Part shown: positions 1 to 48,575 of the stretch, in pieces
Layout: the number at the start of each line of letters is the position of its first letter
How positions within the stretch are numbered: position 1 is the stretch's first letter
Origin: Marinomonas sp. CT5
GTDB taxonomy: Bacteria; Pseudomonadota; Gammaproteobacteria; Pseudomonadales; Marinomonadaceae
Reading direction: 5' to 3'
Assembly (NCBI RefSeq): GCF_018336975.1
Contig: NZ_CP025572.1
Span: forward strand, 402,628 to 451,202
Length of the DNA stretch: 48,575 nucleotides
Translations under genes and position numbers: made by a program
Notes under the pieces: generated by a model
The model's input: the letters and a program-made list of their open reading frames with translations, nothing else
What the model was told of the DNA's origin: nothing
The model's database searches: none

Positions 1-258
1 TCTTTTGATTGTTTGAGCAGGTGTCTCTTTGGCTTTCGGGGATTTAGACATGGGTAGCCTCACTTTGGTAGACCAATCCATTTTGCCGTGTTTTCGAAGC
101 CAAGTCAGCACCGTTGATCGCCCTTGGATTCCATAGATTTTTTGAGCTTGCTTATAAGTCATGTCGCCTTTTTCGACGGCCATCACTATCTGTAATTTAA
201 AGCCCATTGTGTAGTCACGTTGAGTACGCTTGCGCTTGGTATTACTTGATGTCCCCAT
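1..258 (-). CDS. IS3-family transposase OrfA, partial (N-terminal 86 residues)
   Basis: The reading frame starts with ATG at 258, a few bases after a good ribosome site, and stays open to the window edge, giving 86 residues. It is very basic at the start (KRKRTQRDYT). It continues with a helix-turn-helix-like stretch containing KGDMTYKQAQKIYGI and STVLTWLRKHGK, typical of the DNA-binding OrfA of IS3-family elements. In that family OrfA is joined to OrfB by programmed frameshifting, but that junction is not visible here. The gene is the only sign of mobile DNA in the window. Confidence 0.8.
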   Translation of the reverse strand, partial: MGTSSNTKRKRTQRDYTMGFKLQIVMAVEKGDMTYKQAQKIYGIQGRSTVLTWLRKHGKMDWSTKVRLPMSKSPKAKETPAQTIKR

Positions 259-298
259 AATAGGTCTCCTAGGTGTAAACCTATTTCAGGACGGGACA
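1..298 (-). mobile_element. End of an IS3-family insertion sequence, cut by the window edge
   Basis: On the minus strand the element begins with the terminal-repeat-like sequence TGTCCCGTCCTGAAATAGG (outer end at base 298). This is followed by a ribosome site (AGGAGACC, 263-270) and a transposase OrfA-like reading frame that is open to base 1. IS3-family ends begin with TG and sit just upstream of orfA, which fits. The other end and orfB lie outside the window, so completeness and any target duplication cannot be judged. Confidence 0.75.
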
Positions 299-308
299 GT
301 CGCTAGAA

Positions 309-340
309 AAAAGCCTCGCATTGAACAATGCGAGGCTTTT
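309..340. terminator. Symmetric rho-independent terminator between the IS end and cytochrome b561
   Basis: A perfect 14-base stem, AAAAGCCTCGCATT / AATGCGAGGCTTTT, encloses a GAAC loop. The A-rich and T-rich flanks make it usable in both directions. It lies just downstream of the minus-strand cytochrome b561 gene and next to the insertion-sequence end, so it probably stops cytochrome transcription and shields it from the element. Confidence 0.85.
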
Positions 341-395
341 GTATTTGATGCGTTTGGAATAGTGCAACGCAAGGTTTGGGCTAGGCTAAATAGGC

Positions 396-923
396 TTATA
401 AAATTCTATGTAAAACATCATTTTTCTTATCGAAAAAGCGATGTCTTAATGCACCTAAAATATGCAGTGAGATAACTGCCATTAATAAATAAGATGCCCA
501 TTTGTGCAATGCATTTGAGATCTCAAATACGCGATCATTTTTTGGTATCAGTTCAGGTAAATCGACAAAGAAGAAATGCACACCAGTACTGTATTCGTAA
601 GAAGAAGATTGCACATAGCCAAGTAATGGTAGGGCAACCATTAAAATATAAAGCATTCTATGAGCAAGACGCGCAACAAACTTTTCAATTGGTGATATGC
701 CCTCCGGGAGTGGCTGCAATTTATCTTTTCTGCGCATGAAGAGACGCACCATAATTAGGATGTAAAAGAGTACGCCAAATGATTTGTGCCAATAATATAG
801 GTTATCTGCAAATTCAGGCCTAGTTTCATCCCAAGGTGTCATATAAAGGCCTAAAGCAAGTAAAATTACAACGACGGAAGCGCTTAACCAATGCATGAAT
901 CTGAACGATTTAGAGTATTTCAA
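396..923 (-). CDS. Cytochrome b561 family membrane protein
   Basis: This is a 175-residue integral membrane protein with about four hydrophobic helices (roughly residues 13-30, 48-62, 88-106 and 142-160). Candidate haem-ligating histidines sit at the helix ends: H11 in FMHW, H46 in YWHK, H88, H140 and H154. The start FRFMHWLSA and the size match the bacterial CybB/YceJ cytochrome b561 family, di-haem proteins of the inner membrane that move electrons between quinol and periplasmic partners. It is a single gene with its own terminator and no functional link to its neighbours. The physiological partner is unknown. Confidence 0.9.
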   Translation of the reverse strand: MKYSKSFRFMHWLSASVVVILLALGLYMTPWDETRPEFADNLYYWHKSFGVLFYILIMVRLFMRRKDKLQPLPEGISPIEKFVARLAHRMLYILMVALPLLGYVQSSSYEYSTGVHFFFVDLPELIPKNDRVFEISNALHKWASYLLMAVISLHILGALRHRFFDKKNDVLHRIL

Positions 924-1046
924 TTTGTAGTACCTCTGTATTTTTAGTCAGTGGAAACAAGAGGTGCCTAACAAAGAATATATGTTTTTAGTTCATATCT
1001 CTTACTGGAGAAAATAAGAACTAGTCACTCTTCGTTGCGGCATTTT

Positions 1047-1081
1047 GAAAGGTGAGAAATGTTTGTTAAATCTCACCTTTC
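1047..1081 (-). terminator. Probable terminator of the APC permease gene
   Basis: An 11-base perfect stem (GAAAGGTGAGA / TCTCACCTTTC) encloses a 13-base loop. It lies about 20 bases beyond the stop codon of the minus-strand permease. The following T-run is short on that strand (CAAAATG), so efficiency is uncertain. Confidence 0.5.
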
Positions 1082-1103
1082 AAGTTTTCTGCGCTTTGAA
1101 AAA

Positions 1104-2528
1104 TTATTTCAAAGTTTCAACGACTTTAGCCATGTTTGCAAAACGGTCTGGGTTGGCCATATGCAAGCGTTTTGCGATGAGAAAACCTAATACAGCAAAA
1201 GCGACAACTAAATATGGTAAGGCAGTTACTACGGGTGAATCAGAGCCACTCAGTACGTCTAAATTGTTAATTACCATATAGAGAGAAACGACCATCCCAA
1301 TGGATGCTAGTGAAGGGGCAATCAATCGGCTCCAAAGAGAGGCTTCTAAAGAAGGGTTTCTCATGAAAAATGCTATAACGGCAAATGAAACCGTGCACTG
1401 TAATGCCAATATGGAAATGGCACCAAGCGCAGATGACCACGCAAAAATATTTGCCATTGGATCAAGTCCCATTGCTACTAAGGTGAGTAGACCTGCAATA
1501 ATGGCGATACCTTGAACAAGGCTAGCAATATAGGGTGTTTGGTATTTCGTATGCAAAGTCGAGAATTTTTTCCAGCACAAGCCATCGCGACTCAAAGAAA
1601 ATAAGTAGCGTGAAAGAGTATTGTGGAAAGCTTGGGTAGCCGCAAATAAACTAGTGATAAGTAAGATAGACATGACTTGACTAGCCCAAGTGCCAAGTAA
1701 CTGATCTGCAATGTTGTAGATGAACATACCTGGATCTTGTGCCGTCACTGCTCCGACATTAGCCCCACCCAAGTATTGAACGATTGCCCATGCTGTAAAA
1801 GCATAAAATATAGTGATGACTGCGACAGCAACAAGTGTTGCGCGAGGGATAGTTTTTTCAGGCGTTTTGCATTCTTCTGAGTAGATGGCGGAGGCTTCAA
1901 AGCCGATGAAAGAACAGATAGCAAATATGAGCCCGACGCCAGCATTACCAGCAAAGGTAACGGATGGTGTGAAAGAGGAGAACTCCATTTCAATTGGCTG
2001 TTGAATGATAAAAATGTCAACTAGCAGAATGATCGCTACCTCGAGTAACATTAAAACCCCAAGTATGCGCCCACCTATTTCTACTTTGGCAACACCTAGT
2101 AAAACAACAATAACCTGATTACCAACCGCCAATACCCACCAAGGAACATCTAGACCGAAATTGCTTGATAAGAAAATGCTGGCAAAGAAGCCAAATAATG
2201 AGCTGACAGCAAAAACCATAGACAGATAAGCTAGAATAGCAATAAAGAAACCAGCTAAACCGGCAGAAGGACCAAGCCCTTTGCTGATGTATGAGTAAAA
2301 TGCCCCAGAGTTGATTACATGGCGGCTCATGGCAATAAAGCCAAAGCTAAATAGTGTTAGCAGAATGCCCGCAACTACATAGATTCCAGGAATCCCTGCA
2401 CCATTTCCGGCCATAAACGCAATAGGCAATGCGCCCACTGCACCTGTTAGTGGAGAAGCAGCGGCGATGACGAAGAACACTATCGACCATAGCCCTAAGC
2501 TCTCTTTTTTTAATGTAGTCTGTTTCAT
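1104..2528 (-). CDS. APC-superfamily amino acid/amine permease
   Basis: This 474-residue polytopic membrane protein has about twelve hydrophobic segments. The first helix region reads LGLWSIVFFVIAAASPLTG, followed by a glycine-rich G-A-L-P motif. The helix-6 region CSFIGFEASAIYSEE is typical of the amino acid-polyamine-organocation (APC) family and forms part of the substrate site in that family. An AGGAA ribosome site precedes the ATG. It is transcribed away from an EutR/FeaR-like AraC gene and lies next to an amine oxidase-like operon, so I infer import of an amine or amino acid used by that operon. The exact substrate cannot be read from the sequence. Confidence 0.85.
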   Translation of the reverse strand: MKQTTLKKESLGLWSIVFFVIAAASPLTGAVGALPIAFMAGNGAGIPGIYVVAGILLTLFSFGFIAMSRHVINSGAFYSYISKGLGPSAGLAGFFIAILAYLSMVFAVSSLFGFFASIFLSSNFGLDVPWWVLAVGNQVIVVLLGVAKVEIGGRILGVLMLLEVAIILLVDIFIIQQPIEMEFSSFTPSVTFAGNAGVGLIFAICSFIGFEASAIYSEECKTPEKTIPRATLVAVAVITIFYAFTAWAIVQYLGGANVGAVTAQDPGMFIYNIADQLLGTWASQVMSILLITSLFAATQAFHNTLSRYLFSLSRDGLCWKKFSTLHTKYQTPYIASLVQGIAIIAGLLTLVAMGLDPMANIFAWSSALGAISILALQCTVSFAVIAFFMRNPSLEASLWSRLIAPSLASIGMVVSLYMVINNLDVLSGSDSPVVTALPYLVVAFAVLGFLIAKRLHMANPDRFANMAKVVETLK

Positions 2529-2988
2529 CTTGACGGTTCCTAATGTTTTTAATTGTTATTTCAGTTTATTTAGTAGGTATGGGGTACGTTATCGAAAATC
2601 GGCACATTTCCAAATAAAAAATAAAAAAATATCACAAAGTGAGAATTCTTTATGTTTATTTGGCTGATTTTATGTTTTTTAAGTGTTAATTTATTTGTAA
2701 GCGGCTAGTAGCACTATTTTAATTAAAGGCGCCTAGTCCTCCTCTCTTAGAGGAATGATAAAAAGCAGTTTGCTGCTTATGAAAAGACACAGATACTTGG
2801 TGAATAGGATAGAGCCTAGAGGGGAGTCATGAGACAGCTGGCGCAATCCAGTCACATGGAGTAAAACTAGAGATAGACTGGGTTTAAGGAAAATGTACTC
2901 AGAATTAGGTGGCACCAGCGTCTGGTATTAGAAAAACATTTTATGGGCTGTTTTTTATGCTTTAGTAAAGTTAATTAACAGGTAAAAA
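2529..2988. promoter_or_regulatory. Divergent control region between the permease and AraC genes (460 bp)
   Basis: There is no credible gene here. The left half is AT-rich and carries the word ACGTTATCGAA, also found upstream of the second AraC regulator. The middle (about 2728-2785) has two short hairpins, TCCTCT-CTT-AGAGGA and AAGCAG-TTTG-CTGCTT. The stretch 2790-2930 is less AT-rich and holds nothing I recognise; it could be a gene remnant or a leader. Confidence 0.5.
2586..2596 (+). promoter_or_regulatory. Candidate AraC-family operator, copy 1 (ACGTTATCGAA)
   Basis: The 11-base word ACGTTATCGAA lies about 60 bases upstream of the permease start. The same word in the same orientation occurs at 30943-30953, between eutB and the paralogous AraC gene. 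Similarity extends loosely to the right (AxAxxGG). Two paralogous regulators flanked by the same word suggests a shared recognition element; this is inference only. Confidence 0.35.
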
Positions 2989-3960
2989 GTGAATCATATG
3001 TCGATTTTGGCCAATCAATCCTCTAATTTTTTTCGTAGTTCAGCAAACATACGAAATCTATCTGAGCACAGCAGCACCCTAATGGATTGGACGTTGAATT
3101 ATGAGCAACTCTCTCAAGGACAGTTTGAAGGCGGTTTAATAGAAATTTGGGTGGAAGGGATACAACTATTTGAAGAGAGTTTATCTAAGTCGGTGCTTCA
3201 GCATGGAGAGGTAAGAAAAGATTGTTTGTCTTTTTCTGTATTCAATAGGCTCAATGGTGAGGCTCGTTGGTTCGGAAAGCCTATACAAGAAAATGGTATA
3301 TCTTGGTGTGGTTTTCAAGAAGAAATCATGATTCAAACACCTGAGGACTGCAGTCTTTTTGTTCTCAGTGTTCCCAAAGAGCTATTAGTTGGTCTTACAG
3401 AACATCCATACTCTAAAGTCGGAACGCTTATTGATTCGACCCTTTCGCGAAACTTTCGAAATGCATTTAGCTCAATTGTCTATAGTATGAGCCGATATTC
3501 ATTGCTGCTTAACCAAGAGGCAGCGATAAAGCAATTTAAAAGTGATATCAGGGAAATAATGCTGTTACTCTTTCAAGCCCAAGATGACACTCCTGAGAGA
3601 AAGGGCGTCTCTCGACAAAAAGCAAAAGAAATCGTATGCCAATCAAAAGACATCATTTTAGGCCATCCCGATGTCGCAATAACCGTTGATGAACTGTGTC
3701 AGATTACGCATACCTCCCGGCGAGCACTTCAGAACCATTTTTTGAAAGTGACAGGGCAAAGTCCTGCAATTTTCTTAAAGAATATTCGATTGAATAGTGT
3801 TCGACGAAGTATGTTTGAATGTCCGGAAAGTAATATTTGTGATCTTGCGACTCAATGGGGGTTTTGGCATCTTTCGCAGTTTACATGTGATTATAAGCGT
3901 TTATTCGGTGAGCTCCCCTCGCAGACTATAAATACCCTTCGGGCCAAGGCAAGAGTTTGA
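2989..3960 (+). CDS. AraC-family transcriptional regulator (EutR/FeaR-like)
   Basis: This is a 323-residue regulator. The C-terminal third (about 215-318) carries the two helix-turn-helix units of AraC proteins: VTVDELCQITHTSRRALQNHF, then the second unit ending WGFWHLSQFTCDYKRLFGELPSQ. The N-terminal part is a sensor domain of the type seen in EutR/FeaR-like activators (MDWTLNYEQLSQGQFEGGLIE). GTG at 2989 is chosen because AGGT lies five bases upstream; ATG at 2998 is the alternative. It is paralogous to the regulator at 31049. Lying between an amine/amino acid permease and an oxidase operon, it probably activates both in response to an amine. The inducer is unknown. Confidence 0.85.
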   Translation: MNHMSILANQSSNFFRSSANIRNLSEHSSTLMDWTLNYEQLSQGQFEGGLIEIWVEGIQLFEESLSKSVLQHGEVRKDCLSFSVFNRLNGEARWFGKPIQENGISWCGFQEEIMIQTPEDCSLFVLSVPKELLVGLTEHPYSKVGTLIDSTLSRNFRNAFSSIVYSMSRYSLLLNQEAAIKQFKSDIREIMLLLFQAQDDTPERKGVSRQKAKEIVCQSKDIILGHPDVAITVDELCQITHTSRRALQNHFLKVTGQSPAIFLKNIRLNSVRRSMFECPESNICDLATQWGFWHLSQFTCDYKRLFGELPSQTINTLRAKARV

Positions 3961-4135
3961 TTGTCAAACGTTAAACTGACTATTAATGCTGCAAAACACC
4001 GCCTTAACCTGTTTAAAAAGCCATGATGAAAACGGAAATTCGGCGTTCGTGGAAACGAACAGATGACTAAATTTTCCCCAGATATCGTCAAAACCTGTGC
4101 CTTTTTCCTTGATTCATTCTGTCTTCATAAAAGAC

Positions 4136-4170
4136 AAAAAAATGCCAGCATACTCAAAGTATACTGGCAT
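4136..4170 (-). terminator. Rho-independent terminator of the oxidase operon
   Basis: On the minus strand the stem ATGCCAG-x-ATAC / GTAT-x-CTGGCAT with a short loop is followed directly by a run of seven T residues. It lies 35 bases beyond the stop codon of the FAD oxidoreductase gene, so it ends the three-gene minus-strand operon. Confidence 0.85.
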
Positions 4171-4204
4171 GAGCTAAGGTCTTATATTTAGATTTAGGGT
4201 GATC

Positions 4205-5497
4205 TTAAAGACGCTCGAACTTGTAAGGGCTAGGATCAATAAGAGGGTCTGCATTAGTGACAATGTCTGCTGCCAATTGCCCTGCTGCTGGCCCTGTTCC
4301 AAAGCCATGTCCAGAAAAACCTGTCGCTATGGTTAAACCTGGAATCGCACTTATTCTATCAATAATTGGGTTTGAATCCGGTGTGATATCAATTACTCCT
4401 GCCCAAGATTCTTCGATTTCTGCTTGCTCAAAAATAGGCCAGGCTTTTCTTAAATTGGTTAAGGCTTCATTGTTGAGTGCAGGGTTAGCACTGGGATCTA
4501 ATGTTCTAATTTGTTCAAATGGTGTACGGCTATTGGCTTTCCAGCGTCGGGCGAGTTTCAGGTCTTTTAAGAACTCTTTACCAAATGACGTGCGTAACAC
4601 TCCGCCTTGTGTACGAATCTGGCTAAGATATCGCCATCCAATCAGCAAATGATCTAAAGTAATATGAGCATCCAATGCTCCACGCTGGGTGATAATGAAG
4701 CCGCCATCTTTGTGCTTCCTAAATGAAAAATCAGGGCCACCGACGGAGATGTCTGTTGGTCCTTCCATTGGTTTGGTTCTTAATACTGAACAAACCAATG
4801 GTAGAGTAGATAAGGACACTCCGTGGTTACCTAAGAAGCGTCGAGACCATGCTCCACTGGCTAGTAATACTTGATCACAGCGAATTTCACCCTTTTCAGT
4901 CATGACACCGCTAATTCTTCCTCCCTTAGTTGAGAGTGTTCGAACCGCACAGTTTTGCACCATAATAGCCCCTTTTTCGATGGCTTTTCTGGCCATGGCA
5001 GTTGTGGCTATCGAAGGTTCTGCGCGTCCATCGGAAGGGGTATAAATTCCACCTTGCCATTCGTTTTGTCCGCCAGGAACATGCTGATTAATTTCTTTTA
5101 AACTGAGCATTTTTGAATCTAATGAAAGAGATTCAACAGACTTTAACCATGCTTCATGCATAGCAACTTGTTCTTCGGTTTTGGCGAGGAACATAATGCC
5201 AGACTCTTTATAGCCAACGGATTGACCGATGCGCTCAGGCATTTCTTTCCAGAGTTTATCTGCGGCCTGAGCGAGAGGTACATCGTGAAGGTGTCGGCTA
5301 GTTTTACGTATCCAGCCTAGGTTCCGAGAAGATTGCTCTCCAGCGATATGACCCTTTTCAATTAATACAACAGGGATGTTTCGTTCTGCTAGCGTTAAGG
5401 CCGCTGTCACGCCAATAATGCCACCGCCGATAATCACCACCGTAGTTGATTCAGGTAGTTCATCCTGTGTATGAATAGCATCAAGTGTCTTAGTCAT
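4205..5497 (-). CDS. FAD-dependent oxidoreductase of the DAO family (amine/amino acid oxidase-like)
   Basis: This 430-residue flavoprotein has the dinucleotide-binding motif VVIIGGGIIGVTAAL at residues 20-34, followed by the acidic strand end LIEK. The motif SSRNLGWIRK, shared by many DAO-type amine oxidases, comes next. The C-terminal FAD motif reads GLTIATGFSGHGFGTGPAAG. These features match enzymes that oxidise amines, sarcosine-type compounds or D-amino acids. ATG at 5497 is chosen because TCAGGAAA precedes it; an upstream in-frame start at 5539 has no ribosome site. It is the last gene after RidA and an ornithine-cyclodeaminase-like protein. RidA commonly hydrolyses the imines that such oxidases release. 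The substrate is not determined; an aromatic or other primary amine is plausible. Confidence 0.85.
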   Translation of the reverse strand: MTKTLDAIHTQDELPESTTVVIIGGGIIGVTAALTLAERNIPVVLIEKGHIAGEQSSRNLGWIRKTSRHLHDVPLAQAADKLWKEMPERIGQSVGYKESGIMFLAKTEEQVAMHEAWLKSVESLSLDSKMLSLKEINQHVPGGQNEWQGGIYTPSDGRAEPSIATTAMARKAIEKGAIMVQNCAVRTLSTKGGRISGVMTEKGEIRCDQVLLASGAWSRRFLGNHGVSLSTLPLVCSVLRTKPMEGPTDISVGGPDFSFRKHKDGGFIITQRGALDAHITLDHLLIGWRYLSQIRTQGGVLRTSFGKEFLKDLKLARRWKANSRTPFEQIRTLDPSANPALNNEALTNLRKAWPIFEQAEIEESWAGVIDITPDSNPIIDRISAIPGLTIATGFSGHGFGTGPAAGQLAADIVTNADPLIDPSPYKFERL

Positions 5498-5560
5498 AAT
5501 TCGTTTCCTGAAGAGTATTTGGAAGGCTGCAACTGACATGTGGCGCCTTCCAATTTGGTT

Positions 5561-5983
5561 CTATTGAGCAACAGTAATAGTTTCAATGTCAGCTTTTGCA
5601 GCGCCACGATATGCGGTAACTTCCAATTCCATCTTATAAATGGATGAACCTAATGGTGGGCAAGTAACCGTTGTGGCAGGGTCGACTCCACGAAACTTCT
5701 CACCGATAAGTGTCATTACGGCAGGAGTGTCTTCAGGGTTCTGAATGAAGACACGTGACATCACTACATCAGCAAGAGAGGCGCCAACGTTTTTTAGTGC
5801 GGCTTCCACATTACTGAAAACTTGATGGGTTTGTTCAAGTACGTCGTCTGGAATTTCTTTTGTGTCTGGGTTGCGTCCAGCTGTATTGGAAACAAATATC
5901 CAGTTGTCTACACACACTAGGCGAGAATAGCTACTTAATTCTTCCAGTTTTGAACCAGTTTTTAGTTTGGTAATCTTGGTCAT
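5561..5983 (-). CDS. RidA (YjgF/YER057c/UK114) family protein
   Basis: This is a 140-residue RidA-family protein. Family features include VDNWIFVSNTAGRNPDT near the N-terminus, the EQTHQVFSNVEAALKNVGASLADVV segment and a C-terminal strand ending LEVTAYRG. RidA proteins are trimeric enamine/imine deaminases that remove reactive imines. The classical arginine seen in RidA (near R105 of the enteric protein) has no obvious match here, where the region reads PATTVTCPPLG, so the exact activity may differ. ATG at 5983 is preceded by AGGAA; longer in-frame starts overlap the upstream gene. The position between the OCD-like gene and the oxidase supports imine disposal in the same pathway. Confidence 0.88.
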   Translation of the reverse strand: MTKITKLKTGSKLEELSSYSRLVCVDNWIFVSNTAGRNPDTKEIPDDVLEQTHQVFSNVEAALKNVGASLADVVMSRVFIQNPEDTPAVMTLIGEKFRGVDPATTVTCPPLGSSIYKMELEVTAYRGAAKADIETITVAQ

Positions 5984-6033
5984 TTCAGTATTCCTAAAAA
6001 TAGAATAAAAAGGCAAATAAGTAGGGAACTCGC

Positions 6034-7173
6034 TTATCGCAACGCGGGTATATCCCACAGGTTCAGTTTCACACCAATACCCTTTTCGATTGCATTGCGA
6101 TAAACCACCGTTGCCCAAGCAATATCTTCTACAGGCATTCCACCCACAGACATAATGATGATCTCTTCGTCGGTCTGACGACCTGGTGCCTCGTTCGCTA
6201 TAATTTTGCCAATGTCTTCCAACTCGGCTTTATCAAGCTTACCCTCGGCAATTAGATCCATAAAACGAACCCCAACTAAAGGAACACAGTTATGGGCTGG
6301 TTTTGGTAACTCTTCAAACCATGCTTCGTATAGGCGCGTATTATCCAATACCTTACGAACTCCTGGTCCTTCCATTCCTTCATCTAAAGAACAGCTGGCA
6401 GGCATTGCCAAAAAGGCACCGGGTTTTACCCATTCGCGTTTAACAATTGGATAGGTGGATGGGTCCCCTGTTTCACCAGAATTACAGTAAGTGACAAGGT
6501 CTGAGCCTCGAACGACATCTTCAATGCTATCGACGATATGAATATTGCTGATTTGTGGGAAGGTTTCTTTTAGCCATCCGATGAAGTCATCGAGACTCTT
6601 TTGACCACGGCCCTTTATCTTGATGGTATCTAGTTCAGGACAGGCAGACATAAAGGCGGAGACAGTAGTTTTGCCCATTACGCCAGGGCCAAGTAAACCA
6701 ATCACTTTAGAATCCTTTCTAGCAAGGTGGCGAGCACCAACGCCCGGAATTGCTCCTGTACGATAGGCGGATAAAAGATTTGCAGACATAAAGGCAAGAG
6801 GCGCGCCTGTATCAATATCATTAAGAATCAAGGTGAGGATAGAGCGAGGTAAACCTTTGTCTCGGTTGGCAATATTGGAGCCATACCATTTAACTCCAGA
6901 AGTCTGAAAATCACCGCCAAGGTAGGCAGGCATCGCCATTAAACGACGGTCTGCAGTGGGTTTTGGCATGGTTGGAAAAGGAGATTCTTCAGGAAATGTA
7001 ATTAGTGCTCCATGTGAATCACTATTAGACCCCGCCATCCGATAATCGCCTTTGTATAAAAGAGCAAACATCTCTTCCATTGTATCTACGCAGCGAGGCA
7101 TATCCGTAACGCCAGCTTTAATCATGTCTGGTTCTGAAAGGTAAATAAAATCGATCTTAGAGTTCTCTGGCAT
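6034..7173 (-). CDS. Ornithine cyclodeaminase/mu-crystallin family protein (tyramine oxidase subunit B-like)
   Basis: This 379-residue protein has the OCD/mu-crystallin layout. The N-terminal substrate half contains RRLMAMPAYLGG and SGVKWYGSN, with K95 in the position of the conserved lysine of this family. Next comes MSANLLSAYRTGA and then a Rossmann NAD(P) motif GLLGPGVMG at 159-167. From memory, proteins of this subfamily and length are often labelled tyramine oxidase subunit B and occur with a DAO-type flavoprotein and RidA, as here. First gene of the operon, with a strong GAGGTGA ribosome site. Whether it cyclises, reduces an imine or acts as an oxidase partner is unknown. Confidence 0.8.
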   Translation of the reverse strand: MPENSKIDFIYLSEPDMIKAGVTDMPRCVDTMEEMFALLYKGDYRMAGSNSDSHGALITFPEESPFPTMPKPTADRRLMAMPAYLGGDFQTSGVKWYGSNIANRDKGLPRSILTLILNDIDTGAPLAFMSANLLSAYRTGAIPGVGARHLARKDSKVIGLLGPGVMGKTTVSAFMSACPELDTIKIKGRGQKSLDDFIGWLKETFPQISNIHIVDSIEDVVRGSDLVTYCNSGETGDPSTYPIVKREWVKPGAFLAMPASCSLDEGMEGPGVRKVLDNTRLYEAWFEELPKPAHNCVPLVGVRFMDLIAEGKLDKAELEDIGKIIANEAPGRQTDEEIIIMSVGGMPVEDIAWATVVYRNAIEKGIGVKLNLWDIPALR

Positions 7174-7646
7174 AACATCACCTCATAGGATAATTGTTGT
7201 TTTAATGAGGTATTGAATGACCTCCATTCTCACAATACGATAAAAATATAGTTTTTTGAAGTGAATTTTAGTGTTTGTTTTGATGTTTTATTAATTTATG
7301 AGTTTGTTGGGCTGCACTCATTGTTTTTTTATGCATTGAGTAGTGTTCTGGTTAAGGTGGTGGAATGAATGAGTCATTACCTAGACCTATGACTTAGAGG
7401 TTATTGGGATCTTGTTTTGTCACAATGATGGAAATTTTTGGCTGGTTTGAGAGTGTATTTTTGGTGTCAAAATCTCTGAATATGATAATTATGTGAAAAT
7501 ATAGTGATTTTTTTGTTGTTTATTTTTATATAATTCTCTATTTTGTTTTTAGGTGTTTTTCTAAAAAAGTGAGAAGGATTACTCAATAGACGCTTTTTAG
7601 ACTGCTTTTGACTAGGTTATTACTCATTTTGTATTTGGAGAAAGGT
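7174..7646. promoter_or_regulatory. AT-rich divergent promoter region between the oxidase operon and tctC (473 bp)
   Basis: No gene is seen. The region must hold outward promoters for the minus-strand oxidase operon and the plus-strand tct genes. It contains a GAGGT / ACCTC hairpin at 7207-7224, a candidate IclR-type site at 7227-7240, and the 12-base word TTGGTGTCAAAA at 7461-7472. That word recurs at 11611-11622 upstream of the IclR gene. Confidence 0.5.
7227..7240 (+). promoter_or_regulatory. Candidate IclR-regulon site upstream of tctC (TTCTCACAATACGA)
   Basis: TTCTCACAATACGA resembles sites at 11646-11658, 11720-11733, 11783-11796 and 13641-13653, all upstream of genes of the same catabolic locus. 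It is distant (about 400 bases) from tctC and nearer to the oxidase operon start, so which gene it serves is uncertain. Confidence 0.3.
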
Positions 7647-8591
7647 ATGAAAAAAATTACTAAATTGTTAACCAGTGGAGTATTGATGGGAGCGACATTG
7701 CTGTCGCCACTTGCTATGGCTGAATACCCTCAGCGCCCTGTTAAATTTATTGTGCCTTGGCCTCCTGGAGACCTTGAGGATGTATTGACGCGTATTATTG
7801 CTGAAGAAATGACCAAAGAAACTGGTAAACCTGCAACGGTTGTAAACAAAGCTGGTGGTAGTGGCGTGGTTGGGGCAACTGAAGTTTCTTTAGCAAAACC
7901 AGATGGTTTAACCATTGGTTCTTTCGTGAATGATTTGTTGACGATTAAGGTATTAACAAAAAGTGTCCCTTGGGATTTTGATACTTTTGAACCAGTGGGC
8001 ATCTTTTTAGATTACCCATTTGTGTTGGCTGCAAAAAGTGATGCGCCATATAGCACAATGGCGGAGTTAGCGACTTATTCGCAATCTAATAACGTATCTC
8101 TGGGGCATTTTGGTTATCAAGCAGGTCCTACAGCTATGACGTTTCAAGCAGCGGATCGGTTGAATATTAATTTCTCGTCAAATGCTCCATTTGATGCAAC
8201 AAATTGTTCAGTACTGGCGAATGGCGATGCAGATGTAATTAATACGACGACACAGTTAATTTTGGCTTGCTTGAAATCTGGGGACGTCAAAATCCTAACC
8301 AGTTTTACGTCTACTCGCCTTAATTTATCTCCAGATGTGCCCACCCTGGATGAAGTTGCAGGTATTCCGTTAACAACTTGGAATGGTCTGTTTGTACCAA
8401 AAGGTACTCCTGAAAATGTTAAGCAGCGTATTGCTGAAATTGCTAAGAAGGCGCTGAAGTCTCCGCAAGTGAAAAGTATCGCAGATGAAACTGGTGCTGT
8501 TGTTTATTGGCAAGATGCAGAAGACGCTAAAAAACGTATAGAGGAAGAAACCTTCCTTAGTAATCAACTGGTGAAATACCTTCAGCAATAA
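7647..8591 (+). CDS. tctC: Tripartite tricarboxylate transporter substrate-binding protein (TctC family)
   Basis: This is a 314-residue exported protein. A basic N-terminus and hydrophobic core end in LSPLAMA-EYPQRP, a clear signal peptidase I site near residue 25. The mature start PVKFIVPWPPG is the TctC/Bug-family ligand-binding signature, and the Bug-type ending is present (VPKGTPENVKQRIAEIAKKAL). It acts in the periplasm, delivering a carboxylate to TctAB. ATG at 7647 follows GGAGAAAGGT; an upstream TTG start would spoil the signal peptide. Bug proteins bind diverse acids (citrate, aromatic acids, amino acids), so the ligand is open. The adjoining degradative operon suggests its starting acid. 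Confidence 0.92.
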   Translation: MKKITKLLTSGVLMGATLLSPLAMAEYPQRPVKFIVPWPPGDLEDVLTRIIAEEMTKETGKPATVVNKAGGSGVVGATEVSLAKPDGLTIGSFVNDLLTIKVLTKSVPWDFDTFEPVGIFLDYPFVLAAKSDAPYSTMAELATYSQSNNVSLGHFGYQAGPTAMTFQAADRLNINFSSNAPFDATNCSVLANGDADVINTTTQLILACLKSGDVKILTSFTSTRLNLSPDVPTLDEVAGIPLTTWNGLFVPKGTPENVKQRIAEIAKKALKSPQVKSIADETGAVVYWQDAEDAKKRIEEETFLSNQLVKYLQQ

Positions 8592-8619
8592 GTGCAATAT
8601 GAAAAATTAGAGAGACAGA

Positions 8620-8643
8620 CCCCCTAGAAATCTTTCTAGGGGG
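8620..8643 (+). terminator. Intercistronic hairpin between tctC and tctB without a T-run
   Basis: An 11-base palindrome, CCCCCTAGAAA / TTTCTAGGGGG, separates tctC from tctB and is not followed by a T-run. Such hairpins usually stabilise or partly attenuate the message, so that the abundant binding protein is made in excess over the membrane subunits. Confidence 0.55.
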
Positions 8644-8673
8644 TAGGAAGAAATTAGGTAAGCGGGTGCGAGT

Positions 8674-9249
8674 ATGGGCAGTAGGTTTTTTCTAGGTATA
8701 AAAAGTCATGAAATGACCGCTGAGATGGTAGAGCAGTCAAAGACATTACCATTCTATTTCATCTTTTTTTGTTGTTGTGCTGTTCTTATGTATTTCATTG
8801 GCGATGAAGTAAAGGTGTTTAATAATAAAGGTTGGTATCTTCAGCCTATGCTTGGTCCCGCTATAGGTCTGTCAATAATGACCCTATTGTCCTTTATTAA
8901 AGTGGTTCAGTCTTTCGTGTTTTTAAGGTTCTTATCACTTTCCGTTGTTCTTCATTATTTAATTCAAATGGTATCAGTTCATCGTATTGCATTTTGGGCA
9001 GTTGGGTCTTTTTACCTCTATATTCATGCGTTGAGCTTCATTGGCTTTTTACCGTCGAACTTAGTCTTGCTGTTGTTTATGTTGTTTGTTGCAAAAAAAC
9101 TGGATCGATATTGGGGATTGGTAGCTTGTGCTACTGCCGTGGCTATTGTGGTGATCTTTCGAGTTGTAATTGGCTTATGGATGGATGATGTTTGGCTTTA
9201 CGGCTTATTACCTGATTCAGTAGCCGATTTTTGCAATATGTATTTATAG
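8674..9249 (+). CDS. tctB: Tripartite tricarboxylate transporter small membrane subunit (TctB-like)
   Basis: This 191-residue hydrophobic protein has about five membrane segments (from about residue 27 onward). It lies between tctC and tctA, ten bases before tctA. Position, size and hydropathy identify the small TctB-type subunit, a fast-diverging family; I see no strong TctB sequence signature. The ATG at 8674 has only a weak upstream purine stretch. It is thought to help TctA form the sodium- or proton-coupled symporter in the inner membrane. Confidence 0.75.
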   Translation: MGSRFFLGIKSHEMTAEMVEQSKTLPFYFIFFCCCAVLMYFIGDEVKVFNNKGWYLQPMLGPAIGLSIMTLLSFIKVVQSFVFLRFLSLSVVLHYLIQMVSVHRIAFWAVGSFYLYIHALSFIGFLPSNLVLLLFMLFVAKKLDRYWGLVACATAVAIVVIFRVVIGLWMDDVWLYGLLPDSVADFCNMYL

Positions 9250-9258
9250 GTCATTGAT

Positions 9259-10740
9259 ATGTTTGACTCGATTTTATTAGGTTTAAATGAGGTCGCCCAC
9301 TTAAATGTGATTATGGCGATCGTTTTTGGGGCAATCATTGGTATTACCATTGGTTCTATTCCTGGATTGGAGCCGGCTGGGGTAATTGCAATTTTATTAC
9401 CCTTAAGCTTTTCTATGGATCCACTTGCTGGTGTGATGCTGTTGGTGGGTGTTTATGGTGGTGCTTGGTATGGAGGGGCTATTCCTGCGATTCTAATGAA
9501 TACCCCTGGAACTCCCGTAGCAGTATTAACAACCTATGATGGTTATCCTATGTCGCAACGAGGAGAGGGGAAGCGTGCTTTATCCATCGCTTATACTTCT
9601 TCATTTGTTGGTGGAATTATTAGTGTTGCTTCCTTGGTGTTCTTGGCACCAGTTTTGGCGAAAGTAGCAACGAAATTTGGCTCCCCTGAATTTGCAATGT
9701 TGGCCTTACTCGGTATGACATTTGTGGTGCTTGCTCATGGTAAACATGTGTTTTCTGCCGCCATAATGCTGGGGTTTGGGATTTTTCTAGGTTCTGTTGG
9801 TCTAGATCGTTCATTTAATACGCCTATTTATACTTTCGGACAAACTTGGCTATTAGGCGGAGTACCTTTGGTGCCTGCTGTAATCGGGTTGTTTGCAATG
9901 TCACAGGCGTTTGTACTGCTGTCTAATAAAGGACCTGATAGTTTTGAGACCAAGTTAGAAGGAACGGGGTATTTTGGTGGCTTTGTTGATTTGTTAAAAC
10001 ATAAAATTGTAGTGATTCGTTCCGCTGCTTTGGGTGTGTTCATGGGCTTATTGCCTGGTGTAGGGGAGTTCGGGTCGCAGTTTTTTTCTTATACCTTGAC
10101 GCAAAAATTCTCTAAAGACCCTGGCAGCTTTGGTAAAGGTAATCCTGCAGGTTTAATTTCTTCTGAGACATCAAACAATGCGGTCACCGCTTCTGTAATG
10201 GTGCCATTGCTAGCCTTCGGTATTCCTGCAGATGCTTTGATGGCGATGTTGTTAGCGGTGTTTACTGTCCATAATTATACTCCAGGTCCAACCTTATTTG
10301 CAGAACGTCCTGAGTTTATTTCCGGGCTTTATATATCATTGTTTTTAATGAATATTGTGGCTTTTATCTATTTAACTTTCGCGACACGTTGGATGGTTAA
10401 GCTCACTAAAATCAGTGGTAAATTTATTGGTGCTGTGATTCTTATTTTAGGTTTTGTGGGTAGCTATAGTCAGAATTATCAAGCTTCAGACGCTTTAATT
10501 GCCTTGTTTTTTGCTGTCATTGGTTATGTTCTACGACGTAACGGTATACCAGGGATACCCATCATCTTAGGCATGGTTTTAGGTCCCGTATTTTTGACGC
10601 GGTTAAAGCAGTCTATGGGGATTTCGAATGGTGATATGACGATGTTTTTAACACGCCCTATCAGCGTGATATTGCTGTCGTTAACAGTGATTTCTATTTC
10701 GATATTTATTATTGGGAAAATACGGCAGTCACGGGGTTAA
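9259..10740 (+). CDS. tctA: Tripartite tricarboxylate transporter large membrane subunit (TctA)
   Basis: This 493-residue polytopic protein has the two TctA hallmark regions. One is GITIGSIPGLEPAGVIAILLPLSF in the first part, followed by GVYGGAWYGGAIPAILMNTPGTP and YDGYPMSQRGEG. The second repeat has VFMGLLPGVGEFGSQFFSYTLTQKF and then FGIPADALMAMLLAVFTVHNYTPGP. TctA forms the translocation path for di- and tricarboxylates or other acids. It ends the tctCBA operon and is followed by a terminator shared with the convergent IclR gene. Confidence 0.95.
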   Translation: MFDSILLGLNEVAHLNVIMAIVFGAIIGITIGSIPGLEPAGVIAILLPLSFSMDPLAGVMLLVGVYGGAWYGGAIPAILMNTPGTPVAVLTTYDGYPMSQRGEGKRALSIAYTSSFVGGIISVASLVFLAPVLAKVATKFGSPEFAMLALLGMTFVVLAHGKHVFSAAIMLGFGIFLGSVGLDRSFNTPIYTFGQTWLLGGVPLVPAVIGLFAMSQAFVLLSNKGPDSFETKLEGTGYFGGFVDLLKHKIVVIRSAALGVFMGLLPGVGEFGSQFFSYTLTQKFSKDPGSFGKGNPAGLISSETSNNAVTASVMVPLLAFGIPADALMAMLLAVFTVHNYTPGPTLFAERPEFISGLYISLFLMNIVAFIYLTFATRWMVKLTKISGKFIGAVILILGFVGSYSQNYQASDALIALFFAVIGYVLRRNGIPGIPIILGMVLGPVFLTRLKQSMGISNGDMTMFLTRPISVILLSLTVISISIFIIGKIRQSRG

Positions 10741-10760
10741 CAACAGTATGAGCAATGAAA

Positions 10761-10785
10761 CAAAGCGGGTATAAGCCCCGCTTTG
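10761..10785. terminator. Bidirectional terminator between tctA and the IclR gene
   Basis: The stem CAAAGCGGG / CCCGCTTTG has a seven-base loop and lies between two convergent genes, 20 bases after tctA and 10 bases from the IclR stop. Its A- and T-rich flanks are modest. Confidence 0.7.
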
Positions 10786-10794
10786 TGATCCACA

Positions 10795-11538
10795 TTATTC
10801 GTTGTCTAAATGTGCGCCTTTCTCAATGGTCGCAGTCGCAAGCTTTAAACGCTCTACTACTGCATCCAGGCGAAATAGTTCGAATGAGCTTGTGGTTCCT
10901 ACAAAGGCAATGCTTCCAATAATTTCATCGTTTTCAAGGTTGAGAATGGGAGCGGCAATCCCTGTTAAACCTAAATTTAACTCATCATGAGTGATACAAA
11001 AGCCATCCTTACGGATTTTTTTGGTTTCAGCATTAAATTCTTTCCAAGTAAGACTGTATTCGTCATTTGGTTCAATTTGTTCATCATAGATTTTTTTGAG
11101 GCGATTGGGCTTCTGGAGAGCGACCAGTACTTTAGATTGTGCCCCTTTAAAAATGGGCAACGGGCGGCCTCGGCCAAAGGTAAAGCCATACTTTTTAATG
11201 TCTGATTCAATATGAGTATTAATGATGTGACCATCGTAAAACACACTCATATAGACAGTAAGACCTGTGCTTTTTGATAGCTCGGCCATGACTTCACGAC
11301 CATGTGAAATAAGAGGGTCATGTTGTCTCATCATCCAGTCAAGTTCGATAATTCTGGGGCCTAATGTATAGCTAGTATCTATACGGGTTAATAGTCCTGC
11401 ATCACAAAGCTCACGTACGTATCGGTAAGCAGTGGCACGTGAAAGGGACAGTTGCTTAGCAATATCATCCACATTGATGACGAGGGAGTTAGGTCCAAAA
11501 ATATTGAGGACATTTAACATTTTATTGAGACTGGACAC
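10795..11538 (-). CDS. IclR-family transcriptional regulator
   Basis: This 247-residue regulator has an N-terminal winged helix-turn-helix (about 5-60) with the IclR pattern VDDIAKQLSLSRATAYRYVRELCDAGLL. The C-terminal IclR effector domain includes GLTGIAAPILN and IGSIAFVG. GTG at 11538 is chosen because AAGGAG ends five bases upstream; the next upstream in-frame GTG at 11544 overlaps that ribosome site. It is convergent with tctA and divergent from the first ALDH gene. IclR proteins usually control nearby degradation genes and respond to a pathway metabolite. Similar imperfect palindromes in three nearby promoter regions suggest it governs tct, the ALDH and the 13678 operon. Confidence 0.9.
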   Translation of the reverse strand: MSSLNKMLNVLNIFGPNSLVINVDDIAKQLSLSRATAYRYVRELCDAGLLTRIDTSYTLGPRIIELDWMMRQHDPLISHGREVMAELSKSTGLTVYMSVFYDGHIINTHIESDIKKYGFTFGRGRPLPIFKGAQSKVLVALQKPNRLKKIYDEQIEPNDEYSLTWKEFNAETKKIRKDGFCITHDELNLGLTGIAAPILNLENDEIIGSIAFVGTTSSFELFRLDAVVERLKLATATIEKGAHLDNE

Positions 11539-11645
11539 GTACACTCCTTGGTAATAGATGAATTGATAGATTATATGTTCGATAGCGTTATTTGATCAAT
11601 TGTTTGATGCTTGGTGTCAAAAACACTTTGATTTTAGTATTTTTT

Positions 11646-11658
11646 TCACATAGTGAGA
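11646..11658 (-). promoter_or_regulatory. Candidate IclR-regulon site (TCTCACTATGTGA on the minus strand)
   Basis: The plus strand reads TCACATAGTGAGA. It fits the pattern TCnCAnnnTGnGA better than any other copy in the locus and lies about 110 bases upstream of the IclR start, a position suited to autoregulation. Confidence 0.4.
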
Positions 11659-11719
11659 TTTTTTCACGCCTTAGTTTTTTTGCTTTTTCCTTCTGGTTTG
11701 TACACTGAAAGTACTTAAA

Positions 11720-11733
11720 TTCTCATATTGCGA
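11720..11733 (+). promoter_or_regulatory. Candidate IclR-regulon site (TTCTCATATTGCGA)
   Basis: TTCTCATATTGCGA matches the consensus drawn from the tctC-side site and the site over the 13678 promoter. It lies in the middle of the divergent region. Confidence 0.35.
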
Positions 11734-11782
11734 TTGCTTATTATTAGATGACAGAATTTATTGTAAAAAATTACAATTTTTA

Positions 11783-11796
11783 TCTTATTATGAGAA
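11783..11796 (-). promoter_or_regulatory. Candidate IclR-regulon site (TTCTCATAATAAGA on the minus strand)
   Basis: The plus strand reads TCTTATTATGAGAA. It shares TTCTCATAAT with the other copies but is AT-rich, so a chance match is possible. Confidence 0.3.
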
Positions 11797-12011
11797 ATAT
11801 GTGATTTAAAGTTGTTTACATGGTAGTTTTTGTGTGGCATAAATCTTACATTGTGCTTTTGGTTGATGATTGCTTTTTGGCTGATCTGGTCTCTTGTTGA
11901 GGCGGATTAATTAGACTGAATGAAACATTCTGATTGTGCTGCTTAGTTAATTTTTTCTATTCGATGCCATTACTGTCTAGTTAGGCATTGCAAGTTATGT
12001 GGAGGTAAGCA

Positions 12012-13424
12012 ATGAATCGTCATTTTAAATTTCTTATTAATGGAGATTGGGTAGAAGGAAATAATTCGCCTTTTAGCGTGAAGAACCCAGCAACACTTGA
12101 AACTGTGGCAACTTGTGCTAATGCTGATAAATCGCAATTAGATGAAGCTGTAAAGGCGGCGCAAACTGCTTTCAAAAGCTGGTCGGTTTCTAGTCATGAA
12201 GAGCGTAAAAGCTCGCTCCATAAAATTGGTGATGAATTAGAAGCGCGCGCCAGTGAAATTGCTGCTCTGATTGTCGCTGAACAAGGTAAGCCTTTTGCTC
12301 TTGCAATGGGTGAGGTTCAGGCGGGGGTGGCATGGTTGCGATACACAGCTTCTCAGGATATCCCAGTAAAAGTAGCCGAAGAAACAGACACTAAACGCAT
12401 TGAAATTCATCATAAGCCACTTGGTGTTGTTGGTTCTATTACCCCTTGGAACTGGCCTTTCATGATTGCTATTTGGCATATTGTTCCCGCAGTAAGAGCT
12501 GGGAATACTGTTATTAACAAGCCTTCTGGATTAACGCCCTTTAGTACGATCACATTGGTAGAGATTATGAACAATCATCTGCCTAAAGGTGTTGTAAATA
12601 TAATTACTGGCCAAAGTGGCATAGGCAGCGGTATTACCTCCCATCCTCAGATTAGTAAGATTGTTTTCACTGGATCAACGGAAACGGGTCAATCGGTAAT
12701 GCGTAGTGCGGCTGATAATTTGAAGCGACTTACGTTGGAATTAGGCGGGAATGATGCCGCGATTGTTCTAAAAGGAACCGATGTAGAGAAAGTCGCCGGC
12801 GAAATTTTTGCTGCCGCATTCCTCAATATGGGTCAAACCTGTGGTGCTATTAAGCGTCTTTATGTTCATGAGTCTGTCTATGAAGATATGTGTGCTGCAT
12901 TGGTTTCTACTGCTAATGAACAGGTTGTTGGTAATGGTATGGATGAAGGTGTCAACTTTGGCCCGGTCCAGAATAAAGACCAGTTAGAATTGGTTGCGAG
13001 CTTTGTTGATGATGCGCGAAAACGTGGCGCGACGATATTAACGGGTGGCCAGCCACTTGAAGGTGCAGGGTATTTTTACCCGCCAACGCTTGTTGCTGAT
13101 ATTTCCAATGATGCTCTTTTAGTTAAAGAAGAGCAGTTTGGCCCTGCTCTTCCAATTATTAAGTTTACCGATGTTAACGATGTAGTTGAAATGGCTAATG
13201 GTGTCGATGTTGGATTAGATGGTTCTGTTTGGGGACCAGATACAGCAGAAGCTACAGAGATCGCTTCTCGTCTAGAGTGTGGTACCACCTTCGTCAACAC
13301 TCACGCCAAGATTCAGCCAAACATTCCAATGGGCGGATGCAAAATGTCTGGCTTTGGTGTGGAGTTTGGTGAAGAAGGCTTACTGGAATTTACTACGTTA
13401 CAGGTGGTTCACATCAACAAATAG
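12012..13424 (+). CDS. NAD(P)-dependent aldehyde dehydrogenase
   Basis: This 470-residue enzyme has the full aldehyde dehydrogenase fold. Motifs are TPWNWPF at 144-150, FTGSTETG around 219-226, catalytic glutamate E243 in LTLELGG, and catalytic cysteine C277 in MGQTCG. GGAGG precedes the ATG. It has its own strong terminator, so it is transcribed apart from the following operon, and is divergent from the IclR gene. It oxidises an aldehyde to an acid, probably an intermediate of the pathway encoded on both sides; the exact aldehyde is unknown. Confidence 0.93.
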   Translation: MNRHFKFLINGDWVEGNNSPFSVKNPATLETVATCANADKSQLDEAVKAAQTAFKSWSVSSHEERKSSLHKIGDELEARASEIAALIVAEQGKPFALAMGEVQAGVAWLRYTASQDIPVKVAEETDTKRIEIHHKPLGVVGSITPWNWPFMIAIWHIVPAVRAGNTVINKPSGLTPFSTITLVEIMNNHLPKGVVNIITGQSGIGSGITSHPQISKIVFTGSTETGQSVMRSAADNLKRLTLELGGNDAAIVLKGTDVEKVAGEIFAAAFLNMGQTCGAIKRLYVHESVYEDMCAALVSTANEQVVGNGMDEGVNFGPVQNKDQLELVASFVDDARKRGATILTGGQPLEGAGYFYPPTLVADISNDALLVKEEQFGPALPIIKFTDVNDVVEMANGVDVGLDGSVWGPDTAEATEIASRLECGTTFVNTHAKIQPNIPMGGCKMSGFGVEFGEEGLLEFTTLQVVHINK

Positions 13425-13460
13425 AGTTTTTGCTTACAGCTAAGTGTCCTCCCTGTTTAG

Positions 13461-13500
13461 GCAGCGAAAGTGGTTCATCCGCTATCGCTGCTTTTTTTTT
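13461..13500 (+). terminator. Strong rho-independent terminator after the first ALDH
   Basis: An outer stem GCAGCGA / TCGCTGC and an inner stem AGTGG / CCGCT (one G-T pair) are followed by nine T residues at 13492-13500. This separates the ALDH at 12012 from the operon starting at 13678. Confidence 0.92.
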
Positions 13501-13618
13501 GGTTTTATTTTTCTCTGATTTTGAGATTAGAAGCCGTCGAATAGGAAAAAATAAGAGGGCCAATAATACGAAAATCTTACATTTATCAATTATTATCAAA
13601 TAATAGGTGTTTTAATCG

Positions 13619-13653
13619 TTGACAAATGTTTGTATTTTCGCATAATGTGAGAA
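13619..13653 (+). promoter_or_regulatory. Sigma-70-type promoter of the ThDP operon with an overlapping candidate operator
   Basis: A consensus -35 box TTGACA (13619-13624) is followed, after 16 bases, by CATAAT (13641-13646), one mismatch from TATAAT. The sequence CATAATGTGAGAA (13641-13653; minus strand TTCTCACATTATG) belongs to the group of candidate IclR sites and covers the -10 box. That placement fits repression in the absence of inducer. The start codon lies about 25 bases further on, behind an AGAGG ribosome site. Confidence 0.6.
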
Positions 13654-13677
13654 TAAGTTAAATAAAGAGGTTCTTCT

Positions 13678-15219
13678 ATGAATGGTGCAGAAGCAATAAT
13701 AAAAGCCGCAGTCGACTCAGGTGTTGAGTACTGTTTCGCTAACCCAGGTACGACTGAGATGCCGTTTGTAGCTGCTATGGATAGTGAGCCAGGATTTCGC
13801 CCCGTTCTCAGTATGTTCGAAGGAGTATGTACTGGTGCCGCTGACGGCTACGGTCGTGTATCTGGACGCCCAGCGTTGACACTTACTCATTTGGGGCCAG
13901 GATTCGCCAATGGGATTGCCAATTTACATAATGCTCGTCGCGCAAATAGCCCAATCGTTAATTTAGTTGGGGATCATGCTTCTTGGCATGTGAATTATGA
14001 TCCGCCGTTAGCAAGCGATATCGAATCTTTGGCTCGCCCTGTGTCTACTTTTTTTCGTACCTCTAAATCAGTTGATCGCATAGTTGAAGATTTTGCCGCA
14101 GCAATGCGTTCTGCTTGGCAACCTTCTGGGTCTATTTCAACGCTTGTTCTACCGATGGATTTGCAAGCCAAAGAATTATCAGATCGCATGCCAAATGTTT
14201 CTATTTTGCCTCCTAAGCGTCACTTTAAAACGGATTATGTTGAAGCTGTTGCTGAACGTATCAAAGCGGGCAAGCGTTTGGTCTTTATCGTTGGTGATAA
14301 TGGACTTGATGAAAAAGGCTTGAAAGCTGCAGGTCGAGTTGGACAGCTTCCAGGCATTAAAATGTTTGCGGAAACTTTCCCACGCATTTCGCATCGTGGC
14401 GGTGGTTTGCCAGATCTTGATCGTCTGCCTTATTTTCCAGAAAAAGCTATTGCTGAATTAGAAAAATTCGACGAAGTGGTTTGTGCTGGAGTGGTTGAGC
14501 CAATCTCTTACTTTGGTTATGAAGGGTTGCCATCTCGTTTAGCCGAAGTGGATCGTTTGGTGACATTGGCGGAAGTAGGTGAAGACGTATCTGGAGCAAT
14601 GGAAGCGTTGGCTGAATTGCTCAATGCGCCAGCTCATAAAGATTTAACTGGCACGATCCCTTTGCCAAGTGCAAATGAAGCATTGACGCCTGATTCTATC
14701 GGTAAAGTCGTTGCAACAGGTTTGCCGGACGACTGTATCGTATCTATTGAAGGTGGCACTTGTGGTTACCCATTTTTTACCGAGTCAGCTCTTTCTGCTC
14801 GTCATCGAGTGATTACCAATACTGGTGGTGCCATAGGTCAGGGTCTACCCGCAGGATTTGGTGCCGCATTGGCTGAGCCGGGCAATACCGTTGTGTGTTT
14901 GCAATCTGATGGTAGTGCTCAATACACCATTCAAACTTTGTGGAGTATCGCCCGCGAGAATCTTCCCGTAGTGATTCTTATCGCAGCTAACCACAAATAC
15001 AACATCCTACAAAATGAATTACGTCGCTATGGAGTAAAAGAATTTGGTTCGAACTCCATTGCCTTAACTGTGTTGGATAAGCCCCGTGTCGATTGGTTGT
15101 CTTTAGCTAAAGGGTACGGTGTTGAGGCAGTTCGTGTTGAAACCAATGCAGAGTTAGCGCATGCCTTTAAAGCCGCATGTGATTCTAAAGCACCGCGTTT
15201 AATTGAAATGTCTTTGTGA
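13678..15219 (+). CDS. Thiamine diphosphate-dependent enzyme (acetolactate synthase/benzoylformate decarboxylase-like)
   Basis: This 513-residue protein has the three-domain ThDP fold. The pyrimidine-binding domain comes first, with likely activating glutamate E48 in MFEGVCTGAADGYGR. A central domain follows, then a cofactor domain with SDGS at 410-413 and asparagine N438, the variant form of the GDG...N metal/diphosphate motif. It is shorter than true acetolactate synthase (about 560-590) and no regulatory subunit gene is near. It resembles the stand-alone group often labelled acetolactate synthase large subunit, which also resembles benzoylformate decarboxylase. First gene of an eleven-gene operon, eight bases ahead of an ALDH. 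A likely role is decarboxylation of a 2-oxo acid to an aldehyde that the ALDH oxidises. Confidence 0.85.
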   Translation: MNGAEAIIKAAVDSGVEYCFANPGTTEMPFVAAMDSEPGFRPVLSMFEGVCTGAADGYGRVSGRPALTLTHLGPGFANGIANLHNARRANSPIVNLVGDHASWHVNYDPPLASDIESLARPVSTFFRTSKSVDRIVEDFAAAMRSAWQPSGSISTLVLPMDLQAKELSDRMPNVSILPPKRHFKTDYVEAVAERIKAGKRLVFIVGDNGLDEKGLKAAGRVGQLPGIKMFAETFPRISHRGGGLPDLDRLPYFPEKAIAELEKFDEVVCAGVVEPISYFGYEGLPSRLAEVDRLVTLAEVGEDVSGAMEALAELLNAPAHKDLTGTIPLPSANEALTPDSIGKVVATGLPDDCIVSIEGGTCGYPFFTESALSARHRVITNTGGAIGQGLPAGFGAALAEPGNTVVCLQSDGSAQYTIQTLWSIARENLPVVILIAANHKYNILQNELRRYGVKEFGSNSIALTVLDKPRVDWLSLAKGYGVEAVRVETNAELAHAFKAACDSKAPRLIEMSL

Positions 15220-15227
15220 GGTTGAGC

Positions 15228-16721
15228 ATGACTACGATGGAACTGTTTCCCGAAGTAAAACGATTTCTAGAAAATCCAAAGCGCTTATTTATTGGTGGCG
15301 AGTGGGTTGATGCGCAATCCGGTAAATCTTTTACAGTAGAAAATCCTGCAACTATTCAAGCTATTGCAAGTGTTGCAGATGCTCAAGCTGATGATGTCGA
15401 TCGTGCGGTCCATGCAGCACGAAGCGCGCTTGAAGGCGAGTGGGGGCGTGTATCGGCTTCAGAACGTACACGCTTTATGCTTCGCCTTGCCGATTTGATA
15501 GAAGAAGATGCTGAAAATTTAGGTCAAATTATCTCGCTAGAGAATGGTAAGCCTTATAGCAATGCGAAGAATGGTGAAGTGGTCATTACTGCTAGCATTA
15601 TTCGTTACTTTGCTGGTTGGCCTTCAAAAATTGAAGGCAGCACCATTCCTGTTTCCCCACGCAGTGGCGAACGTATGTTGAATTATACGGTGAAAGAGCC
15701 TGTGGGAGTTTGTGCTCTTATTGTGCCTTGGAATTTCCCACTTTCAATGTGCGCTTGGAAATTGGGGCCGGCATTGGCAACGGGCTGTACAGCTATCTTA
15801 AAACCTGCCGAACAAACACCGCTTTCTGCTATTCGTTTAGCTGAATTGATTGAGCGTGCAGGTATTCCTCGTGGTGTTGTTAATGTTCTGACGGGGTTCG
15901 GTGCGGGCGCTGGAGCGCCACTCGCGGCTCACCCTGATGTCGATAAAATCGCTTTTACCGGTTCTACTAATGTTGGTCGTTTGATCGCGCAAAGTGCGGT
16001 TGGAAACATGAAGAAAGTGTCTTTAGAGCTGGGTGGTAAGTCACCTAATATTATTTTGCCTGATGCAGACATTATTAAGGCTGCTAAAGGTGCTGCTGAT
16101 GGCATTTTCTATAACCAAGGCCAAGTGTGTACTGCTGCGTCACGTTTATATGTTCACGAGAGTGTGCTCGAGCAAACCCTTGAAGAGTTGCGTAAACATG
16201 CCGCTGCTCATGTTGTTGGTCCGGGACTGGATCCACGTTCAACCATGGGGCCTTTGGTCTCTTCTGCTCAGTTTAATATCGTCAAAGACTATGTTGATAG
16301 CGCCGTTTCTGAAGGTGCTGAACTTGTGTGTGGTGGTCAGAAGCCAAGCGAACTAGGCGATGGCTACTTCATGCCGCCGACCGTTTTTTTAGATAGACAA
16401 GAGCAAGCGCGTATTGCTCGAGAAGAAATTTTTGGTCCTGTCGTCACCGTGATGAGTTGGTCGGATGTAGATGAACTGGTTCATCGTGCCAATGACACGC
16501 CATTTGGTTTAGCGGCTGGTCTTTGGACAAACGATCTGACTCAGGCGCATTCCATTGCAAGCCGCTTAAAAGCTGGGTCTGTATGGATTAACTGTTGGAA
16601 TGTTGTCGATCCTGCTTCGCCATTTGGTGGTTATAAGCAATCTGGGTGGGGACGTGAAATGGGCAAAAATGTCATTGATGCCTACACGGAAACCAAGAGC
16701 GTTTTTGTCAATTTAGGTTAA
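15228..16721 (+). CDS. Aldehyde dehydrogenase (phenylacetaldehyde/betaine-aldehyde dehydrogenase-like)
   Basis: This 497-residue enzyme carries VPWNFP at 166-171, FTGSTNVG at 243-250, catalytic E267 in SLELGG and catalytic C301 in NQGQVCTA. The NQGQxCxA form and the length are typical of the FeaB/BetB-like branch. ATG at 15228 is used because GAGG at 15218-15221 gives correct spacing; the GTG at 15216 overlaps the previous stop. Its start lies eight bases after the ThDP enzyme, so the two are probably translated together and act in sequence (2-oxo acid to aldehyde to acid). Substrate unproven. Confidence 0.92.
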   Translation: MTTMELFPEVKRFLENPKRLFIGGEWVDAQSGKSFTVENPATIQAIASVADAQADDVDRAVHAARSALEGEWGRVSASERTRFMLRLADLIEEDAENLGQIISLENGKPYSNAKNGEVVITASIIRYFAGWPSKIEGSTIPVSPRSGERMLNYTVKEPVGVCALIVPWNFPLSMCAWKLGPALATGCTAILKPAEQTPLSAIRLAELIERAGIPRGVVNVLTGFGAGAGAPLAAHPDVDKIAFTGSTNVGRLIAQSAVGNMKKVSLELGGKSPNIILPDADIIKAAKGAADGIFYNQGQVCTAASRLYVHESVLEQTLEELRKHAAAHVVGPGLDPRSTMGPLVSSAQFNIVKDYVDSAVSEGAELVCGGQKPSELGDGYFMPPTVFLDRQEQARIAREEIFGPVVTVMSWSDVDELVHRANDTPFGLAAGLWTNDLTQAHSIASRLKAGSVWINCWNVVDPASPFGGYKQSGWGREMGKNVIDAYTETKSVFVNLG

Positions 16722-16742
16722 TAGTCATTAGAGGATTAGGTT

Positions 16743-17537
16743 ATGAATTTAGAATTACAAGATAAAGTTGCCATTGTTACTGGCGGCGGTATGGGCATTG
16801 GTAAAGATGTGGCAATGTTTTTGGCTGAGGAAGGTTGCGATGTTGTTATTTGTTCTCGCACCCTGTCTGTTTTAGAAAAAACCGCTGAAGAAATTTCGGC
16901 GGCTACTGGTCGTCGTGTCTTGCCTGTTGTGTGTGATACAACGGACATGGACTCTGTGGAGGCAATGGTCGCAACAGCGGCAAAAGAGTTTGGTCGAATC
17001 GACATCTTAGTTAACGGTGCGGCGGCGCCTTCGGGTGTTGTGCGTAACTCGATTGAATTTGCTAACGACTACGAGTTATTAGGCGATTTGGATACTAAGG
17101 TAATTGGTTACTTCCGTTGTGCGAAAGCTGTGGTTCCTTACATGAAGAAACAAGGTTTTGGTCGCATTGTGAACATTGGTGGCTTAACGGGTCGTAGCAG
17201 CAAAGTCATGTCAGGTATGCGTAACCTTGCCATTGTTCACATGACGAAAAACTTGTCTGATCAGCTTGGTCCTCACGGCATCACTTGTAACATCATTCAC
17301 CCTGGCGTGGTTGATACCCCTCACATTCAAGAGTTATACGAGCGTGAAGGCAAGTTACAAAATAAAACGCCTCAGGAAGTAGAGCAAGGCTACATTGATG
17401 TTACACCAATTCGCCGTACGTTAGCTCCCGTTGAAATTGCTTGGTTAATCGGTTTCTTGGTATCGCCAAAAGCCGGTGCGGTAACAGGTGAGTCTATAGG
17501 TATTGATGGCGGACTAACGCGCGGTATATTCATTTAG
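16743..17537 (+). CDS. Short-chain dehydrogenase/reductase-fold protein lacking the Tyr-x3-Lys motif
   Basis: This 264-residue protein has a classical SDR cofactor motif TGGGMGIG at 13-20 and a Rossmann fold. The strand-4 motif reads NGAA (91-94) instead of NNAG. Aligning the following helix (HMTKNLSDQLG) puts S157 where the catalytic tyrosine should be and N161 where the lysine should be, within SGMRN. The usual serine-bearing motif reads NIGG. The C-terminus has the SDR ending TGESIGIDGG. An MRN-type SDR subgroup lacking the Tyr/Lys pair is, from memory, not rare in databases, so it is likely functional but with different chemistry, or a non-redox role. GAGG precedes the ATG; it sits mid-operon. 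Confidence 0.87.
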   Translation: MNLELQDKVAIVTGGGMGIGKDVAMFLAEEGCDVVICSRTLSVLEKTAEEISAATGRRVLPVVCDTTDMDSVEAMVATAAKEFGRIDILVNGAAAPSGVVRNSIEFANDYELLGDLDTKVIGYFRCAKAVVPYMKKQGFGRIVNIGGLTGRSSKVMSGMRNLAIVHMTKNLSDQLGPHGITCNIIHPGVVDTPHIQELYEREGKLQNKTPQEVEQGYIDVTPIRRTLAPVEIAWLIGFLVSPKAGAVTGESIGIDGGLTRGIFI

Positions 17538-17548
17538 GAGGCAGCACG

Positions 17549-18583
17549 ATGAGCGGAACAATTTTAGTTTCTACAGTCGGCCAAGGTGTCGTCAAAAGTG
17601 CAGATAATGGACAAACATGGCATCGCCTTGGTTTAGGTCAAGATATTGAATTTGATGCTATTACTCGTTCATTGGATGTAGATCCTGCGAATCCAAGCAC
17701 ACTATATATTGGTACGGATGTTGGGTTGTGTGTCAGTAAAGATGCAGGCGCCAAATGGCATCGTATTGATTCGCCTTTCAATGGTGAAACCGTTTGGAAA
17801 GTAGCGGTTGACCCTAATGATTCAATGCGAATTTTTGTGGGTACTGGTGCACCATCACGTGCTGTTTTGTGGCGTACAAAAGATGCGGGTAAAACATGGG
17901 ATCGTGCACCTGTTGAAATCCCTGAGTTTTGTGCTGGTGTGAGTAAGCCTCGCTTATTAGCCTTTGCTTTTGATCCAACTGACAGTAATAAGGTTTGGTT
18001 TGGTTTAGAAGAAGGTGGTCTATTTAAGAGTGTGAACGGTGGTGATACATGGGAACGTATCGATGATCGTTTATTGTGGGACTTTAATTCAGACATTCAC
18101 ACTATTCAAGTTATGCCTAACCACGGACAAAAAGTCATTGTTGTTGTATGTGTTAACGCGGTTTATCGTAGTTTTGATGATGGCGAAACATGGGAAGGCG
18201 TAATCGCAAAAGATGAATTTGGTTTGTATTACGCACGCTCAACTGCTGTACCTATGGGCACAGAAAGTACTATTTATTTAAGTGTCTCTGATGGTACTCC
18301 AGGTACAACTAGCCAAATTTTTGTTTCTCATGATGCGGCTGCAACATGGCAGTTATTGCCCTTTCCACTACAACCAAACTCATGTGTTTGGGGGATTCAT
18401 GTAAATCCAGCTAACCCAAATCAAGTGGTTGCTGGTACTAAGTATGGACACTTGTTTACTAGTGATAAAGCCGGCCTATCTTGGAAAAAAGAATGGCGTG
18501 AATTCAGCGAAATTTCGGATGTGCTTTGGACACCCGCCGAAGCTGTTATTGAAGCTGCTCATACCTCTGTAATCAAAAAATAG
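17549..18583 (+). CDS. BNR/Asp-box repeat beta-propeller protein (sialidase/YCF48-like), cytosolic
   Basis: This 344-residue protein has about seven Asp-box motifs of the form S-x-D-x-G-x-T-W: SADNGQTW, SKDAGAKW, TKDAGKTW, SVNGGDTW, SFDDGETW, SHDAAATW and TSDKAGLSW. They are spaced about 40-55 residues apart, which predicts a six- or seven-bladed beta-propeller. There is no signal peptide (it starts MSGTILVSTVGQG), so unlike most sialidases it should stay in the cytoplasm. GGAGG precedes the ATG and the gap to the SDR is only 11 bases. Lactonase and scaffold roles are both known for propeller folds; which applies here is unknown. Its place in a catabolic operon suggests hydrolysis or isomerisation of an intermediate. 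Confidence 0.85.
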   Translation: MSGTILVSTVGQGVVKSADNGQTWHRLGLGQDIEFDAITRSLDVDPANPSTLYIGTDVGLCVSKDAGAKWHRIDSPFNGETVWKVAVDPNDSMRIFVGTGAPSRAVLWRTKDAGKTWDRAPVEIPEFCAGVSKPRLLAFAFDPTDSNKVWFGLEEGGLFKSVNGGDTWERIDDRLLWDFNSDIHTIQVMPNHGQKVIVVVCVNAVYRSFDDGETWEGVIAKDEFGLYYARSTAVPMGTESTIYLSVSDGTPGTTSQIFVSHDAAATWQLLPFPLQPNSCVWGIHVNPANPNQVVAGTKYGHLFTSDKAGLSWKKEWREFSEISDVLWTPAEAVIEAAHTSVIKK

Positions 18584-18614
18584 TGGTGTGATCGTATATA
18601 AATAGGTGATGAAC

Positions 18615-19073
18615 ATGAAAGTGAAAATCAATCGTACCCATATATCTTTATTCGTATCCGACCCAGATGCCTCTGCAGATTGGTATGAAGATGTTTTGTC
18701 TATGGAGAAAAACGCTCGTAATGGTGACGAATGGGTAATGATGAGCTTTGGTGACAAGCACCATGATATTGCTTTGATTAGAGCGCCTGAAGGTTCTGCA
18801 AAAGGAGTGATTGGTCTACAGCATTATGGCTTGGAGATCGATGGCGATTTGACCACCTTGCGCAGACTCTATGGCATGTTGCTGACTAAAAACGTCCCGA
18901 TTGTCAAAACTACGGATCATGAAGTAGGTATTGGACTGTATTTTGAGGATCCAGATGGCAACCGCTTAGAGTTCTTTTTAGAAACAGAGCATGACGATGA
19001 GTTAGGTAAGCAACGCTTTAGAGCGACCGATGCCCCAAGTCGTCCACTCGTACTTGAACCCATTTTTGACTAA
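18615..19073 (+). CDS. VOC-superfamily protein with a His-His-Glu metal triad (possible extradiol dioxygenase or isomerase)
   Basis: This 152-residue protein has one pair of vicinal-oxygen-chelate modules. Metal-ligand candidates are H9 in RTHISLFV, H70 in GLQHYGLEI and E119 in DPDGNRLEFF, the same 2-His-1-Glu order as type I extradiol ring-cleaving dioxygenases. Single-domain VOC proteins also include glyoxalases and resistance proteins, so this is only a candidate. ATG at 18615 is chosen because AGGTGA precedes it by five bases. In an operon with an MhpA-like hydroxylase, a hydrolase and an MhpD-like hydratase it would fill the otherwise missing ring-cleavage step. Confidence 0.8.
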   Translation: MKVKINRTHISLFVSDPDASADWYEDVLSMEKNARNGDEWVMMSFGDKHHDIALIRAPEGSAKGVIGLQHYGLEIDGDLTTLRRLYGMLLTKNVPIVKTTDHEVGIGLYFEDPDGNRLEFFLETEHDDELGKQRFRATDAPSRPLVLEPIFD

Positions 19074-19092
19074 TTTTGTAAGGATTTTATTC

Positions 19093-19695
19093 ATGAAAGA
19101 AGCTAATTTTGGCCCATACCATATTCGTAAATGGTTCTACCATTACGAAGAGACCTTAGCCAACGAAACGGGCAAGTTGGCCGATGGTGAACCTGTTAAA
19201 AAATATGTTATTGCGGCAGCTGTTCATAATCCATTTGCTAATACCTATTCAGAAGATTTGTCTAGTTTGATCAATCAGTCTCCAGAGCTCGGCAAAGAGT
19301 TTGGTCGCCGTATCAATGAAGTCGCCGGTGACAATGAGATTGTTAGCTATGGTAAGTCGGTTCTGGTTGGCGCCTTTGGCGAATACGAACACGGTAATGC
19401 TTTTCTTACGAATCCAGCTGCTGACCCTGTACGTGCTGCTGTCGGTGGTGGTAAATCTTGGGTGCCATCAACCGGTAAGGTGGGTGCTCCTGGTGCGACC
19501 ATCGACGTGCCATTGGCTCATAAAGATGCTTTATATGTGCGCTCTCATTATGACTCAATAGCCGTCTCTTTTAACGATGCGCCACGTAATGACGAAATCT
19601 TGATTATCTGGTCATTCGCTACTCGTGGTCGCTTACATGCTCGCCTTGGTGGGTTAGAAGCGAAAGATGTTAAAGGTGAAAATGGCCTCGTTTAG
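19093..19695 (+). CDS. Amino acid synthesis (DUF1185, AA_synth) family protein
   Basis: This 200-residue protein matches the AA_synth/DUF1185 family by its opening IRKWFYHYEET, the segment VIAAAVHNPFA, the core SYGKSVLVGAFGEYEHGNA and the ending IIWSFATRGRLHARLGGL. The family name comes from early annotation; no reaction is firmly assigned to it as far as I know. ATG at 19093 follows AAGGA; an upstream in-frame start would overlap the VOC gene. It lies among ring-degradation-type genes, so an amide or lactam/lactone handling role is possible but unproven. Confidence 0.82.
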   Translation: MKEANFGPYHIRKWFYHYEETLANETGKLADGEPVKKYVIAAAVHNPFANTYSEDLSSLINQSPELGKEFGRRINEVAGDNEIVSYGKSVLVGAFGEYEHGNAFLTNPAADPVRAAVGGGKSWVPSTGKVGAPGATIDVPLAHKDALYVRSHYDSIAVSFNDAPRNDEILIIWSFATRGRLHARLGGLEAKDVKGENGLV

Positions 19696-19736
19696 AGGTC
19701 ATTTTTAACGGGGCGTTTTGTATAGAGGTAAGAGCA

Positions 19737-20582
19737 ATGACAATGTCGAGTAGCAGCCACTTTTTTACCAGCGATGGACTTAGCTTACATTACCTTAAAT
19801 GGGGCAATGGCAAGGTACCTGTGGTCATGCTTCATGGTCTACGTGGCTTTGCTCAAACTTGGCAAGACTTAGTGGATGCTTTGGGTGAAGACTTTACTTG
19901 CTATGCGTTGGACCAGCGCGGGCGCGGGGATAGTGATTGGGGACCAGCAGAAGATTATAACGCTGACACTTATGTAAAAGATTTTACACGATTCGTTGAT
20001 CATTTAGCGCTAGATCGCTTCGTCTTGATCGGTCACTCGTTAGGTGGACAGAATGCCGTAGAATTCGCGCGACGACACCCTGATCGTGTGATGGCGATGG
20101 TAATTGAAGATATTGGCCCCGGTTCTTCAAAACAAGGTGAAGGCGCAGAACGTATTCGTCGTGAAATGCGCAATACACCTTTAAGCTTCGCTTCATGGGA
20201 AGAGGCCAAAGCTTTCTGGACTAAGTCACGCCCAAACTTAACCGAACAAGCACTTCAAGCGCGTTTGAATCATTCGTTCCGCGAAAAGGACAATCGAGTG
20301 ATGTGGAAGCATGATCAAAAAGGCATTGCTGAAGCGCGATTGAGCATTGAGCCGATAGATTTATGGCCCGCTTTTAAAGCAATCAATTGTCCTACTTTAT
20401 TGGTAAAAGGTGGTAATTCTGACTTTTTATCCAATCAAACTGTTATAGAAATTATGGCATCTAACAATGATGTTGTTCAGACCGTTCAGATAGATGGAGC
20501 TAGTCACTACGTTCATGATGATCAACCTGAAAAATTCAATGACTCAGTGGTTCGGTTCATGAAAATGGTTCTTACAGATTAG
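19737..20582 (+). CDS. Alpha/beta-hydrolase-fold hydrolase (MhpC/PcaD-like)
   Basis: This 281-residue hydrolase has the oxyanion region VVMLHGLRG at 29-37, the nucleophile elbow GHSLGG with S101, a likely acid residue in GGNSDFL, and the catalytic histidine in GASHYVHDD near the C-terminus. The size and motif set fit C-C bond hydrolases of meta-cleavage pathways and enol-lactone hydrolases alike. A GAGG site precedes the ATG. Placed between the AA_synth gene and the flavin hydroxylase, it probably cleaves a ring-opened product or a lactone. Confidence 0.88.
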   Translation: MTMSSSSHFFTSDGLSLHYLKWGNGKVPVVMLHGLRGFAQTWQDLVDALGEDFTCYALDQRGRGDSDWGPAEDYNADTYVKDFTRFVDHLALDRFVLIGHSLGGQNAVEFARRHPDRVMAMVIEDIGPGSSKQGEGAERIRREMRNTPLSFASWEEAKAFWTKSRPNLTEQALQARLNHSFREKDNRVMWKHDQKGIAEARLSIEPIDLWPAFKAINCPTLLVKGGNSDFLSNQTVIEIMASNNDVVQTVQIDGASHYVHDDQPEKFNDSVVRFMKMVLTD

Positions 20583-20593
20583 AGGTCTTTCAA

Positions 20594-22207
20594 ATGAAAA
20601 TAAAAAAAACCGATGTTGTAATTGTTGGCGGTGGTCCAAATGGCGTGACATTAGCCAATTATCTGGGCATGTATAATATCAAAACAGTATTGCTCGAGGC
20701 ATCAGCCGAGATTTTACCTTACCCACGAGCAGTGGGAATGGACGACGAAGCACTGCGAGTGTTGCAAGGTGTTGGTCTAGCCGAAGTGGCTGTTAAAGAC
20801 ATGATTGCGAATGTTCCGCTGCGTTATTACAACGCTCGAGGAGTCTGTTTTGCGGAAGTGAAGCCGAAGGCTGCCCAGTTCGGCTGGCCGATGCGTAATA
20901 TGTTCATGCAACAGCTCTTGGAAGTAACTCTGCGCGAGGGTTTAAGCCGTTTTGATTCTGTAGATTTGAGCCTTGGTCATTCAATGACCAGTATAACGGA
21001 AGAGAATGACAAGGTGGTGTTGACCGTTACCGATCCGTCCGGTGAAGAATATCGCCTTGAAGCGGCCTATGCGGTTGGCGCAGACGGTGGTCGTTCAGAA
21101 GTCCGTAAGCAGACAAACATAGGTTTCTCTGGATTAACCCACCCGGCAAAATGGGTCGTAGTGGATGCGGCGAATGACACCCTCGATGCCCCCTTTACGG
21201 CACTACATGGTGACCCAGTAAGACCCTTTGTTTGTATTTATCTACCTTATCAACATCGTCGTTGGGAATTTATGTTATTCCCTCATGAGAAAGAAGAGGA
21301 TATCTGCCAAGAAGACGTTATTCGTGGCCTGATTCGTCGTCACATTGGTGACAAAGTAGATAGCCTTGATATCGTACGCATTCGTGCTTATACGCATAAT
21401 TCCCGTGTCGCGGATACCTTTGTCAAAGGCCGAGTATTGCTATGTGGTGATGCGGCACATATTACACCGCCATGGGCGGGTCAGGGTCTTAACTCGGGAA
21501 TTCGTGATGTGGTTAATATCGGCTGGAAAATTGCTGCCGTGGTTAAAGGCCTGGCATCCCCCCAAATTTTACAAAGTTATGATGACGAGCGCCGAGGTCA
21601 TGCGACTGACTTGGTCGGTTTGGCCGATAATATGGGCGCGATTCTTGGAATGACCAACCCTATTATGGCGGGTATCCGCGACTGGATGTTCAAAGCAACA
21701 GATTCCGTAGACAGTTTGCGTGAGCATTTGGTGGAGTTCAAATTTAAGCCTAAAGCTCATATCGTTAAAGGTATCGTTTATCATGAAAGTGAAGAAGTCT
21801 ACGAAGATACGTTAGTCGGAAAATTGTTTATTCAGCCTGACGTAGAAACGGCTGAAGGCAAGAAAGAGAAACTTGATACAGTGTTAGGTGATTGGTTCTC
21901 AATAATTGGCTATCGCGTCAATCCCACTGATTACATGTCAGAAGAAAACCTTGCGTTTTGGAACAAGATGCAAACCCAATATATTCAAGCTAACCCTTCT
22001 CGCAGTGGCTTAAGTCATGACGAGCGGTTAAAAGCATCCGGTTGCGTCAGCATTGAAGACATAGATAACAATTTATCCGATTGGTTCGGTCAAGCCCGTG
22101 ACAAAATTGCCATCATTCGCCCAGATCGATTTGTTGCCGCGTTAACGTCTGCCAAGCGTTTGAATGAAGTGTTGGATGAGCTGCGTGCCAAACTTACTGC
22201 TAAATAA
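20594..22207 (+). CDS. FAD-dependent aromatic hydroxylase (MhpA-like flavoprotein monooxygenase)
   Basis: This 537-residue enzyme carries the three group A flavoprotein monooxygenase motifs: GGGPNG at 12-17 for the ADP part, VGADGGRS at 161-168 (the DG motif), and GDAAH at 285-289 followed by PPWAGQGLNSG. PYPRAVGMDDEALR near residue 42-55 and the length are typical of the MhpA branch, which hydroxylates phenylpropanoid or related phenolic acids using NAD(P)H and O2. It begins eleven bases after the hydrolase gene. It is the only oxygenase in the operon apart from the possible VOC dioxygenase, so it probably prepares the ring for cleavage. The substrate is unknown. Confidence 0.9.
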   Translation: MKIKKTDVVIVGGGPNGVTLANYLGMYNIKTVLLEASAEILPYPRAVGMDDEALRVLQGVGLAEVAVKDMIANVPLRYYNARGVCFAEVKPKAAQFGWPMRNMFMQQLLEVTLREGLSRFDSVDLSLGHSMTSITEENDKVVLTVTDPSGEEYRLEAAYAVGADGGRSEVRKQTNIGFSGLTHPAKWVVVDAANDTLDAPFTALHGDPVRPFVCIYLPYQHRRWEFMLFPHEKEEDICQEDVIRGLIRRHIGDKVDSLDIVRIRAYTHNSRVADTFVKGRVLLCGDAAHITPPWAGQGLNSGIRDVVNIGWKIAAVVKGLASPQILQSYDDERRGHATDLVGLADNMGAILGMTNPIMAGIRDWMFKATDSVDSLREHLVEFKFKPKAHIVKGIVYHESEEVYEDTLVGKLFIQPDVETAEGKKEKLDTVLGDWFSIIGYRVNPTDYMSEENLAFWNKMQTQYIQANPSRSGLSHDERLKASGCVSIEDIDNNLSDWFGQARDKIAIIRPDRFVAALTSAKRLNEVLDELRAKLTAK

Positions 22208-22229
22208 CTACTAAAAGTAGGAGAGCCTG

Positions 22230-22991
22230 GTGTTGGAAGAGCAAATTGCAAAGAGGTTGTTTGAAACACGTCGTGACAGTATTGCTATCCCTTTGATTGA
22301 TGACCTTTCCAAGCAAAATATTGCGTTTGGGTATCAAGTTCAAAAAGCGATTATTGATCTGAATAAACAAGCGGGTAACAAGCTAATAGGTTGGAAAGTT
22401 GCATTGTCTAATCAACCTGCTTTAGATCGTTTTGGCTTGGAAGAACCGATTTATGCGCCGCTATTTGCAGCAAATATACTGTCTAGTCATTTAGCTCAAG
22501 AGCAGGTTATTGCGCCTAAAATTGAATCTGAAGTTCTGTTTGTTTTGGGGGAAAGTCTTTCTGGGTCTGATGTGTCTGACGACGAAATATTGGCCTCTAT
22601 TGCCTGGATGGCTCCCGCTATTGAAGTTGCGGATTGCCGTCTTAAAGATTGGAAGTTCGATATTAGTCACTTTGTGGCTGACAATGCGGCAGCGGGCTTT
22701 TATCAGGTTGGTAAGCTGGTTCCCTTTAATGTTAATGAACTGGAAATGATAGGTGACTCTTGTCTGTTAGAAACAGCTGTTATGAGTGAAGTCGGTTCTA
22801 TGGAAAATGTTTTGGGTGGGCCACTTGGTTCAGTCGTGCGCATGATACGTGGGGTTTTGGCTATTTTTGGTGAAATAAAAGCCGGGCAACAGTTTTTGAG
22901 TGGTTCTTTGACCAAGCCTGTAGATATGGTGCCGAGCCATACTTATCGCCTTCACTTGCTTGGTCAGAGCCTATTACTTCATTACAACTAA
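22230..22991 (+). CDS. 2-Keto-4-pentenoate hydratase family enzyme (MhpD-like)
   Basis: This 253-residue member of the fumarylacetoacetase-fold hydratase/decarboxylase family has the marker segments LIGWKVALSN, the acidic metal-binding region APKIESEVLFVL, and APAIEVADCR, which provides a further acidic ligand. Family members hydrate 2-hydroxypentadienoates or decarboxylate oxalocrotonate after ring cleavage. It starts with GTG at 22230 behind AGGAG. The gene follows the hydroxylase as in mhp-like pathways. No aldolase equivalent to MhpE is visible in this window. Confidence 0.88.
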   Translation: MLEEQIAKRLFETRRDSIAIPLIDDLSKQNIAFGYQVQKAIIDLNKQAGNKLIGWKVALSNQPALDRFGLEEPIYAPLFAANILSSHLAQEQVIAPKIESEVLFVLGESLSGSDVSDDEILASIAWMAPAIEVADCRLKDWKFDISHFVADNAAAGFYQVGKLVPFNVNELEMIGDSCLLETAVMSEVGSMENVLGGPLGSVVRMIRGVLAIFGEIKAGQQFLSGSLTKPVDMVPSHTYRLHLLGQSLLLHYN

Positions 22992-23006
22992 CCTGCAGGT
23001 AACGTT

Positions 23007-23405
23007 ATGACTGATAAATTTGATAAAGGCCTCATCACTCGTAAAGCCGTCTTAGGCAATGCGTATGTTGATAACTCAATTAACAACGCGACTAATTTTA
23101 CGCGCCCACTTCAGCAGTTAGTAACAGAGTATTGCTGGGGAGATGTATGGCAGAGAGATGGGCTGGAAAAGCGAGAACGTAGTTTGATCAATTTGGCCAT
23201 GATTGCAGCGCTTAATCGCCCTCATGAATTAGCTTTACATGTCCGCGGTGCTGTGAATAACGGCGTCACTCTCATTGAAATTCGCGAAGTTTTATTACAG
23301 GTGGCTATTTACTGCGGTGTACCAGCATCGATCGATGCCTTTCGATCAGCCAGTGCGGTATTAAAAGAAATGGGGCTGGATTTAGATGCCTCTGAATTAG
23401 CCTAA
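23007..23405 (+). CDS. Carboxymuconolactone decarboxylase family protein (PcaC-like)
   Basis: This 132-residue protein has the CMD-family layout. EYCWGDVWQRDGL and RSLINLAMIAALNRPHEL are followed by HVRGAVNNGVTLIEIREVLLQVAIYCGVPAS, which matches PcaC-type gamma-carboxymuconolactone decarboxylases. It has no CxxC motif as found in AhpD-like peroxidases. It lies 15 bases after the hydratase. A true protocatechuate branch is unlikely, since no pcaB, pcaD or pcaGH is nearby, so it may decarboxylate a different lactone or keto acid. Confidence 0.87.
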   Translation: MTDKFDKGLITRKAVLGNAYVDNSINNATNFTRPLQQLVTEYCWGDVWQRDGLEKRERSLINLAMIAALNRPHELALHVRGAVNNGVTLIEIREVLLQVAIYCGVPASIDAFRSASAVLKEMGLDLDASELA

Positions 23406-23434
23406 TCGTCTTATGTCCAAATAATGCTAATGGA

Positions 23435-23453
23435 GCGCATGGTCTTCATGCGC
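23435..23453 (+). terminator. Hairpin between the CMD and ALDH genes (weak terminator or processing site)
   Basis: GCGCATG / CATGCGC with a five-base loop is followed by CTTCCTTTCTT, T-rich but interrupted. It may reduce readthrough into the last ALDH gene. Confidence 0.35.
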
Positions 23454-23500
23454 CTTCCTTTCTTATCATCCCACCCACAATATAAAAAGAGATCGTAACC

Positions 23501-24931
23501 ATGCTTGAATCCAGTTATCCATTTTACTTGGCTAATGAAGCTGTTTATGCCAACACGGATTTGTCGGTTCATAATAAATACTCTAATGAAGTCGCGACAA
23601 AAGTGGCTATGGCCAGTGCTGCTGATATTGATAAAGCCATTGCCGCAGCAGATGGGGCGAAAGATGCCATGAAAGCTATGCCAGCTTATCAGCGTCAAGC
23701 CATTTTGCAGCATTGTATAACTCGTTTTAAAGAGCGCTTTGAAGAGTTAGCTTATGCGCTGTGTATTGAAGCAGGTAAACCTATCAAAGACTCGCGCGGA
23801 GAAGTAACACGATTAATTGATACTTTCCAAATAGCAGCTGAAGAAGCCACTCGAATTTATGGTGAAGTCATGCCAATGGACATTTCTGCGCGTGCAGCAG
23901 ATTACCAAGGTATGTGGAAGCGCGTTCCTATTGGTCCATGTTCGTTTATTTCGCCGTTTAATTTTCCGTTGAATTTAGCTGCGCACAAAATTGCTCCTGC
24001 AATCGCTGCGGGTTGTCCTTTTGTTCTAAAACCAGCCAGCTTAACGCCAGTGAGTGCTTTGATTGTTGGTGAAATTCTAGCCGAAACTGATTTGCCAAAA
24101 GGTGCATTCTCGATTTTACCTTGTCATCGTGATGGTGCCGATTTGTTTACGACTGATGAACGTTTGAAATTGTTAAGTTTCACTGGTTCCCCAGATGTTG
24201 GTTGGGCGTTGAAAGCCAAAGCGGGTAAAAAGCCGGTTGTACTTGAACTTGGTGGCAATGCGGCTTGCATTGTTGATGAAGGGACTGATTTAAATGACGC
24301 TATTCAACGCATTGTATTCGGTGCGTATTACCAGTCTGGACAAAGTTGTATCAGTGTACAGCGTATTATCGTGCATGAATCTCTTTATGATGATGTTAAA
24401 CAACGGCTTACTCAGGCGGTGAATGCTTTAGTGTCGGGCAATCCATTAGATGAAAACACCTTTATTGGTCCAATGATTACTGAAAAAGAAGCGGTTCGTT
24501 TGCATACTTGGATAGAAGAAGCCGTTGCTGGTGGCGCAACCGTGTTAGCGGGTGGTACACGAAGTGGTGCTATGTTGGATGCTACCTTGATGGAAAATGT
24601 AGACCCTTCTATGTCTGTGTCTTGCCAAGAAGTGTTTGGTCCAGTGGCTATTATGTCATCCTTTAGTGATTTTGATGCTGCGTTAGAAGAAGTAAACAAT
24701 TCCGTATTTGGTCTACAAGCAGGAATCTTTACCAAAGATATTTATAAAGCCTACAAAGCTTGGGATGTACTAGAAGTCGGTGGCGTTGTCATTGGTGATG
24801 TACCTTCTTGGCGTGTTGATCATATGCCCTATGGTGGTGTCAAAGACAGTGGCTTGGGACGTGAAGGTGTGCGCTTCGCAATAGAAGACATGACTGAGAT
24901 GAAGCTTATGGTATTGCGTACTCCTAAATAG
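23501..24931 (+). CDS. Aldehyde dehydrogenase (third of the locus)
   Basis: This 476-residue enzyme has SPFNFPLN at 151-158, FTGSPDVG at 227-234, catalytic E249 in VLELGG and catalytic C283 in QSGQSCIS. SPFNFPLN and QSGQSCIS recall the lactaldehyde/glyceraldehyde-3-phosphate-type non-phosphorylating branch more than the two ALDHs upstream. Last gene of the operon, ending at a strong terminator. It probably oxidises a short aldehyde released late in the pathway, for instance an aldolase product; this is inference. Confidence 0.92.
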   Translation: MLESSYPFYLANEAVYANTDLSVHNKYSNEVATKVAMASAADIDKAIAAADGAKDAMKAMPAYQRQAILQHCITRFKERFEELAYALCIEAGKPIKDSRGEVTRLIDTFQIAAEEATRIYGEVMPMDISARAADYQGMWKRVPIGPCSFISPFNFPLNLAAHKIAPAIAAGCPFVLKPASLTPVSALIVGEILAETDLPKGAFSILPCHRDGADLFTTDERLKLLSFTGSPDVGWALKAKAGKKPVVLELGGNAACIVDEGTDLNDAIQRIVFGAYYQSGQSCISVQRIIVHESLYDDVKQRLTQAVNALVSGNPLDENTFIGPMITEKEAVRLHTWIEEAVAGGATVLAGGTRSGAMLDATLMENVDPSMSVSCQEVFGPVAIMSSFSDFDAALEEVNNSVFGLQAGIFTKDIYKAYKAWDVLEVGGVVIGDVPSWRVDHMPYGGVKDSGLGREGVRFAIEDMTEMKLMVLRTPK

Positions 24932-24948
24932 GGTATAGCGTTATGAGC

Positions 24949-24982
24949 CACAAAAAAAGACGCTTCTGCGTCTTTTTTTGTG
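24949..24982 (+). terminator. Strong rho-independent terminator ending the catabolic operon
   Basis: A 15-base perfect stem CACAAAAAAAGACGC / GCGTCTTTTTTTGTG encloses a TTCT loop and contains a seven-T run. It follows the last ALDH by 17 bases. Confidence 0.93.
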
Positions 24983-25367
24983 GGAGAGATTATTCTCTCT
25001 GTAGTGGTTTTTTCTAATATTGTTTTTCAGGGATAAAACAGGAGCATCATAGTAGTTACTTAAGTTGCAGTGATGAAAGCCACAAAATGATGGTTGAGTT
25101 TGGTTTGTTTGCAATCAGGTTGATGCAAAGTAGTTATGGCTGTGGGTATCATCTCGTCGTAAAAACTTTGAAAGGCTTTAATTTACTTTTCAAACACGGT
25201 GTTAGGAAATGATTTGTTAATAAATAACAGTATTTTCAGTGAGCAATTAATTAAGTGGTGCAAAGAGGCAAAATAGAGATGATTACTTGCTGCTTGAGGT
25301 AGTTTGAACTTTGTTTATGAGAATCATTGTTCTATTTAAGCTTAAATGAACATCATATTTTTTAAGA
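24983..25367. other. Intergenic stretch with no recognised feature
   Basis: This AT-rich sequence lies between two convergent terminators (the ALDH operon and the minus-strand porin gene). I see no plausible gene, RNA or repeat in it. Confidence 0.5.
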
Positions 25368-25413
25368 TATAAAAATAAAACGACGACCTGAAAAGGGGGA
25401 ACAGGTCGTCGTT
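25368..25413 (-). terminator. Rho-independent terminator of the porin gene
   Basis: On the minus strand AACGACGACCTG / CAGGTCGTCGTT with an eleven-base loop is followed by TTTTATTTTTATATC. It lies 24 bases past the porin stop codon. Confidence 0.88.
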
Positions 25414-25436
25414 GTCGAACTCATTAAATTATTGGG

Positions 25437-26747
25437 TTAGAAAGGCATAATTGCGATAATTTGCGCATACGTATTGGTATTGGTATTTCCTTGCTTACTA
25501 CTGTATTTAGGAGTGTAAAAGCCTACTAATGGAGACACTATAAGGTTGTCATTGACGACCCATTCAGCCCAAATATCTAGCTCTTTAGCATCATTTTTCT
25601 TGCCTTGGTCTGTTTTATTTTTGGAAATATCAAAATAGGAAGCACCCACGCTGAGCATTTCAGTAGGGTTAGCCTTGATGCTAATGGACTGAATGTCCGA
25701 GGCTATAGTGCCCCCAGATGTGCCAGCGTAGTTTGCGGCTACTTCCCCTTGGAACCAAGTGCCGTAACCACGGCTGAAACCGTAGAATAATGGGTCATAG
25801 CCCTCATCATAACGGGTAAAACGATAATTCACACTTGGGGACCATGTTGTGTCAGCAAATGTCCAACCGGCTTCCGCATACCAAGCATTGGCATCTTTAG
25901 AATTATCGCCTTGGGTCTGCTTCACATATTCAGAAGATAGGAATAAGTTTTCGACTCCAGCATCGCCTTGGAAACGCACACTTATGGTTTTCTGACCGTC
26001 ACGCTTGGTTAAGCCAAAAAAGTTGGCTTCTTTTTTATCAACACTAAGTCCTTGGTTGTATAAGAAACCAACTACGCCATACGAGTTGTTATTCTCAACA
26101 TTGATTCCGGCCATTTCTGTGCTGGCTTGGCCGGCATTATCCGACTGTAACCAGTAAATGTCAGAGCGCCAGCCCTTGTCTCCACCTACACGAAGAATCG
26201 CTGTATTGCTAAATGCTTTACGTGGTGCCAACCAAAGTCCGCCGCCACGATTAATTGTTATTTCAGATGCACCTGGAGCTGAATCTAAGCCGCTACCAAG
26301 GTTTAAAGCATCGCCATTGATAATAAATCCATCACCGATGCTGAATGCTTGACGGCCAACGGATACTTCAAACTGACCAGTCCGATAGCCTATGAATAGC
26401 TCTTCAAGTTTGGTTTTTCTTTCATCCCCTGTGGTGGCGCCACTTGCATCGCCATCCCCCCAGGTACCACTTGAAAGTGCACTGACTGATCCAAACAGTT
26501 CGCCACTATTAAGTGTTTTATCACCCGTTAGGCCATATTTTATATAGCCTTCCTGCCAAGAAGGAGAGCTCTTGCTGTTGCCATAAGTTTCTTGGCTTTG
26601 AAAGGCTCCAATAGCTGCTTCGCCAGTGAAGGTTACATGTGTGTCTTCTTTGTCGACAATTGAGTACGCCTGAGCAGCGCCTGTGCTACCGACTAGCGCA
26701 GCACAAATACACATGTTTAGGGTGTTTCTTTTGAACAATATTTTCAT
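25437..26747 (-). CDS. Outer-membrane beta-barrel porin (alginate-export/OprD-like)
   Basis: This 436-residue exported protein has a signal peptide ending GAAQA-YSI near residue 27 and alternating amphipathic strands throughout (for example EELFIGYRTGQFEVSVGRQAF and KTISVRFQGDAG). It ends with phenylalanine (IIAIMPF), the usual outer-membrane barrel C-terminus. The segment GRQAFSIGDGFIINGD followed by a glycine-rich loop resembles the alginate-export/OprD-type specific porins. It stands alone between the aromatic-type locus and the ethanolamine module with its own terminator. It probably admits the substrate of one neighbour, but which cannot be told. Confidence 0.82.
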   Translation of the reverse strand: MKILFKRNTLNMCICAALVGSTGAAQAYSIVDKEDTHVTFTGEAAIGAFQSQETYGNSKSSPSWQEGYIKYGLTGDKTLNSGELFGSVSALSSGTWGDGDASGATTGDERKTKLEELFIGYRTGQFEVSVGRQAFSIGDGFIINGDALNLGSGLDSAPGASEITINRGGGLWLAPRKAFSNTAILRVGGDKGWRSDIYWLQSDNAGQASTEMAGINVENNNSYGVVGFLYNQGLSVDKKEANFFGLTKRDGQKTISVRFQGDAGVENLFLSSEYVKQTQGDNSKDANAWYAEAGWTFADTTWSPSVNYRFTRYDEGYDPLFYGFSRGYGTWFQGEVAANYAGTSGGTIASDIQSISIKANPTEMLSVGASYFDISKNKTDQGKKNDAKELDIWAEWVVNDNLIVSPLVGFYTPKYSSKQGNTNTNTYAQIIAIMPF

Positions 26748-26955
26748 AGGGGGTCCTTTTGTTTTTCGCTGATTATTATAAGAAACGCAGTGCTTTACGT
26801 AAGAAAATAGAGAGAAATAAGGAATGATTCAATAAAAATTATTACCATGTGATATTTTTTATGTTTTTTTTTACAATTTTTGTTTTTTTGCATAGCTCAG
26901 GATGAGAAAGAAAAGTGGGGCTAAGTTGTTTCTTTTCAGAGGGCGTTTTAAGTAA

Positions 26956-26985
26956 AAAGCCCCGCATTTTGCAATGCAGGGCTTT
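26956..26985 (-). terminator. Terminator of the ethanolamine permease gene
   Basis: The stem AAAGCCCnGCATT / AATGCnGGGCTTT, with one mismatch and a four-base loop, is flanked by A-rich sequence that gives a T-run on the minus strand. It lies 28 bases past the permease stop. Confidence 0.8.
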
Positions 26986-27012
26986 GGTTTGTTAGCACTT
27001 TATTCAGAGCGG

Positions 27013-28419
27013 TTAAGGTGAAGTGGCAAGATCCGCTTCAGCCGCAGCCAGCATGTCGAACTCTTCTTCTGGTGTTTTGGCTACAAGGCGATTCTTGCTG
27101 TACAAGAAGTAGTAAGCAGTGCCAATGACGAACAGTACCAGTGTGTAGTTAAAAGCACGTGGGTCGTATGCATAAACACCTGTGAGAGCCAGTAGGGATA
27201 AAACAAATGCGATGGATGAGGTGAAGATTCCACCTGGAGTTTTGTATGGACGATGCATATCCGGTTGTTTAATGCGTAATAAAATATGGCTCAGTGCCAT
27301 CAAAGCATAAGATACCGTTGCTCCTACCACCGCCATAGCCAACATTAGGTCGCCTTCGCCAGTCAAAGAAGCAAAGAAGCCCAAAACCCCTGGTACGATC
27401 AAAGCACGAGAAGGGACTTTACGTTTATTAGTCACAGAGAGACTTTGTGGTAGGTAACCTGCACGAGACAAGGCAAATACTAAACGGCTGTAACCGTAGA
27501 TAATAGAGAAGAAAGACGCAATTAAGCCAGCAAGACCTAATACGTTGACCGTGGTTGCTAAAGATCCGTGTCCAGCAAAGTTTAAGGCATCAACCAAAGG
27601 AACGGCACTCTTACCCATAGCGTCTGCACCAGCGGCACCGGCCAATAAGAATACAACCAACACCGCCGTGAAAAGTAAGAAAATCATCGCACCGATAATG
27701 CCTTTTGGTACGTCTTTCGCAGGATCTTTTGCTTCTTCAGCGGCCAAAGGAACGCCTTCAACGGCCAAGAACAACCACATGCCAAATGGCAAAGCCGCCC
27801 AAACCCCATACCATCCCATAGGCATGAACTCAGATGCACCAGCGGCATCGGTTACAGCCACATCAAATAAACGGCTGGTGTCGAAGTCCCCAATCAAAGC
27901 AACCGCTGTCGCCAGAATAGCAATCACGGCCAAGCCACTGATAACCATCATGACCTTAAGTGCTTCGCCCGCCCCCGCTAAGTGAATGCCGATAAAGACA
28001 AGATAAAAGGCGGCATAGACCCAAGGACCGTTAAAGCCTAATAGCGCTTCTACAGCAGAGCCGATGAAAATCACAATGGCAGCAGGCGCCAAAGCATATT
28101 CAATTAAAACGGCTAACCCAGTTAAAAATCCGCCAGTAGGTCCCATGGCTTGACGAGCAAAGCTATAGCCACCGCCAGCAGCAGGAATAGCCGCCGACAT
28201 TTCTGCTAAAGATAAAACCAGCGTTAAATACATGACCGCCATCAAGCCCGCAGCGATGGCAAAACCACCCCAGCCCGCTTCTGCAATCCCAAAGTTCCAG
28301 CCTGCGAAGTCACCGGAAATAACGTATGAAACACCTAAGCCAGCGAGCAAAATCCAGCCAGCTGACCCCCTTTTTAACTGGCGTTTCGCCAGATAGTCTT
28401 TATCTAATTGATCGCTCAT
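27013..28419 (-). CDS. eat: Ethanolamine permease (APC superfamily, Eat type)
   Basis: This 468-residue membrane protein has about twelve hydrophobic segments. The first reads GWILLAGLGVSYVISGDFAGWNFG, and AAIPAAGGGYSFARQAMGPTGG follows in helices 2-3, both typical of ethanolamine permeases of the APC family. The helix-6 region LFLAVEGVPLAAEEAKDP is characteristic too. It directly follows eutB and eutC on the same strand, which supports ethanolamine as substrate. It is distinct from the permease at 1104. Confidence 0.92.
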   Translation of the reverse strand: MSDQLDKDYLAKRQLKRGSAGWILLAGLGVSYVISGDFAGWNFGIAEAGWGGFAIAAGLMAVMYLTLVLSLAEMSAAIPAAGGGYSFARQAMGPTGGFLTGLAVLIEYALAPAAIVIFIGSAVEALLGFNGPWVYAAFYLVFIGIHLAGAGEALKVMMVISGLAVIAILATAVALIGDFDTSRLFDVAVTDAAGASEFMPMGWYGVWAALPFGMWLFLAVEGVPLAAEEAKDPAKDVPKGIIGAMIFLLFTAVLVVFLLAGAAGADAMGKSAVPLVDALNFAGHGSLATTVNVLGLAGLIASFFSIIYGYSRLVFALSRAGYLPQSLSVTNKRKVPSRALIVPGVLGFFASLTGEGDLMLAMAVVGATVSYALMALSHILLRIKQPDMHRPYKTPGGIFTSSIAFVLSLLALTGVYAYDPRAFNYTLVLFVIGTAYYFLYSKNRLVAKTPEEEFDMLAAAEADLATSP

Positions 28420-28494
28420 AGTGGTTCCTTTTGTGCTTTATTAGTTGAGTGTTGACTCGTTATTTTTCCCCAGAGGGTGTGGTCTTTCTTATCC

Positions 28495-29361
28495 TTAAGA
28501 TACGAGGAAGTTCTGCGACTCCTTAGTCGTGTCCATGATTAAATCATCGTCCGATCTGTCTTTGAGTTTCACGCCTGATAGCTTCAGGTTTCTTGCTTCA
28601 TTTAATAGATAAAAGGCTTTACGAGCGGCTTCGTGATACACCAAGCCCGCAGGCCGAACATTGGAAATACAGTTTCGGTAGGCATCGGTTAAGCCAACTT
28701 TGCCACCCCAAGTGAGATACAAACCTAAACTGTCAGGGGAGCTTAATCCTGGGCGCTCACCAATTAACACCAAGACGCATTTGGCATTTAGGCGCTCGCA
28801 GACATCATCACCAATAGCCACACGGCCTTGTTCGACAAAGCAAATGGGTGCCAAGCTCCAATCCTTGATATGATGAGAAAGCGCTTGTAAAAATGGCAGA
28901 GTATTTTGCTCTACCGCCAGAGAGGACAAACCATCCACTACCACAATGGCAAGGTCGTAACTGTTTGACGTAGAAGAACGATGTTTATCTAGTTTGTTGG
29001 CTGATTCTTCGTCTAAGCGCCTGCCATAGTCTGGACGTTGTAAGTAGGTTGCGCGGTCCGTCGCGCGACTGTGCAACATTAGGGGGGCACAGTGTTTTGT
29101 CCATTCATTTGCCCAATCTTGCGCCATAATGGATTCTGCTAGGGCTTTGCAATCGAGTTGAGTGTGTACCGCATCGATGGCCTGAGCGTGGGCAAGTTGG
29201 AATGCTAATAAGTGTTTAGTGGGAACACTGATCCCTGAGCGACCCAAACCAACCCGTGCATCCGTAAAAGCATTGAGTTTGCTCCACGGGTTTTCGGTGA
29301 CGGCTTCTGCATGAGGATGTGTCGGGAAAGACTTATTAGATTTAGGAATGTCTTGGCTCAT
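28495..29361 (-). CDS. eutC: Ethanolamine ammonia-lyase small subunit (EutC)
   Basis: This 288-residue protein has the EutC sequence pattern: LNAFTDARVGLGRSGISVPTKHLLAFQLAHAQAIDAVH near the N-terminus, then VVVDGLSSLAVEQ, LIGERPGLSSPDSLGLYLTWGGKVG and the ending with DRNCISN-like spacing (YRNCISNVRPAG). With EutB it forms the adenosylcobalamin-dependent lyase that converts ethanolamine to acetaldehyde and ammonia. The start overlaps the eutB stop by four bases (ATGA), showing translational coupling. It lies in the cytosol; no microcompartment targeting context is seen. Confidence 0.96.
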   Translation of the reverse strand: MSQDIPKSNKSFPTHPHAEAVTENPWSKLNAFTDARVGLGRSGISVPTKHLLAFQLAHAQAIDAVHTQLDCKALAESIMAQDWANEWTKHCAPLMLHSRATDRATYLQRPDYGRRLDEESANKLDKHRSSTSNSYDLAIVVVDGLSSLAVEQNTLPFLQALSHHIKDWSLAPICFVEQGRVAIGDDVCERLNAKCVLVLIGERPGLSSPDSLGLYLTWGGKVGLTDAYRNCISNVRPAGLVYHEAARKAFYLLNEARNLKLSGVKLKDRSDDDLIMDTTKESQNFLVS

Positions 29362-30794
29362 GAGCGGCCTCCAATCATTCGATTAAGAGATTTATGGAAG
29401 GCGTCAGGCAGCTGGTGGTTGAGCGTAAATTGCTCATTATTTTTGAAGATTTCCATTTTGGCGAGCCAAAGGTCAAATTCTGGAGCGGGTTTTAAGCCGA
29501 GTACGCGACGAGCATACAAGGCATCATGGAATGAGGTAGTTTGATAATTCAGCATGATGTCGTCGGAACCGGGAATGCCCATCACGAAGGTGCAGCCAGC
29601 GACACCCAAAAGTGTCAGTAAATTATCCATATCATTTTGATCGGCTTCTGCGTGATTGGTGTAACAAACGTCACAACCCATGGGTAAACCAAGCAACTTG
29701 CCACAGAAGTGATCTTCTAGACCGGCTCGCGTGATTTCTTTGCCATCGTACAAATATTCTGGGCCGATAAAACCGACCACGGTATTCACCAGTAAAGGAT
29801 TGAACTTACGTGCTACCGCATAGGCACGAGCCTCGCAGGTTTGTTGATCTAAACCGTGATTGGCATTGGCCGACAACGCGCTGCCTTGGCCGGTTTCGAA
29901 ATACATGACGTTGTTACCAACGGTTCCGCGATTTAACGACAAGGCCGCATCTTGAGCTTCCGCCAAATTGGCGAGATTAAAGCCAAAGCTGTCATTGGTT
30001 GCTTGGGTGCCACCGATGGATTGGAAAACCAAATCCACGGGCGCACCTTGCTCAATGCATTCAATCGTATTGGTTACGTGGGTGAGAACGCAGGATTGAG
30101 TGGGGATTTCATAATGCTGGATCACTTCGTCCATCATCTTGATCAAGCGCGTGGCTTGCTGCACATTGTCTGTTGCTGGGTTGATACCAATCACGGCATC
30201 GCCATTCGCATAAAGCAAACCATCTAACATGCTGGCGGCGATACCGGTTAAATCGTCGGTTGGATGGTTTGGTTGTAAGCGGGTCGACAAGTGTCCCGGT
30301 AAGCCAATAGTATTGCGAAAGGCGGTTTTCACATGGCATTTTTTTGCAACCAAAATTAAATCTTGATTGCGCATTATCTTGCTGACCGCTGCGGCCATTT
30401 CTGGCGTCACACCAGGGCGAATCTGTAGTAATACATCGCTGGTGGCGAGATCGCTTAATAACCAATCACGAAATCCACCCACGGTTAGGTGGGAAATCAA
30501 AGAAAACGCGTTTTTGTCATGATCGTCTAGTATTAATCGAGTAATTTCATCTTCTTCGTAGGGGACAAGGGCTTGTTCTAGGAAAAGGCTCAGTGGCACA
30601 TCGGCCAATGTCATTTGAGCGATGGCACGTTCTTCCGCGCTTTGTGCGGCGACACCTGCCAAACGGTCACCAGAACGAGGCGGTGTTGCTTTGGCCATGA
30701 GATCGGCAAGATCGACAAAGCTGAAGGTACGCTCTCCTACCATGTTCTTGAATTGAGCAGTTTTAAATTGAAAAGCTGAATGTGACTTACTCAT
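29358..30794 (-). CDS. eutB: Ethanolamine ammonia-lyase large subunit (EutB)
   Basis: This 478-residue protein is slightly longer than typical EutB (about 453-465) because of an N-terminal extension. Family motifs are clear: FRNTIGLPGHLSTRLQPNHP, DGLLYANGDAVIGINPATD, FQSIGGTQATNDSFGFNL, MYFETGQGSALSANANHGLDQQT and CDVCYTNHAEADQNDMDNL. EutB holds the active site barrel and binds adenosylcobalamin with EutC. First gene of the eutB-eutC-permease operon, divergent from the AraC regulator. No B12 riboswitch-like leader was recognised upstream. Confidence 0.97.
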   Translation of the reverse strand: MSKSHSAFQFKTAQFKNMVGERTFSFVDLADLMAKATPPRSGDRLAGVAAQSAEERAIAQMTLADVPLSLFLEQALVPYEEDEITRLILDDHDKNAFSLISHLTVGGFRDWLLSDLATSDVLLQIRPGVTPEMAAAVSKIMRNQDLILVAKKCHVKTAFRNTIGLPGHLSTRLQPNHPTDDLTGIAASMLDGLLYANGDAVIGINPATDNVQQATRLIKMMDEVIQHYEIPTQSCVLTHVTNTIECIEQGAPVDLVFQSIGGTQATNDSFGFNLANLAEAQDAALSLNRGTVGNNVMYFETGQGSALSANANHGLDQQTCEARAYAVARKFNPLLVNTVVGFIGPEYLYDGKEITRAGLEDHFCGKLLGLPMGCDVCYTNHAEADQNDMDNLLTLLGVAGCTFVMGIPGSDDIMLNYQTTSFHDALYARRVLGLKPAPEFDLWLAKMEIFKNNEQFTLNHQLPDAFHKSLNRMIGGRS

Positions 30795-30942
30795 AACTCT
30801 GTCTCGGGTTTATTAACATAATTTTGCTTTGATCGTTAAGGTAAAAAGGGGCACAAAAATTGCTTTTACTATTTAGATGCAAGATGTCAATTTAACGTCT
30901 AAATTTTTAACGTAAGTTAACATTACGGAAATCCATAAATTG

Positions 30943-30953
30943 ACGTTATCGAA
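30943..30953 (+). promoter_or_regulatory. Candidate AraC-family operator, copy 2 (ACGTTATCGAA)
   Basis: This word is identical to the one at 2586-2596 and has the same orientation relative to a left-facing transport/catabolic gene and a right-facing AraC gene. It lies about 150 bases upstream of eutB. Confidence 0.4.
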
Positions 30954-30965
30954 TAATGGCAAAAA

Positions 30966-31004
30966 TTATAAAAACTAACTATTTCAAACACTTAGTTTTT
31001 ATAA
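30966..31004. repeat. Perfect 13-base inverted repeat upstream of the EutR-like gene
   Basis: TTATAAAAACTAA and TTAGTTTTTATAA are separated by 13 bases. The arms are AT-rich; it may be a regulator or DNA-bending site, or a transcript hairpin in the regulator leader. It starts about 45 bases before the start codon of the regulator. Confidence 0.6.
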
Positions 31005-31048
31005 GCCGTGATGTTTGATGAAAAAAACAAACACAGGTAGGTGTGATT

Positions 31049-32023
31049 ATGTTGAATTCAAAGATGGATGCACCGAAAGGGGGCGATTTTTCTGCTGTAT
31101 CAAGAGTATGTGTTTCAGAAGCCTATGATGCGGATTTGCATGCGAGTAATTTAACCAATTGGCAACAAGAATACGATCAAACCAGTCGAGGCGGTTTTTA
31201 TGGCTGTATTGTGGAGCTGCCGTTTGATGGTTTGCAGGTATTTTGTGAGCACACCAGTCAGGCTTTGCAGCAAAAATGTGTGGTTTGGCCTGATTCTGTT
31301 TGGCTTGGAATTCCCCTTGCCGATCAAGGAGAAAGTCGTATTAACGGCTTAACGATCAATGAAAATAATATTATGTGTCGACCGGGGGATTGTGATTTTC
31401 AGTTATCAACACCGCAAGATTATGATTTATATGGCTTAGTTGTAGATCAGTCGAAGTTGATAAAAATGGCGGCGATCCATGGTGTGGATATCAATTGGAA
31501 AGAACTCACAGAATATGGTCGTCTTGGTGTACCTGATAAAACTTTAGAGGAAGTGCGTTTTGTATTGGCGCGTTTACTCTCAGTACAAAACAAAGAATCG
31601 TCGCCACGATTACAGCAAGAGCTTGTCATGATTGCTCTGCTAGAAGTGCTTAAGATGGAAATCCCGCAACCCGCCAAAACACAAAGTTATTGTCATCGAA
31701 AAAAAGTAGTGGATGTGGCTCGACAGTTTTTAGACCAACACCTTGATGAGCCTGTCACTGTGACGCAGTTGTGTGAAATCACCAACGTCAGTCGACGTAC
31801 CTTACAGTACAGTTTCGAAAGTATTCTAGGAGTGAGTCCAATTCAATATCTGCGTATCAGCCGATTAAACGGTGTACGGCGCTCACTGGTACAAGCTAAA
31901 AATGGACAAGCCGTCAGTGACATCGCCGCGCAATGGGGGTTCTGGCATTTGAGTCAATTTGCCAAAGACTATAAACAACTGTTTGGCGAGCAACCCTCGC
32001 AAACGTTAGAATGGCGCGGCTGA
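31049..32023 (+). CDS. eutR: AraC-family activator of ethanolamine use (EutR-like)
   Basis: This 324-residue regulator has a sensor domain (LTNWQQEYDQTSRGGFYGCIVEL onward) and two C-terminal helix-turn-helix units: VTVTQLCEITNVSRRTLQYSF and the second ending WGFWHLSQFAKDYKQLFGEQPSQ. It is divergent from eutBC and the permease, so it fits EutR, which activates eut genes when ethanolamine and cobalamin are present. ATG at 31049 is used because AGGTG lies seven bases upstream; GTG at 31043 is an alternative. It is clearly paralogous to the regulator at 2989. Confidence 0.88.
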   Translation: MLNSKMDAPKGGDFSAVSRVCVSEAYDADLHASNLTNWQQEYDQTSRGGFYGCIVELPFDGLQVFCEHTSQALQQKCVVWPDSVWLGIPLADQGESRINGLTINENNIMCRPGDCDFQLSTPQDYDLYGLVVDQSKLIKMAAIHGVDINWKELTEYGRLGVPDKTLEEVRFVLARLLSVQNKESSPRLQQELVMIALLEVLKMEIPQPAKTQSYCHRKKVVDVARQFLDQHLDEPVTVTQLCEITNVSRRTLQYSFESILGVSPIQYLRISRLNGVRRSLVQAKNGQAVSDIAAQWGFWHLSQFAKDYKQLFGEQPSQTLEWRG

Positions 32024-32091
32024 GAACTGAAAGCAAAGCGAAGTCATCACAATAGAGTCGCTTTAAATCTATATTTTTACTAGGAGGTAAA

Positions 32092-32592
32092 ATGAGCGTT
32101 CAAATTCGTCCCGCTGTTCCCGATGACTTACCTGTATTAACGGATCTTTATAATCATTACATCGAACATACACCAGCCACGTTTGATATAGAGCCTTATA
32201 CATTAGAGGGTAGGACGGTTTGGTTTTCGCAATTTGCCCAAACTGGTCGACATCGTTTGCTGGTCGCAGAACTAGATGGGGAGATTCTAGGTTATGCTTG
32301 CAGTGGGCCATTTAAACCCAAGCGCGCTTATGAAACGTCAGTGGAAGTAAGTATTTACTTAACGCAGAGTGCCAAAGGATGCGGTGTCGGTTCTGCTTTA
32401 TATCGTGAATTATTTGATTGCCTAAAAAACGAAGACGTGCATCGAGCATACGCTGGTATTACTTTGCCTAATGATGCATCCATAACAATTCATGAAAGGT
32501 TCGGTTTTACCTCCGTTGGTGCTTATCGAGAAGTTGGAAGGAAGTTTAGCCAATACTGGGATGTGGAGTGGTTCGAAAAAGAACTTGGTTGA
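32092..32592 (+). CDS. GNAT-family N-acetyltransferase (phosphinothricin/MnaT-like)
   Basis: This 166-residue acetyltransferase starts MSVQIRPAVPDDLPVLTDLYNHYIEHTPATF. The substrate region ends GYACSGPFKPKRAYETSVEVSIYL, and the acetyl-CoA loop reads QSAKGCGVGSALY. These are marks of the PAT/YncA group, which acetylates amino-group toxins such as methionine sulfoximine or phosphinothricin. It has an AGGAGG ribosome site, its own terminator, and follows eutR by about 70 bases. A direct link with ethanolamine is not evident. Confidence 0.92.
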   Translation: MSVQIRPAVPDDLPVLTDLYNHYIEHTPATFDIEPYTLEGRTVWFSQFAQTGRHRLLVAELDGEILGYACSGPFKPKRAYETSVEVSIYLTQSAKGCGVGSALYRELFDCLKNEDVHRAYAGITLPNDASITIHERFGFTSVGAYREVGRKFSQYWDVEWFEKELG

Positions 32593-32601
32593 AAAAGATG
32601 G

Positions 32602-32643
32602 AAAACAAAGCCCAGCTTTTCGGTGGAAGTTGGGCTTTGTTTT
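32602..32643. terminator. Bidirectional terminator between the GNAT and LacI genes
   Basis: A 17-base stem (AAAACAAAGCCCAGCTT / AAGTTGGGCTTTGTTTT, one G-T pair) has an eight-base loop. A-rich and T-rich ends let it work for both convergent genes. Confidence 0.92.
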
Positions 32644-32653
32644 AAGCGTTTCA

Positions 32654-33676
32654 CTACAGCGTTTTACACGATTGTCTCTCGATCAGTCGACAACTGAGCT
32701 CGACTCTTCGTGCTGGGGCGCTGTTGGTTGCACGGCGAGTAAGAAGCTCGAGTTCTTCTAAGGCACAGCGGGCAATGTGATGTAACGGTGTATGAACTGT
32801 CGACAGAGCGGGTTTCATCATTTGGCCGGCAAATACATCGTCAAATCCGAGGATTGAGACATCCTTTGGCACTTGAATGCCCTTCTTTTGCAGAGCATTT
32901 AAGACACCGATGGCAACGTTATCAGCTAGGCAAAAGAATGCGGTGACTTGATTAAGGTCTGGGTGTTGCTCAAGCCATTGAGTCATGCCCTTTTCAGCAA
33001 TGTCTGGCTGAAAGCTGTCTAATTGAATGCTGGTGGTGGTGATGTCTAATTCCTGATGTTCGTGAATGGCTTCTCGAAAACCATCAAGTCGTTGCCTGAT
33101 GGTATAACGCCCCGGCCAAGAGACAATACCAATATTGCGGTGACCCAGTTCAATGAGATGCTCTACCCCGATCCTCGCGCCGTTTCGATCACCAATACCA
33201 ACTGAACCTATATGCATTCCGGGCTCTTGTCCGGCGAGAAGAATACAAGGTAAAGCGGTATTAATAACTTCATTCAGTAGTTTTTGGTTTTCATCGAAAT
33301 ACACCAAAATACCGTCGCACTTTGTCTTTGTCATCAGCTCAGATATTTTGTTGTAATCGTCTTTTATCTCGTCAATCAAAATAGGTTCGATTTCGACCCC
33401 ATTTTGCTCGCATTCTTTGCGAAGTGTTTCCAGTATGGTCCATGAGACGAAGTTGACATCAGTTTGTCTGAGGCGATCAGAGTCTACAAATAGGGCAATT
33501 TTTCGCAATGTAGTCGTCTGCGCTCGCTTGATACGAGAGTCCAAATAGCCAATATCTTTGGCTATTTGTAATACTCGTTGGCGAACATCATCAGATATTT
33601 TGGCGGTGCCATTCAGCACATGACTTACTGTGCTAATGGCGACTCCGCTTTGTTCTGAAATTTTCTTTAAACTCAT
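32654..33676 (-). CDS. LacI-family transcriptional regulator
   Basis: This 340-residue regulator has the LacI headpiece LKKISEQSGVAISTVSHVLNGTAKISDDVRQRV at residues 3-35. A sugar-binding-protein-like core follows, with HLIELGHRNIGIVSWPG, FFCLADNVAIGVLNALQKKGIQVPKDVSILGFDD and STVHTPLHHIA. It is the last gene of the minus-strand oligosaccharide operon, 52 bases after the ABC permease. It probably binds the ATGAAAA-N2-TTTTCAT palindromes in the divergent promoter at 40.7-40.9 kb and is released by a sugar intermediate. The effector is not known. Confidence 0.93.
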   Translation of the reverse strand: MSLKKISEQSGVAISTVSHVLNGTAKISDDVRQRVLQIAKDIGYLDSRIKRAQTTTLRKIALFVDSDRLRQTDVNFVSWTILETLRKECEQNGVEIEPILIDEIKDDYNKISELMTKTKCDGILVYFDENQKLLNEVINTALPCILLAGQEPGMHIGSVGIGDRNGARIGVEHLIELGHRNIGIVSWPGRYTIRQRLDGFREAIHEHQELDITTTSIQLDSFQPDIAEKGMTQWLEQHPDLNQVTAFFCLADNVAIGVLNALQKKGIQVPKDVSILGFDDVFAGQMMKPALSTVHTPLHHIARCALEELELLTRRATNSAPARRVELSCRLIERQSCKTL

Positions 33677-33728
33677 TTATTCTTGCCTTGTTTTAGCTTT
33701 GCTCATTATTTTGAGTAAGAGTTTCAAA

Positions 33729-34772
33729 CTATTTGACCCCACTGCCAGCAACACCTTCGGTAATGTATTTCTGAAGAATAAGAAAGACAATGGTCACTGG
33801 TAACAGTGCAATAACGGTCATGGCAAGAATATAGTGCCACTCTACCGAGAATTGCCCTTGGAAAGCATTCAAACCAATTTGCAACGTGTAGTTCTCTGGA
33901 CTTGATAACACGATTAACGGCCAGAGGAAATCATTCCAGCGCCATATCACAGAGAATATCGCTAATACCGCGAGTGCAGGAGCACAAAGCGGTAACACTA
34001 TACGCCAATAAATTCGAAATTCGGAAGCTGCGTCGACTCGAGCGGCTTCGATCAAATCATCTGGAATGGTGAGCATATATTGCCGCAGCATAAAGACACC
34101 GGTCGGTGTGGCGACGGTGGCAAAAATTACCCCCCATAAATTGTCCGCTAGGTTTAAGCCGACAATGACGATAAATGCGGGCACCATTATGACAGATAGT
34201 GGCAACATTAAGGTGGATAAAATCAACATGAAGATCGCATTTTTGCCGCGGAATTTGTACTTTGATAAAGCAAAAGCGGCCATAGAATTAAGTAATAACG
34301 TCAAAATTGTCGCTACTACAGTGACGAACACTGTGTTTTTGATGTAAGTGAAAAAATCAAAACGTTCTAAAGGATCGGTATAGTTTTGCCATTGGAAATG
34401 CACGTCTTTTAGCTGGGTGATTTCTGAAATAGGCACTTGGAATGTTTTTTCTGGTTTATCCATATCTACTACAGTGGCTTTGATGCCAATTCGTCGTACC
34501 ATCGCCACTTTTTTGACTTCGCCATTTGGTTTTGTCCATTCCCAAACAGAAAGGTCTTTGTTGTAACCCTCAACTTTAGTGCTAACTGTAGATTGCGGGA
34601 TTAGGCTGGGTGGAAAACTGTTTACTTCCGCCTCAGTTTTGAGTGAGGACAACATAGCCCAAGCAATTGGGATGGCTATCACCGCGGTTCCTAGTGTTAG
34701 CCAAAGCCAAGATAAAATATCTGTCATGTCCATTTTGCCGGGATGACGAGTACGGGTTAAAAACTTAAGCAT
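33729..34772 (-). CDS. Carbohydrate ABC transporter permease (MalG-like) with an extra periplasmic segment
   Basis: This 347-residue membrane protein is longer than usual for the MalG group (about 270-300). After the first membrane helix there is an insert of roughly 70 polar residues (about 45-120) predicted to lie in the periplasm, including WEWTKPNGEVKKVAMVRRIG. The core then follows with the EAA loop EAARVDAASEFRIYWRIVLPLCAPALA, which contacts the ATPase. The end PVTIVFLILQKYITEGVAGSGVK is typical. It lies two bases after the MalF-like gene. The insert may contact the binding protein. Confidence 0.92.
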   Translation of the reverse strand: MLKFLTRTRHPGKMDMTDILSWLWLTLGTAVIAIPIAWAMLSSLKTEAEVNSFPPSLIPQSTVSTKVEGYNKDLSVWEWTKPNGEVKKVAMVRRIGIKATVVDMDKPEKTFQVPISEITQLKDVHFQWQNYTDPLERFDFFTYIKNTVFVTVVATILTLLLNSMAAFALSKYKFRGKNAIFMLILSTLMLPLSVIMVPAFIVIVGLNLADNLWGVIFATVATPTGVFMLRQYMLTIPDDLIEAARVDAASEFRIYWRIVLPLCAPALAVLAIFSVIWRWNDFLWPLIVLSSPENYTLQIGLNAFQGQFSVEWHYILAMTVIALLPVTIVFLILQKYITEGVAGSGVK

Positions 34773-34774
34773 AA

Positions 34775-35764
34775 TTAGTACTCCGCTTTTTTCGCTAGCC
34801 AGACTTGAATCAATGTCAGGGCGAGCAGGGCTAGGCCCATTAAGACTGATGCTGCAGAGGCAAGACCATAAAGCCTAACTTCTGAGCTGAAGGCGGTTTG
34901 ATAGATAAATTGCACGATAAAGGTATTGGCTGTTCCTGGGCCACCGCCATCGGTTAGGACCCAAGCTTCATCGAAAACTTGTACTGAGCGAATTAATAAA
35001 AGCACAGCAACGACTAGGAGGTTGGGGGTTAATAGGGGTAGAGTAATTCGCCAAAATTGCCGCCATTCACTGGTTCCATCCACTTTTGCGGCTTCGTAAA
35101 TATCTCTTGGAATGGCTTGTAGACCCGCCAAGATGATTAGAGTGAAGAACCCCATATGAAACCAAATAGAGACATAAACCACCCAAAAGCGTGACCACCA
35201 AACTTCCAATAAGAAAATAGTGCGTTCGCCGCCAAGGTCTAATATAAAAGCGTTTAGCAAGCCATCACGAGCAAGAAACCATTTCCAAATTAACCCGACT
35301 ACGACAGGTGAAAGCAGTACAGGATAAAAGAAAATGGAACGAAATAATGCTTTACCTCTGGTTAAACGGTTCAATACCACAGCCGTAATGAGAGCCATGA
35401 TTAAAGTGCCTGTGGCGTTTAATAGCGTATACCACCAGGTGTTATGAACAGCGGTCCAAAAAAGATCGAATTCACAGCTAGCGGGGTCCATATAACTGCC
35501 ACAGCTTAGAAGACGGGAAAAGTTTTCAAAGCCAACAAACGGACGGTCCCAGATCAGCATGTTGGTGCCGCCGGTAAAGGCATAAGCGATGGCTAAACCA
35601 ACAGGCAGAAAAACGAATAGGGAAAATAACACCATGTTGGGTGCGACAAACAAGTAACCCATGCGTTGCACGCCTATCTTTTTCTGCAGATAGACAGTCG
35701 GTAATTCCACAAAACGCATGAATTTATCGAGAATCGAGAAAAGGAAAGCGGACACGTTTTTCAT
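34775..35764 (-). CDS. Carbohydrate ABC transporter permease (MalF-like)
   Basis: This 329-residue protein has about six to seven membrane helices. The first sits in RMGYLFVAPNMVLFSLFVFLPVG and the EAA motif reads YEAAKVDGTSEWRQFWRITLPLLTPNL, followed by FIVQFIYQTAF near the C-terminus. It pairs with the MalG-like subunit as the heterodimeric channel. Its ATG overlaps the ATPase stop by four bases, indicating translational coupling. Confidence 0.95.
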   Translation of the reverse strand: MKNVSAFLFSILDKFMRFVELPTVYLQKKIGVQRMGYLFVAPNMVLFSLFVFLPVGLAIAYAFTGGTNMLIWDRPFVGFENFSRLLSCGSYMDPASCEFDLFWTAVHNTWWYTLLNATGTLIMALITAVVLNRLTRGKALFRSIFFYPVLLSPVVVGLIWKWFLARDGLLNAFILDLGGERTIFLLEVWWSRFWVVYVSIWFHMGFFTLIILAGLQAIPRDIYEAAKVDGTSEWRQFWRITLPLLTPNLLVVAVLLLIRSVQVFDEAWVLTDGGGPGTANTFIVQFIYQTAFSSEVRLYGLASAASVLMGLALLALTLIQVWLAKKAEY

Positions 35765-36852
35765 GATTCAATCCTCTTAAATGCTTGGTCTGTTTTATCA
35801 CAGAATACGTGCATAAATTGGGAACTGAAGCGCAAGAAAATGGTGTCACCAATTTCGGCCTCAAAATGGTGAGGAAGGTGCGCCACTAGGTCTTCGCTTT
35901 CTCCCTTAATTGATCCATAAATAAAAGTTTCATGCCCCATGCACTCCAGCTGAGTAATTTCCAATGGAATGCCTGATTCCGCTATTTCTATGTGCGATGG
36001 GCGAACACCAAGGGTCACACTGTCGCCAATTTTAGCGTTTTCCGAGATCACGGGAATGCTGAAATGATCGATAGTGCTTGAGGTCACTTCCATTCCATTG
36101 TCAGACACATTGGTGATCTTAGCGCTGAACATGTTCATTTTGGGTGAGCCAATAAACTCGGCAACGAAGCGATTAGCTGGGCGTTCGAAAAGGTCGAGTG
36201 GTTTACCGACTTGTTCGATTCTCCCTGCGTTTACGACAACAATTTTCTCTGCCATGGTCATGGCTTCCACCTGATCATGAGTAACATAAATCATGGTGGT
36301 ATTTAGTTTCTTATGGAGCTTGGTGATTTCTCCACGGGTTTGTACGCGTAGCTTGGCGTCTAGGTTAGACAAGGGTTCGTCAAATAGAAAGACTTTAGGG
36401 TTACGCACGATGGCTCGACCAATAGCAACCCGTTGTCTTTGTCCTCCAGATAGGGCTCTGGGTTTTCTGTCCATATAGGGCAGAAGATCGAGCAGCTTCG
36501 CGGCTTTTTGAATACGCTCTTCAATAGTCGCTCGGTCCATATTGAGGTTTTCGAGGCCAAAAGAGAGGTTCTTCTTCACCGTCATATGCGGATAGAGCGC
36601 GTATGACTGGAATACCATGGCAATTTCTCGTTCTGCGGGAGAAAGGTGATTCACGACTTTGCCATCAAATAGGATTTCTCCTGAGGTAATGTCTTCTAAC
36701 CCAGAAATTAAGCGTAATAAAGTAGACTTGCCGCAACCTGAAGGCCCTACTAAAGCGACAAACTCGCCGTCTTCAATGTCGACATTAACATGATGCATGA
36801 CATCAGCAGACTCATAGCGTTTGTGAAGGTTTTTGAGCTGAATGGCAGCCAT
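35761..36852 (-). CDS. ugpC: Carbohydrate ABC transporter ATP-binding protein (UgpC/MalK type)
   Basis: This 363-residue ATPase has Walker A GPSGCGKST at about 36-44, Q-loop MVFQSYALYPHMTV, signature LSGGQRQRVAIGRAI, Walker B VFLFDEPLSNLDAKLR and the switch histidine in YVTHDQ. The C-terminal half is the TOBE-type regulatory domain of MalK/UgpC proteins (RPANRFVAEFIGSPKMNMF, LGVRPSHI). It energises the two downstream permeases. GGAG precedes the ATG. The gene symbol follows common annotation and does not imply glycerol-phosphate as substrate. Confidence 0.96.
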   Translation of the reverse strand: MAAIQLKNLHKRYESADVMHHVNVDIEDGEFVALVGPSGCGKSTLLRLISGLEDITSGEILFDGKVVNHLSPAEREIAMVFQSYALYPHMTVKKNLSFGLENLNMDRATIEERIQKAAKLLDLLPYMDRKPRALSGGQRQRVAIGRAIVRNPKVFLFDEPLSNLDAKLRVQTRGEITKLHKKLNTTMIYVTHDQVEAMTMAEKIVVVNAGRIEQVGKPLDLFERPANRFVAEFIGSPKMNMFSAKITNVSDNGMEVTSSTIDHFSIPVISENAKIGDSVTLGVRPSHIEIAESGIPLEITQLECMGHETFIYGSIKGESEDLVAHLPHHFEAEIGDTIFLRFSSQFMHVFCDKTDQAFKRIES

Positions 36853-36992
36853 TTTTGGTGCTCCTATTTTTATATTTTTTATTAGAGGCTTTCACGATTG
36901 TTGTGCTTGCCAAAACGTTCTCAAAAATGAATTGGTCTTGGTACGCTTATGACTTCGTGTGCCGTCTTGTTCAGTGTTTACTTATCGGAGAG

Positions 36993-38078
36993 TTAATTGG
37001 TTTTGTTGGTAAAGCTCCGGTATTCAGATAGAAAAAGCGATGCAAGTGCTTGGCCATAGGGGGTTGGGGTATTGCCAATTTGTTTATAAAATTCCAATGA
37101 GTGTCCCATGGCTGTGCCGTCTGATACTTCTTCAACAATGCCTTTGTCGTTGATTCTGGTGACGACCGCATTTAGACATAAATGGATCATATCTCGGTAT
37201 TCTGTGATGTCTAATAAACCTTCACGACAGCCAGCCAATAAACCGTAACCAATAGCAGCGGTTGCCGATGCTTCGATAGGCGAGCTAGGGTCATCCAGTA
37301 ATGTGTGGAACATACCATCTTCGCGTTGGCATTCTTTTAGTGCTTTGACTTGTGTTAAATACACATTTTTTAATTGTCGAGCTGTCACACTTTGAGGTTT
37401 AAGAATACGGAATAATTCAGGGATAGAAAGTGTTAGCCATGCATTACCTCGTGCCCATAGTGCATTGGCAAAGTTATGACGGCCAAGGAAGGTCCAGCCG
37501 TGATAGAACAATCCACTGTGAGTGTCGCCAAGAAAACGGATATGACATAAATATTGGTATTGTGCTTCTTCAGACCATTCTGGTCGCTGACAAAGTTTAC
37601 CCGCCGCGCCCATAAATAAGGCCGCCATGAATAAAGTGTCATCCCAAAGCTCACCGTCATTGTCGCGTTCTTTAACGAGGTGCTGGTAACCCTCTTCCTC
37701 TGTTTTTGGCATTGTAGTGTGAATCCAGTCGGCCCACTCTTCGACAATGTTTTTCCAATCCTCACGTTGAAAATGCTCTGCTAATAATGCCAGAGTCAGC
37801 ATAGGCGCGGTGGAGTTAACCTGACGACGAGGTAAACCACGTTGAATTTGCCAGTCGTACCAACGGCCAATGCGTTCTAGTGCGGCTTGGTCATTGCGTT
37901 CTTTAGCATCACGGAAATCACCGTATAAACCGACGCCTACTTCCCAATCCCATTCGTCAAACAGTATGTCGTCGCTGGATTGTGCTTCGACATTTCCTAT
38001 GCCTTTAAGTGAGCGAAAGCCTTTTGATAAGGACGCTAAGGCTTCATTTAGATTGTGCGTATTGGTGTTTGCTTGCAT
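36993..38078 (-). CDS. Glycoside hydrolase family 88/105 (unsaturated uronyl hydrolase)
   Basis: This 361-residue protein is built of alpha-helical hairpins with family hallmarks: a likely catalytic aspartate in LWDDTLFMAALFM, HGW in LFYHGWTFLG, and ANALWARGNAWLT, the WxRGxxW signature of GH105/GH88. It has no signal peptide, so it acts in the cytosol. These enzymes remove the unsaturated uronate that polysaccharide lyases leave at chain ends, yielding 4-deoxy-5-ketouronate. That product is the substrate for the isomerase and dehydrogenase encoded at 42.3-43.7 kb. ATG at 38078 follows GGAG by nine bases; the in-frame TTG at 38093 has no ribosome site. Pectic rhamnogalacturonan or a glucuronan are both possible sources. 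Confidence 0.9.
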   Translation of the reverse strand: MQANTNTHNLNEALASLSKGFRSLKGIGNVEAQSSDDILFDEWDWEVGVGLYGDFRDAKERNDQAALERIGRWYDWQIQRGLPRRQVNSTAPMLTLALLAEHFQREDWKNIVEEWADWIHTTMPKTEEEGYQHLVKERDNDGELWDDTLFMAALFMGAAGKLCQRPEWSEEAQYQYLCHIRFLGDTHSGLFYHGWTFLGRHNFANALWARGNAWLTLSIPELFRILKPQSVTARQLKNVYLTQVKALKECQREDGMFHTLLDDPSSPIEASATAAIGYGLLAGCREGLLDITEYRDMIHLCLNAVVTRINDKGIVEEVSDGTAMGHSLEFYKQIGNTPTPYGQALASLFLSEYRSFTNKTN

Positions 38079-38135
38079 GTTTGTGTTCTCCAAATACTTA
38101 GCCTCTATTGTTTAAATCAACAGAGCTTTAAAAAG

Positions 38136-38160
38136 TTAGGGCTATGGGAAATAGCCCTAA
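38136..38160 (-). terminator. Intra-operon hairpin between the 842-residue protein and the GH88/105 gene
   Basis: A perfect 10-base stem TTAGGGCTAT / ATAGCCCTAA with a five-base loop is followed on the minus strand by CTTTTT. It is a partial terminator or RNA-stability element that could lower expression of the transport genes relative to the first gene. Confidence 0.6.
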
Positions 38161-38178
38161 TAAATTGAAAAGTCGTTA

Positions 38179-40707
38179 TTAGGATAAGTTCTGCCAAGGA
38201 ACGAGCTCAGCATCACCAAAGGCTAAGTGTGGTGTCGCTGACAATGGAGCAAATGGGATAGGTTTACCTTTTAGGTGAATGCCTGATTGGTAATTCAAGG
38301 CCAATATGCCATTGTCATAATTTAGGTTAATTTGGTTGTCTTCCTCTCGGAATTCAGGGGCATGTGCTAAGCAATGCTCACGGAAGCTTTCTAGGTCTTG
38401 GTGATCTTCTACTTCGCCACTAATCACTAACCATGCAGAATGGTCACTATAAGCACGCCATTCATAACCTGCATATAAGCCATGTTTTAATGGTTGTAAC
38501 GCTTGTGAGGAGTAAATGCCGACGAACGCTGAACCAGAGCGAGCAAATAACCAATGTGCTTCTTCGATAAATTCGTCGCAAATTGGTGCTGGCACAAAGG
38601 CATGGGTGAAGTTGATGGCGTCATCAAAGGCTCTTTGGTCAAAAATCATAAAGCCTATGTTCTTGTATTGTGCCACTTTAGGGTGAACACCATTACCGGC
38701 CCAATAAGATGGTCGGCTACCGCCCCAAACCTTTAAATCGCCAGGGTGATTTATCCAAAAACGAGCCAAAGGATGGGCATTGGTTTGGACATCTAAAAAG
38801 TGCTGTTGGTGTCCCTTTTGTCCTGTCTTATAGTCAGAGACCGTTGACAGTTGCAATGACGCTGATTTCCATAGGGTGATTTTGGCGTTGTTATCCAGTC
38901 CTTGTGTGTATTTGGAATAGATGGACTCACCTTCAGGCAAATTGAGTAAAAGGTGGCATAGCTGAGGTGGTTGGTAATCACTGACCGCTAGGAGTGCCGT
39001 TACTCGGTCATAACCTGGGTACCATTGTCCACCAAAAGCGATGGCTGCTATTGATCCAAGCTCGGTCGCAGGTCCTGCTAATAATTCTTTTTCATAAATT
39101 CTGCCTTGAGAACCAGCACATACACTGCCCGTAGTGTGTAGGGCAACCATAACGAAAATCTGATCAATCAGCTGTTTCGCTCTGATGATTAGTATGTCGT
39201 CTTCGGCATTGGTCATGAGAGTGAACAAACCAAGAAAATCAATCGGATAATAGGCCGCAGAGTTCCATTCGGCTAAACCGTGATCATCCATTGAATCAAA
39301 CCAGCGAATTAAGCGAGCGTGAGCTTGGGCTTGATGTTGTTTGCCTGTTTTACCACTGTTCGGGAAGATCTCATTTTCAAATAAGCTACCAGCAAGATAT
39401 TGTGCGACGTGGAAGCATAAAACATGGTTTTCACTCCAGAACCACATAACGTCATTGCCTGGTTCATCCAGCCAATAGCGAAAGTTTAGAACCTCGTGTT
39501 TGACTCGCTCCCAAAGAGCTGGGTCGAGTTGGGAGTGGCCATAACTTTTGTACATCCAAAGGAGTGGTAGTATCCAAAAGTCCGCGCAGTCGTGACGTTC
39601 TTGAATGGGCAATAAAGCACGTTCGATAAGGCGACTTGCTAATTCTGGTTGTTGCTTCAGTGCAAGAGCGGCTAATGCTCTGGCAGGCTCTTCTTTGCCT
39701 TGGCTAAGCATGGTTTCTAAAGCAAGGGCTTTGCGAGAGGCTAGATCCAAAGAAGTAACATCGATTGCTGGTGGTAAAATGGTGGTGCCAAGACTGCGAC
39801 TAAAGGTAAGTGGCCCTGTTTTGACTAAGAAACGCAGTGAGATACATCCAGCATTTAACCCTTTTGTATTAAATAGAGTGGCAGATGAAAACGCTTGATC
39901 CACGAAAAAGCTGACTTCCTCTTGCATCTTCATACCATCAAGCAGCACGTTCATAGTGACGGTTTCGCTAGGATAGCTACCAGTATCAAGTTGTACCTTG
40001 GTGGTTTTTTTAGGCTTGTAATCCGCTTCAATTAATAGATCTTCATTGCAATAAAAAACTTGGTTGGTGCGTAAACCTTCTAGGGTCTTTTCGATTTCTT
40101 TTACTTCATCTTCATCGATTTCTAACGATAACCCTGTTTTAATTTGATCGCCTTTTTTAAGTGTCAAAACAAAATAACAACTGGCATCGCGTTCATGTAA
40201 TTCTTCTAAAAAAACAATGAGTTCACAGCTGCCTTTTGGAAGGTTTAAAGCGAAGGATTGGTTGGTTGGGCTATTGCGTTGGTAGTGGTCAAGCTGAACC
40301 ACTTTTTGGCCATCTTGCCAAATATGAACGCCGCCACAAGTTTCTAATGAAAATTCAACTTCTTGGGCTTGTTCGGAATGTAATGAGCAAGTCAGCCAGC
40401 GTTTGATAAGAGTGGGACGAAAGCGAAAGGTAGAGAAATCCACGCGATTGTCTTCACCACCAAAATAAATTTCGGGGAAAGAAAGGTCATTAGGAAGAGA
40501 TACGGTTCGTTGAGCAACATGTTCCCTCAAGCTTTCTCGGCAGGGTAGGTCGCCTGTATCGACCCAGCCATTAATAAAGCGATAGTCGACCGCATCAGGC
40601 ATGATTCGGGCTTCACCCGGGAAATAAGTTTCTTCGGCAGGAGACATAGCCCAGCGATTGATTGCGCTGTTATTAGCAAGGTCCCAATAGATTTTGTTTT
40701 TATTCAT
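38179..40707 (-). CDS. Large uncharacterised protein, probable carbohydrate-active enzyme (lyase-like layout)
   Basis: This 842-residue protein has no signal peptide or membrane segment. Residues about 60-310 look like beta-sandwich sequence. Residues about 325-620 are helical and rich in conserved-looking polar/aromatic clusters: SENH at 425-428, EWNSAAYY at 480-487 and SQGRIY at 533-538. Residues about 640-840 are again beta-rich. This beta / alpha-toroid / beta order recalls heparinase- and alginate-lyase-like polysaccharide lyases, where Asn, His, Tyr and Arg form the active site. I recall similar actinobacterial proteins with ENH and EWxSxxYY motifs but no assigned function. First gene of the operon with GH88/105, so action on an imported uronate oligosaccharide is likely. 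Confidence 0.75.
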   Translation of the reverse strand: MNKNKIYWDLANNSAINRWAMSPAEETYFPGEARIMPDAVDYRFINGWVDTGDLPCRESLREHVAQRTVSLPNDLSFPEIYFGGEDNRVDFSTFRFRPTLIKRWLTCSLHSEQAQEVEFSLETCGGVHIWQDGQKVVQLDHYQRNSPTNQSFALNLPKGSCELIVFLEELHERDASCYFVLTLKKGDQIKTGLSLEIDEDEVKEIEKTLEGLRTNQVFYCNEDLLIEADYKPKKTTKVQLDTGSYPSETVTMNVLLDGMKMQEEVSFFVDQAFSSATLFNTKGLNAGCISLRFLVKTGPLTFSRSLGTTILPPAIDVTSLDLASRKALALETMLSQGKEEPARALAALALKQQPELASRLIERALLPIQERHDCADFWILPLLWMYKSYGHSQLDPALWERVKHEVLNFRYWLDEPGNDVMWFWSENHVLCFHVAQYLAGSLFENEIFPNSGKTGKQHQAQAHARLIRWFDSMDDHGLAEWNSAAYYPIDFLGLFTLMTNAEDDILIIRAKQLIDQIFVMVALHTTGSVCAGSQGRIYEKELLAGPATELGSIAAIAFGGQWYPGYDRVTALLAVSDYQPPQLCHLLLNLPEGESIYSKYTQGLDNNAKITLWKSASLQLSTVSDYKTGQKGHQQHFLDVQTNAHPLARFWINHPGDLKVWGGSRPSYWAGNGVHPKVAQYKNIGFMIFDQRAFDDAINFTHAFVPAPICDEFIEEAHWLFARSGSAFVGIYSSQALQPLKHGLYAGYEWRAYSDHSAWLVISGEVEDHQDLESFREHCLAHAPEFREEDNQINLNYDNGILALNYQSGIHLKGKPIPFAPLSATPHLAFGDAELVPWQNLS

Positions 40708-40724
40708 TATGGGTCTCTTATTTT

Positions 40725-40740
40725 ATGAAAAAATTTTCAT
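40725..40740. promoter_or_regulatory. Candidate LacI-family operator O1 (ATGAAAA-AA-TTTTCAT)
   Basis: Inverted arms ATGAAAA / TTTTCAT flank two central A residues. The site is 18 bases upstream of the start codon of the 842-residue protein, inside its leader. It shares its arms with the site at 40842-40857. Confidence 0.7.
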
Positions 40741-40774
40741 TGATTTTATAGTTTATATGATTTTTTAAATTTAT

Positions 40775-40805
40775 TTGGCAATTTTTTTCAGTATATGTCT
40801 ATAAT
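40775..40805 (+). promoter_or_regulatory. Possible sigma-70 promoter for the sugar-binding protein gene
   Basis: TTGGCA (40775-40780) is followed by a perfect TATAAT (40800-40805). The 19-base spacer is longer than ideal. O2 lies about 36 bases downstream, where a bound repressor could block the transcript. Confidence 0.4.
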
Positions 40806-40841
40806 CTAACCGCTATCAATAGTAAATTTCGAATTAATTTA

Positions 40842-40857
40842 ATGAAAATATTTTCAT
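40842..40857. promoter_or_regulatory. Candidate LacI-family operator O2 (ATGAAAATATTTTCAT)
   Basis: A perfect 16-base palindrome, extending to AATGAAAATATTTTCATT. It lies 38 bases upstream of the sugar-binding protein start and 102 bases from the other copy, a distance that would allow looping. It is a good target for the LacI protein at 32654. Confidence 0.75.
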
Positions 40858-40894
40858 TACCTTGACTAAATAAAAAGAAAATGAGGTGAAGTAA

Positions 40895-42169
40895 ATGGCT
40901 CGTTTGAATGTTGTTCTAAGTACTCTTGCTGCCGCATCGTTATTGGCTGGTCAGGCGCAAGCCGCAACACAAAATCTAACTTTCTGGTTTACTGACGATG
41001 ATCCTAACTATGTGAAAAAAATGGGAGAGTTAGTCGATAAGTTTGAAAAAACACATCCAGATATTTCTGTGGAATATGTGACTACCAGTTATGCGCAGTC
41101 CAAAGAGCAGCTGCCTTTGCAACTGTCTGTAGGGGAAGGTCCTGACCTTGCTAAAATAGCAGACAACTCACTAATGAAGTTTACTTTAGACTTACGTCCT
41201 TACATGAAAGATCCTGATGGTTTTGCCAAGCTTCATGGCAACACTTTAAGCTTATTGCGCGACGATAAAAGCTCACCTGATAAAATAGGTGGCTATGTTG
41301 CATCACAAACGTTGAACCTACCTTTTGTTAACGTCACCTTGTTTGAGCAAGCTGGGGTGCCAATTCCTAAAAAAGGCGCCACTCTTGCGGATATTGTTGC
41401 CGCGTCAGTAAAAGTTGCAGACAAAACAGGGGTTGAGATTCCCTTCACCATGGACCGTTCAGGTCACCGTTTTAGTGGTCCAGCCTACTCCTATGGCGCT
41501 AACTTCATGAACAGCGATGGGACGTTTAATTTCCCAGATGCGCCAACCAAAGCTTATATAAAAGACCTATATCATTGGACACAAACCGGTGCTTTCCCTA
41601 AAGAAATGTGGGGAGCCGCAGGTGGTACTCGTTATAAGAATATGGGGGATGAATTTATTAATGCCAACGTAGTGACCTATTTTGCTGGTAACTGGATGGT
41701 CAATCCGTTCAAAGAAAAAATAGGCGATGCGTTTGAATGGACTGCTCTAAACGCCCCTTGTGGTGATGGTGGTTGTATCCCTATGCCTGGTGCGACCTAT
41801 GTGGCCGCTTTTAAGCAGACTAAACATCCTAAAGCGGTGGCTGAGTTAGTAGAGTATTTAGGTTCAGAGCCTGTACAAAGAGAGCTAGCGGAAGAGTTTA
41901 TTATTATTCCTGGTGCCAACGTTAAAAATATTAATTATCAGCTTAAAGATGAAAATGCTAAATCAGCAATGACGGTTTTTGCTAATAACGCGAGTAATGT
42001 TACTGAAAGCATTCGTCGATTCCAGAAAGCCAAAGGCGGCAATATTGTATATGACACTATTGTGCAGCGTATGAGTCAGTTGATCGTGGGTGAGCTGACA
42101 TTAGAAGAGACTTATGAACGTATGGCATCAGATGTTGCTAGAGGCAATGCTGAGCTAACTAAGCAATAG
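40895..42169 (+). CDS. Carbohydrate ABC transporter substrate-binding protein (family 1)
   Basis: This 424-residue exported protein has a signal peptide ending AGQAQA-ATQ near residue 23. The mature part begins NLTFWFTDDDPNYVKKMGELVDKFEKTHPDISVEYVTT, the family 1 extracellular sugar-binding pattern. It continues GEGPDLAKIADNSL and ends with a helix-rich lobe (QRMSQLIVGELTLEETYERMASD). It binds an oligosaccharide in the periplasm and hands it to the permeases encoded on the opposite strand. GAGGTG precedes the ATG, and a strong terminator follows, so it is probably made in excess. Confidence 0.94.
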   Translation: MARLNVVLSTLAAASLLAGQAQAATQNLTFWFTDDDPNYVKKMGELVDKFEKTHPDISVEYVTTSYAQSKEQLPLQLSVGEGPDLAKIADNSLMKFTLDLRPYMKDPDGFAKLHGNTLSLLRDDKSSPDKIGGYVASQTLNLPFVNVTLFEQAGVPIPKKGATLADIVAASVKVADKTGVEIPFTMDRSGHRFSGPAYSYGANFMNSDGTFNFPDAPTKAYIKDLYHWTQTGAFPKEMWGAAGGTRYKNMGDEFINANVVTYFAGNWMVNPFKEKIGDAFEWTALNAPCGDGGCIPMPGATYVAAFKQTKHPKAVAELVEYLGSEPVQRELAEEFIIIPGANVKNINYQLKDENAKSAMTVFANNASNVTESIRRFQKAKGGNIVYDTIVQRMSQLIVGELTLEETYERMASDVARGNAELTKQ

Positions 42170-42197
42170 TAATTTTGTGAGATGCGTCAAACCTTTG

Positions 42198-42223
42198 GCA
42201 GCGTGAAAACGCTGCTTTTTTTT
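42198..42223 (+). terminator. Rho-independent terminator after the sugar-binding protein gene
   Basis: GCAGCGT / ACGCTGC with a GAAA loop is followed by eight T residues. It separates the binding-protein gene from the isomerase and dehydrogenase, which then depend on readthrough or their own promoter. Confidence 0.92.
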
Positions 42224-42274
42224 ATAATCATAATTTGATGACTAGTTTTGCTACCTAAAGTTGGAGATTTGAAA

Positions 42275-42913
42275 ATGAAAATTGCACTAATGATGGAAAA
42301 CAGCCAAGCAGGTAAAAATGCGATGATTCTTGAGCAGCTGAATTCCGTTGCTACACCACTAAATCATGAAGTGTTTAACGTAGGGATGAGTGATGAAAAT
42401 GATCACCATCTAACCTACATTCACCTTGGTATTATGGCGAGTCTATTACTGAATTCAAAAGCGGTAGACTTTATTGTCTCTGGTTGTGGTACTGGCCAAG
42501 GCGCCATGATGTCTCTAAACGCGCACCCAGGTGTGGTGTGTGGTTACTGCTTAGAACCTTCAGATGCATTTTTGTTTAACCAAATTAACAACGGTAATGC
42601 CATTGCAATGGCGTTCGCAAAAGGCTTTGGTTGGGCCGCTGAGTTGAATGCTCGCTACATTTTCGAAAAAGCCTTTACAGGTCCTCGTGGGGAAGGTTAC
42701 CCCGTTGAGCGAAAAGAACCACAAGTGAAAAACGCAGGTATCTTAAATCAAGTAAAAGCCGCCACCATGAAATCTAACTACCTAGATGGTTTAAAAGCGA
42801 TGGATCAAGAGCTTGTTAAAACCGCCGTTACTGGGTCTCGTTTCCAAGAATGTTTCTTTGCTCACTGCCAAGATGCTGAGATTGCCGCTTATGTGAAATC
42901 TTTGGTGGCTTAA
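42275..42913 (+). CDS. RpiB/LacA/LacB family isomerase (DhuI-like 4-deoxy-5-ketouronate isomerase)
   Basis: This 212-residue protein has the RpiB-family active-site loop VSGCGTGQGAMMSLNAHPGV and the N-terminal MKIALMMENSQAGKN. It is longer than RpiB itself (about 150). From established knowledge, an RpiB-family isomerase called DhuI replaces KduI in some glycosaminoglycan users and works with the SDR DhuD on the unsaturated uronate released by UGL-type hydrolases. The next gene here is a KduD-type SDR, and a GH88/105 gene is in the locus, so this role fits well. ATG at 42275 follows GGAG; the longer frame to 42248 lacks a ribosome site. Confidence 0.82.
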   Translation: MKIALMMENSQAGKNAMILEQLNSVATPLNHEVFNVGMSDENDHHLTYIHLGIMASLLLNSKAVDFIVSGCGTGQGAMMSLNAHPGVVCGYCLEPSDAFLFNQINNGNAIAMAFAKGFGWAAELNARYIFEKAFTGPRGEGYPVERKEPQVKNAGILNQVKAATMKSNYLDGLKAMDQELVKTAVTGSRFQECFFAHCQDAEIAAYVKSLVA

Positions 42914-42959
42914 TTTTGAGGTTTACGCTGAGAATAAATTAGTAGGAAAGGCAACGTGT

Positions 42960-43718
42960 ATGAATAACATGTTTGATTTAAGTAATAAGGTGGCAATTGT
43001 CACAGGTTGCAATACAGGGTTAGGTCAAGGTATGGCTTTGGCTCTTGCAAATGCTGGTGCCGATATTGTTGGCGTCAGTCGAGAAATTCCTTCCGAGACG
43101 ATGGCGTTAATCGCCAATACGGGTCGTAAGTTTCATAGCGTGATTGCGGATATGAGCAAAATGGATAGCATTGATCATGTTATCAAAGAGGCTATGGAGG
43201 CTTTTGGTCAGTTAGATATTCTAGTTAATAACGCTGGCATTATTCGTCGCAATGACGCGATAGATTTCAGCGAAAAAGATTGGGATGATGTGATGGACCT
43301 TAATGTAAAAGCTGTGTTTTTTATGTCACAAGCATTTGCTAAGCAGGTGATTGCTCAGGGAACACCGGGCAATATTATTAATATCGCTTCCATGCTGTCT
43401 TATCAGGGGGGGATTCGAGTGCCTTCTTATACGGCGTCTAAAAGTGGTGTGATGGGTGTGACAAAATTATTAGCAAATGAATGGGCAAAGCACGGTATAA
43501 ACGTAAACGCTATTGCCCCCGGTTATATGGCAACGAATAACACCGAAGCATTACGAGCGGACGAAGAGCGTTCTAGTGAAATTTTGGGGCGTATTCCAGC
43601 AGGTCGATGGGGAACGCCAAATGATATGGCTGGACCAATCGTCTTCCTTGCATCGGATGCTTCTCGTTATGTTAACGGTTACACGATTGCCGTTGATGGT
43701 GGCTGGTTAGCTCGTTAA
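42960..43718 (+). CDS. kduD: KduD/DhuD-type 2-deoxy-D-gluconate 3-dehydrogenase (SDR)
   Basis: This 252-residue classical SDR has cofactor motif TGCNTGLG (about 15-22), NNAG in ILVNNAGIIRR, NIASM and the catalytic YTASK, then PGYMATNNTEALRAD and the ending NGYTIAVDGGW. The last two features are typical of KduD, which interconverts 2,5-diketo-3-deoxygluconate and 2-keto-3-deoxygluconate. It follows the isomerase by 46 bases behind AGGAAAGG. Unlike the SDR at 16743 it keeps the full catalytic set. Confidence 0.92.
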   Translation: MNNMFDLSNKVAIVTGCNTGLGQGMALALANAGADIVGVSREIPSETMALIANTGRKFHSVIADMSKMDSIDHVIKEAMEAFGQLDILVNNAGIIRRNDAIDFSEKDWDDVMDLNVKAVFFMSQAFAKQVIAQGTPGNIINIASMLSYQGGIRVPSYTASKSGVMGVTKLLANEWAKHGINVNAIAPGYMATNNTEALRADEERSSEILGRIPAGRWGTPNDMAGPIVFLASDASRYVNGYTIAVDGGWLAR

Positions 43719-43765
43719 ACACTCGTTAAACATAACCAGTAACCTTTCATGTTTTATATATCAGG

Positions 43766-43805
43766 CTAAGAATCTTGCATTGCAACCCATCTGCAAGACT
43801 CTTAG
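43766..43805. terminator. Hairpin between kduD and the LysR gene, overlapping the LysR stop codon
   Basis: CTAAGAATCTTGCA / TGCAAGACTCTTAG form a 14-base stem with one mismatch and a 12-base loop. It lies between two convergent genes. T-runs are weak, so it may act as a bidirectional hairpin terminator of moderate strength. Confidence 0.6.
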
Positions 43806-44734
43806 CTTGTCTTATTTATCATTCTGATCTGCTCTATTAACTTTCGTGTCGTTGGTGTTTTTTCTCGGTCGTCTAAAGTGATTATGCCTATTGGTGGTAA
43901 ATCAATTTCTAGCTCAATGGGAATTATAGATATCAATCCTTGTTGTTCGAAATGTTGTGCAACTTGATGAGCCATAAACCCAATGGCTGAGCAAGTTTGT
44001 AATGACATCAGTATATTTAAGAAGGATGCTGACTCTATGATATTTTCTGGGGGATGTAAGTTATGTTTATAAAAAATTTGGTTTAGTTTCGTTCTAGATG
44101 CGGCCCAAGATGGTGTAACGACCCAAGCTTGTTGGGAGAGTAAAGACCAATCGATAATGTTCTCTTTTAGGATTTCATGGTCGGGTGCACAAATGAGGCA
44201 CATGGGTTCATTATAGAGTGCTTCAGTCTCTAGATCTGGTGCTGCATAGCCAGGTTCTAATCTTCCAACTATTAGATCCAGTTCTCCAGACCTTAGCCTA
44301 GGTAAAAGGCGTCTTAGATCTCCTTCTTCTATTAGAACCGTTGTTTTCGTTGCATGCTTTTTAAGATTGTTAACGGCCTGTGTCAATAATGTTGGGGTTG
44401 CGGCCACCATTGCACCAACTTGTACTCTACCAGCTGAACCTTCTGTGACCGCTGCAATTTCAATTTTGGCTCTGTCATAATCCGCTAATACTGAACGCGC
44501 AAATTTTATGACAGTTAAGCCATATGGGGTAGGTTCTGTTCCTTTGCTGGAGCGTTCAAAAAGTTGTAAATCAAATGTCTTTTCTATTTCAGCTAGCATT
44601 TTTGATACGGCGGGTTGAGTCACAGAGAGAAATTCAGCGGTTCTTCCTAAATGACGAAACTCGTCCAATGCAACTAATAATTGCAAGTGTCTTAGCCTTA
44701 AATTGGAGCGTAAGACTCGATCAATACCTATCAT
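43802..44734 (-). CDS. LysR-family transcriptional regulator
   Basis: This 310-residue regulator has the LysR helix-turn-helix near residues 14-60 (LRLRHLQLLVALDEFRHLGRTAEFLSVTQPAVSKMLAEIE), of the subgroup with AEFLSVTQPAVSKML seen in GbpR-like regulators of sugar uptake. The effector domain follows (GSAGRVQVGAMVAATPTLL and onward). It is divergent from the sugar-acid dehydratase gene with 134 bases between, so it most likely controls that operon in response to a sugar acid. Confidence 0.93.
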   Translation of the reverse strand: MIGIDRVLRSNLRLRHLQLLVALDEFRHLGRTAEFLSVTQPAVSKMLAEIEKTFDLQLFERSSKGTEPTPYGLTVIKFARSVLADYDRAKIEIAAVTEGSAGRVQVGAMVAATPTLLTQAVNNLKKHATKTTVLIEEGDLRRLLPRLRSGELDLIVGRLEPGYAAPDLETEALYNEPMCLICAPDHEILKENIIDWSLLSQQAWVVTPSWAASRTKLNQIFYKHNLHPPENIIESASFLNILMSLQTCSAIGFMAHQVAQHFEQQGLISIIPIELEIDLPPIGIITLDDREKTPTTRKLIEQIRMINKTS

Positions 44735-44828
44735 GATGGTTTTACTCTTTTTATTTACTTCATAACATAATGGAATGAAGAGAGTCTATCGTTTCATTTT
44801 ACATTTATATAGAGCCTCAACATACTTG

Positions 44829-44858
44829 CTCACATAATTACTACAAATTTAGTGTGAG
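44829..44858. promoter_or_regulatory. Inverted repeat CTCACA-N18-TGTGAG just upstream of the dehydratase gene
   Basis: Arms CTCACA and TGTGAG are separated by 18 bases and end ten bases before the ATG. The layout could be a regulator site or hairpin in the leader. It does not show a T-N11-A LysR box clearly. Confidence 0.3.
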
Positions 44859-44868
44859 TGAATAAAAT

Positions 44869-46398
44869 ATGTCGTCCTCATCGTCACCTTTAATTAAATT
44901 GCACTCCAATGATAATGTCTGCATTGTTCGTGAGTCAGTATCAATAGGGCAGCAAGTTCCAGAGTTTAATCTTCGTATTCGAGCGCAAGTGTCAGGTGGT
45001 CATAAGATCGCAGCTAAGCTTATTGAGGCTGGTGAGCCTGTTATCAAATACGATACACGCATTGGTGTGGCATTACGTCGAATTGAGGCTGGAGATCATG
45101 TTCATACTCACAATCTCGAATTGGTTGATTATGAAAGAGACCCTAGCTTTTGTCGGGATGTCGTTCCAGTTGATTATGTGGACGTTTCTGCCAGAGCAAC
45201 TTTTAATGGTATTGTGCGTTCTAACGGAAAAGTAGCTACACGTAATTATATTGGTATTCTTTCAACCGTTAATTGCTCCTCTACTGTTATTCGACAAATT
45301 GCAGATCATTTTACTTCCGAACGACTATCTGATTTCCCTAATGTTGATGGCGTTATTGCTTTTCCTCATACCAGTGGTTGTGGCATGTCTTCTCCTAGTT
45401 ATCATTTCGATGTTCTCCGTAGAACTTTGTCTGGATATGCACGTCATCCAAATCTAGCTGGAGTGCTCATTGTTGGGCTTGGTTGTGAACGAAATGAAAT
45501 GTCCTCTTTAATCGCTTCTCAGCAACTTGAAGAAAGCTCTCATTTACAGACGCTGGTTATGCAGGCCGTTGGTGGTACTAGCGCTACAATTGCGGCGGGC
45601 ATTGCATCAATTGAAAGTATGTTACCTGAAGCCAACAAGGTGGTGCGAGAGCCTGTTAGTGTTGAGCATTTGAAAATTGGTTTGCAGTGTGGTGGTTCTG
45701 ATGGTTTTTCAGCTATTACTGCCAACCCGGCTTTAGGTGCCGCAATGGATATTTTGGTAAGACATGGCGGCACAGCTGTCTTATCAGAAACTCCAGAAAT
45801 TCATGGTGTTGAATATATGTTGACTCGACGTGCTGTAAGTAGAGAGGTTGGTCAGAAGTTACTAGATCGTCTTTCTTGGTGGGAGGGATATACCCGTGGC
45901 CACAATGGGCAGTTTAATGGTGTTGTCGGGCAGGGTAATCAAGCTGGTGGCTTGGCAAATATCTTTGAAAAATCGTTGGGGTCCGCTATGAAAGGCGGTA
46001 CGACACCTCTTCAAGCCGTTTACGAATATGCAGAACAAATTGAACAGAATGGTCTGGTTTTTATGGATACTCCTGGATATGACCCTGTCTCTGCAACTGG
46101 CCAAATAGCAGGCGGCGCAAATTTGATTTGTTTTACAACAGGACGAGGTTCGATGTTTGGATCAAAACCTGCTCCTACAATTAAATTAGCCTCTAACTCA
46201 AATATGTATAACCGCTTACAAGAAGATATGGATATCAATTGTGGGTTAATACTAGATGGGCAAATGACCCTTGAAGAAATGGGGCAGCATATTTTCGAAC
46301 ACATTATCAAGGTGGCGTCTGGCGAAAACTCTTCTAGCGAGCGTTTAGGTTTAGGTGATAACGAGTTTATTCCTTGGCACATCGGCATCGTAAGTTAA
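44869..46398 (+). CDS. UxaA/GarD-family sugar-acid dehydratase
   Basis: This 509-residue protein has an N-terminal SAF-type domain (about residues 10-95) and the catalytic UxaA part starting ATFNGIVRSNGKVATRNYIGI. It includes HTSGCGMSS, VGLGCERNEM, LQCGGSDGFSAITANPALGAAMD and FTTGRGSMFGSKPAPTIKLASN. These match altronate/galactarate dehydratases, iron-dependent enzymes that remove water from sugar acids to give 2-keto-3-deoxy acids. The SKPAPxIKLA motif and length lean to UxaA-like rather than GarD. It heads a three-gene operon with an ALDH and an HpcH/HpaI aldolase. The exact sugar acid is open. Confidence 0.92.
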   Translation: MSSSSSPLIKLHSNDNVCIVRESVSIGQQVPEFNLRIRAQVSGGHKIAAKLIEAGEPVIKYDTRIGVALRRIEAGDHVHTHNLELVDYERDPSFCRDVVPVDYVDVSARATFNGIVRSNGKVATRNYIGILSTVNCSSTVIRQIADHFTSERLSDFPNVDGVIAFPHTSGCGMSSPSYHFDVLRRTLSGYARHPNLAGVLIVGLGCERNEMSSLIASQQLEESSHLQTLVMQAVGGTSATIAAGIASIESMLPEANKVVREPVSVEHLKIGLQCGGSDGFSAITANPALGAAMDILVRHGGTAVLSETPEIHGVEYMLTRRAVSREVGQKLLDRLSWWEGYTRGHNGQFNGVVGQGNQAGGLANIFEKSLGSAMKGGTTPLQAVYEYAEQIEQNGLVFMDTPGYDPVSATGQIAGGANLICFTTGRGSMFGSKPAPTIKLASNSNMYNRLQEDMDINCGLILDGQMTLEEMGQHIFEHIIKVASGENSSSERLGLGDNEFIPWHIGIVS

Positions 46399-46431
46399 TT
46401 CTATTTTCTATATTGCAGAGGAATCAATTGC

Positions 46432-47892
46432 ATGAGTCAACATTCTATTACGAATAGAAACTATGTCGCAGGAGTTTGGATACCTGCTCTTTCAGCGCGA
46501 ACGTTTGATGTTTTAAATCCGGCTAGTCAGGCTTTAATTGTTAATGTTCCTGATAGCGATAGTAGTGATGCTTTGGCTGCAGTTGATGCTGCGCATCAGG
46601 CTTTTTTTACATGGCGGTTAGTACCTGCAAGAAAGCGAGCTCAGTATCTAAAGGCTTGGCATGGTTTGATTTTAGCTAATTTGGATGCGTTAGCTGGGCT
46701 CATTTCATTAGAGCAAGGTAAGCCATTAGCCGAGGCCAAGGGTGAGATTAGCTATGCGGCAAGTTATGTTGAATGGTTTGCCGAACAAGCTCCTCGAATT
46801 GAGGGGGATTTAATCGAATCTCCGGTAGTAGGTCGAAAAATGATGGCGATTAAAGAGCCTGTTGGTGTCACTGCAGTCATAACACCATGGAATTTTCCTG
46901 CCGCTATGATTACTCGCAAAATAGCGCCTGCTTTAGCTGCTGGTTGTACGGTGGTTGCAAAGCCTGCAGAAGATACACCGTTAACTTCGCTTGCTTTGGT
47001 TAAGTTAGCTGAGGACGCTGGAATACCTGGTGGTGTGATTAATATTGTTTGCTCTTCTCGTGATAATACTCCAGCCATGGTGGATAGCTGGTTGCAGGAT
47101 AGTCGTGTTCGCAAAATCAGTTTCACCGGATCAACCCCGATTGGTAAGCATTTGGCTAAGGCCTCGGCGGCAACGCTGAAAAAGCTTTCTTTAGAACTTG
47201 GTGGTAATGCTCCCTTTATTGTGTTCGAAGACGCAGATTTGGATGCAGCAGTTTCTGGATTAATGGCTTCAAAATTTCGTAACGGTGGTCAAACTTGTGT
47301 ATGCCCTAATCGAGTATATGTTCAAGCCAAGGTCTATGAAGAGTTTGCTACTAAGTTGGTGGCCAGGGTACAAGCATTAAAAGTTGGCCCGGCCAGTGAA
47401 TTAGATAGTGAAATTGGTCCTATGATCAATGAAAAAGCAGTAAATAAAATTCTCTCGCATATTGATGACGCTGTACAGAAAGGCGCTACTGTGTTGACGG
47501 GAGGTGGTCGAGTGAGATTGTCTGATGGCCCGAATTATGTAGCTCCTACGATATTAGGAAACGTGAGCAAAAAGGCCATGCTTTGTCGGGAGGAAACGTT
47601 TGGTCCCGTTGCACCATTATTTTGTTTTGACAATGAACAAGAAGTTATTGAACAAGCCAATGATACGCCTTTTGGTTTGGCTGCCTATTTTTATTCTGAA
47701 AATGTGAGCCGTATATGGCGACTTGCGAGTGCATTAGAAACCGGAATTGTCGGAATTAACGAAGGTGCCATTGCTGCAGATGCGGCCCCATTTGGAGGGG
47801 TTAAAGAGTCTGGTTACGGCCGAGAAGGCTCTAAGTACGGATTAGACGATTACTTGCATATTAAATACTTATGCCAAGGAAATCTTTCTTAA
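46432..47892 (+). CDS. NAD(P)-dependent aldehyde dehydrogenase (succinate-semialdehyde dehydrogenase-like)
   Basis: This 486-residue enzyme has TPWNFPAAMITRKIAPALAAG at 151-171, FTGSTPIG at 231-238, catalytic E255 in LSLELGG and catalytic C289 in GGQTCVCPNR. TCVCxNR, with a second cysteine, is a mark of GabD-type succinate-semialdehyde dehydrogenases. In this sugar-acid operon it probably oxidises a small acid aldehyde made by the aldolase that follows. AGAGGAA precedes the ATG; the gap to the aldolase is nine bases. Confidence 0.94.
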   Translation: MSQHSITNRNYVAGVWIPALSARTFDVLNPASQALIVNVPDSDSSDALAAVDAAHQAFFTWRLVPARKRAQYLKAWHGLILANLDALAGLISLEQGKPLAEAKGEISYAASYVEWFAEQAPRIEGDLIESPVVGRKMMAIKEPVGVTAVITPWNFPAAMITRKIAPALAAGCTVVAKPAEDTPLTSLALVKLAEDAGIPGGVINIVCSSRDNTPAMVDSWLQDSRVRKISFTGSTPIGKHLAKASAATLKKLSLELGGNAPFIVFEDADLDAAVSGLMASKFRNGGQTCVCPNRVYVQAKVYEEFATKLVARVQALKVGPASELDSEIGPMINEKAVNKILSHIDDAVQKGATVLTGGGRVRLSDGPNYVAPTILGNVSKKAMLCREETFGPVAPLFCFDNEQEVIEQANDTPFGLAAYFYSENVSRIWRLASALETGIVGINEGAIAADAAPFGGVKESGYGREGSKYGLDDYLHIKYLCQGNLS

Positions 47893-47901
47893 GAGGTTGT
47901 T

Positions 47902-48575
47902 ATGAATGCAAAAAACACAAATGGATTTAAACAAGCTTTATCCCGAGGAGAACAGCAAGTCGGATTTTGGCTTTCAATGGGAAGCTCATACAGTGCAGAA
48001 ATGTGTGCTTCTGTAGGCTTTCAATGGTTATTGATAGATGGTGAGCATGCTCCTAATGACCTACAAACAATGCTTTTACAGCTACAGGCCATTGCTCCTT
48101 ATTCCGCCCATCCAGTCGTACGCTTAGTTGACGATAATCCAGCGTTTATTAAACAAATACTGGATATAGGGGCCCAGACTTTGCTAATCCCTATGGTGCA
48201 AAGTGCAGAGCAAGCTGAAACGATTGTTAAGTCAACTCGTTATCCACCGTTTGGAACGCGGGGTGTTGGCGCTGCCGCGGCAAGGGCGTCTTTATGGAAT
48301 GGCATAACAGATTATGTTCATAACGCCAATCAAGATATCTGTGTATTGGTTCAGGTTGAGTCTGTTGTAGCTCTCGAAAATTTAGAAGCTATTTGTGCTG
48401 TTGAAGGGGTTGATGGTGTTTTTATTGGGCCTGCAGATTTGGCCGCTTCTATGGGGCATATGGGTAATCCTAATCATCCAGAAGTAAAGCAGGCTATTGA
48501 AGACAGTATTCATAAAATAATTGCTAGTGGAAAAGTCGCCGGTACGTTAACTAGCGATATTTTACAGGCGAAAAA
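47902..48575 (+). CDS. HpcH/HpaI-family aldolase, partial (cut by the window end)
   Basis: The frame opens at ATG 47902, behind AAGAGG, and is still open at the last base (224 codons seen; the family is about 250-270 residues). It has the catalytic histidine in [11 protein letters not shown] (H49), the substrate arginine in [34 protein letters not shown], the metal ligand glutamate in VQVES and aspartate in [12 protein letters not shown]. These define class II pyruvate aldolases such as GarL/HpaI. It probably cleaves a 2-keto-3-deoxy sugar acid to pyruvate and a semialdehyde. Confidence 0.93.

Follow-up and report, generated by a model that had tools for sequence, protein, structure and literature searches.

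Several described catabolic systems share parts with the locus analyzed here. In the homoprotocatechuate (hpa) pathway, an aromatic amine is converted to an aryl acid, which then passes through extradiol ring cleavage, oxidation by an aldehyde dehydrogenase, and a step carried out by an MhpD-family enzyme. The ring-cleaving MhpB of the mhp pathway is a LigB-type protein, and the mandelate pathway pairs a benzoylformate decarboxylase (MdlC) with an aldehyde dehydrogenase (MdlD). Ring opening in the tgn trigonelline cluster falls to a two-component oxygenase that acts directly on the pyridine ring, and the cluster is not known to contain a VOC or ThDP gene.

In the window, the whole 48,575-nucleotide stretch of Marinomonas sp. 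CT5 DNA that was analyzed, eleven genes lie on the forward strand between positions 13678 and 24931, with nine of the ten gaps no longer than about 41 bp and a final gap of 95 bp. The initial annotation had recognized this tightly spaced block and called it a degradative aromatic operon without a recognized pathway, likely unlike the textbook mhp or beta-ketoadipate clusters. Both points are supported here, and neither an MhpE-type aldolase nor PcaGH is found among the eleven products, as it had also stated. Literature text searches, with the original fde papers outside their scope, recovered no published operon carrying the same gene set and no match with assigned reactions. At roughly even odds (about 0.5), we read the operon as the ring-opening half of an IclR-controlled regulon that would catabolize an arylethylamine-type amine and the aryl acid derived from it, with decarboxylation by a ThDP-dependent enzyme and aldehyde oxidation replacing the usual hydratase/aldolase end. 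What the sequence itself shows is the gene set with its conserved order, the families to which the enzymes belong, the active-site residues in the VOC protein, and the operator-like sites in common.

The gene set recurs well beyond Marinomonas. Two peptide patterns, applied to one genome per species, gave 431 relatives of the AA_synth protein, and the best 80 of the 431 loci were read. A seven-gene core (ThDP enzyme, SDR, BNR, VOC, AA_synth, alpha/beta hydrolase, and MhpA-type hydroxylase) was complete in 59 of these 80, and six of the seven genes were present in 13 more. Genes in these loci were called with a home-made codon model that places starts only approximately, and a gene truncated at the end of a locus was scored absent; several "missing" Pseudomonas hydrolases may lie past the end. 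The core-bearing loci come from soil and marine genomes of more than one phylum, from Marinomonas and Pseudomonas to Streptomyces-like actinobacteria. Judged by this conservation, the operon is a real, co-conserved unit. The core BNR gene is rare and hence accessory: it occurs in only three of 145 genomes of the order (its own included, the other two copies being 32% identical) and in four of 48 genomes of the genus, again counting its own, a sample too small to support a statistical association with the amine-oxidase trio described below.

Contrary to the earlier view that the operon contains no classic ring-cleaver, its single-domain VOC protein (18615–19073; alternative start GTG 18606) has an extradiol-type active-site set and is predicted to be a ring-cleaving extradiol-type dioxygenase. 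In an alignment of 71 family members, window included, H50, H70, H102, Y109, and E119 are conserved at 1.00 and H9 at 0.97; from their spacing, we take H9, H70, and E119 to be the 2-His-1-Glu metal ligands and H50 and Y109 to be catalytic. The window protein carries a PROSITE-style signature of extradiol dioxygenases. Within the family, 67 of 81 members have it (14 homologs lack it), as against none of 16200 shuffles and none of 1459 other called proteins. Profile searches match catechol and homoprotocatechuate 2,3-dioxygenases, and the best Foldseek matches of the model mix FosA/FosB, glyoxalases, extradiol dioxygenases, and the VOC-type homogentisate dioxygenase 9u42, whose printed stretch also fits the signature by eye. 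With 9u42 among the best fold matches, cleavage may act on a hydroquinone instead of a catechol. Matches to PDB chains fused to RecA were disregarded as sums of many sub-threshold repeats.

The gene families named in the initial annotation largely hold, with exceptions in the start of the AA_synth gene and in two genes downstream of the hydroxylase. The FAD aromatic hydroxylase (20594–22207) passes an MhpA-type model (NF004831, 705.9 against a cut-off of 546). The "MhpD" protein (22230–22991) is only a distant member of the MhpD/DmpH family, either hydratase or decarboxylase, with no Pfam match and NCBIfam scores of 90–105 bits that all fall below cut-off (best 105 against 350; MhpD hydratase model 98.3 against 350), and the PF02627 carboxymuconolactone decarboxylase (CMD) family protein (23007–23405) falls just under the PcaC cut-off (TIGR02425, 154.8 against 155.7). 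The presence of a hydroxylase, a dioxygenase-like protein, a hydrolase, and an MhpD-like gene could be taken for a canonical MhpA-B-C-D meta pathway with its lost aldolase supplied from elsewhere and the remaining genes accessory. We consider this very improbable: the operon has no aldolase, the MhpD-like protein is far below cut-off and its gene is missing from 27 of the 80 loci (sphingomonad c41 genes counted as present), 20 of which retain the ThDP gene, and the ThDP, SDR, BNR, and AA_synth genes are conserved about as well as the rest. The MhpD-like gene and a NIPSNAP gene never share a locus among the 80.

The atypical SDR (16743–17537) has a conserved GGLTGRxS..SGxRN motif in an alignment of 80 proteins, window included, and lacks the catalytic Ser-Tyr-x3-Lys, with Gly, Ser157, and Asn161 invariant in those positions across the 80. 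The BNR propeller (17549–18583; Pfam match, model pLDDT 90.3) has no signal peptide visible by eye, and its closest solved fold is 3b7f, a putative glycosyl hydrolase, the structure search returning only a generic propeller. For the AA_synth (PF06684, DUF1185; 213 bits) protein, relatives of which include 2qtp and 3byq, the start had been placed at 19030; we correct it to 19093 (19093–19695) because 119 of 120 listed homologs measure 200–201 aa.

The alpha/beta hydrolase (19737–20582; Pfam match) has 3bwx, 7c4d, and 3kxp as its nearest solved relatives. The last of these, an alpha-(N-acetylaminomethylene)succinic acid hydrolase, raises the prospect that an N-heterocyclic amine of the pyridine or pyrrole type is degraded, the hydrolase cleaving an enamide, much as happens when vitamin B6 or trigonelline is broken down, to give succinate semialdehyde, with AA_synth helping a semialdehyde dehydrogenase. 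TgnF, described as homologous to HcdD, reportedly stimulates the succinate-semialdehyde dehydrogenase TgnE (PMC7913881), and other AA_synth genes cluster with molybdenum hydroxylase subunits (L006). Such a substrate is nonetheless unlikely, as the hydrolase, a member of a huge superfamily, matches its solved relatives at only about 90 bits, none of the eleven products belongs to an amidase family, and the hydroxylase passes an MhpA-type model while the VOC protein has extradiol-type residues, both typical of carbocyclic phenols. The excerpts available for the fde, ifc, and hcd clusters describe FAD hydroxylases combined with glyoxalase-type or extradiol dioxygenases (PMC11069340, PMC6222606), and hcd includes a DUF1185 protein (PMC7913881), which might suggest a flavonoid, coumarin, or phenylpropanoid pathway. 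This is more doubtful still: going by those descriptions, HcdB (31 kDa) and HcdC (20 kDa) are unlike the products of the operon and no ThDP, SDR, or BNR gene is mentioned for ifc or hcd, and amine modules adjoin the operon.

Those modules appear to be tied to the operon by shared regulation. The promoter proposed in the initial annotation corresponds to a sigma-70-like TTGACA-16-CATAAT (13619–13646, forward strand), which matches 11 of 12 positions and ranks first among 20 promoter-like sites, although shuffled sequence averages 27.2 such sites; its TTGAC and CATAAT boxes are kept in all five aligned loci, window included. The terminator claimed after the last gene could not be confirmed: the site there is weak, and 13 terminator-like sites were found where 14.4 are expected. 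A palindromic operator matrix trained on other genera, with Marinomonas and Vibrio loci left out, finds sites upstream of the operon at 13509–13529 (score 13.2) and 13635–13655 (12.0), the latter overlying the -10 box. Further sites lie between the IclR and ALDH0 genes (11778–11798, 11.5; second site at 11641, 8.9), between the trio and tctC (7470–7490, 10.9; second site at 7225, 8.3), and between the APC permease and AraC genes (2627–2647, 9.8). The best eight sites in the window all fall outside listed genes, and the four scoring at least 10 compare with 0.12 expected and were equalled in none of 300 Markov shuffles.

The presumed reader of the palindrome is the IclR-family regulator (10795–11544, reverse strand; PF01614, PF09339), whose family is present in 53 of the 80 loci. 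The operon, aldehyde dehydrogenase 0 (ALDH0; 12012–13424, forward strand; PF00171), the TctCBA tripartite tricarboxylate-type transporter (7608–10740, forward strand; PF03401, PF01970, with TctB assigned by position and without a Pfam match), the amine-oxidase trio, and the APC permease thus probably form one IclR regulon, TctCBA and the trio sharing a single operator-bearing intergenic region. The eleven genes delimited by the initial annotation stand as the operon, and its view of the system was too narrow in leaving these genes outside; its suggestion that an acid is imported via TctCBA fits, because an operator-like site precedes tctC. In Pseudomonas, no operator at score 10 was seen before any of 12 trio promoters, so the link between trio and operon there is one of proximity alone, and another trio of the same Marinomonas genome (L104) is preceded by a weak site (7.4, inside the shuffle range). 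Before other genes in related loci, nine of 362 regions have sites scoring at least 10; some precede plausible regulon members (aminotransferase c48, a second BNR copy, and, by eye, transporters) and so not all are noise. Several operator-bearing regions elsewhere border a ThDP or IclR gene and therefore say little about the other neighbor.

The amine-oxidizing genes, like the aminotransferase, aldehyde dehydrogenase, and permease modules of other hosts, had been overlooked. On the reverse strand of the window, a trio (4205–7173; Pfam matches) with operator-like sites upstream comprises an FAD oxidoreductase (from 4205), a RidA protein (5561–5983), and an OCD-family protein (6034–7173) that exceeds the "tyramine oxidase subunit B" model NF004848 (708.9 against 362), and the APC amine/amino-acid permease (1104–2528, reverse strand; PF00324) lies beyond it. 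A sister trio in the same genome adjoins a homoprotocatechuate cluster (G000:C1:3016–3026 kb, separate from the operon) with HpaD_Fe, HpaE, HpaG-C, HpaH, and HpaI all above cut-off and a CHMI-like gene below it (123.8 against 215). From the model name and this sister trio, we infer that the window trio oxidizes tyramine or a similar amine; the trios of this genome group together, apart from those of Pseudomonas. The operon itself is not a canonical hpa cluster, having no HpaD, HpaG, HpaH, or HpaI above cut-off, and the VOC-type HpaD model has no passing match in the genome, whose hpa cluster carries the other HpaD type. Since hydroxyphenylacetates are already provided for by that cluster, the operon probably serves another acid.

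Other hosts pair the core with other amine enzymes. Three actinobacterial loci (L064, L067, and L076) have an APC permease and a copper amine oxidase beside it, the L064 enzyme being nearest to the phenylethylamine oxidase of A. globiformis (560 bits, one enzyme compared), and class-III aminotransferases stand beside it elsewhere. An aminotransferase, trio gene, or copper amine oxidase was nearby in 35 of the 80 loci, with none within the stretch covered in the other 45; the identities given to neighbor families (c10, c12, c13, c33, c48, c52, and others) come from only one or two typed members each or from inspection by eye. Together, the neighboring genes suggest that the natural amine involved is of the tyramine family. 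Aminotransferase c12 was rejected as the window's own deaminase, with no match above cut-off in the Marinomonas genome. The histamine (hin) pathway, considered for its combination of aminotransferase, aldehyde dehydrogenase, and APC permease, was set apart by its published descriptions, which, as excerpted, give later genes of a different kind (FAD-monooxygenase, enamine deaminase, and amidases; PMC6467879, PMC8231116).

The first core gene encodes a benzoylformate-decarboxylase-like ThDP-dependent enzyme (13678–15219; PF02776/PF02775; NF005760, 654.5 against 363), in which E48, H71, and NPGTTE are invariant across 70 family members, window included. Next to it is aldehyde dehydrogenase A (ALDH-A; 15228–16721; PF00171, 599 bits), with an alternative GTG start at 15216 that overlaps the ThDP gene; its top NCBIfam models (StyD, BADH, and HpaE) are each under cut-off. 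Aldehyde dehydrogenase B closes the operon (23501–24931; PF00171, 474 bits) and exceeds no cut-off among the 25 models listed, and ALDH0 is aminobutyraldehyde-dehydrogenase-like at 436, below the cut-off of 615. None of the three therefore passes a model among those listed, the succinate-semialdehyde (SSADH) and acylating types included; of two aldehyde dehydrogenases scored outside the window, a gene within the Amphritea operon (L012) exceeds the SSADH cut-off (660.8 against 646.35) and one in L002 does not (447 against 646).

Benzoylformate decarboxylases are the nearest solved structures to the ThDP enzyme, and its invariant His sits presumably where they have the catalytic His70. A side-chain-first sequence can be drawn from this, in which octopamine, synephrine, or noradrenaline would be turned into a hydroxymandelate by the trio and ALDH0, then into a benzoylformate by an oxidase, and then processed by the ThDP enzyme and by ALDH-A as a benzaldehyde dehydrogenase, the ring steps coming last. 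The ThDP gene overlaps or directly adjoins that of ALDH-A, the trio resembles tyramine oxidase, and, as the hpa cluster covers the unhydroxylated acid, a related amine would be a likely remaining substrate. Nevertheless, we give this sequence only about a one-in-several chance. The enzyme falls below the benzoylformate decarboxylase model (NF005485, 189 against 493), the operon has no mandelate dehydrogenase gene and its SDR no Ser/Tyr/Lys, and benzoate-type products normally feed the pca route, of which the operon has no PcaGH-type intradiol dioxygenase and the genome no passing match to the protocatechuate 3,4-dioxygenase beta model (PcaH, 61 against 296). In four sphingomonad loci (L004, L069, L070, and L080), moreover, the stretch covered has no hydroxylase gene but keeps those for VOC, hydrolase, ThDP, and aldehyde dehydrogenase, and ThDP follows the hydrolase directly, which fits a ThDP step after ring opening. 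The order given in the initial annotation (decarboxylation, aldehyde oxidation, hydroxylation, ring opening) is likewise less parsimonious.

For an arylethylamine-type substrate opened before decarboxylation, the amine would enter by the APC permease and the acid by TctCBA and a porin. The trio, whose place in other hosts would be taken by a copper amine oxidase or a class-III aminotransferase, would convert the amine to an aldehyde, which ALDH0 is predicted to oxidize to the aryl acid. After addition of a ring hydroxyl by the FAD hydroxylase, ring opening by the VOC protein would yield a 2-oxo (enol) acid that the alpha/beta hydrolase may split, one fragment being handled by the MhpD-like protein or elsewhere by NIPSNAP. 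The ThDP enzyme could then decarboxylate the 2-oxoacid and ALDH-A oxidize the resulting aldehyde in place of the hydratase/aldolase end, succinate semialdehyde probably being one product; AA_synth may assist in processing the semialdehyde, a role of the kind reported for the homologous TgnF. More tentatively, and at less than even odds, this would be a widespread, undescribed "decarboxylative meta-cleavage" route for aromatic biogenic amines, with one-domain extradiol cleavage followed by ThDP and aldehyde dehydrogenase steps, and with the rewired SDR, cytoplasmic BNR, and AA_synth proteins contributing new activities of a non-redox kind (isomerase, lactonase, or hydrolase).

Many Pseudomonas species carry the gene set, as do actinobacteria and bacteria from the sea and from soil, yet the literature searches gave no assigned function for it. 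If the proposal is true, it would supply functions for AA_synth/DUF1185, this BNR propeller clade, and the Ser/Tyr/Lys-less SDR clade, a new way of finishing a meta-cleavage pathway, and an added route for aromatic amines that act as signals in plants and animals. Induction of the regulon found in the window offers a direct way to ask which substrate is used.

Compared with the known systems, the operon shares with the mandelate pathway a benzoylformate-decarboxylase-like enzyme adjoining an aldehyde dehydrogenase, but it carries a ring hydroxylase and a dioxygenase-like protein and no mandelate dehydrogenase or racemase. Like the mhp/hpp phenylpropionate operon, it has an MhpA-type hydroxylase, an alpha/beta hydrolase, and an MhpD-family gene; it differs in its one-domain VOC protein in place of MhpB, the lack of MhpE/MhpF, and a conserved ThDP enzyme. 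The hcdABC-hcdDEFG genes for 7-hydroxycoumarin in Pseudomonas mandelii 7HK4, in the excerpts published on them, likewise combine an FAD hydroxylase, an extradiol dioxygenase, a hydrolase, and the DUF1185 protein HcdD (PMC6222606, PMC7913881), whereas their dioxygenase is larger and their accessories are an FMN reductase, a cupin, and a Zn-ADH, with no mention of ThDP, SDR, or BNR. The tgn cluster of Acinetobacter baylyi is described as having the AA_synth-family TgnF beside a succinate-semialdehyde dehydrogenase (PMC7913881). Unlike hpa, the operon has a one-domain VOC protein, ThDP enzyme, atypical SDR, BNR, and AA_synth instead of HpaD, HpaG, and HpaI; with hpa and its tyramine/dopamine front end, it would share the oxidation of an amine to an aryl acid, extradiol cleavage, an aldehyde dehydrogenase, an MhpD-family step, and possibly succinate semialdehyde as a product.

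The operon at 13678-24931 consists of eleven genes on the same strand, as the initial annotation had proposed. In order, these encode a ThDP enzyme, an aldehyde dehydrogenase (ALDH-A), an SDR, a BNR propeller, a VOC protein, an AA_synth protein, an alpha/beta hydrolase, an MhpA-type hydroxylase, a distant MhpD-family protein, a CMD protein, and a second aldehyde dehydrogenase (ALDH-B). The AA_synth start was corrected to 19093 (200-201 aa in 119 of the 120 homologs listed), and possible starts lie at 15228 for ALDH-A and 18615 for the VOC gene. TTGACA-16-CATAAT at 13619 was the top-ranked promoter of the region in a promoter scan, and both of its boxes, together with a 24-base stretch from the -10 box, are kept in all five aligned Marinomonas/Vibrio loci, window included. 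A terminator claimed to follow the operon was left unconfirmed by a terminator scan. The earlier MhpD-like label stands as a distant family relationship, although the protein misses every curated cut-off. The operon is real and conserved, and we found no characterization of it. In our best reading, an arylethylamine would be converted to an aryl acid, whose ring would be hydroxylated and opened before decarboxylation by the ThDP enzyme.

Scanning a single genome for each species with an AA_synth alignment gave 431 relatives. Among the best 80 loci, which we analyzed, all seven core genes (ThDP, SDR, BNR, VOC, AA_synth, alpha/beta hydrolase, and hydroxylase) are present in 59, six in 13, and five or fewer in eight. 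The hosts include Marinomonas, Vibrio, Amphritea, Nitrincola, Marinobacterium, many Pseudomonas, Acinetobacter, Burkholderiales, sphingomonads, and actinobacteria, with the closest named relatives in Marinomonas spartinae (93-94% in AA_synth). The core BNR gene is found in 4 of 48 genomes of the genus and 3 of 145 of the order, the window's own genome included in both counts and the other two in the order being distant. Given this rarity, the operon is accessory in Marinomonas and has probably spread horizontally. The MhpD-like gene occurs in 50 of the 80 loci, its sphingomonad counterpart (family c41) in three, and a NIPSNAP gene in 15. MhpD-like/c41 and NIPSNAP genes are mutually exclusive (0/80 loci with both), and 12 loci have none of them; one may substitute for the other.

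Several loci depart from the common layout. The ThDP gene is split into two calls in L030 and L048, where a sequencing error and a real break are both possible. In L056 and L057, from an alphaproteobacterial bin, BNR and AA_synth genes are paired (about 45% and 70% identical, respectively) and the rest of the core is absent, save for a hydrolase gene in L057. This pairing suggests that the two proteins act together. A Sulfitobacter plasmid (L006) offers a different AA_synth setting, with tandem AA_synth genes adjoining a UPF0280 gene and molybdenum hydroxylase subunits.

The region to the left of the operon holds the aldehyde dehydrogenase gene ALDH0, a divergent IclR gene, TctCBA, a trio of FAD oxidoreductase, RidA, and OCD-family genes, an AraC gene, and an APC permease. 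With 708.9 bits, the OCD protein clears the cut-off of 362 for the NCBIfam model of tyramine oxidase subunit B. The genome encodes four OCD proteins of this trio type, and we examined the three trios outside the window. One of these (L107) adjoins a homoprotocatechuate (hpa) cluster at G000:C1:3008000-3027900 of the window's own genome, in which HpaD_Fe, HpaE, HpaG-C, HpaH, and HpaI score over their cut-offs and a CHMI-like gene falls under its own. This proximity supports reading the trio as an aromatic-amine oxidase. In other hosts, the same core is flanked by different deaminases. Trio genes occur in 14 of the 80 loci, six Pseudomonas loci having the core hydrolase gene directly after the trio; a class-III aminotransferase (c12) occurs in 18, each with an adjoining ALDH gene, whole or cut short. 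In three actinobacterial loci, genes for a copper amine oxidase and an APC permease accompany the core, and the single oxidase compared has phenylethylamine oxidase as its closest match (560 bits). At least one such gene (aminotransferase, trio gene, or copper amine oxidase) is present in 35 loci; the other 45 have none within the stretch examined. Nine of the 80 loci (L031, L037, L043-L047, L049, and L050) have a gamma-glutamyltransferase gene (c19) close to the operon, together with an apparent ABC transporter, and the same gene is also found at a B. pyrrocinia plasmid locus (L002). The imported form could be a gamma-glutamyl amine.

On the other side of the operon, 25437-32023 holds an ethanolamine set of porin, ethanolamine permease (491.8 bits, cut-off 381.75), EutC, EutB, and an AraC regulator. 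AraC genes of family c10 are found near the core in 41 of the 80 loci, and the single member tested is EutR-like, under the cut-off (139.9 against 319). A separate sugar-acid region follows at 32654-48573, with a LacI-type regulator, an ABC transporter, GH88, an altronate/galactarate dehydratase, and an HpaI-type aldolase.

From regions upstream of the ThDP gene in 33 non-redundant loci of 44 eligible, excluding Marinomonas and Vibrio, expectation maximization derived a 21-base palindrome with the consensus aaaTCTCATAATATGAGAttt. Across the 48.6 kb window, the best eight operator-like sites all fall outside listed genes. A pair precedes the ThDP gene, a second pair lies in the IclR-ALDH0 interval, and a third in the interval separating the trio from tctC; of the remaining two, one falls between the APC permease and AraC genes and the other at 1068, to the left of all listed genes. 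Four of the sites score at least 10, against a shuffle mean of 0.12; none of 300 first-order Markov shuffles reached four, and the highest single score within them was 13.75. The stretches with the genome's other three trios gave maxima of 7.4 (immediately upstream of the L104 trio), 6.5, and 9.6 (away from the trio). The OCD promoter of a Vibrio relative carries a site (11.7). None of 12 Pseudomonas trio promoters does, which speaks against a shared regulation there. In two Pseudomonas loci (L041 and L059), a c48 aminotransferase unit with an AraC gene has sites scoring 12.8 and 11.6 and may form one more amine module of the probable IclR regulon. Strong sites also precede ALDH0/aminotransferase genes in Pseudomaricurvus (22.4) and porins in the Oceanospirillales loci L011, L012, and L015, but these regions are shared with IclR or ThDP genes, so the sites alone do not tie the other genes in. 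The porin site of L016 (15.7), from Marinobacterium ramblicola, lies in a region unshared with either. The same locus has its BNR, VOC, and hydroxylase genes in duplicate, the second set following the first and carrying an operator-like site of its own (18.5).

The VOC protein is the likely ring-cleaving enzyme, judging from its residues and signature and from profile matches to ring-cleaving dioxygenases, and its target may be a catechol or a hydroquinone. An alignment of 71 family members that includes the window protein shows no variation at His50, His70, His102, Tyr109, and Glu119, with His9 conserved in 97%. His9, His70, and Glu119 would bind the metal, while His50, His102, and Tyr109 presumably occupy the positions of catalytic residues in type I extradiol dioxygenases. 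The extradiol dioxygenase signature is found in 67 of 81 VOC family members and absent from 14, with no occurrence in 1459 other called proteins or 16200 shuffles. Profile searches matched Fos proteins as well as catechol and homoprotocatechuate 2,3-dioxygenases. Their top chain, with a RecA artefact set aside, was 9u42, labelled there as a glyoxalase; the fold search labelled it homogentisate 1,2-dioxygenase and also returned FosA/FosB and glyoxalases.

With 654.5 bits, the ThDP enzyme clears the cut-off of 363 for NF005760, a model named "acetolactate synthase", and Glu48 and His71 are invariant across its family alignment. Its nearest solved chains are benzoylformate decarboxylases, the activity expected in a rival, mandelate-like order, but its score against the curated model for that activity (189) is well under the cut-off of 493. 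A redox role for the SDR is doubtful, since the classical Ser/Tyr/Lys are replaced by Gly, Ser157, and Asn161 in all 80 members and, in an alignment judged by eye, seem to be missing from 6jh7, its nearest solved relative, as well. The family instead conserves the motif GGLTGRxS..SGxRN. The alpha/beta hydrolase keeps a candidate Ser/Asp/His and has among its nearest solved relatives 3kxp, an enamide hydrolase of vitamin B6 breakdown. For the BNR propeller, a fold search with the predicted structure gave no functional match.

Extradiol cleavage of a catechol gives a 2-oxo (enol) acid. The simplest order, each step of which we infer, would run from hydroxylation through cleavage and hydrolysis to thiamine-dependent decarboxylation and aldehyde oxidation. 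Two observations favor this late placement of the ThDP enzyme: in four sphingomonad loci, where the hydroxylase is absent from the stretch examined and VOC, hydrolase, ThDP, and ALDH remain, the ThDP gene stands directly behind the hydrolase gene; and 20 loci, mainly from Burkholderiales and actinobacteria, keep it without any MhpD-type gene. With an arylacetic acid as the ring substrate, this order of steps would yield succinate semialdehyde, as the hpa route does. This would agree with a gene within the Amphritea operon that exceeds the SSADH cut-off (660.8, cut-off 646.35; an L002 gene falls below it at 447) and with the stimulation of an SSADH reported for TgnF, termed an HcdD homolog, in a study that could not show such stimulation for HcdD itself (PMC7913881). 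The genome's own hpa cluster probably serves 4-hydroxyphenylacetate-type acids, and the operon's substrate is therefore probably another arylethylamine, with beta-hydroxylated (octopamine-like) and meta-substituted compounds as unranked candidates. Five actinobacterial loci (L064, L067, L074, L081, and L085) add a WrbA-type quinone reductase (164.7 bits in L081, the one tested; cut-off 141), hinting at a quinone-prone intermediate.

The first observation of this operon was mostly right and the chemistry proposed with it partly so. When it was compared with published operons with assigned reactions, a full-text search, whose reach stopped short of the original fde (2013, 2016) and tgn descriptions, returned none with this gene set. 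The ifc and hcd clusters, as far as their descriptions go, have accessory genes of other kinds. The literature consulted included PMC11303751, PMC11069340, PMC7913881, PMC2954203, PMC6222606, PMC6467879, and PMC8231116. As read here, the operon represents a form of meta-cleavage catabolism, a known type of system rather than a new one.
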